From positions 1 through 31,135 of IMG/VR virus record IMGVR_UViG_3300032249_001209: a stretch of DNA of 31,135 bases. One strand, written 5' to 3'. The position numbers were made by a program, and so were the translations under genes. Numbering within the stretch: position 1 is the stretch's first letter; each line of letters starts with the position of its first letter. The notes beneath the pieces are model-generated. The model saw only the letters and a program-made list of their open reading frames with translations, did no database searches and was not told the origin of the DNA. The DNA is from a virus. Shown here one piece after another: positions 1 to 31,135 of this stretch.

Positions 1-542
1 ACCTCACCCAGAACGGGGGCCTGCTCTCGGACGACCGGACGCGGATCTCCGCCGCGATCTCCGCGTTCGCGGAGAGCCGGTGGGGCTCCGGGGCGGCGCG
101 AGCGGAGACGGAGATCCCGGACACCGACGTCGGAAGCGAGGAGTGGTGGGGCTCCGTCCTCGCGGACGCGGCGGCCGGCGCGTTCGACGTCAACGAGCAC
201 CGGATCGATGCCTACGCCGGGCGGCTCGTCGAGGTCGCGACCGCCTCGTTCACCTACGGGCTGGAAGTCGCGGGCTCCGTGGCGGAGGGGACGATCGAGC
301 AGCCACGACCGGGGGTGCGGTCCGCGACGGAGTGGTGGGTCGAGTGGGTGCAGACTGCGGACGATCGGACGTGCCCGACCTGCTCGCTCGAAGGCTCGCG
401 CGGCTTCGTCCCTCTCTCCTCCCTCTCGGTGCGGCCCGGAGGAGGGACGGAGTGCGGCGGGCGGTGCCGGTGCGTCCTCGTCGTCTGGACGAAGGACGAG
501 GTCACGCGCGGCGAGGCGTTCCGGCTTGGGCCTCTCGACTGA
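1..542 (+). CDS. Minor head / head morphogenesis protein (Mu gpF-like), 3' end only
   Basis: The reading frame is open from the window edge (first complete codon at position 3) to the TGA at 540-542, so only the C-terminal 179 or so residues are present. The C-terminal part has the cysteine signature of Mu gpF-like minor head proteins: a TCPTC motif, then about 25 residues later a C-x4-C-x-C cluster ending in RCRC and a hydrophobic strand. In this family the protein is a minor capsid component encoded just downstream of the portal gene, and the gene that follows here is the prohead protease, which fits that order. The upstream part is Ala-rich and probably helical. The short internal ATG at 279 is in the same frame and is not a separate gene. 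The family call rests on the Cys motif and on gene order. Confidence 0.75.
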   Translation, partial: LTQNGGLLSDDRTRISAAISAFAESRWGSGAARAETEIPDTDVGSEEWWGSVLADAAAGAFDVNEHRIDAYAGRLVEVATASFTYGLEVAGSVAEGTIEQPRPGVRSATEWWVEWVQTADDRTCPTCSLEGSRGFVPLSSLSVRPGGGTECGGRCRCVLVVWTKDEVTRGEAFRLGPLD

Positions 543-559
543 CACGATCTCCTCGTCCG

Positions 560-589
560 TTGCGTTCGCTCTCGATCGTGGGTTACCCT
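560..589 (+). promoter_or_regulatory. Putative promoter ahead of the protease gene
   Basis: A TTGCGT hexamer (560-565) and a TACCCT hexamer (584-589) are separated by 18 bases in the short gap between the minor head gene and the protease start at 619. The layout fits a housekeeping-sigma -35/-10 pair. GC-rich DNA gives such matches by chance, so this is only a candidate. Confidence 0.35.
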
Positions 590-618
590 CGGTCGACCTC
601 TACACAGGAGAGCGACCC

Positions 619-3108
619 GTGAGCACTCCCGACCTCTCCCGGTGGACCCGGCGCGGCTCGCTCGTCGAGCGCGACGACGGCGCACGCGAGCACGTCCTCG
701 TTGGCCGGCACCGTTTCGCGACCCACGCGAGCCTCTCCTCCCGCTCCTCCGCGTTGGCCACGGATGCCTCCTCCGCGCCTCGTGTCGAGGGGCGGGCGGT
801 TCCGGAGGGCGCGCTCGTCGTCGAGGGCGTGGCCTCCTCGACCTCGGTGGACAGCTACGGAACGGAGATGAGCCTCGACGCGCTCCGTCGCATGGCGGAG
901 CAGATGGAGCGCGGTCTCCCGCTGCTCCCGCGCCACAACAACGGGATGCGCGCGGTCGAGTGGGACGAGGTCATCGGGCGGACCGTGGGCGCGAAGGTCG
1001 AGGCGGCCTCCGTCGCGGCTCCCGGCGGAGCCAACGAGCCCGGCTACTCCCTCTCGCTCGTCTCGATGCTCTACCCGGACGAGCCGCTCGCGATGACGCT
1101 GGTGCGGCGCCTCGAACGCATGGAGCCGATCGGGCAGTCCATCGGCGGGTGGTTCCTCTCCGTGCGTGTCGTCGAGCGCGGAGGAGAGGTCGAGCGCATC
1201 ATCGTCGAGGAGATCGAACTCGATCACGTCGCGGTCACCCGCGCTCCGGCGAACCCGGACGCGGTCGGGATGGTCTCGCTCCGCTCCTCCCTGGCGGCCT
1301 CGCTCGCGGCTCTCCCGGAGCAGCAGCGCAACGGCGACCACGGAGACGAGGGCGGCTCCGGGACCGTCGAGGTGAAGGTGGTCGTCGAGGCAGACGAGCA
1401 GGAGGAGGAGCCGGACACGGAGGAGGCGCTCGTCGTCGAGGGCGCGGCGTGCCCGGCGGCGACCGGCTCCGCGAGCGTCAACCTCGCCAACCGGGCGAAG
1501 GCGATCGAGGTCGCGAACTACGGCCCGGCGAACCCGGAGGAGCCGGGCGACTACTGGAAGGCGAAGGCGGAGCGTCTCGGAGGCGAGACGACGGAGGAGC
1601 AGGCGGGCCGGATGCGCTGCTCCAACTGCTCCTACTTCAACGTCTCCGCGCGGCTCAAGGCCTGCATCGCGGCCGGGATCGGAGACGACGGGGCGCAGAT
1701 TGTCGAGAACGCAGGTCTCGGTTTCTGTGAGGCGTTCGACTTCAAGTGCGCGGGCGCGCGGACGTGCGACGGGTGGGTCGTGGGCGGCCCGATGGTCGAG
1801 GAGGCTCCCTCGGAGGAGCAGGCGGCGGCCCGTCGCCTCGCCTCCGGCTCCGCGCGCGCCAACCCGGCGGAGGTCCGCGAGGGAGACTTCGTGCGCTTCC
1901 TGGCGCCCGATGGGGTCGAGGCGGGGCAGATCAAGGCCCGCGCGGTCGAGGGTGACCTCGACGGCGTGCAGGCGAGCGAGGAAGACCCGGCTCTCCGGGT
2001 CGAGGTCTACGACCGCGAGGGGGACGGCTACGTCCCCTCCGGGCGCACCAAGGCGGTGCTCGCCTCGAAGGTCGAGCGCATCGACCCGCTCCCGCTCCCG
2101 TCGACGAGCGCGGTCGTCGACGTCGCTTACTTCGACCAGCGCGCCACCGTGCCGTTCTCTGACTTCCCCCCGGCTCCGCGCGATGAGCCGTGGGTGTGGG
2201 GCGCGGACGAGCAGAACGCCGTGCTCGGAGACCCTCCGGAGTGGGACCGCTACGAGAGCGCCCACCTCTACGTTGACCCGGAGCAGCGGGAGACGAAGGC
2301 GGGCTACAAGCTCCCGGTCGCGGCGCTCTACGACGGCTCTCTCCGGGTCTTCTACCGCGCGGTCGTGGCCGCGATGGCGGTCCTCAACGGGGCGCGTGGC
2401 GGGATCGAGGTCTCGGACGCGGACCGGCGCGGGATCTACGAGAACCTCGTCCGCTACTACCGGGTGTTCGACGAGGAGGCGCCTCCCCTGGCGGAGCGCG
2501 TCGCGGAGGAGGAGGGGCGCTCCGGTGGTCGGGCGCCTCGTCTCGTCCGGGTCGAGCGCGCGGGGGGCCTTGACGTGACGGGCGGAACGGTACACGATAC
2601 GCTCAACCATGCGGCCGGATCTCCGGACGGCATCGAAGCCCGCGCAGGCTCGGACCTCCTCTCCACCCTCCCTCACGAGGACAACATGAGCGACAACGAC
2701 GTCAAGAAGATGATCGAGCGGGCGGTGGCGGAGGCTCTCGCCTCGCGCGGCGCTCCCGCTCCGGAGCCGGTCGACGAGACCACCCGGCTGAAGGGTGAGG
2801 TCGCGCACCTGCGCTCGATGGTCGATCGGCTGGCCGCGGCGCCGGTGCGGCGTGGGCTCGCCTACCAGACCGGCGAGGTGACCGGCGGCAAGGTCCACGG
2901 CCGCTCCGCGCTGCACGACCTCGTCGAGCGTTCGCGCGCCTCGTCTCCGGGTCTGGCGCAGGTCATCGAGGCGACCCTCCCGGCGCTCGTCGGCGACAAG
3001 GCGGAGCGCGCCACCGCCTCCGAACTGCACTCCGTCCTCGCCACCGCGCTCCGCGCGGCGGAGGCGGAGGGGCTCCTCGGCAACCCCGCACCGGCTCACT
3101 GGGCCTGA
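619..3108 (+). CDS. Prohead protease polyprotein (protease + Cys-rich module + C-terminal scaffold-like domain)
   Basis: The start is GTG at 619, 8 bases after ACAGGAG (604-610); the frame stays open upstream but overlaps the minor head gene with no ribosome site. The product is 829 residues, far longer than a simple prohead protease (about 200). Residues 60-220 look like an XkdF/HK97-type prohead serine protease: His106 in LLPRHNNG, Ser174 in GQSIGG, and the closing strand LDHVAVTRAPANPDA around 201-215. Residues 334-383 carry six cysteines (334, 337, 349, 370, 377, 383) in the CSNC...FKC...RTC pattern seen in some phage protease/capsid fusions. Residues 417-495 form a small beta-type segment. 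Residues 524-622 hold a conserved phage segment around the motif YKLPVA. The last 140 residues are charged and helical, as in scaffolds. The expected role is to cleave scaffold and capsid N-termini during prohead maturation. The protease call is good; boundaries between modules are approximate. Confidence 0.8.
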   Translation: MSTPDLSRWTRRGSLVERDDGAREHVLVGRHRFATHASLSSRSSALATDASSAPRVEGRAVPEGALVVEGVASSTSVDSYGTEMSLDALRRMAEQMERGLPLLPRHNNGMRAVEWDEVIGRTVGAKVEAASVAAPGGANEPGYSLSLVSMLYPDEPLAMTLVRRLERMEPIGQSIGGWFLSVRVVERGGEVERIIVEEIELDHVAVTRAPANPDAVGMVSLRSSLAASLAALPEQQRNGDHGDEGGSGTVEVKVVVEADEQEEEPDTEEALVVEGAACPAATGSASVNLANRAKAIEVANYGPANPEEPGDYWKAKAERLGGETTEEQAGRMRCSNCSYFNVSARLKACIAAGIGDDGAQIVENAGLGFCEAFDFKCAGARTCDGWVVGGPMVEEAPSEEQAAARRLASGSARANPAEVREGDFVRFLAPDGVEAGQIKARAVEGDLDGVQASEEDPALRVEVYDREGDGYVPSGRTKAVLASKVERIDPLPLPSTSAVVDVAYFDQRATVPFSDFPPAPRDEPWVWGADEQNAVLGDPPEWDRYESAHLYVDPEQRETKAGYKLPVAALYDGSLRVFYRAVVAAMAVLNGARGGIEVSDADRRGIYENLVRYYRVFDEEAPPLAERVAEEEGRSGGRAPRLVRVERAGGLDVTGGTVHDTLNHAAGSPDGIEARAGSDLLSTLPHEDNMSDNDVKKMIERAVAEALASRGAPAPEPVDETTRLKGEVAHLRSMVDRLAAAPVRRGLAYQTGEVTGGKVHGRSALHDLVERSRASSPGLAQVIEATLPALVGDKAERATASELHSVLATALRAAEAEGLLGNPAPAHWA
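2686..3108 (+). CDS. Candidate nested scaffold protein from an internal start in the protease gene
   Basis: An ATG at 2686 is in frame with the protease gene and sits 5 bases after GAGG (2677-2680), a believable internal ribosome site. It would give a separate 140-residue protein, equal to residues 690-829 of the long product. The segment begins with a helical, charged stretch (MSDNDVKKMIERAVAEAL), then a Pro/Ala linker, a heptad-like stretch around LKGEVAHLRSMVDRLA, and a helical C-terminus. This matches the known lambda C/Nu3 arrangement, where the scaffold is the C-terminal part of the protease gene made from its own start. Here it is inferred from the start context and composition; no sequence match to a scaffold family is visible to me. 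Confidence 0.5.
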   Translation: MSDNDVKKMIERAVAEALASRGAPAPEPVDETTRLKGEVAHLRSMVDRLAAAPVRRGLAYQTGEVTGGKVHGRSALHDLVERSRASSPGLAQVIEATLPALVGDKAERATASELHSVLATALRAAEAEGLLGNPAPAHWA

Positions 3109-3126
3109 TCCTCGGAGGCTACCTCA

Positions 3127-4134
3127 ATGCCCATCAACCCGAACAACACTGCTTCCTGGCTCGGTGTCGCGGATCCGGCTCGACGCGAGGCGTTCGAGCG
3201 TGCGGTCAACGTGTCGACCGCGGGCGGCGTGCTCATCCAGACCTACATCAACCGCGTCGTCCAGATGCTCACGCTCCGCGAGTTCGGCCTCCAAGCCGTC
3301 CTTGACCGGACGCCGGGGCAGGGCGACAAGGCCTACATCAACCGTCGCGCGGCGGGCTCGACCGGCGGCGCGTGGGTCGCGGACACCGACGGTGTGACGG
3401 AGGAGACCGGCACCTACTCGCAGGTGTCGTTTGCCTACCGGACCCTGGCGACGCGCGGGCGCGTGACCCGCAAGTTGCAAGCGATCGGCCGCTCCTACGG
3501 GGACGCGCTCGCGCAGGAGATCACCGCCAAGGCGGAGGACTTCGCGGACACCCTTGAAGCCGGCTGCATCACGGGCGACAGCGGGGCGAACGCGAACCAG
3601 ATCAACGGTCTGCTTACGCTCGTCAACGCTGTTGGCACCGACGTCGTCTCGAACATCACGACCGCCTCCGGCGGCGGCGCGCTCACGCTGGCCCGGCTGG
3701 ACGAGGCGATCGACAAGGTCAAGGGGTCCGCCAACCGCTCGGACCTCGTGATCGTCGGCTCGTTCGCGGGGCTCCGGGGCGTCAACTCCGCCTTGCAGGC
3801 GCAGCAGCAGTTCGTGAACGAGGTCGAGATCAAGGGTGGCTTCCGGGTCAAAAGCTACGACGGCATCCCGCTCGTCGTCTCGACCCGGATGCCGGACACG
3901 ATCGCGGCCGGCGCGACCGGCGGGATCATCACCTCGTTCACGAGCGGCACCTCGACGGCGATCGCGGTCATCAACAAGCGGTACGTCAAGATCGAGGAGT
4001 TGACCCCCACGACCGTGATGCCGCTCGCGAAGACCGACTCGCAGTTCGACCAGTTCGACATGTTTTGGGACGGCGCGCTCGTCCTGCACAACACCAGGGG
4101 CGCGGCGCTGCTCACGGGCATCCGCACCACCTGA
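3127..4134 (+). CDS. Major capsid protein (HK97 fold)
   Basis: ATG at 3127 follows GGAGG (3114-3118). The product is 335 residues, a usual size for an HK97-fold capsid subunit. Visible family features are the N-terminal helix and arm, a long beta/extended-loop region around residues 55-110 (GDKAYINRRA, then the GTYSQVSF strand), and a helix (EITAKAEDFADTLE) leading to the segment CITGDSGANANQINGLL near residues 147-163. This last segment matches the G-x-G...P/N-x-G-L-L element of phage capsid families. A segment with acidic helix and beta strands follows (KGGFRVKSYDGIPLVVSTRMP). No separate decoration gene is seen next to it. Position right after the protease/scaffold gene and before the connector genes supports the call. 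It is followed by a strong hairpin, consistent with very high expression. Confidence 0.85.
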   Translation: MPINPNNTASWLGVADPARREAFERAVNVSTAGGVLIQTYINRVVQMLTLREFGLQAVLDRTPGQGDKAYINRRAAGSTGGAWVADTDGVTEETGTYSQVSFAYRTLATRGRVTRKLQAIGRSYGDALAQEITAKAEDFADTLEAGCITGDSGANANQINGLLTLVNAVGTDVVSNITTASGGGALTLARLDEAIDKVKGSANRSDLVIVGSFAGLRGVNSALQAQQQFVNEVEIKGGFRVKSYDGIPLVVSTRMPDTIAAGATGGIITSFTSGTSTAIAVINKRYVKIEELTPTTVMPLAKTDSQFDQFDMFWDGALVLHNTRGAALLTGIRTT

Positions 4135-4174
4135 CGGTGGCGGATCCTGGCGCGGGCCGGTAGGCTCCCGCCTC

Positions 4175-4215
4175 AAGGCCGCGCGGGTCGGATCGCCTCC
4201 GGTCCGCGCGGCCTT
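4175..4215 (+). terminator. Long perfect hairpin after the capsid gene
   Basis: A 12-base perfect stem pairs 4175-4186 (AAGGCCGCGCGG) with 4204-4215. Inside the loop a further CGGA/TCCG stem can form around TCGCC. It lies 40 bases after the capsid stop. There is no T-run after it, so it may slow or partly stop transcription, or protect the capsid mRNA 3' end, rather than act as a full intrinsic terminator. Confidence 0.55.
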
Positions 4216-4246
4216 CGCGTCTCTCCTCCTCGACCACGGAGACCTC

Positions 4247-4627
4247 GTGACCCTCGCCTCCCTCGCCTCTCCCCCCTCGCGCGAGACCTACCGCTTCGTC
4301 CTCCGGGAGACGAGGCACAACCCGGAGACTGCGCAGGCGTTCAACTGCTACGACGAGGCGGCAAATAGCCGCTGCATCCGGCATCCTGACGGTGTGGTGG
4401 CCTGCACGCTCTTCCTGTTCTCGGAGCACGCTCGCGACCGCGCGTTGAAGCTGGGGTGGTCCGACGTCTCGGAGCCGTGGCTCCGGGCGCTCGACGAGGC
4501 GGCTCCGCTGGCGACCTCCGGGGAGGAGGAAGCTCCGGCTCCGACCTCCTCCGGGGCGGAGACCGGCAGCCCGGCGACGCGGGGAGACGGGCGGCCATCG
4601 ATCTCGCCTCGTCGACGGGCGGGGTGA
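4247..4627 (+). CDS. Small neck-region protein of unknown function
   Basis: GTG at 4247 follows GGAG (4238-4241). The product is 126 residues. The first 85 residues look folded, with two cysteines in the stretch NCYDEAANSRC, a third in VACTLF, aromatic residues, and a helix (FSEHARDRALKLGW). The last 40 residues are Pro/Ser/Glu-rich and likely disordered. I do not recognise a family. It sits between the capsid gene and the gp6-like adaptor, only three bases from the latter, so the two are probably translated together. A role in head completion or as a small capsid-associated protein is possible, but the sequence does not show it. Confidence 0.65.
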   Translation: MTLASLASPPSRETYRFVLRETRHNPETAQAFNCYDEAANSRCIRHPDGVVACTLFLFSEHARDRALKLGWSDVSEPWLRALDEAAPLATSGEEEAPAPTSSGAETGSPATRGDGRPSISPRRRAG

Positions 4628-4630
4628 GAA

Positions 4631-5200
4631 GTGGCGCTCGCGACGACCTCGACCGTCCGGGCGCTGCTCGGCATCCCGGCGGCGGTTACCTCGTGCGACG
4701 TTGCGCTCGCGGCGGTTGTCGCGGCGGCGGACGCGCTCGTGCTCGACGAGATCGACCTCCCCACGGAGGCGGTCGCGACCTACAACGAGACGCTCGACGT
4801 CGAGTGGGAAGGCTCGACGGATGTGCTGCTCCGCTACCGGCCGGTCGTCTCCGTCGCGGCGCTCACCGTCTCCGGCACCGCCTACGCGGCGTCGTCGTTC
4901 TACGCGACGGAGAGCGGCTCGCTCCGCCTCACGGAGATCGGGGCGACCTTCCCGGCGGGGCGGCAGCGGGTGCAGGTCTGCTACAGGGCGGGGATCGCTT
5001 CCGGCTCGAAGGACGCGGCGAACCTCGGCTATGTCGCGAACCTGATCGCGGTCGCGATGTTCAACCAGTCCGGGCACGCTGGCTTCACCGGAGAGCGGAC
5101 GGGGGCCTATTCCTACACGCAGGACGGGCGCCCGATCCCTCCCCTGGCGGAGCGGCTCCTCGGCCGCTACCGGCGCCCGTTTGCACGCGGGCGCTACTGA
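4631..5200 (+). CDS. Head-tail adaptor (gp6 / gp15-like connector)
   Basis: GTG at 4631 lies three bases after the previous stop. The product is 189 residues. It starts with an Ala-rich helical region (residues 5-40), as in HK97 gp6 and SPP1 gp15 adaptors. Then comes a beta domain with the typical motif LRYRPVVSVAALTVSG (near 75-90), a strand pair SGSLRLTE and VQVCYRAG (near 95-120), and a C-terminal helical part (YVANLIAVAMFNQ) with a basic tail. Proteins of this family form the ring below the portal and join it to the stopper. Gene order (portal side, capsid, adaptor) agrees. The motif match is by eye, but the RYRPV...V-x-Y-x-A-G pattern is characteristic. Confidence 0.75.
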   Translation: MALATTSTVRALLGIPAAVTSCDVALAAVVAAADALVLDEIDLPTEAVATYNETLDVEWEGSTDVLLRYRPVVSVAALTVSGTAYAASSFYATESGSLRLTEIGATFPAGRQRVQVCYRAGIASGSKDAANLGYVANLIAVAMFNQSGHAGFTGERTGAYSYTQDGRPIPPLAERLLGRYRRPFARGRY

Positions 5201-5212
5201 CCGGAGGTAGCG

Positions 5213-5470
5213 ATGGGTGGGTTCAAGTTGCGCAGGCTGGCGCGAGACGGAGAGCGGGAGACCTTCCACGGCCCGGAGGAGGCGGCTCTCGTCGTCGTCG
5301 AGGCGGGGTGGGCTGTCCTCCGTTGCGACCGCGAGACCACCGCGCGGGCGGCGCGACGGCGTGGGTTCGAGGACGTGCCGGAGCAGGTCTCGGAGCAGGT
5401 CTCGGAGCAGGTCTCGGAGGAGGCTTTGGACCCTGCTCCGGTCGGGCCTCCGTCGCGGCGGAAGCGTTGA
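5213..5470 (+). CDS. Small protein with a C-terminal EQVS tandem repeat
   Basis: ATG at 5213 follows GGAGGT (5203-5208), a strong ribosome site. The product is 85 residues. The first 60 residues are compact, with aromatic and beta-type patches (GGFKLRRLARDGERETFHG, then VVVEAGWAVLRC). The tail holds three perfect EQVS repeats followed by a Pro-rich, basic end (PPSRRKR). I recognise no family, although short phage proteins with a similar 'F-x-G-PEEAAL...GW' core occur in connector regions. It lies between the adaptor gene and the epimerase gene and is likely part of the same transcript. Confidence 0.65.
   Translation: MGGFKLRRLARDGERETFHGPEEAALVVVEAGWAVLRCDRETTARAARRRGFEDVPEQVSEQVSEQVSEEALDPAPVGPPSRRKR
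5381..5416 (+). repeat. Three tandem copies of a 12-base unit
   Basis: The unit GAGCAGGTCTCG is repeated three times without a mismatch, followed by a further GAG. It lies inside a coding frame and encodes EQVS three times. Perfect identity at the DNA level suggests recent expansion by slippage. Confidence 0.9.
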
Positions 5471-5495
5471 CGGCTACAACGCGCCGGAGGTGCCT

Positions 5496-6656
5496 GTGAA
5501 CGTCCTCGTGACCGGCGGAGCCGGGTTCATCGGATCGCACGTCGTCGACCTGCTCCTCGACCGGGGCGACCGGGTCGTGGTCATCGACAATCTCGACCCG
5601 CAAGTCCACGGGGCGTCCGCCTCGTGGCCGGAGTGGACGCGCGCGGCCCGGCGGCGCGGCGCGGCGCTCTACCAGATCGATCTCCCGGACGCGGACCGGG
5701 TCGCTCGCGTGCTCGACGAGGAGCAGGTCGAGGCGGTCATCCACCTCGCGGCGCGGGTCGGGGTGGGGCAGTCCGCCTACGAGATCGCCTCCTACACGGA
5801 GACGAACGCCACCGGCACCGCCTCCCTGCTCGACGAGGTCGCCAAGCGTCGGAAGCAGATCCGGCGCGTCCTCGTGGCCGGCTCCATGAGTTGCTACGGG
5901 GAGGGGCCGGTCCTCACCGCGCACGGTCCGGTTCCGGGTTGGGACCGCTCGGAGGCGGACCTCGCGCGTGGGGTCTGGCGCCTCCGGGACATCCACGACC
6001 TCCGCTCCGGCGACGACGGCGGGCATCCGTGGGCCTTGTCCGTCGCGTGCTCGGAGGAGATCCCTCTCCGCTGCACCAGCGTCTACGCGGAGACCAAGCG
6101 CGTCCAAGAGGAGTTGACGCGGATCGTCTGCTCGACCTACGGGATCTCGTGGGCTGTGATGCGGTTCTTCAACGTCTACGGCCCGCGTCAAGCTCTCGCC
6201 AACCCATACACGGGCGTCGCGGCGATCTTCTCCGCGCGGATCCGGTCCGGGCTCGCTCCGCTCGTCTTCGAGGACGGAGAGCAGGCTCGCGACTTCGTCT
6301 ACGTCGAGGACGTTGCACGCGCGGTCCTCGCGCTGCTCGATCGGCCGGAGGCGGTCGGGGCGTTCAATGTCGGCACGGGGTGCCCCACGCCGATCTCGGG
6401 GATCGCGCTCGCCTTGGGGCGCGTCCTCGAACGTCCGGACTTGGGCGTCGAGGTCACCGGCCGCTACCGGGCTGGCGACGTGCGCACCTGCTTCGCGGGC
6501 GTCCGGCGGATCCACGAGGCGACGGGATGGCAGGCGGAGGTCGGGCTCGACGATGGGCTCGCGCGCCTCGCACGGTGGGTCGCGGAGCAGGCGGGCGTGG
6601 TCGACCGGACGGAGCAAGCTCTCGGAGAGCTTGACGCGCGCGGGCTCGTCCGATGA
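5496..6656 (+). CDS. NAD-dependent nucleotide-sugar epimerase (extended SDR, dTDP-rhamnose 4-epimerase-like)
   Basis: GTG at 5496 follows GGAGGT (5486-5491). The product is 386 residues, slightly longer than the 320-350 usual for GalE-like enzymes. The N-terminus has the Rossmann motif VTGGAGFIGSH (residues 5-15), and DNLDPQVHG follows. The active site is complete: Ser130 in GSMSCYGEG and Tyr197-x3-Lys201 in SVYAETK. The motifs VGVGQSAYEI, RFFNVYGPRQALANPYTG and EDGEQARDFVYVEDVA are those of the dTDP-L-rhamnose 4-epimerase subgroup as I know it. An insert of about 60 residues separates the Ser and Tyr motifs. The likely reaction is C4 epimerisation of an activated sugar with bound NAD in the cytoplasm; the true substrate cannot be read from sequence. 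It lies amid neck genes, overlaps the SGNH-like gene by ATGA, and is followed 2 kb later by a glycosyltransferase gene that could use its product. Confidence 0.88.
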   Translation: MNVLVTGGAGFIGSHVVDLLLDRGDRVVVIDNLDPQVHGASASWPEWTRAARRRGAALYQIDLPDADRVARVLDEEQVEAVIHLAARVGVGQSAYEIASYTETNATGTASLLDEVAKRRKQIRRVLVAGSMSCYGEGPVLTAHGPVPGWDRSEADLARGVWRLRDIHDLRSGDDGGHPWALSVACSEEIPLRCTSVYAETKRVQEELTRIVCSTYGISWAVMRFFNVYGPRQALANPYTGVAAIFSARIRSGLAPLVFEDGEQARDFVYVEDVARAVLALLDRPEAVGAFNVGTGCPTPISGIALALGRVLERPDLGVEVTGRYRAGDVRTCFAGVRRIHEATGWQAEVGLDDGLARLARWVAEQAGVVDRTEQALGELDARGLVR

Positions 6657-7297
6657 GCGCAGACCTCGCGGACCTCGCGGACCTCGTCGTCCTCGTGGGC
6701 GACCACGCGATCCGGGCGCCTCGCGCGATGACCTCTCCGCTCGTGCGGCTCGCGGTCGCGCTCAACGCGGAGCGTCCGGCGCTCGTTGGGGCCGGCGTGG
6801 TCGTCGACGACCTCTCCGGCCCGGCGGGCTCGCGCGAGGTCGTCCGGGCGGCGATCGGGGCGCTCGTCCGGCGCGGGCCGGTCGCCTCGCGCTACGGGCG
6901 GGCGGTCCTCGTCGTCTCGCTCTCCGTGGGCGACCTGCGCTCCGGAGGGCTGCACCCGCAAGACTGGCACGCTCAAGTGGTCGCGCTGATCCGGACCGCG
7001 CGCGCTCTCGGCCACGCGGTCGCGCTGCTCCACGTCGCCTACCCGGAGGGAGAGGCGAACAAGGACGCGCGGCGGTGGTCGCGACGTCTCGGACCGGAGA
7101 TCGCGCGGCTTGCGGCGGAGGAGCGCCTCCACGGGGTGGTGCAGGTCGAGGCGCGCGGCTGGCCGGATCCCCTCGACCCTGGCGACGCCGGGGCGGAGAC
7201 GATCGTGCACGGCATCCTCCGCTTGCTCGACGGGTCTCCGCCGCGCGAGGCGGAGCCGGGGCCGCAGGTTACGGTGCGTCCTCGGAGGTCTGCATGA
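6653..7297 (+). CDS. SGNH-hydrolase-like protein lacking the catalytic Ser and His (weak match)
   Basis: ATG at 6653 overlaps the epimerase stop by ATGA, so the two are probably translated together. The product is 214 residues. The order of elements follows SGNH/GDSL hydrolases. There is a first strand ending in VVLVGDH (residues 12-18) where GDS is expected, a strand LVVSLSVGDLRSG (87-98) at the place of the G-x-N-D block, and WPDPLDPGDAG (170-180) where D-x-x-H-P...A-G is usual. On this alignment the nucleophile Ser is His18, the block III Asn is Gly93, and the last catalytic His is Asp175, leaving an apparently inactive fold. Such hydrolases often remove or transfer acyl groups on glycans, which would suit the neighbouring sugar genes. 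The fold call is tentative. Confidence 0.45.
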   Translation: MSADLADLADLVVLVGDHAIRAPRAMTSPLVRLAVALNAERPALVGAGVVVDDLSGPAGSREVVRAAIGALVRRGPVASRYGRAVLVVSLSVGDLRSGGLHPQDWHAQVVALIRTARALGHAVALLHVAYPEGEANKDARRWSRRLGPEIARLAAEERLHGVVQVEARGWPDPLDPGDAGAETIVHGILRLLDGSPPREAEPGPQVTVRPRRSA

Positions 7298-7944
7298 TCC
7301 GCCGCACAGTTGTCGGCTTCGCGCGCGACGAGCAGGCTCCGGAGGTCGAGGAGCACCTCCTCGACGCGGACCTCGTCGTCTTCGGCTCCGGGCGTGGGGC
7401 AGGGCGGGGGCGGTGGGCGTCTGCTCTCGCGCTCCGGCTCTCCTCCGGCGGCGACGCGGCGCTCCTCTCGCACCGCGCGGACGGGCTCGCGCTCGTCGCG
7501 GGCGTGGACGACGAGGCGACGCTCGAAGCGGCGCTCGCCATGCCGGACCCGTGCGTCGTCGTCGTGCTCGCGGAGGAGCGCGGGACGGTCCGCGCGGGGC
7601 TGAATGGTCGCGACGACGAGTGGCGGTTCCTGCTCCTCGACCTTGCGAGTTCGGTCGTCGGGAAGGCCACCCTCATTCCGGCGAAGCTGGGGCCGCACGA
7701 GGTCGTCGAGGTCTCGCTCCACACGGTCACCCCGTTTCCTGGCGCCACCGTCGAGCCGGCGGCGGAGCCGGAGTGCGACCTCCTCTCGGAGCCTCCTCCG
7801 GAGATCGTCGTCCCTCCGGAGATCCTGCTCGCGGACGCGGGCACACCGGAGCTTGTCCTCCCCTCCGTGGCGGGCAACGAGGACGAGCCCGTGCCCGTCG
7901 ACGAGGTCGAGGAGACCCTCGACGGAGAGGAGCAGGCGACGTGA
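7294..7944 (+). CDS. Protein of unknown function in the neck/sugar cassette
   Basis: ATG at 7294 overlaps the previous stop by ATGA and follows GGAGGT (7284-7289). The product is 216 residues. Residues 1-160 look like an alpha/beta domain with alternating strands (MIRRTVVGFA, DADLVVFGSG, PCVVVVLAEE, WRFLLLDLASSVVGKATL). The C-terminal 55 residues are acidic and Pro-rich (PPPEIVVPPEILLA... and a final Glu/Asp-rich stretch), so probably disordered. I do not recognise a family. It is translationally linked to the SGNH-like gene before it and, by GTGA, to the probable stopper gene after it. Confidence 0.7.
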   Translation: MIRRTVVGFARDEQAPEVEEHLLDADLVVFGSGRGAGRGRWASALALRLSSGGDAALLSHRADGLALVAGVDDEATLEAALAMPDPCVVVVLAEERGTVRAGLNGRDDEWRFLLLDLASSVVGKATLIPAKLGPHEVVEVSLHTVTPFPGATVEPAAEPECDLLSEPPPEIVVPPEILLADAGTPELVLPSVAGNEDEPVPVDEVEETLDGEEQAT

Positions 7945-8567
7945 TCTCCGGAGTGCTCGATCGGCGCGTCTCGCTCTACCGGCGGACCCCCTTCGTCGTC
8001 GACCGGGCTCCGGCTGGCGCGACGTTGACGGTCGCACGCCAACCGGTCCGCGAGAGCGTCCTCCTCGCGCGCGTGTCCGGGGGCACCTCGAACACCGGAA
8101 CCGTCACCGTCTCCGGCAACGTCTCCGGCGCTCCCGCGAGCGAGACCCTCTCGTTCTCCGGTGCAGGCGTCCGGCAGACGGTGCGGCGCTTCTCCTCCGT
8201 CTCCGGGGTGACGACCTCCGGCCTCGCGGACGAGGCGACGATCCCCTCGATCTCCATCGAGGCGCTCTCCCCTGGCGGGGAGCAACAGTTCGCGGTCGCG
8301 CTGCTCGTCTCCGGGTACCCGGCGACCTTCTCCCGGCTCCGCGCTCGTTGGAGCGGGGCGATCCACGGCGTCGAGACCGTGGGCGCCTCGACGCTGCTCC
8401 TCCCCTACGGGGAGACGTTCGAGCCGCTCCCGAACGACGTCCTCGTCGACGAGACCACGGGCGACGAGTACCTCGTCCGTGACGTTGACCTCCTCCGTGC
8501 AGGCGGGCGGGTGTGCCGTCCCTCGCATTGGGAAGCCTCCGTCGAGAGGCGCGACAAGTCCACCTGA
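7941..8567 (+). CDS. Probable head-tail stopper / neck structural protein
   Basis: GTG at 7941 overlaps the previous stop by GTGA. The product is 208 residues, rich in beta strands, Ser, Thr and Gly. The N-terminus (SGVLDRRVSLYRR) resembles the start of head-closure proteins. The C-terminal third has the pattern of SPP1 gp16-like stoppers, where a strand 'gD.l...tG..Y.V..V' precedes a His-containing end: PNDVLVDETTGDEYLVRDVD (about residues 164-183), then RPSHWEASVERRD. The middle carries an extra beta segment (TGTVTVSGNVSGAP, then SFSGAG), making it longer than gp16 (about 110 residues). Stoppers seal the head after packaging and bind the tail. Gene order between the adaptor and the tail terminator supports this, but the family match is weak. 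Confidence 0.5.
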   Translation: MISGVLDRRVSLYRRTPFVVDRAPAGATLTVARQPVRESVLLARVSGGTSNTGTVTVSGNVSGAPASETLSFSGAGVRQTVRRFSSVSGVTTSGLADEATIPSISIEALSPGGEQQFAVALLVSGYPATFSRLRARWSGAIHGVETVGASTLLLPYGETFEPLPNDVLVDETTGDEYLVRDVDLLRAGGRVCRPSHWEASVERRDKST

Positions 8568-8604
8568 CCTCCCCACAGACGCCGGAAAGGCGCGGAGACG
8601 CACG

Positions 8605-11493
8605 ATGATGAGCCCGGACACCCCTTGTTGGAGCGCGAGCGACCCCATCCCGGAGAATGACCGCTACGCGGCGCTGATCGTGATCCCCACGGTCGCCACC
8701 CCCTCCGTCCTGCTCCCCACCCTCGACCGCCTCGTCGAGTGCGTCGACGGAGAGCGCGTCTGGATCGTCGTCTCCGTGAACCCGAAGGACGCGCACAACG
8801 CACAGCGCGTCCTGGCGCACGTCGGCGCTCTCCCTCTCCCGGAGAACGTCCGGCTCGACGTCCACGTCGAGCGCGGCCTCCGGGGCTTCGGAGGAGCGGC
8901 GAACATCGGGGTCCGGTACGCGCTGGCGACCGGCGGCCTCCCTCCCGTCGTGATCGTGTTCAACGACGATCTCGTCCCTGTGCCGGGGTGGCTCTCCGGC
9001 ATCCTGGCGGCGTTCCAGACGGAGGAGGTCTGCTACCCAGCGGAGAACCCGGACGAGAACGGGCGGCGGCCTCGTCGCAAAGTCACCGGCTACGGGCGGA
9101 TCGGCCTCGTCGGACCGGTCGGCAACAACGTGGCTGGCTTCCAACAGGTCGCGACGCCGGAGGAGGTCGCGCGGCTGGGCTACGAGCGCCTCGCGCGGCG
9201 GCAGCGGGAGCAGCACGGCGGCGAGGTCTGGACGGCGGAGTTCGTCTCCGGCTTCTGCATGGCGATCTCTCGCGAGTGTCTCCTCGACGTCGCCCACGTC
9301 GAGGGCGACGAGTGGCACGGACCGTTTGACGCGGACCGCTACCCGGTCGCGGGCTACGAGGACAACGACCTGTGCGCCCGCGTCGACCGGCGGGGCTGGC
9401 GGGCGGCGGTCGCGTTCGGAGCCTTCATCGGTCACCTCGGACACCAGACGTTCGACGGGCTGTTCCCGGATTGGCTCCGGGGGATGAAGAACCGCCTCGC
9501 GTACTACCGGAAGTGGCGGGGCTGGACCTCGCGGGCGAAGCGGATCGGGGCGGTCTACCGGGTCCGGCTGGCGGCGCCCAACGACCTGCACCTGTGGCTC
9601 GCCTCCCTGGCGCGCGCGGCTGAACTGCTCGACGGCGCCGCGATCCTGCTCACGGGCAACCCGTTGGAGATCGTCGAGCACCCCTCGTGGGCGGCCGTCG
9701 CGGCGCGCTTCGCTCCGCGCGAGCAGGGGATGCTTCGAGCCTGCTCCGGGGCGAACTTTGACGAGGTCGCGGCGGCGGTCTGCGCGTGGGTCTCGGAGAT
9801 CGCGGGAGAGGTCCGGACGAAGCTCGGCATCCCTGGGGAGTTCGAGGTGTCCGTCCGCGGGTGGGGTGGTCCCTGGAACGAGCGCGAGGAGCGGAATGCA
9901 GCGATCCGGCTCGCGGAGCGCGGCGGCTACGATTGGCTTCTCTCCATCGACCACGACGAGATCGTCGAGGAGCGCGTCTCCCGCTCCCTGCTCGACCGGT
10001 GGCTCGCGCACCCGGACCCGCTCGTCGAGAGCTTCGAGGTCGCGTGGGTCAATCACTGGGAGAACGACCGGATGGTCCGGGTTGATCGCCCGTGGGGCGA
10101 CGGCGGCGCCTACCGGGGCGGGATGATGGGGCCTCGTCTGTGGCGGGTCAACCACCGCGCGCCGAAGCGGGTCACGGCAGGGACGGGGATCGGCCTGCAT
10201 TGCGGCAACTCTCCGCTCGTCGTCCCTCCGGCGCGGAAGGTCGCCTCCCTCCGGTTCCGGCACTACGGGTACATCGACCGGGGGCAGCGGGCGCGCAAGT
10301 TCGCGTTCTACTCGGAGATCGACCCGTCTCCGGACGCGCTCCTCGTCGGAGGCGAGACCTACGGCCACATCGTCGCGGACGAGGGGATGGTCCTCCGTCC
10401 GTGGGTCGGGCGGAACGGGATCGGGCTCTCGATGCTGCTCCACGCAGGCGAGGCGATCGAGGACGTCGGGCGGTGGTTCGACGACCTCTTCACGGTCGTT
10501 GACGCGATCGTCCTCGTCTGGACGGACGAGTGGCGCGAGGAGGATCGCGGGTGGGTCGGCACCGACCCGGACGCGGTCGAGGTCTGGCCGGAGACCGGTC
10601 CCTCGCGCGACCTCGCCTACCTCGCGTGGGTCTTCGAGGCGGAGTGGACCGCCCATCGGCTCGACGACGATCTCGCGGCGGCGCGCAACGCAGGCTTCGA
10701 CGTCCTCCGCGCCCACCCGGCGCGTCTCGGATGGGGTCTGTTCGTCGACCCGGACGAGTGGACGACGGACTACCACGCGGTCGTGCGCGGCCTCCGGAGC
10801 ATGGCGGAGACGTCGGACGGGTGGGGTTGGCTGTTTCGGTTCTCGAACGTCCTCCGGGGCTCCGCGCGTCCAGCCTACTCGGAGAGCGTCCGGCTGTTCC
10901 GCCTCGACGACGAGGGCGTGATGCGTCTCTCCGGGCGCGTCCACGAGGGCTTCGACGTTGCGGTCGAGCAGATCCGCGCGCGGGGGCAGCACCCGAACTT
11001 CCGGTACGCGGCGTTCTCGCTCATGCACGGCGGCCTCGCGAAGCCGGACGGGGCGCTCCACGAGAAGCTGCTCCGCTACCGGCGGAGCCTGCTCCGGGCG
11101 CTCGACGAGGAGCCGTTCCTCCCTGGCGCTTGGACCGCGCTCGGTTTGCAGTTCCTCAACGACGGAGAGGTCGAGCAGGCTCGCGAGTGCTTCGAGCGCG
11201 GGATCCTGTGCGCGGGGACGTCCTACCTCCCGTTCAACGAGGCGGCGAAGCTCCACCTCCGCCTCGCGGCGGCGCTGCTCTCGCGGGTCGTCGACCTGAC
11301 CGTGCCCCATCACCCGGCGCACAGGTCCGCTCGCGAACTCGTCGACCTGCTCCGCGAGGCGGCTCCGCCGCTCCCGGTCGTGGGCTCCGGGCGGCTCCCT
11401 CCCGTCGACCTCCCGGCGTTCCCCGTGGAGCGCCTCCTCGGCACCCAGGAGGAGCCCGTCCTCGACGGGCTGCTCCCGGACGAGACGGCGTGA
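8605..11493 (+). CDS. Multi-domain glycosyltransferase with three GT-A-like segments and TPR-like C-terminus
   Basis: ATG at 8605 follows GGAG (8594-8597); a second ATG at 8608 is equally usable. The product is 962 residues. Residues 20-300 look like a family 2 glycosyltransferase: opening strand ALIVIPTV, acidic metal/nucleotide motif NDD (120-122), acceptor-side motif FVSGFCMAISRE, and the catalytic-base-type motif YEDNDL (E252, D253). Residues 410-650 carry a second GT-like segment with WLLSIDHDEIVEE (D449-H-D451). Residues 680-840 carry a third with GLFVDPDEWTTD (D715-P-D717-E). Residues 840-880 (WTALGLQFLNDGEVEQARECFERGI) look like a TPR unit. Such enzymes move sugars from nucleotide donors to protein or glycan acceptors in the cytoplasm. 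The gene lies between the stopper and gp10-like neck genes and near an epimerase that could supply donor sugar. The first domain is clear; the second and third are inferred from acidic motifs and spacing. Confidence 0.8.
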   Translation: MMSPDTPCWSASDPIPENDRYAALIVIPTVATPSVLLPTLDRLVECVDGERVWIVVSVNPKDAHNAQRVLAHVGALPLPENVRLDVHVERGLRGFGGAANIGVRYALATGGLPPVVIVFNDDLVPVPGWLSGILAAFQTEEVCYPAENPDENGRRPRRKVTGYGRIGLVGPVGNNVAGFQQVATPEEVARLGYERLARRQREQHGGEVWTAEFVSGFCMAISRECLLDVAHVEGDEWHGPFDADRYPVAGYEDNDLCARVDRRGWRAAVAFGAFIGHLGHQTFDGLFPDWLRGMKNRLAYYRKWRGWTSRAKRIGAVYRVRLAAPNDLHLWLASLARAAELLDGAAILLTGNPLEIVEHPSWAAVAARFAPREQGMLRACSGANFDEVAAAVCAWVSEIAGEVRTKLGIPGEFEVSVRGWGGPWNEREERNAAIRLAERGGYDWLLSIDHDEIVEERVSRSLLDRWLAHPDPLVESFEVAWVNHWENDRMVRVDRPWGDGGAYRGGMMGPRLWRVNHRAPKRVTAGTGIGLHCGNSPLVVPPARKVASLRFRHYGYIDRGQRARKFAFYSEIDPSPDALLVGGETYGHIVADEGMVLRPWVGRNGIGLSMLLHAGEAIEDVGRWFDDLFTVVDAIVLVWTDEWREEDRGWVGTDPDAVEVWPETGPSRDLAYLAWVFEAEWTAHRLDDDLAAARNAGFDVLRAHPARLGWGLFVDPDEWTTDYHAVVRGLRSMAETSDGWGWLFRFSNVLRGSARPAYSESVRLFRLDDEGVMRLSGRVHEGFDVAVEQIRARGQHPNFRYAAFSLMHGGLAKPDGALHEKLLRYRRSLLRALDEEPFLPGAWTALGLQFLNDGEVEQARECFERGILCAGTSYLPFNEAAKLHLRLAAALLSRVVDLTVPHHPAHRSARELVDLLREAAPPLPVVGSGRLPPVDLPAFPVERLLGTQEEPVLDGLLPDETA

Positions 11494-11534
11494 CGCGGGC
11501 TCCCGGCGCGTGGTAGAACGAGATCGGAGGGGCC

Positions 11535-12077
11535 GTGGTCCGGATCGAGGTTGGGAACATCAGAACGCTGATCTACTCGATGAACCAGCGTTATGTCTCG
11601 TTCTCGCGGGCGCTCGACCGGTGCGTCGAGGCGGCGGGGGAGGTCATGCTCACGGAGATCCGGGCGACCGCCTCCCGCCGCGAGCACTCCCTCGACGACC
11701 TCGCGAAGAAGGACCACCCCTACGCTCGACGGCACGGCGCGATCCGGGCCGGCGTGCTCGGAGGAGCCTTCGTCCAGCGTCCCTACCTCGTGCATGTCCA
11801 ATCCGGCGCGCTGCTCCGCTCGATCCGGGGCAGCTTCGCGCGTCCTGGCGGCCTCCCGGTCTACGCGGTCGGGACGGACCACCCGCACGCGGCGGCGGTG
11901 ATCGACGGGTCGCGGCACGTCCTCCGGCGCGACTTCCTCGTGGACACGATGAACGAGCGGGGGGTGCAGCGCGAGATCCTCCGCGCGATGGTGCGCGTCC
12001 TCGGACAAGAACTCCGCACGCAGGCGACGATCCGGGGCGTGAAGCACGCCGTCGCTCCGTCGCAAACGGAGGCGTGA
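11535..12077 (+). CDS. Neck / tail-completion protein (HK97 gp10-like)
   Basis: GTG at 11535 follows GGAGG (11526-11530). The product is 180 residues. The N-terminal half is helical (RALDRCVEAAGEVMLTEIRAT). It is followed by a segment with G-x-L-L-R-S-I (near residues 95-101), a strand LPVYAVGTDHPHAAAVIDGS, and a C-terminal helix pair (REILRAMVRVLGQEL). This is the usual order for HK97 gp10-like proteins: helix, 'tG.L..SI', then 'v.....YA..vE.G'. These proteins sit at the head-tail interface. The next gene, a tail terminator, starts one base after this stop, which is the standard order in siphoviruses. Confidence 0.65.
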   Translation: MVRIEVGNIRTLIYSMNQRYVSFSRALDRCVEAAGEVMLTEIRATASRREHSLDDLAKKDHPYARRHGAIRAGVLGGAFVQRPYLVHVQSGALLRSIRGSFARPGGLPVYAVGTDHPHAAAVIDGSRHVLRRDFLVDTMNERGVQREILRAMVRVLGQELRTQATIRGVKHAVAPSQTEA

Positions 12078-12078
12078 C

Positions 12079-12492
12079 GTGGCGAACTCCGTCTCCGACC
12101 TGCTCCAATCCGTCCGCGCGATGCTGCTCGCGGACCCGGCGGTCGAAGCTCTCGTCGAGGACCGGATCCGGACCGCGCACGCGGCGGGCTACGAAGGCGC
12201 CGCTCCGACGATGCCGCTCGTGATCGTCGCTCCGCTCGGAGGCTCGATGCCCTACTCCGGGGCGTTGCAGGTCGTGAGCCTGGAAGTCTACGCCTACTCC
12301 AAGACCTCGGAGGGGGAGGCGCTCTCCGTCTACGAGGCGGTCCACCGCGCGTTGCAGGCGGAGCGCGTCGCGGTCGACGGGCTCAACCTCCGGGGGATGC
12401 TCCGCGAGACCACCCGGCCTCGCCACGGCTACAATGACGCGCTGCTCGCCTACTACACGCGCTCCCTGTGGACCGCGACCACCGCCCGGTGA
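12079..12492 (+). CDS. Tail terminator / tail completion protein (gp17-like, DUF3168-like)
   Basis: GTG at 12079 lies one base after the previous stop. The product is 137 residues, the normal size for lambda gpU / SPP1 gp17-type terminators. The N-terminus is a helix with the pattern L-L-A-D-P-A-V-x-A-L-V-x-D-R-I (residues 16-30), typical of this group. Then come strands with MPLVIVAPLGG and LQVVSLEVYAYS, a helix (ALSVYEAVHRAL) and closing strands (LLAYYTRSLWT). The protein caps the tail tube at the head-proximal end and fixes tail length. The place between the neck gene and the tube gene is as expected, apart from two zinc-ribbon genes inserted after it. Confidence 0.7.
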   Translation: MANSVSDLLQSVRAMLLADPAVEALVEDRIRTAHAAGYEGAAPTMPLVIVAPLGGSMPYSGALQVVSLEVYAYSKTSEGEALSVYEAVHRALQAERVAVDGLNLRGMLRETTRPRHGYNDALLAYYTRSLWTATTAR

Positions 12493-12500
12493 GGTCTCCA

Positions 12501-12710
12501 ATGCTGACCCGTGACACCCTCCCTCGCGCCTCCGCCGCTCCTCGCGGTCTGCGGGTCCGCTGCACGTGCGGCGCGGACCTCGCCGTGGTCGAGCCCGGCT
12601 TCGGGCTCCTCCGCTCCGGCGACGCTGGCGCGGAGCAGACCCGGACCGCCTCGTGCTCCTCGTGCGGTCGCTCCCTGGCGCTCCCGGTCTCGCGCGAGGG
12701 CGCGCGATGA
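12501..12710 (+). CDS. Small zinc-ribbon protein
   Basis: ATG at 12501 follows GAGGT (12491-12495), which overlaps the previous stop. The product is 69 residues. It has two cysteine pairs, C21-x-C23 and C52-x2-C55, about 28 residues apart with beta-type sequence between them, the layout of a four-Cys zinc ribbon. The C-terminus is basic. I do not recognise a specific family. It overlaps the next gene, also a zinc ribbon, by ATGA, so both are made together. Small four-Cys proteins of phages (such as Mu Com) can bind RNA or DNA; whether this one does is open. Confidence 0.65.
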   Translation: MLTRDTLPRASAAPRGLRVRCTCGADLAVVEPGFGLLRSGDAGAEQTRTASCSSCGRSLALPVSREGAR

Positions 12711-13108
12711 GCCCGGAGCGGCTCGGAGAGGTCGAGGCGCGCCTCGACGCGATGGAGCGCGACCTCGCGGCGATCCTCTCCGCACTCGCTGGCGCTCGTC
12801 CCTCCGCTCCGTCTCCGGGGCCCGCGGGTTTGACGGTCGAGGCGGACGAGAGCAACCGGCCCACCCGCGACGAGGTGTGGGCCTGCTCCCGGTGCGCGGC
12901 GCGGCTGGCGCTCTACGACCCGGAGGCGGACCTCCTCCGCGTGCGCTACAAGGACTTCACGGCGCACTTCCGGACCGGAGCCGGCGGCCTCGTCCGGATC
13001 GTCTGCCGTGCCTGCTCGGAGATCAACGAGATCCAACACGTCGACGAGCGCGCTCCCGCTCCTCCTCCTCCTCCGGCGCTGGCTCCGGGCCGGAGCCGGC
13101 GCGGGTAG
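12707..13108 (+). CDS. Coiled-coil plus zinc-ribbon protein (Com-like)
   Basis: ATG at 12707 overlaps the previous stop by ATGA. The product is 133 residues. Residues 4-28 form a likely coiled coil (LGEVEARLDAMERDLAAIL). After a Pro/Ser linker comes a four-Cys ribbon: WAC60-x2-C63 and IVC100-x2-C103, with the pattern C-x2-C...A-R-L...(I/V)-x-C-x2-C-x2-(I/V)-N-E as in Com-like small zinc fingers of Mu-type phages. The last 20 residues are Pro/Ala-rich and basic. Com of Mu binds mRNA and activates translation of mom; no mom-like gene is visible here. The gene lies just before the major tail tube transcription unit, so either a regulatory or a structural role is possible. Confidence 0.6.
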   Translation: MSPERLGEVEARLDAMERDLAAILSALAGARPSAPSPGPAGLTVEADESNRPTRDEVWACSRCAARLALYDPEADLLRVRYKDFTAHFRTGAGGLVRIVCRACSEINEIQHVDERAPAPPPPPALAPGRSRRG

Positions 13109-13135
13109 CCGTCCGGGCCGGTTCTCCCGCGCGGG

Positions 13136-13164
13136 TTGTGCGATCTCGGAGCCCGTGCTACTCT
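13136..13164 (+). promoter_or_regulatory. Putative promoter for the tail tube gene
   Basis: TTGTGC (13136-13141) and TACTCT (13159-13164) are 17 bases apart, and TG stands one base before the second hexamer (TGCTACTCT), an extended -10 form. The site lies in the 117-base gap before the tail tube gene. Together with the terminator behind that gene it would make a separate short transcript for an abundant protein. Confidence 0.45.
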
Positions 13165-13225
13165 CGGAGGCGAGAAGCCTACGAGGCGCGACGACCCTCT
13201 ACCCGCGACCGCGAGGAACCCGCCC

Positions 13226-13777
13226 ATGCCGCTGAACATCCCCTCCGGAACGACCAACGACATCAGCTTCGGGCCGGGCGTCCTCTACCTCGGCGTCGCT
13301 GGCGCAACTCCGACCGTCGACGTCGGGTTCATCTCGGAGGACGGGATCTCGATCGAGATCGCCTCGGAGAAGCGGGAGATCCGGCAGGGGAACCCGTCCC
13401 TCGTCGAGTACGTCTTCTCGACCTCGCAGGACGTCACGGTCTCCCTCTCCTCGATCGAGTGGGACTTCAACAACTTCGCGCTGGCGCTCGCGGCCGGCGT
13501 GACGACCTCCTCCGGCTCCGCGCGGACCCTCTCGTGGGGCGGCGACCCGATCGTCGACGCGGTCGCGCTCCATGTCCAGCACCAGATGGCGGTCACCGGC
13601 AACACGATGAACGCCTACGTCTGGAAGGCGTACTCGGAGACCGGGATCACCGTGCCGCTCGGGATGGAAGAGCATTCGTTCGAACTGACGTTCAAGGCGA
13701 TGCGCTCCGCGACGGATTGGTCCGGCGCGTCCCTCCCCTTCAACGAGCAGTTGATCAAGTTCAACCGCGCGCTGTGA
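13226..13777 (+). CDS. Major tail tube protein
   Basis: ATG at 13226 follows GAGGAA (13212-13217). The product is 183 residues, usual for a siphovirus tube protein. The sequence is almost all beta: FGPGVLYLGVAGATP, then GFISEDGISIEIASEKREIRQG (a pattern common in tube proteins, where the subunit notes its depth in the genome-facing channel), TVSLSSIEWDFNNFALALAAG, and a final strand HSFELTFKAMRS followed by a polar end. These subunits stack as hexamer rings around the tape measure. It sits between tail terminator and assembly chaperones, as expected. A promoter candidate precedes it and an intrinsic terminator follows it, consistent with very high expression. Confidence 0.8.
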   Translation: MPLNIPSGTTNDISFGPGVLYLGVAGATPTVDVGFISEDGISIEIASEKREIRQGNPSLVEYVFSTSQDVTVSLSSIEWDFNNFALALAAGVTTSSGSARTLSWGGDPIVDAVALHVQHQMAVTGNTMNAYVWKAYSETGITVPLGMEEHSFELTFKAMRSATDWSGASLPFNEQLIKFNRAL

Positions 13778-13982
13778 CGCGGGCGCGGGCTCCCGCGCGT
13801 CGAGGACGACCTCCCTCCGGCAGACCGGTGGGAGGTCGTCTCGTTTTGGGACGCGATCTCGTGAAGTTTTGTTCGAGTTCTCCTCGTGGCGGCTTGCGGG
13901 CGTCGCTCGCGCGAGCGAAGATCTCATCACCGGGGCGGACGCTCCGGGCGGACCTCTCCCTCGAACGACCTCGGAGCCCACC
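13778..13982 (+). other. Largest non-coding gap
   Basis: This 205-base gap between the tail tube gene and the next gene holds the terminator at 13805-13847 and a small GC hairpin at 13783-13798. From 13848 on there is a short lower-GC patch (GTGAAGTTTTGTTCGAG, 13861-13877) and no convincing promoter or small gene. An in-frame TTG at 13869 could extend the next gene upstream but has no ribosome site. Confidence 0.6.
13805..13847 (+). terminator. Intrinsic terminator after the tail tube gene
   Basis: An 11-base perfect stem pairs 13805-13815 (GACGACCTCCC) with 13830-13840. Inside it, after a T-T mismatch, CCGG pairs with CCGG around a CAGA loop. TCG and then TTTT (13844-13847) follow. A smaller hairpin (13783-13798) lies between the stop codon and this one. 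This is the best terminator in the window. Confidence 0.75.
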
Positions 13983-14441
13983 ATGCAGGCTGCCACCCTC
14001 TCCTCCATCCCCCTGCTCCTCGACCTCGCCTCCTCGCTCGACCGCACGACGGTCGACGGGACGACGATCCACGCTCCGAACGCGGACTTCGCGGATGACA
14101 CCAAGGGCGCGCTCCTCTCCCGGACCTGCTCGCGCATCCTCGCGCGCGGCTTCGGGGTCGAGGGGATCTACTACAAGGGCGAGAACCCGAACCCGGCGGG
14201 CTGGGTTCGCGCCACGGTCGTCGAGCAGGAGCGAGGGCTCCGCCGCACGCGCACGCACCTGATCGACGTCGAGCAGGACGGGAAGGTCATCGGCACCGTC
14301 CGGGTCGTCGAGGCGCTCCGGGTGACCAACACGCGGTACCTTGGTCGCAACGAGCACGGTCGCGAGGTCTGGCGCGAGGAGACGGACCTCACGGCGCGGG
14401 TCGAGGCGGACCGGGCGCTCCTCGCGGTCCTCCGGGGCTGA
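13983..14441 (+). CDS. Tail-region protein of unknown function
   Basis: ATG at 13983 follows GGAG (13973-13976) with a 6-base spacer, which decides this start over the upstream TTG at 13869. The product is 152 residues. It has a helical N-terminus (MQAATLSSIPLLLDLASSLD), a segment around residues 35-60 with TCSRILARGFGVEGIYY, then beta strands (GWVRATVVEQERGL, THLIDVEQDGKVIGTVRVVEALRV) and a charged helical end. I recognise no family. It lies between the tail tube and chaperone genes with hairpins on both sides, so it may be its own short transcript. Confidence 0.65.
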   Translation: MQAATLSSIPLLLDLASSLDRTTVDGTTIHAPNADFADDTKGALLSRTCSRILARGFGVEGIYYKGENPNPAGWVRATVVEQERGLRRTRTHLIDVEQDGKVIGTVRVVEALRVTNTRYLGRNEHGREVWREETDLTARVEADRALLAVLRG

Positions 14442-14454
14442 AAGGGCACGAAGC

Positions 14455-14478
14455 GAGCCGCTCCTCCGGGGGCGGCTC
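14455..14478 (+). terminator. Hairpin, possible terminator
   Basis: A 10-base stem (one T-G pair) joins 14455-14464 (GAGCCGCTCC) with 14469-14478 (GGGGCGGCTC) around a TCCG loop, 14 bases after the stop of the preceding gene. TCGTCGTT follows, which is only weakly T-rich. Confidence 0.5.
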
Positions 14479-14510
14479 TCGTCGTTCCGGCGACGCGCGA
14501 GCCGGCCCGT

Positions 14511-14518
14511 GATACCCT
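14511..14518 (+). promoter_or_regulatory. Putative extended -10 promoter before the chaperone genes
   Basis: TGATACCCT (starting at 14510) has TG one base before TACCCT (14513-14518), the extended -10 form. It lies after a hairpin and 40 bases before the chaperone start. No good -35 hexamer is seen at 16-18 bases. Confidence 0.35.
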
Positions 14519-14558
14519 CTCGCAACCCAGGAGAGCCCGGAGAGGGCCGGAGGTGCGC

Positions 14559-15095
14559 GTGAGCAAGTCCACGGATCGGTTGGAGCAGGCGACGAGCCCG
14601 GAGGCGGCGGAGGCGAAGCAGCGCGACGGGCTCGCGCAGTTGCGGACCATCATCGACACGATGGTGCCACCGCGCACGGTCGAGGTCGTCGACGTCCTCG
14701 GCAACACCTACCGGCTCCCTGGCGCGGTCTCCGCGCGGGTGCAGGTCGAGATCCTTCGGATCGTCGAGGGGCTCGCCTCTCTCCCGGCTGGCGCGCTGCT
14801 CTCGGGCACCGGGGCGGATGCTCGCGGGGCCTTGTCGCTCCTCGCGGCGCTCGCGCACGAGCCGCTCGTCCTCGCCTCGCTCTCGGAGGCGTTCGGGATC
14901 GCGCACCCGCGCGTGGTCGCGACCGCGATCGAGGCGGTCCGGGCGGACGGTGGGCAGCCCAAGGACGCGGCGGACGTCTTCGCGGTCGAGGAGATCGTCG
15001 CGGGGCTCGTCCCTTTGTTCGTCCGCCTCGTGAAGCGCGGGACGTCGGCGGCGGAAGCGGTCGGCGTGCGCGGGGCGGAGCCGGCGCGCGCGTAG
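14559..15095 (+). CDS. Tail assembly chaperone, short form (gpG-like)
   Basis: GTG at 14559 is 5 bases after GGAGG (14549-14553); the GTG at 14553 overlaps that site and is rejected. The product is 178 residues. The first 30 residues are charged and helical. A small beta segment (VEVVDVLGNTYRLPG) follows, then an all-helical body (VQVEILRIVEGLASL, LSLLAALAHEPLVLASLSEAFG, VFAVEEIVAGLVPLFVRLVKRG). This is what lambda gpG and its relatives look like. The gene lies between the tube and the tape measure, where two chaperones are expected, the second made by frameshift. These proteins coat the tape measure until the tube polymerises and are absent from the virion. A shift site lies at 15011-15017. 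Confidence 0.75.
   Translation: MSKSTDRLEQATSPEAAEAKQRDGLAQLRTIIDTMVPPRTVEVVDVLGNTYRLPGAVSARVQVEILRIVEGLASLPAGALLSGTGADARGALSLLAALAHEPLVLASLSEAFGIAHPRVVATAIEAVRADGGQPKDAADVFAVEEIVAGLVPLFVRLVKRGTSAAEAVGVRGAEPARA
15011..15017 (+). promoter_or_regulatory. Programmed -1 ribosomal frameshift site CCCTTTG
   Basis: The heptamer has the exact X-XXY-YYZ form and is in phase with the zero frame, read as C CCT TTG. A slip back by one base moves ribosomes from the gpG-like frame (stop at 15093-15095) into the -1 frame, which is open far upstream and runs to the TAG at 15404-15406. GC-rich sequence downstream could form a stimulating structure. Confidence 0.65.
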
Positions 15096-15406
15096 CCTCC
15101 GGAGAGGACGTCCGGACGCTGCTCGGAGCTTTGTTCGCGAGCGGGTGGACCGTCGACGACGTGCTCGACCTGACGTGGGAGCAGGTGTGGTTCGTCGCGG
15201 AGTGCGTCCTCCGCCACAAGGCTCAACAGATCAACACCGTGGCGGAGCCGGTCCTCTCCGCGCTCGGAGCCCGGAAGGGCAAGCGAGCGCAGGCGGGGCG
15301 CGAGCGCGTCTCGGAGGCTCGCGGGTCGACGGAGGCGGCCTCTCCGGAGGAGCGCGACGCACGGCTCCTCCGCGCGATCGGAGCCGCTGGCTTCGAGGTC
15401 CGGTAG
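15017..15406 (+). CDS. Frameshift extension of the tail assembly chaperone (gpGT-like T domain)
   Basis: This -1 frame has no ATG or GTG that could start it, and its first TTG (15131) has GGAG only 2 bases away, too close to work. It is therefore best read as the C-terminal part of a fusion of about 282 residues with the chaperone gene before it (153 residues before the slip, 129 after). The first 40 residues after the slip are Arg/Gly-rich and linker-like. Then comes a folded helical segment, LLGALFASGWTVDDVLDLTW and EQVWFVAECVLRHKAQQIN, of the kind found in T domains of other siphoviruses, and a charged tail. In lambda the gpGT fusion binds the tape measure and recruits tube subunits. The tape measure gene starts 47 bases later. 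Confidence 0.65.
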   Translation, partial: VRPPREARDVGGGSGRRARGGAGARVASGEDVRTLLGALFASGWTVDDVLDLTWEQVWFVAECVLRHKAQQINTVAEPVLSALGARKGKRAQAGRERVSEARGSTEAASPEERDARLLRAIGAAGFEVR

Positions 15407-15453
15407 GGTGGACGCGATCGGGATAACCTCGCGGACGGAACGGAGGCGGCAAC

Positions 15454-18400
15454 GTGAGCACGACCATCGGTGACTTCGTCGTCCGCCTCGTCATGCAGGA
15501 CGAGGACTTCGACGAGGGCGCGCGCAACGCGAAGCGCACCCTCGACGGGCTCGGGCGCTCTCTCTCCGGCTTCGCGGACCTGCTCGGAGGGCTGTTCGTC
15601 ACGGCGGTTGGCGCGGCGACGGCGGCGATGGGGGCCTTCGCGGCCTCGTCCGTCGAGGTCGGCTCCGGCTTCGAGGCGAGCATCACGAAGGTGGGCGTCC
15701 TGGCGGGCGGGGTGGACGGCGCGGCGGCGGCGATCGACGCGCTCGGGGAGGAGGCGCGGAGGCTCGGGGCCACGACCGCCTACTCCGGGCAACAGGCGGC
15801 GGACGCGATGCAGACGCTCGCCTCCGCCGGTCTGAAAACGAACGAGATCATCGCGGCGACGAACTCCGCTCTACTCCTCGCTGGCGCCTCCGGGTCGACG
15901 CTCGACGACGCGACCTCGATCCTCGTCTCGACGATGTCGCAGTTCGGGCTTGCGGCCACCGACGCCGGGCGGATCTCCGACGTCTTCGCGCAGGCGATGA
16001 ACGTGTCCACGCTGGACATGACCTCGCTCACGGAGGCGATGAAGTACGCCGGAACCATCGGGCGGTCGTTCGGCTACAGCTTGGAGCAGACCACCGCGGC
16101 GGTCGCGCTGTTCCGCGACCTCGGCCTCGAAGGCTCGAAGGCCGGCACCGCCTTCCGCAACGCGCTCGCGCAGGCAACGACCGTCTCCACGAAGGGGGAA
16201 CAGGCGCTCGCTCGCTACGGGCTCACGGTCGCGGATATCAACCCTGAAACGCAGAACTTCGCGGAGTTGATGACCCGGCTCGGCCACGCCAACATGACGA
16301 CCACCGACCTGATCGCGGTGTTCGGACAGGAGGCGGCGGGCTCGATCGCGGTCCTCTCGCGCGGCTTCGCAGACGGGACGACCAAGTTTGATGAGTACCT
16401 GACCTCGTTCGAGCAGGCGGGCGGCACGACCGCCTCCGTCTACGCGGCGATGACGGACACGGTCGAGGGGCGCGTCGCACAGGTCTCCTCCGCGCTCGAA
16501 GAACTGCAACTCGTCCTCTTCGACACTTACGGCCCGCCGCTCCGCGACCTGCTCGACGAGGTCGCCTCGCTCGTCGGCTACGTCGCGGCCTCCTTCTCGC
16601 GCGCCTCCGGCGAGATCGGCTCCGGCTTCGCGGAGCAGGTCCGGAGCCTCGTCTCCTACCTGCAACAGAACCGGCAGGCGATCGCGCTCGGCTTTCAACA
16701 ACTCGTCGCCTCGACGGTCGCGCTCGGAGAGGCGCTCGTCCGGATCGTGCCGATCCTCGACGACCTGCTCGTCCTGATGGGCGCGGTCTTCCTGGCGAAC
16801 CGCGTCCGGATCTTCGTCTCCGCGATCGTGCAGGCGACGGGAGCGATCTCCACGCTCGGAGGCGGGCTCCGCGCGCTCTACGCGGCGGTCGTGGCGATGA
16901 GCGGCGGCACCCTGGCGCTCGTCGCGGCGATCGGCACTCTCGTCGTCGCGATCGGCGCCTACGTCATCGCGCAGAACAGCGCGGAGGCGGCGGCGGAGCG
17001 TCTCCGGGCGGCGGAGGAGCGCCTCGCGGCGGAGCGGGCGGAGCGCGAGAAGGTCGAGATCGCGAACGCGAACGAACTCGCGGCGGCACAGGCGCGTCGG
17101 CTCGGAGCGTTCGGGCTGGAACTGCAACAGCGCGGGCAGCTTACGAACGCGATCGACGGCCAACTCTCCGCGCTCGCGGGGCTCTCGGACGAGCAGATCC
17201 GCGCGGGTCTGGCGGAGGGACGGCTGTTCGAGGCGACCATCGCGGGGGAGCGGGTCGTCCTGGACAACGCGACCGCGCTCGAACTCGCGACCTCCGGCGC
17301 ACAGGGCTACGAGGACGCGCTCGCGGGCCTGGAAGCGGCACAGCGTCGCAACATCGGAGAGCAGCGGGCGGCGGAGACCTCGCTCGCGCGGCTCGACGAG
17401 GCGCTCGCGCGCTACGAGGCGACGACCTCCAACGGGATGAGCGGGACCGCTGCGTTCCGGGTCTACCTCGAACGCTACGGAGCGACGGTCGAGGAGGTCG
17501 AAGCGCGCCAACGCGCCTTGCGGGAGGAGGTAGCGGCGACGACCTCGCGCGTCGAGGTCTTCGCGAACGAGGCGCTCCTCGCGGAGCAGGCGCTCACCAA
17601 GAAGGCGATCGCCTCCGGCGCGGCGGCAACCGGCATCCAGGCGGAGGGAGAGGAGACCGGCAAGGCGACGAAGGCGGCGGAGGACTACGCCTCGAAGCTC
17701 CGGAGCGCGACGGAGGCACGGATCGCGCTCTCCCGCCGCGTGGCGGAGGAGGCGCTCCGCGCGTCCGGCGACGAGACGGCGGTGATCCTGGCGGACCTCG
17801 CGCGGCGCGAGGAGGAGGTCCGGCGGGTCTACGAGGCGGAGATCGCGCTCGTCCGCCGCAAGGCGGCGGAGGTCGTCCGGCTCAACCGCGCGATGGAAGC
17901 GGACCTCGCCTCGATCCGTGCGACCGCGCAGGCGAAGCAGCGCACGGAGACGGAGCGCCTCGTCGCGGCGGTCGAGCAGGAGTTGCGGTCCCTCCGCCTC
18001 ACCGACGAGCAGGAGGAGCAGGTCGCGACGGACGATCGGCTCGACGCGCTCGCGGAGGCGTTCACGAGGGAGGCGGCGCTCTACGAGGAGGGCTCGGAGG
18101 GGCGCCTCGCGGTGAACCGTCGCTTCCTGGCGGCGCTGGCGCTCGTCGAGGCGACGGAGGCGGAGAAGCGCCGTGCGGCACAGGTCGCGGCGGAGCGGGA
18201 GGGCGTGCGCGTCCTCGCGGGTCTCTACGCGGAGCAGACGGGGCGGATCGCGCGGTTCGAGGCGGAGCGCGCGCGGATCCTCGACGAGATCGCGGGCGCG
18301 TCCGCCGACACGCGCGCGCTCATCGAGGCGGAGTATGGGCGCCGCGTGCAGGCTGAGCGGGAGCGGATCTCCGACGAGGTCCGCGTCCTGACCGGGCGCG

Positions 18401-20403
18401 AGACGGACGAGATCGCGGCGCTCGAAGACCGCGCGGCATCGAGCCGCTCCGCGAGGCAGCGCGACCGGCTCCGCGAGCAGGCGGAGACGCTCCGCCGCAT
18501 TGACGCGCTGGAACGCGAGCGGGCCGCGAAGCTCGTGGACTACGCGGACGCGAGCGAGGAGGAGCGGGCCTCGATCGTCGAGACCTACTCCCGGCAGATC
18601 GAGGACGTCCAACGGGAGAGCGACGAGCGCACGCGCGAGCGGACCGTCGAGACGATCGAGCAGATCCGGCGCGCGGCCGTCGCGGTCGTCTCGGAGGTCG
18701 CTCGCGCGGCCGGCGCGGCCGTGGGCGCGGTCGTCTCCGGTCTCGGAGACCTCTTCGCCTCGTTGACCGGGGGCCTCGACCTCTCCCTCACGAGCGTGAC
18801 CTCCTCGGTGCTCGACGAGGTCGCGGCGGAGCGCGAGGCGCTCGCGGCGCAGTTGAAGGAGGGAGCGATCTCTCCGGAGCAGTACGAGGCGGGCCTCGCG
18901 GCGCTCGACCCCACGCAGGCGGCGCGCGACTTCGTCTCCGGCCTGCTCGCGGAAGCGTCGACGTTCGCGGCGACGCTGGCGGCGGCGGCTCCGGGGTTCA
19001 TCGAGGCGCTCGTCGAGGGGATCCCCTCGCTCGTGGACGGGCTCGTCGCGGCGATCCCGGCGGTCGTCGAGGCGCTCGCCTCCGGGCTCCCGGCGCTCGT
19101 CGACGTGCTCGTCGACGCGATCCCGCGCTTCGTCGCGGCCGTGGTCGAGGCGCTCCCGGTCCTCGTCGACGCGCTGGTGACGCTGCTCGTCGAAGGTCTC
19201 CCGGCGCTGCTCGCACAGTTGGGGCCGATCGTCGAGGCGCTCGTCGAGGCGCTCGTCGAGGCGGTGCCGGTCGTCGTGCAGGCGATCGCGGACGCGCTCC
19301 CCTCGGTGGTGGCCTTCGTCGTCGATGCGGTCGAGGCGCTCCTCGCGGCACTCCCGGAGATCATCTCCGGCATCCTGGCGGCGCTCCCCTCGATCCTCAC
19401 GACCCTGCTCGCGGGGGTGGGCGACCTCGTCGTCGCGGTCCTCGACGCGATCCCCTCGATCGTCGGCGCGATCGTCGACAACCTCCCGGCGATCCTGATG
19501 GCGCTCCTCCGCGGGGTGCTCGACATCGTTGTGCAGGTCGTCGCGGCGCTCCCGTCGCTCGTCGCGGGCATCGTGGACCTGCTCCCCACGCTCATCCCGG
19601 CTCTACTGCTCCTCGTCGTCGACCTCATCGTCGCGGTGCTCGACGCGATCCCTCAAATCATCGAGGGCTTCCTCCTCGCGCTCCCGCGGCTGATCACCTC
19701 TGTGATCCGGGCCATCCCGGCGATCATCCTGGGTATCGTCGACGCGCTCCCGCGGCTGCTCACCGCGCTCGTCGTCGGCATCGTCTCGCTGGTGCCGGAG
19801 ATCATCGTCGCGGTCGTGAAGGCGCTCCCGGCGATCGTCATCGCGTTGGTCGAGGGGTTGATCGAGGCGGTGCCCGCGCTGCTCCGCGCGATCTTCATCG
19901 ACCTGCCGATGATGCTCGGGCAGGCGATCGTCACAGCGATCCGCGAGGGGCTCGCGACGCTGGGGCGCTTCTTCAAGGACGTCTTCCGGGAGATCGTTAC
20001 GCTCGGGAAGGCAGACACGGCGACCTTCGGAGACACGCCGGGGCCGGTGCGGGCCGGCGGCGACGGACTGCTCGCCTCGTTCGCTCCCGGCGACTACGTC
20101 GTCGCGGCACAGCGTCCGGTGGACGTCCTCCGGCAAGCTCTCGCGGCCACGGGCGCAGACCTCTCCGGGGTCTTCGGCGGCGGAGAGCCTCCTCCGGCTT
20201 CGCCTCCGGTCGTCGTTGGCGGAGCCGGGGCGGCGGCTCCGATCGACATTGCGATCATGGCGGAGGGGCGGCTCCTCGACGCGGTGCAGGTCACCGCGCT
20301 CGATCGAGGTCACGCCCCGCGCCTCGACCAACGGCTCCGCCGCGCCTCCGGCGTGCGGGTCGGCGTGGACCGGGGCCGCTTCAACCCCTACTCGTCGACC
20401 TGA
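15454..20403 (+). CDS. Tape measure protein (TP901 family)
   Basis: GTG at 15454 follows GGAGG (15442-15446). The product is 1649 residues. At the known scale of about 0.15 nm per residue this predicts a tail near 250 nm, long for a siphovirus. Residues 1-350 hold the conserved N-terminal domain of TP901-type tape measures, with F-E-A-S-I-T-K-V (near 75), ATTAYSGQQAADAMQTLASAG and the SLTEAMKYAGTIGRSFG region. Hydrophobic stretches near residues 48-68 and 450-510 may be membrane-active. Residues 520-1110 are mostly charged coiled coil, rich in Glu, Arg and Ala. Residues 1180-1490 are an unusual run of 11-residue hydrophobic repeats ending in [IL]P. The C-terminus (after 1500) is Gly/Pro-rich, as expected for the part near the tip, and ends in a small domain. 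The protein sets tail length and is ejected ahead of the DNA. Confidence 0.9.
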   Translation: MSTTIGDFVVRLVMQDEDFDEGARNAKRTLDGLGRSLSGFADLLGGLFVTAVGAATAAMGAFAASSVEVGSGFEASITKVGVLAGGVDGAAAAIDALGEEARRLGATTAYSGQQAADAMQTLASAGLKTNEIIAATNSALLLAGASGSTLDDATSILVSTMSQFGLAATDAGRISDVFAQAMNVSTLDMTSLTEAMKYAGTIGRSFGYSLEQTTAAVALFRDLGLEGSKAGTAFRNALAQATTVSTKGEQALARYGLTVADINPETQNFAELMTRLGHANMTTTDLIAVFGQEAAGSIAVLSRGFADGTTKFDEYLTSFEQAGGTTASVYAAMTDTVEGRVAQVSSALEELQLVLFDTYGPPLRDLLDEVASLVGYVAASFSRASGEIGSGFAEQVRSLVSYLQQNRQAIALGFQQLVASTVALGEALVRIVPILDDLLVLMGAVFLANRVRIFVSAIVQATGAISTLGGGLRALYAAVVAMSGGTLALVAAIGTLVVAIGAYVIAQNSAEAAAERLRAAEERLAAERAEREKVEIANANELAAAQARRLGAFGLELQQRGQLTNAIDGQLSALAGLSDEQIRAGLAEGRLFEATIAGERVVLDNATALELATSGAQGYEDALAGLEAAQRRNIGEQRAAETSLARLDEALARYEATTSNGMSGTAAFRVYLERYGATVEEVEARQRALREEVAATTSRVEVFANEALLAEQALTKKAIASGAAATGIQAEGEETGKATKAAEDYASKLRSATEARIALSRRVAEEALRASGDETAVILADLARREEEVRRVYEAEIALVRRKAAEVVRLNRAMEADLASIRATAQAKQRTETERLVAAVEQELRSLRLTDEQEEQVATDDRLDALAEAFTREAALYEEGSEGRLAVNRRFLAALALVEATEAEKRRAAQVAAEREGVRVLAGLYAEQTGRIARFEAERARILDEIAGASADTRALIEAEYGRRVQAERERISDEVRVLTGRETDEIAALEDRAASSRSARQRDRLREQAETLRRIDALERERAAKLVDYADASEEERASIVETYSRQIEDVQRESDERTRERTVETIEQIRRAAVAVVSEVARAAGAAVGAVVSGLGDLFASLTGGLDLSLTSVTSSVLDEVAAEREALAAQLKEGAISPEQYEAGLAALDPTQAARDFVSGLLAEASTFAATLAAAAPGFIEALVEGIPSLVDGLVAAIPAVVEALASGLPALVDVLVDAIPRFVAAVVEALPVLVDALVTLLVEGLPALLAQLGPIVEALVEALVEAVPVVVQAIADALPSVVAFVVDAVEALLAALPEIISGILAALPSILTTLLAGVGDLVVAVLDAIPSIVGAIVDNLPAILMALLRGVLDIVVQVVAALPSLVAGIVDLLPTLIPALLLLVVDLIVAVLDAIPQIIEGFLLALPRLITSVIRAIPAIILGIVDALPRLLTALVVGIVSLVPEIIVAVVKALPAIVIALVEGLIEAVPALLRAIFIDLPMMLGQAIVTAIREGLATLGRFFKDVFREIVTLGKADTATFGDTPGPVRAGGDGLLASFAPGDYVVAAQRPVDVLRQALAATGADLSGVFGGGEPPPASPPVVVGGAGAAAPIDIAIMAEGRLLDAVQVTALDRGHAPRLDQRLRRASGVRVGVDRGRFNPYSST
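18990..19910 (+). repeat. Hydrophobic 11-residue repeats in the tape measure
   Basis: Over 300 residues (about 1180-1490 of the protein) the motif A-[IL]-P or G-[IL]-P recurs, often at exactly 11 residues: GIPSLVDGLVA, AIPAVVEALAS, GLPALVDVLVD, AIPRFVAAVVE, ALPVLVDALV and so on. I count more than 20 such prolines, with a few units stretched to 15-18 residues. At the DNA level the copies have diverged, so the repeat is old. Confidence 0.85.
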
Positions 20404-20413
20404 CGGAGCCGCT

Positions 20414-23400
20414 GTGGCGAACCTCTCCTCCCTGCTCCTCCCTCCGGACCCGGACTTCGTCGCTCGCGCGGAGCCGGTCGCGGCCTCGTCCGTTCTCGAC
20501 CGGCAACCGGGGCGCGGCATCCCGGCGGCGACCAACGAGGGCGCGCTCGCGCTGCTCGCGACCGGGGCGCCGCTCAACGACAAGGCCTCGTTCGAGACCC
20601 GCGTGCAGACCTCCGGCGGGATCGGAGCCGGAGCGACCTGGGTGTGGCGCTACAAGGGTGAGAACGACGATGGGTGGCGCGGAAGCGACGATGCGCGCTT
20701 CATGCACTCGATCTCCGACCCGTTCGGAGGTTTGCGGTTCGGCTGGGGCGCGAGCGCGGTCTACGTCTCCGCGCTCCGGCGGGAGATCGTCTACGTCGGA
20801 GAGGGCTCCTCGACGAACCAGATCCGCGCAGCCTACCGGCCGGTCGACCGCGTGCAGGCGGCGTGGACGACCACGACGATCTCGTTCCCGCGCGGCCTGG
20901 ACAACGCCGGAGACCAAGTCTGTGGGTTCGACGTCGTCGAGCTTCCGGACGGGGCGCTCCGCGCGCTGGTGCGGAACGGGAGCGACCTCGACCTCTACGG
21001 CTCGAACGACGGGCTCTCGTGGACCCTGATCGGGAACGACCTCCTCTCCCGGTTCGCGGGCCGGCGCTCCTCGACGCTGCTCGTCGTGAAGCTGGCGGAG
21101 AGCGGCGGCTACCTCCGGCTGGCGGCGGTCGACAACGACGTGGGCGGATTGGGGCTCGGTTACACGATCACGACGATGGTGTCGAGCGATCGCGGCGCGA
21201 CGTGGACGGAGACGAACCTCGCATCGAGCGCGGAGGTCATCGACGCGAACTCCTCGACCTCGTGGCCTTCCGGGGCGCAACGCTTCGTGCTGGACCTCGT
21301 CGGGCTCGGAGACGGAGGCGGCTCGTTCCTGCTCGCGGTGAAGGCGTCCTCGCTCGTCCGGGTCTACTCCGCCTCCGGCACGGAGGGCTGGACACTCACG
21401 CCGACCGCCTCGTCGACCTCGTCCGGCGCGCTCACCCTCTCGCTCGGAGCGGCGACGACGATCTACCGGGTCTTCCTGGCGCGCGGCCCGGACTACGTCC
21501 ACCTCCTCGTCTTCTCGGAGAGCCTCTCCGCGACGGGAGTGCAGGTCTCGCACCGGAAGCTGGACCGGCGCTCCTCCCTCGCCTCCGGCTCGTGGGAGCC
21601 GCTCTCCTTCGCGGAGTCGCGGATCGACGGCTACAACGGGGCGCTCCGCTACCTCCCGCTCCGGGCGAAGCTGCACCACGTCGGGCACTCGCTCGTCCTC
21701 GTCGGTGGGGTCTACGACCTCGACGGCGGTGCGGAGGAGCAGGGCGTGACCTACTGGCGGCAGGAGGGATGGTCGCTCCGTCCGCTCCGCGACGCTCACC
21801 CTCCGGGCGTCTACTCCGCGTTCGCAGTTGAAACCTTCGCGCTTCAACCGACCGGGCCGCTGTTCAACGCGATCGAGTGGGTCACGACGACCGGGCGACC
21901 GGGCGGGGTGACCTGGGCCTCCTCGACCTCGCCGTGGACGCTGACCTACTCCGGGGGCGTCACCGCCAACTGGAACACGGACCGCCTCCGGATCACGGAC
22001 GCGGGCTCCGGGGTCCGCTCGCACTTCTACGAGTACGTCGACCCGTCGACCGCCTCCGGCAGTCTCCCGGACGTGTCGTGGTGCCTTGGGGAGAGCAGCG
22101 TCGACGGCCCGGATGGAAGCCTCGTCGAGTGGACGGCGCGGGTGCAGGGCGGAGACCGGACCGTCTCCGGCGGGGCGCGGGTCCGGGTCGCCTCGCTCCC
22201 TCGCTCCGGCTCGACCTCCGGACGAGCGGTGAACGTCGAGGTCCGGATCGACGAGAACGGCGTCTCCGTCTTTGATGGCGGCGCGGGGACGACCCTCGCC
22301 TCGATCGTTCCGGACGCGGGGGTCTACGGCTCAACGCCGATCGGCTCCGCGTTTTGGGAGTTCCGGCTCGCGTTCCAGCCGGAGCCTCCCTCGACCGTCT
22401 GTGCGTGCGTCCTCTCGATCCGGCGCGTCGACCGGGAAGAGTGGCTCTCGACCGCGCGGCTGCTCCCCTCGACGAGCGCCTCCTCGATCACCCGCCAACA
22501 GGTGCAGTTCGGCGTGCCGACGACCTCGAACGCGACGACGAGCACCTCCTTCTGGCGCGATCTGCGGATCAAACAGGGGAACGCGCTCGGACAAGTGGAC
22601 CTCGCGGGCGTCTACCCCGTTCCGGGCCGCATCCGGCCGGACACCGTCCGGGGGCGCAACGTCTCGACCTTCGCGGTCTACGGAGCGGAGGGCGTCGACC
22701 TCGCGTGGGGCGGCGGGGGAGGCTTCGATGGCGACCGGCACGCCTCGACCCTGGCCCAACAGTTCGGGATCCGGAACCTGCTCGTCTCCTCTCCTCGCTT
22801 CGAGTGGCGCTCCGCACGGCAGGCGAGCCCGTCCGTCGCGCTCCCGATCTCCTCGCTCGACTTCGGGACGAGCCGGGGCGCCGCAAACCGGTTCCGACAC
22901 GACGCGATCGGGATCTTTGGGACGAACGCGGAGACGGTCGAGGTCCGCTACTCGAACGACCCGGCGTTCGGCACGTCGACCCTGGCGGGAACACTCTCGC
23001 TGACGCGGTTTGCGGGGCTCCGGGTTGACGCGGTCGATGGGAACGCGATCACGGTCTCCGGGCCTCTCCCGGCCGATGCGGAGGTCGGCTCCGCGCTCGG
23101 ACGGTCGTTCTACGCGCGCGTGACCTCGGAGGCTCCCGCCGGCTACTCCGACGCGCGCGAGTGGGTCGTCGAGCAGCATCGCGGCTCGACGCTGCTCCTC
23201 CGGTCCGCGACCGCGCTCACGACGGCGCTCGTGGGCGCCACGCTGGCGATCCGGAGCGACCGTGGCGTCCTGCTCTACGACGCGGCGCAGGCGGGGGGCT
23301 ACCTCCGGCTCCGTGTCGCCAACGGCTACCCGGCGGAGGGCTACCAGCGGCTTGGCACGCCGATCCCGTCCGTCCGGCTCCCTCTCCCGGCTCCGCTGGC

Positions 23401-23749
23401 GTGGGAGCACGAGGATGCGTCCGCTCCGACCGTCACGACGTTCCGGAGCCGTGGCGCGGTCTCGTGGGCCTACACGGAGGGACCGTCGACGAGGTCGCTC
23501 TCGCTCGCCATCGACGGAGAGGCGAGCCGGCAGCGGCAGCGGATCCGCGATGTCCTCCGAACGACGGCGGGCTACGAGGAGTTCGCGGGGGTGCTCGTCC
23601 TCGACGACGCGAACCTCCGCGATGCGGAGAGCGTCCTCCTCGGACGGATCTCCGGCGGGGTGGACCTCTCGAACCCTGGATGGCGCCTCGACGGCGGTGT
23701 CTGGCGGCCGGTGGGCTCCTTGAAGCTCCGGTTCAACGAGGAGGTGTAG
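20414..23749 (+). CDS. Large tail-tip protein with Asp-box (BNR, sialidase-like) propeller signatures
   Basis: GTG at 20414 follows GGAG (20405-20408) and starts 10 bases after the tape measure stop. The product is 1111 residues, almost all beta. In residues 60-450 there are Asp-box motifs of BNR/sialidase-type propellers: SSDRGATWTE (S258-x-D-x-G-x-T-W264) and the shorter SNDGLSW near residue 200. Regularly spaced strands around them suggest a full propeller. The middle (500-800) is Ser/Thr-rich with jelly-roll-like strands. The C-terminal 130 residues (LYDAAQAGGYLRLRV to the end) look like a separate domain with a conserved 'GGV..SNPGW.L.GG.W' region that may anchor it to the tail. Position right after the tape measure is that of the distal tail protein, though this one is far larger. 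A role in binding or processing a surface glycan is possible. No catalytic site is identified. Confidence 0.7.
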   Translation: MANLSSLLLPPDPDFVARAEPVAASSVLDRQPGRGIPAATNEGALALLATGAPLNDKASFETRVQTSGGIGAGATWVWRYKGENDDGWRGSDDARFMHSISDPFGGLRFGWGASAVYVSALRREIVYVGEGSSTNQIRAAYRPVDRVQAAWTTTTISFPRGLDNAGDQVCGFDVVELPDGALRALVRNGSDLDLYGSNDGLSWTLIGNDLLSRFAGRRSSTLLVVKLAESGGYLRLAAVDNDVGGLGLGYTITTMVSSDRGATWTETNLASSAEVIDANSSTSWPSGAQRFVLDLVGLGDGGGSFLLAVKASSLVRVYSASGTEGWTLTPTASSTSSGALTLSLGAATTIYRVFLARGPDYVHLLVFSESLSATGVQVSHRKLDRRSSLASGSWEPLSFAESRIDGYNGALRYLPLRAKLHHVGHSLVLVGGVYDLDGGAEEQGVTYWRQEGWSLRPLRDAHPPGVYSAFAVETFALQPTGPLFNAIEWVTTTGRPGGVTWASSTSPWTLTYSGGVTANWNTDRLRITDAGSGVRSHFYEYVDPSTASGSLPDVSWCLGESSVDGPDGSLVEWTARVQGGDRTVSGGARVRVASLPRSGSTSGRAVNVEVRIDENGVSVFDGGAGTTLASIVPDAGVYGSTPIGSAFWEFRLAFQPEPPSTVCACVLSIRRVDREEWLSTARLLPSTSASSITRQQVQFGVPTTSNATTSTSFWRDLRIKQGNALGQVDLAGVYPVPGRIRPDTVRGRNVSTFAVYGAEGVDLAWGGGGGFDGDRHASTLAQQFGIRNLLVSSPRFEWRSARQASPSVALPISSLDFGTSRGAANRFRHDAIGIFGTNAETVEVRYSNDPAFGTSTLAGTLSLTRFAGLRVDAVDGNAITVSGPLPADAEVGSALGRSFYARVTSEAPAGYSDAREWVVEQHRGSTLLLRSATALTTALVGATLAIRSDRGVLLYDAAQAGGYLRLRVANGYPAEGYQRLGTPIPSVRLPLPAPLAWEHEDASAPTVTTFRSRGAVSWAYTEGPSTRSLSLAIDGEASRQRQRIRDVLRTTAGYEEFAGVLVLDDANLRDAESVLLGRISGGVDLSNPGWRLDGGVWRPVGSLKLRFNEEV

Positions 23750-23750
23750 G

Positions 23751-25478
23751 GTGCCGATCGCGTCTCCGACCTCCTACCTCCCGCTCGTCTACGCGGGCTG
23801 GCGGCGGGGCGACCGTGGGCCTCGTGGGGCTTGGTCCTCCTACTGGGAGGCGGTCCTCGCGCGCGACCCGGCGCTCCGCTCGCTCCGGATGACGGTGGAC
23901 CTCGTCTTCGGAGGCGACCGGCACGTCCGGATCGCGACGGAGCCGGTCACGACGGCCTCCGGCTCGACCGGGCACGTCTTCCGCTACCTCCCTGCCTTGC
24001 AGGCGGAGCCGGAGGTCGTCGCGGAGTACGCGATCGGCTCCGCTCCCGCCTCGCTCCGGACGCTCTCGCTCACGGTCGACGGGCGCCTCGTGGACGCGCT
24101 CTCGATGCTCCGCGAGCGGCGGATCCTGGCGGGGTGGGCGGAGGTCTCTGTGCAGGTCGAGGGAGGCGACTACGACCACCGGCTCGTCCTGCTCCGGGGC
24201 GACATGGTCGGCGGAGTGACGTTCGGCGCGACGCCGGAACTCGTCGAGGTCGAGATTATGGACCCGGAGACGACACAAGACCGGCTGCTCCCGCCGTTCG
24301 TCGCCTCCTCGGAGGGCTTCTACGGCCTCCCGCTCCCGGACGATGCGGTCGGAGCGCGCTACCCGCTCGTCTGGAACGGGCACCCAGCCGTGCCGGCGCT
24401 CCGGGTCGCGAACGGGAGCCTCTCGTGGCTCGCGTGCTGGGGTCACGACCACGAGGTCGAGGCGGTCTTCGCCTACGGGCAGGAGCACGCCTCGACCTCC
24501 TCCGTCTACCCGTGGAGCGTCAACCGGATCTTCGACGCCTTCGGGGTGCCGTTCACGCAGATCGTGATGGGGACCGGCTCCGGGCCGATCGACGACAACC
24601 TCGCGATCTATGCGCGGCTCTCGCGGCGCGACGGGCGCGTGCTCTCCGTGCTCGACGTCCTCCGCGACCTGCTCGTCTCGTGGTCCCTCGTCGGCCCCTA
24701 CGGGGTCTCGGAGCGGCTGTTCGGGGCGGCGGCGGCGAAGCTCCCTCCGCTGCTCGCGGTGCAGGTCTACGCAAACGGAGCCGGGGCCTCGAACGTCGCG
24801 CGGGCGGTCGAGTTCGCGGAGCGGGTGATCGCGGCGGACCTCCCGATGATCTCCTTCGCGTGGACCGGCGACGGCTTCGGGCCGATCGTCACCGACCGGC
24901 GGCGCGGCGCGGTCGTCGCCTCGCTCCGGAGGGGGCAGCATCCGGTGATCGACCGCGCGAGCGCGATCGCGGAGACCTCGAAGGCGGACCTGCGGAACTC
25001 GTTCACGCTCCGCTACGGCTACGACCCGCTGCTCGACACCTTCGCGAAGGTCGTGACACGGAACTCCGGGAACAGCCTGTTGTGCCGGATCTCGGAGGAG
25101 GCGGTTGGGCTCCGCGAGGAGGGGGTGGTCGAGGCGGTCTCGATCCACGACGACGGGACCGCCACCTACGTCGTCGATTGGCTCGTCGAGCACCGGGCGC
25201 TCCCGTCCTACCTCGTCGACTACGAGTGCTTCCCGGAGGTCGCGTTCACGCTGGACCTCGGAGACAACGTCCGGATCTCGGACGATCTCCTCGGATGGGA
25301 GGAGGAGCCGGCGACGGTCGAGCGGATCGCCTACACGCGCGGTCGCGCGGTCCTCTCGCTCCGGGTGTGGTCGCTCTACGCGGGGCTCCCTGGCGGCGCG
25401 CTCTCCGGCTCCGGGGTGACCGGTGGAGGTGGCGGTGGGCAGGTCGGAGGGGCAGCGTCGAACTCCGCCAACGGTTAG
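23751..25478 (+). CDS. Tail-tip hub / tail-associated structural protein
   Basis: GTG at 23751 lies one base after the previous stop, with GAGGAGGT (23738-23745) just ahead. The product is 575 residues. The N-terminal 200 residues are beta-rich (MTVDLVFGGDRHVRIATEPV, HRLVLLRGDMVGGVTFG). The central part alternates helices and strands with LSVLDVLRDLLVSWSL and ERVIAADLPMISFAW. The 340-500 region contains SFTLRYGYDPLLDTF, then LLCRISEEAVG and TATYVVDWLVEH, a pattern I associate with hub proteins of siphovirus tail tips that form the closed end of the tube. The last 30 residues are a Gly/Ser-rich tail. Gene order (tape measure, distal tail, hub) supports this; the family is not certain. Confidence 0.65.
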   Translation: MPIASPTSYLPLVYAGWRRGDRGPRGAWSSYWEAVLARDPALRSLRMTVDLVFGGDRHVRIATEPVTTASGSTGHVFRYLPALQAEPEVVAEYAIGSAPASLRTLSLTVDGRLVDALSMLRERRILAGWAEVSVQVEGGDYDHRLVLLRGDMVGGVTFGATPELVEVEIMDPETTQDRLLPPFVASSEGFYGLPLPDDAVGARYPLVWNGHPAVPALRVANGSLSWLACWGHDHEVEAVFAYGQEHASTSSVYPWSVNRIFDAFGVPFTQIVMGTGSGPIDDNLAIYARLSRRDGRVLSVLDVLRDLLVSWSLVGPYGVSERLFGAAAAKLPPLLAVQVYANGAGASNVARAVEFAERVIAADLPMISFAWTGDGFGPIVTDRRRGAVVASLRRGQHPVIDRASAIAETSKADLRNSFTLRYGYDPLLDTFAKVVTRNSGNSLLCRISEEAVGLREEGVVEAVSIHDDGTATYVVDWLVEHRALPSYLVDYECFPEVAFTLDLGDNVRISDDLLGWEEEPATVERIAYTRGRAVLSLRVWSLYAGLPGGALSGSGVTGGGGGGQVGGAASNSANG

Positions 25479-25506
25479 CCGATCGTCGCGCGGCGCCTCG
25501 TCCGCG

Positions 25507-25515
25507 TGGTACGCT
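25507..25515 (+). promoter_or_regulatory. Putative extended -10 promoter before the lysis genes
   Basis: TGGTACGCT has TG one base before TACGCT (25510-25515). It lies in the 58-base gap between the hub gene and the holin candidate, 21 bases before its start. No clear -35 is seen. Confidence 0.3.
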
Positions 25516-25536
25516 GGAATCACCCCCGGAGGCTCG

Positions 25537-26001
25537 ATGAGCGCGCACGTCCTCGATGGCCGGACCTCTCCTCATGCTCGCGCTCGCACAGGCTCCGGCG
25601 CGCGGAGCGGCGCCTCCCCTGCACCGGCCTCGGACGGCGATGGGGGCGCGGATGGAGCAACGGACGGAGGGTTCGACCCGAACGCGGCGGTCACGAGCCT
25701 GCTCGCGCGGTCTCTTGACCGGCAGGTGAAGGCGGCGGAGCGAACGGCGGACCGGATGGACGACCTCGGAGGCAAAATCGACAAGATGGGCGACAGGATC
25801 GCGGTCGAGATGCGGCACGGGATGACCCTGCAACTCCGCGTGGTCGGCGGGCTCGTGGCGCTCGCCATCATCCTGCTCGCGGCCGTGGCCGGCGTGCAGT
25901 TCTCCGGCGGCATGGACCGCGACGGGAGCGTCCGGGTCGACGCTGCTCCGGCTCCGGTCGTCGCTCCGGCTCCCGCTGCTCCTCGTGAGCACGGCCCGTG
26001 A
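25537..26001 (+). CDS. Coiled-coil single-TM membrane protein, holin candidate
   Basis: ATG at 25537 follows GGAGG (25528-25532). The product is 154 residues. Residues 1-48 are Ser/Ala/Gly/Asp-rich and likely disordered. Residues 55-95 form an amphipathic coiled coil (DRQVKAAERTADRMDDLGG and on). One strong membrane segment follows at about 102-122 (LVALAIILLAAVAGVQF), then a Pro/Ala-rich tail. A coiled coil before one TM segment is the layout of XhlA-type holin accessory proteins, although this protein is longer. It overlaps the endolysin gene directly (TGATG), which is the usual partner of a holin. The function is inferred from topology and neighbour. Confidence 0.6.
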   Translation: MSAHVLDGRTSPHARARTGSGARSGASPAPASDGDGGADGATDGGFDPNAAVTSLLARSLDRQVKAAERTADRMDDLGGKIDKMGDRIAVEMRHGMTLQLRVVGGLVALAIILLAAVAGVQFSGGMDRDGSVRVDAAPAPVVAPAPAAPREHGP

Positions 26002-26810
26002 TGGTCGCTCCGCCTCTCGCGCTCGTCCGCGTCGACGAGCGGGTGCTCTCCTCCTACGACGCGGCGGGGCAGACGGGCGGGCCTCGGAGCGGCCTCCGTC
26101 CGCTCGCGCGGCTTGGCAAGGCCGGAGTGGCGACGCCGGACACGGCGGAGGCGCTCCTCGCGCTCTCGAACGCGGTCGGAGCAGCCGGTGGAGACCTCCG
26201 GGTGACGGAGTGCCACCGTGACGTCGTCGTGCAACGGCTCGCGCGAGCCCGCTACGACCGGTGGGTCGCGGCCGGTCGTCCTGCTCCCTCGTCTCCGGGG
26301 TTTGACCGGCACGCGATGAAGGCGGCGTTCGTCGCGCGTCCGGGCCGCTCGATGCACAACGCCGGACGCGCGATCGACGTCCACGTGTCGATGCTTCGCT
26401 TCCCTGGCGCTCGACCGGACGAGATCCTCGACCGGCTGTGGGCGATCGCGGAGCCGCTCGGATGGTCGCCCGTGATCCGGCGGCCGGACGAGAACGCGAG
26501 CGAGGCTTGGCACTTCGACTACTGGGGGCCGCTGGCCTCCGTCCGCGATCGGCTTGGCTACGAGCAGGCGGCGCTGTGCGGGGCGGTCCTCGTCGGGCAC
26601 GGCGACCTCACCGGCTACGCGGCGCTCGTGCAAGCTCTCCTCGTCCTCTCCGGCTACTCGATCGGGCAGATCGACGGAGACGCCGGACCTCGCACCCTCG
26701 CGGCGCTCGCGGACGCGCTCGGCTGCTCCTCGGAGGCGGCGGCGCGGGTCGTGCGCAACGAGGAGACTTCCTCGCTCGCGGTCCTCTCCCGCCGTGCTTC
26801 GCTCCCGTGA
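26001..26810 (+). CDS. Endolysin: M15 peptidase (VanY / L-alanyl-D-glutamate peptidase type) with peptidoglycan-binding tail
   Basis: ATG at 26001 overlaps the previous stop as TGATG; no strong ribosome site is present, so translation is probably coupled. A GTG at 25998 is also possible. The product is 269 residues. The zinc peptidase signature is complete: S117-M-H119-N-A-G-R-A-I-D126 gives two zinc ligands, and E168-A-W-H171-F-D gives the catalytic Glu and the third ligand. Residues 205-240 (LVQALLVLSGYSIGQIDGDAGPRTLAAL) look like a PG_binding_1 repeat. Enzymes of this kind cut peptide bonds in the peptidoglycan stem or cross-bridge, ending infection by lysis. No signal peptide is visible, so release through a holin is expected, and the previous gene is a candidate. 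Confidence 0.88.
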   Translation: MVAPPLALVRVDERVLSSYDAAGQTGGPRSGLRPLARLGKAGVATPDTAEALLALSNAVGAAGGDLRVTECHRDVVVQRLARARYDRWVAAGRPAPSSPGFDRHAMKAAFVARPGRSMHNAGRAIDVHVSMLRFPGARPDEILDRLWAIAEPLGWSPVIRRPDENASEAWHFDYWGPLASVRDRLGYEQAALCGAVLVGHGDLTGYAALVQALLVLSGYSIGQIDGDAGPRTLAALADALGCSSEAAARVVRNEETSSLAVLSRRASLP

Positions 26811-26824
26811 AACCGGAGGTTCCG

Positions 26825-27205
26825 ATGGATCCCGTCTCGCTCGTCGTCGTCGTTGTGGTCGCCTCCCTGGCGGCGGGCTTCGGAGCCGGGTGGGGGCTGA
26901 AACCGGACAGCGCGGAGAAGGCGCTCGCGGAGCAGGCGCGGATCCTGACCTCGGTGCAGGAAGGGCAGGCGAAGATCCTCGCGGAAGCCTCGCGGCCGGT
27001 CGTCCTCGACGGAGAGCTTCGCGCCTCGCTCGCACAGATGCCGGCGCAATGCCTGCGCTCGCTCGGAGGCGACCCTCGCGCGATCGAGTGCCAGTGGGCG
27101 ACCTGCTTGCAGTTCGGCCAATCCGCCGCGAACCGGCCGGAGTGCCGCGCGGTCGAGGCGGCGATGCTGGACGCGCTCCGCGACGGGTGCCGCGTGATCG
27201 AGTGA
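26825..27205 (+). CDS. Small membrane-anchored, Cys-containing lysis-cassette protein
   Basis: ATG at 26825 follows GGAGGT (26815-26820); an in-frame GTG at 26807 overlaps the endolysin end and lacks such a site. The product is 126 residues. Residues 4-24 are a hydrophobic anchor (VSLVVVVVVASLAAGFGAG). A charged helix follows (EKALAEQARILTSVQEGQAKILAE), then a domain with five cysteines (76, 89, 94, 107, 122). An N-terminal anchor plus periplasm-facing helix is the layout of i-spanins (lambda Rz), but the Cys-rich end is not typical. If this were a spanin it would point to a Gram-negative host; no o-spanin lipobox gene is visible. The family is unknown to me. Confidence 0.6.
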   Translation: MDPVSLVVVVVVASLAAGFGAGWGLKPDSAEKALAEQARILTSVQEGQAKILAEASRPVVLDGELRASLAQMPAQCLRSLGGDPRAIECQWATCLQFGQSAANRPECRAVEAAMLDALRDGCRVIE

Positions 27206-27235
27206 ACTATTTTGCGGTTCTCGTCTGCTTCTGCC

Positions 27236-27263
27236 TTGGCCGGTTCGCGCGAGTCGTTTAGAT
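27236..27263 (+). promoter_or_regulatory. Putative promoter in a lower-GC gap
   Basis: TTGGCC (27236-27241) and TTAGAT (27258-27263) are 16 bases apart in a gap that is clearly more AT-rich than its surroundings (AACTATTTTGCGG at 27205-27217). It would drive the gene starting at 27317, after the lysis cassette. Confidence 0.4.
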
Positions 27264-27316
27264 GGAAGGGGCGGGGCCGGACGGCGCCGCTCCACAACGA
27301 CCACGGAGCCACGAAA

Positions 27317-27655
27317 ATGACGACCCGCACGGCCAACTCGACGGTTCTCGACCTCGACAGCGACCTCGCCTACACCCTCCGGAACCTTCGGAACAACATC
27401 GGCAACGACGAGGCGGTCCTCGCTTGGCTCCGCGCGGACTACGCGCGCACGCTCTCGCTGGCGGTCGAGCGCGGCTACGGCACGACCGCGAGCCTCAACG
27501 CGGAGGCGAAGCGCCTCGCGAACCACCGTCACCCCTACGTCGGCACCCGTCCGGAGAGCCTCGCTCCGGCGATCGTCCGGGGGCTCCGGATCCGGGCCGG
27601 TCTCGAAGCCTCTCTCGCGGAGCACGAGAGCGAAGACCTCCGGCTGGCGGACTAA
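27317..27655 (+). CDS. Small helical protein of unknown function
   Basis: ATG at 27317 follows GGAG (27305-27308). The frame stays open upstream but a promoter candidate and ribosome site fix this start. The product is 112 residues, mostly helical and charged. It has a repeated Leu pattern (LRNLRNNIGNDEAVLAWLRADY) and a His/Pro segment (ANHRHPYVG). There are no cysteines, signal or membrane segments. I recognise no family. It begins the accessory block between lysis and fibre genes, with its own promoter candidate before and a hairpin after. Confidence 0.6.
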   Translation: MTTRTANSTVLDLDSDLAYTLRNLRNNIGNDEAVLAWLRADYARTLSLAVERGYGTTASLNAEAKRLANHRHPYVGTRPESLAPAIVRGLRIRAGLEASLAEHESEDLRLAD

Positions 27656-27677
27656 CCGGGCGGTTCCCCCTGGCCGG

Positions 27678-27693
27678 CGCTCCTCGCGGAGCG
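27678..27693 (+). terminator. Short hairpin, possible terminator
   Basis: CGCTCC (27678-27683) pairs perfectly with GGAGCG (27688-27693) around TCGC, 23 bases after the preceding stop. No T-run follows, so this is weak evidence for a terminator. Confidence 0.3.
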
Positions 27694-27715
27694 TCGGAGA
27701 CGAGCGGGCGCGCGC

Positions 27716-27721
27716 TAAGAT
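27716..27721 (+). promoter_or_regulatory. Possible -10 hexamer before the primase-like gene
   Basis: TAAGAT is close to the -10 consensus and lies after a hairpin. No convincing -35 is seen 16-18 bases upstream. If real, transcription would begin near 27728, which favours the start at 27762 over the ATG at 27720. Confidence 0.3.
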
Positions 27722-27761
27722 GAGGGAGCGGCGCGCTCCTCCGTGCGCCGCGAGAGGGCGG

Positions 27762-29279
27762 ATGCAGGCACACGAGATCGCGCGCGACCTGCTCGCGGTG
27801 GTCGACGGGCTCGACCACGCACCCGCGTTGCAGCGGGCGGCGGCGGCGCTCGTGCAGCGCATCGCCTCGCGCCCACGGCAACGGCTCGCGGACGGGCGCG
27901 CCTACGTCGAACTCTCGATCGGGTTCGTGGCGCGCGCGGCGACGACGTCCTACGGGACGTCGTGGACCGCTTGGCACGCCGTCCTCGGAGTGGTGGGGTG
28001 GTCCTCCCTGCACGCGCGCGAGGTCGAGCGGCTCGGAGGCGCTCTCCGCGTGCTCTCGCGCGGGCGGAGATGGGGGCAGCACCTCGCGCTCGAAGAGGAG
28101 GCGCTCCGCGCGGTCGAGGAGGTCTCCCGCGAGGTCGTCGCGCGCGGCCTCGTCGACGACCACGTCGCGTTCGAGCCTCCTCCCGGTTCGGTGCGCCCGA
28201 TCGAGATCGGCCGCGGCAGGGCGGCGCGGTGTCCCTGGCACGACGATCGGCGTCCGTCGATGATCCTCAACCTCGACGAGAGCGGCTCCGGGCTCGCGGT
28301 CTGCATGGCGTGCGCGTCTGCCGATGGGCGGCGCCTCTCCGCTCACGTCTCCCGGCTCCCCTCCGGCGAGTGGGTCGCACGCCTCTCGGCATCCACGCTC
28401 CGCTGGTGGACAGGGGAGGAGGTCGACCTCGACCTCGACGAGCGGCTCCCGGAGCCTGTGGTGGCTCTCGCCTCCGGCCCTTGGCCCGGAGCAGACCTCG
28501 CGGCGCCGCCTCCGGATGCCGTCGAGGAGCAGGTCGTCACGGGCGGGCGTGCGCTCCCTGGCGCGCTCCCTGGCGGCTCCGGGGAGGTCGTCCTCGGACG
28601 GCTCGACGGCGCGGCGCTGCGGGGCTCTACAGCGCGTGGAGACCTCCTCGCGGTCCTCCGGCGGGCGGAGACGCGCTCGCGCTCCGATCGAGGGGAGAGC
28701 GAGGCGTGGACCTCCGCCGCGCGGCTCGAACGCGCGGGGCCGGAGACGGATGGGCGCGGCTACCTCCCGGACCGGCTCGTCTCCGTCCAGCGCATGATGG
28801 TGGCGAGCCGGAGGACGATCCTCCGGCGCGGGGCGGAGGTCTCGATCCCGGACCGGTGGCGGCCCGTGGCACAGGAGTGGGTGCTCCTCGACCTCGATCG
28901 GCTCGCGCGGAGCCTCGCCTCTCGCACGCGGGAGCAGGTCGAGGAGGTCGTCCACGAGATCCGCGAGATCGCGCGGGGCGATGAGTGGCTCCGGGGCGAC
29001 TACGCGCTCGTCGAGACCTCCGGCTCCGGCGTGCAGGTCTGGATGCGCCTCCGGAGCGCGGTCGACCCGATCGCGCTCTCCTCCTCGCGGTTCGCGCGGG
29101 CGTGGCTCCGTGGCCTCGCGAGGCGGGTCTCTGACCGGCTCCGCTCGATCGGGTGCGGAGACGCTCTCGTCGACGAGAGCGCGTGGGGCACTCACCGGTT
29201 CGGCCGGCGGCCCGGCTGGCGCCTCCTCCGCGACGGCACCCCGTTCCGGGCTCGTCTCGTCTCCTCGGAGGCTGCGTGA
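27762..29279 (+). CDS. CHC2-type zinc finger plus AEP-primase-like protein
   Basis: ATG at 27762 follows GAGAGGG (27752-27758); an in-frame ATG at 27720 lacks a ribosome site. The product is 505 residues. Residues 1-145 are helical. Residues 157-184 form a primase-type zinc finger: C157-P-W-H160-D-D-R-R-P-S...C181-x2-C184, as in the CPFH...PS...CFGC motif of DnaG-like primases. Residues 376-490 match the AEP primase/polymerase motif order: LLDLDRL (D377-x-D379), then a hydrophobic strand with SGSGVQVWMRL (420-430), then ALVDES (D471) and HRFGRRPGW (478-486). In most AEP enzymes the middle motif has His where Gln425 stands, so activity is doubtful. Primases start DNA chains; one in a late structural region is unexpected. 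It overlaps the next gene by GTGA. The zinc finger is convincing; the AEP call is tentative. Confidence 0.55.
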   Translation: MQAHEIARDLLAVVDGLDHAPALQRAAAALVQRIASRPRQRLADGRAYVELSIGFVARAATTSYGTSWTAWHAVLGVVGWSSLHAREVERLGGALRVLSRGRRWGQHLALEEEALRAVEEVSREVVARGLVDDHVAFEPPPGSVRPIEIGRGRAARCPWHDDRRPSMILNLDESGSGLAVCMACASADGRRLSAHVSRLPSGEWVARLSASTLRWWTGEEVDLDLDERLPEPVVALASGPWPGADLAAPPPDAVEEQVVTGGRALPGALPGGSGEVVLGRLDGAALRGSTARGDLLAVLRRAETRSRSDRGESEAWTSAARLERAGPETDGRGYLPDRLVSVQRMMVASRRTILRRGAEVSIPDRWRPVAQEWVLLDLDRLARSLASRTREQVEEVVHEIREIARGDEWLRGDYALVETSGSGVQVWMRLRSAVDPIALSSSRFARAWLRGLARRVSDRLRSIGCGDALVDESAWGTHRFGRRPGWRLLRDGTPFRARLVSSEAA

Positions 29280-29842
29280 GCCTCGTCCGGACGGAGGAGG
29301 AGGTCGTGGACGACCTCCGCTTCTCCGCGCGGTCCGGGGACTCGTGGCGCGTCCTGCTCGCGGCGCCTTTGTTCGTCGACGGGTCGGAGGTCGTGGTCGA
29401 CCTCTACGGAGGCGCGGGCGGCGACTTCATCGATGGCCCGCGAGCGCGCGGAGGGGCTCCTCTCGCGAGGCGGTCGACGCTCCCGAAGATCTTGCCGTGG
29501 GTCCGGGGCCTGCTCCGGGACGGTTGGAGCCTTGCTCCTCCCTGGCACGAGGCTCCGGATGCGACGGAGTGGTTCCTCGCACGGATCGCGGGCTCGACGC
29601 TCCGGCCCGGCGCGATCTCCGATCTCGTCGCGACGATCGACCGCGAGAGGCTCACGCGGTGGGTCGAGGCGGAGCAGGTCGTCGACCTTGCGCGGGTCGC
29701 GCGGGCGCTCCGGGTCGAGCGCCTCTCGCTGTGGCGGGAGCCGCGGCACAGCACGGCGGCGTGGGCGGCCTGCTCCGTCGCTCCGATCGACGAGGAAGAG
29801 AGGCTCGTCCTGCTCTCCCGGTTCCGGACGCGGATCGCGTGA
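29276..29842 (+). CDS. Protein of unknown function coupled to the primase-like gene
   Basis: GTG at 29276 overlaps the previous stop by GTGA and follows GGAGG (29267-29271). The product is 188 residues. The first 55 residues are strand-rich and acidic (SWRVLLAAPLFVDGSEVVVD, then GGAGGDFIDG). The rest is helical with several Trp (PWVRGLLRDGWSLAPPWHE, then VDLARVARALRVERLSLW). There is no membrane segment or metal motif. I recognise no family. Tight coupling to the primase-like gene suggests that the two proteins act together. Confidence 0.6.
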   Translation: MSLVRTEEEVVDDLRFSARSGDSWRVLLAAPLFVDGSEVVVDLYGGAGGDFIDGPRARGGAPLARRSTLPKILPWVRGLLRDGWSLAPPWHEAPDATEWFLARIAGSTLRPGAISDLVATIDRERLTRWVEAEQVVDLARVARALRVERLSLWREPRHSTAAWAACSVAPIDEEERLVLLSRFRTRIA

Positions 29843-29850
29843 GTTACCCT
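29822..29850 (+). promoter_or_regulatory. Putative promoter for the fibre genes
   Basis: TTCCGG (29822-29827) and TACCCT (29845-29850) are 17 bases apart, 17 bases before the start at 29868. The -35 match is weak (four of six), and part of it lies in the preceding gene. Confidence 0.3.
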
Positions 29851-29867
29851 CCGGGCCGGAGGGATCG

Positions 29868-30812
29868 ATGCCGCTGACCTACGACCGGCCGGGCGCCACG
29901 GCCGCGACCCTCAACGCAGGGTACGCGACACTCCGCGCGAGCCTCGCGCCCAAGCTCCCGCTCCGGCTCCGTGATCGGCTGCTCGACGGGACCGTCATCT
30001 TCGACACCTCCGCGCTGCTCGATCTCGACGAGGACGATCCGGAAGCAGACTGTGTCGAGAGCCTCGACGACCTCCCGCTCGCGCTCGTCTCGAAGGGGCG
30101 GCGCGCGTGGGGGCGCGGCCGGTGGACCCTGGCGCGCGACGGCGCGGCGTGGCGGGTCGAGGTCCGGGAGACGAGGCGGACGCTCCCGCTCGCGGAGACG
30201 TTCCGTGGGCTGCCGATCCTCGTCTCCGCGACCGGCTCGATCCCGTCCGACCCGCTGCACGCGGAGGTCAGGTTCGAGGATCTCGGAAGCGGCTCCTACG
30301 GCGTCCTCGCGGCGGGCTTCCTCGTCGCCTCTCCGGAGGGCGCCGCTCCGGGCGTGGTGGGCGCGTGGGAGACCTTCGACGGGTCCGGCTACGCGGAGTG
30401 GGACGTCGGCGTGCGGTCGCTCGTCGCGCTCGTCGAGGGCTTCGATGGGACCGGCTACGAGGCGTGGGCGCCGGGCGGCCTGTTCCGGGTCGCGAGCGCG
30501 GAGCAGGCGTGGACAGGTTGGCCGAACGGCGTGGAGCCCGTCCTCCCGGCTCCGGGCGGGCCGGTCGTCACCGTCGTCACGGGAGACGTCGCCACGGTCG
30601 ACCTCTCCGGGCAGATCGACGGGTCGACGACCTCGTTCACGCTTCCGGAGTTCGTCGCGGGCTCCGTCCGCCTCTACCTCAACGGGCAGCGGTTGACGCA
30701 GGGCACGGACTTCTCGGAGACCTCCTCGACGACGGTGCTCCTCGCTCAAACGATGCCTGTGCCGGACCTCCCGGACGCTCTCCTCGCGGATTACATTCCC
30801 TGCACCTGCTAA
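29868..30812 (+). CDS. Tail fibre / appendage protein
   Basis: ATG at 29868 follows GGAGGG (29858-29863). The product is 314 residues. The N-terminal 90 residues are helical (ATAATLNAGYATLRASLA) as in fibre attachment domains. The middle is beta-rich, with a near-repeat of ETFDGSGYAEW and EGFDGTGYEAW about 29 residues apart. The C-terminal 75 residues (SFTLPEFVAGSVRLYLNGQ, then LLADYIP) match a small beta domain that recurs in phage tail proteins, with the pattern 'ftl...v.gSv.lyLNG..L..g.Df...' and a final 'Y'. The next gene is also a fibre gene. A role in host contact is likely; which part is the receptor-binding end is unknown. Confidence 0.65.
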   Translation: MPLTYDRPGATAATLNAGYATLRASLAPKLPLRLRDRLLDGTVIFDTSALLDLDEDDPEADCVESLDDLPLALVSKGRRAWGRGRWTLARDGAAWRVEVRETRRTLPLAETFRGLPILVSATGSIPSDPLHAEVRFEDLGSGSYGVLAAGFLVASPEGAAPGVVGAWETFDGSGYAEWDVGVRSLVALVEGFDGTGYEAWAPGGLFRVASAEQAWTGWPNGVEPVLPAPGGPVVTVVTGDVATVDLSGQIDGSTTSFTLPEFVAGSVRLYLNGQRLTQGTDFSETSSTTVLLAQTMPVPDLPDALLADYIPCTC

Positions 30813-30851
30813 CGGGGATCACGTCCCTCCCCCGGCAGGACGAGGTGCTTA

Positions 30852-31135
30852 ATGGCCGCTCCGACTCTCCGCTCTGAACAGATCCGCAACGGCGCGATCA
30901 CCGCCGCGAAGGCTGACCTCGCCACCGGCTCGTGGCACTTCTCCGGGAGCGCCACGCTCCGCGCTCCCTCCTCGTCTCCCTCCGACGCTCTCGACGTCGC
31001 CTCGAAGGGCTACGTCGACGCGCTCGTGCAGGGGCTCCGCTGGAAGGAGCCGGCGCGCGTCTCGACCGTCGCGAACCTCGCGGGCTACACCTACTCCAAC
31101 GGCACGAGCGGGGTCGGCGCGACCCTCACCGCGGG
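30852..31135 (+). CDS. Tail fibre protein, 5' part (cut by window end)
   Basis: ATG at 30852 follows GAGGT (30842-30846). The frame is open to the window edge, giving 94 complete residues of a longer protein. The N-terminus is short and polar (MAAPTLRSEQIRNGAI). Residues 48-72 contain DVASKGYVDALVQGLRWKEP followed by RVSTVANL. This is a known start of many phage tail fibres, where a 'KGYVD' helix precedes 'G...K.pVr.aT..N' and a beta structure begins. The rest of the protein, including any receptor-binding tip, lies outside the window. Together with the preceding gene it forms the host-contact module. Confidence 0.75.
   Translation, partial: MAAPTLRSEQIRNGAITAAKADLATGSWHFSGSATLRAPSSSPSDALDVASKGYVDALVQGLRWKEPARVSTVANLAGYTYSNGTSGVGATLTA

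Follow-up and report, generated by a model that had tools for sequence, protein, structure and literature searches.

A virus contig of 31,135 bases, analysed over its full length and referred to below as the window, encodes among its neck genes a 962-residue protein that, judged by sequence comparison and predicted structure, is built from three successive GT-A glycosyltransferase domains and a TPR-like helical array (Table 1). With moderate confidence, we regard it as a soluble protein glycosyltransferase, which would place a first sugar onto a virion protein and then extend it to a short glycan. Only a small number of phages are known to have glycosylated virions, and each glycosyltransferase proposed for them has a gene of its own. 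The present enzyme unites three domains, is of the type that glycosylates polypeptides, and keeps a fixed position within the neck genes in homologous loci whose GC content ranges from 31 to 72%. If our reading is true, a large set of uncultured phages would share particle glycosylation as a core trait, which would bear on how they adsorb, are recognised and assemble; the enzyme would then represent a compact tool for building a protein glycan without lipid carriers.

Table 1. Features of the window discussed in the text, with the evidence for each assignment.
Feature	Position	Strand	Basis
ORF, open at its 5' end	1-3108	+	upstream of capsid gene
HK97-type major capsid protein	3127..4134	+	phrog_212, 3.8e-20
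Head-tail adaptor	4631..5200	+	phrog_442, 2.5e-17
NAD-dependent nucleotide-sugar epimerase/dehydratase	5490..6656	+	PF01370, 8.2e-52; phrog_540, 4.9e-55; GTG start at 5490 by inspection
GDSL-like acylhydrolase	6653..7297	+	weak here; 3e-7 in relative L033
Neck-operon gene without PHROG match	7294..7944	+	PHROG search
Head-closure (stopper)-like gene	7941..8567	+	position; weak match in relative L047
Three-domain glycosyltransferase with C-terminal TPR array, 962 aa	8605..11493	+	open frame, motifs, homologue alignment, model
Segment 1, GT2-type GT-A domain (residues 19-313)	8659..9543	+	PF13641, 9.5e-14; Z about 17-18 to GT-A enzymes
Segment 2, SunS/ThuS-like GT-A domain (residues 314-602), DHDE 449-452	9544..10410	+	AF2 model alone, structure matches, invariant residues
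Segment 3, GmaR/SunS/ThuS-like GT-A domain (residues 603-814), DPDE 715-718, VHE 779-781	10411..11046	+	profile matches, invariant residues
TPR-like helical array (residues 815-935)	11047..11409	+	helices in model; TPR matches in relatives
Neck1/HK97-gp10-like protein	11535..12077	+	phrog_5, 5.8e-7
gp17-like tail completion protein	12079..12492	+	PF11367, 4.2e-8
Tape measure gene	15454-20403	+	farther downstream of the gp17-like gene

That the frame is a real gene follows from its coding composition (GC of 0.72/0.53/0.89 at the three codon positions), and homologues at 22-53% identity in other virus contigs argue against a chance frame; the closest homologue pair gives a crude dN/dS of about 0.2. 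The motifs that the original prediction had read from the 962-residue frame all lie where it had placed them in the protein (NDD 120-122, YEDNDL 251-256, DHDE 449-452, DPDE 715-718). A membrane segment was sought in the full-length model (pLDDT 90.5, pTM 0.88) and none was found, the hydrophobic stretch at residues 22-40 forming strand 1 and helix 1 of the first domain; according to the model, the protein is soluble.

Segment 1 scores above the Pfam cut-offs of PF13641 (52.4 versus 27 bits) and PF00535 (31.5 versus 23.3 bits). The equivalent of its DxD motif is provided by NDD together with EDND (residues 252-255), and D255, N100, Q180 and R259 are kept in 21/21 homologues, D122 in 20/21; altered motifs occur in segment 1 of L018 and L023. 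By hhalign, segment 1 is weakly similar to segments 2 and 3, which match each other with a probability of 97 and an E-value of 1e-10. Taken alone, neither segment 2 nor segment 3 of the window protein reaches a glycosyltransferase family of Pfam; segment 3 of three homologues (L047, L050 and L052) does. Because the structure alignment with the full-length model mainly probes residues 19-624, the absence of a family from its matches being uninformative there, segment 2 was folded separately. The resulting AF2 model (pLDDT 93.9) matches ThuS best (Z 14.7, 200 residues aligned, rmsd 3.6), followed by SunS (Z 14.2) and the next family at 12.1. Segment 3 together with the TPR array finds the profiles of GmaR (5e-27), SunS (1.2e-21) and ThuS (1.2e-18), and its comparison with the ThuS structure yields a Z of 17.4 over 263 aligned residues (rmsd 3.2, model range 497-905). 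The best solved matches of the full-length model are K4 chondroitin polymerase (K4CP), which has two GT-A domains, SunS, ThuS and polypeptide GalNAc transferases. GT-A folds are thus found for residues 410-650 and 680-840, the stretches on which the original prediction of three glycosyltransferase-like segments had made itself depend. It had also proposed a terminal TPR-like unit: the TPR match is weak in the window protein alone (E 0.04) and clear in relatives (E 5e-10), and in the full-length model about 120 residues of TPR-like helices end the protein, with a helical array at 815-919 that is followed by a disordered tail.

Distant homologues (L047, L050, L058) display a GT2 motif set in every segment: DNGS..NND..EDND in segment 1, a DDGS- or DTGS-type motif..NExxxxR..DWIISIDGDE in segment 2, and DTGS..ARN..DPDE..VHE, then TPR, in segment 3. 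In these proteins, the nucleotide-binding DxS motif of strand 2 is retained, whereas members of the window's clade no longer have it in segment 2 or segment 3, where LLTGNP and VWTDE replace DTGS. This loss suggests that donor binding in the two segments is altered or weakened, which lowers the certainty about donor use and not about the fold; the family assignment rests on segment 1. It could also be taken to mean that not every domain still transfers sugar: one or two, in the window's clade most likely segments 2 and 3, would be scaffolds or holders, perhaps components of the virion or of its assembly, and segment 1 alone would be active. In line with this, segment 2 of the clade is about 60 residues longer than that of distant homologues. 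We consider this unlikely in view of the residues that are conserved: D443, W444, D449, D451, E455, R492 and D494, DxD included, are invariant in 23/23 sequences and are the only residues for which this holds, all of them in segment 2, while D715, D717, E718, H780 and E781 of segment 3 are invariant in the 21/21 homologues covering them. Moreover, two homologues of about 600 residues (L020:15553-17406 and L021:8508-10319) drop segment 1 yet retain segments 2 and 3. In the tree, whose deep branches are weakly supported, both are nested among three-domain members; their segment 1 has probably been lost, a derived state, which would make the complete domain set sometimes dispensable. With the putative metal-site acids invariant in segments 2 and 3 and nearly so in segment 1, all three domains are probably active, donor use by segments 2 and 3 being uncertain.

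The gene is, as originally predicted, embedded between the stopper and a neck protein: the closure-like gene precedes it, and the gp10- and gp17-like genes follow. The gene in the same position of L047 matches phrog_1531, head closure, with an E-value of 0.005. Several genes of the neck operon overlap by four bases, as expected for a single transcript. ORF 7604-8482 was rejected as the upstream gene, since its frame is not that of the real genes at 7294-7944 and 7941-8567. The open frame at 1-3108 gave no match in Pfam and PHROG searches; it is conserved in close relatives and may encode a portal, a protease or a fusion.

As a single query, the window protein finds nothing close in GenBank phages, viral contigs or PHROGs, and one 30% match in a Syntrophaceae MAG. 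Relatives were obtained via a search with the capsid protein, which led to 28 viral contigs, and those reaching far enough carry the three-domain gene at the same place. Alignment A1 of those homologues, used as a profile, retrieved 49 loci, and alignment A2 comprises the window protein and 22 distinct proteins that are homologous over two or three segments; the distinct homologues in IMG/VR amount to about two dozen. A 2125-residue ORF with several glycosyltransferase-like segments in a Syntrophaceae MAG (L002:524-6898) is matched by the window protein as well as by the profile. A search for the same architecture in other phage neck operons, which had been suggested along with the original prediction, was successful: gp10-like and/or gp17-like genes follow in 19/19 homologous loci with downstream sequence, and a head-tail adaptor also lies upstream in 16 of those 19. 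The adaptor is undetected within the available flank of L040, L054, L055 and L056. The gene is present in every capsid relative of at least 48% identity whose contig spans the neck, in some of them behind a long insert; in two distant capsid relatives of about 30% identity (L029, L030), the genes proceed from adaptor to tape measure without it. Elsewhere in the latter genome, which lacks the neck gene, a single-domain glycosyltransferase similar to segment 3 is encoded (record G013, 54039-54494). With two distant homologues as queries, none of the matches listed from GenBank phages covers more than 34% (none 80%), nor was an isolate of this clade found among these phages; the matches listed from the plasmid search are exclusively segment-1-like GT2 genes.

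Further sugar-related genes accompany the enzyme in relatives, where the operon interval holds a methyltransferase (L035), a GT4 and a radical SAM gene (L055) or a polysaccharide-type epimerase (L056). In L055, the radical SAM/SPASM gene (4946-5887) lies near the GT4 gene, just upstream of the three-domain gene. On the contig of L010, 14.8 kb separate the head-tail adaptor from the three-domain gene (L091:580-15350); with its RmlD-type gene, two methyltransferase genes, a GDSL acylhydrolase gene and a further GT2 gene, this interval resembles a glycan-modification island set into the neck operon.

In the scheme that we infer from position and homology for each domain's catalytic activity, the donor sugars, the order of addition and the virion-protein acceptor, the enzyme would probably be made late, together with the neck genes. 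Its TPR array (residues 815-919) would hold a virion protein, segment 3 as a GmaR/SunS/ThuS-type domain would put the first sugar on a side chain, and more sugars would be added by segment 2, a member of that subgroup, and by segment 1, whose domain is of the general GT2 kind; the operon's epimerase and GDSL-like acylhydrolase may make or trim these sugars. SunS glycosylates a bacteriocin peptide. GmaR transfers GlcNAc to flagellin (PMC9638930), the TPR part of FlmG, a GT-B flagellin glycosyltransferase, binds the protein substrate (PMC7591256), and in mycobacteriophages capsid and tail-tube proteins are known to bear glycans (Freeman et al. 2023, as cited in PMC12619734). A virion protein is the likeliest acceptor because of the polypeptide-modifying relatives of segment 3, the TPR analogy and the neck-operon position, the last of which is by itself no proof of the acceptor. 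Action on a virion protein had already been part of the original prediction and is supported as the likeliest role by the homology of segment 3 to protein and peptide glycosyltransferases, while the accompanying term "processive" had to be given up: nothing indicates a polymerase, and three differing domains better suit a short glycan built stepwise. It would then be probable that many uncultured tailed phages equip their own virions with a short chain of sugars. Only tentatively do we go further and propose a self-contained machine for protein O-/S-glycosylation, with initiation and two extension steps on one chain and the TPR array as substrate holder, whose core gene would be the hallmark of a widely distributed clade of uncultured tailed phages; in these, glycosylation of a connector or tail protein would be built into virion assembly.

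The resemblance of segment 1 to the polysaccharide-type GT2 enzymes K4CP, WrtF and TarS in the structure matches, together with the sugar genes nearby, would also fit an enzyme that acts late in infection on LPS, capsule or teichoic acid of the host surface and not on the virion, thereby excluding other phages or freeing progeny, and pelagiphage glycosyltransferases have been interpreted in this way (PMC7029224). Such a role appears improbable to us: no flippase or membrane partner is recognised nearby, the model is that of a soluble protein, segment 3 groups with polypeptide glycosyltransferases, and about two dozen lineages keep the gene at its place within the neck operon, whereas the pelagiphage enzymes are found in variable islands (PMC7029224). 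Glycosylation of the phage DNA, that is, of hypermodified bases as by glycosyltransferases of T4-type and related phages, might be invoked since viruses encode a diverse range of DNA-decorating glycosyltransferases (Pyle et al. 2024, as cited in PMC12619734); with no base-modification gene recognised in the adjoining sequence, a location among neck genes in homologous loci, and closest solved relatives that act on polypeptides or polysaccharides, we deem it very improbable.

Compared with known systems, the proposed virion-protein glycosyltransferase would work like GmaR or SunS with two more glycosyltransferase domains in front. SunS and ThuS (PDB 7msn, 7msp and 7msk; TIGR04195), whose fold segment 2 matches best, consist of a GT-A domain and TPR helices and can be aligned over their whole length with segment 3 and the TPR array, the family layout of a GT-A domain directly followed by TPR helices being present in the window protein. 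They possess one glycosyltransferase domain and a bacteriocin-peptide acceptor as opposed to the three domains found here. SunS is, by the title of PDB 7msp, a glycocin S-glycosyltransferase. It is phage-borne (SPbeta), and SunS and ThuS are not known as genes of structural operons. At a cut-off of 350 bits for the SunS equivalog TIGR04195, the best homologue (L047) scores 95.4 bits and the window protein, which is not a SunS equivalog, gives no match. GmaR of Listeria monocytogenes (PDB 22ao), the best glycosyltransferase profile match of segment 3, likewise joins glycosyltransferase and TPR; it has one such domain and a long antirepressor part that the window protein lacks, with about 460 residues beyond the glycosyltransferase domain (PMC9638930).

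Two tandem GT-A domains per chain are found in K4CP and in Pasteurella heparosan synthase 2 (PmHS2), which polymerise a two-sugar repeat and have no TPR. K4CP is the top Foldseek match, with an alignment across two domains (628 columns, E 1.6e-11) and a poor superposition (rmsd about 13 Å, TM 0.2-0.3), so that the domain arrangement may differ. In mycobacteriophage virion glycosylation of the Che8 type, phage-encoded glycosyltransferases are thought to decorate capsid and tail-tube proteins (cited in PMC12619734 and PMC11256854); these are separate genes, near the 3' end of the genome in Maravista (PMC11256854), in contrast to one three-domain neck protein. Gtr-type serotype conversion relies on a cassette of membrane glycosyltransferase and flippase, whereas the window offers a soluble model and neck and sugar genes as neighbours. 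The best viral fold match is A0A6J5LLV3 of an uncultured member of the Caudovirales (E 1.5e-24, 850 columns, 16% identity), which is longer (1443 residues) and annotated only as a GT-A-type domain protein. Since multi-glycosyltransferase proteins of uncultured phages and giant viruses are present in structure databases, several such domains per viral protein are already known; the combination of a polypeptide-type domain, extra glycosyltransferases and a fixed place in the neck operon was not found described in the open-access literature.

For the tape measure gene, the top-listed named relative is Methanosarcinales virus vir515 (34.6% identity at 23% coverage), a match from which the host may be non-bacterial.
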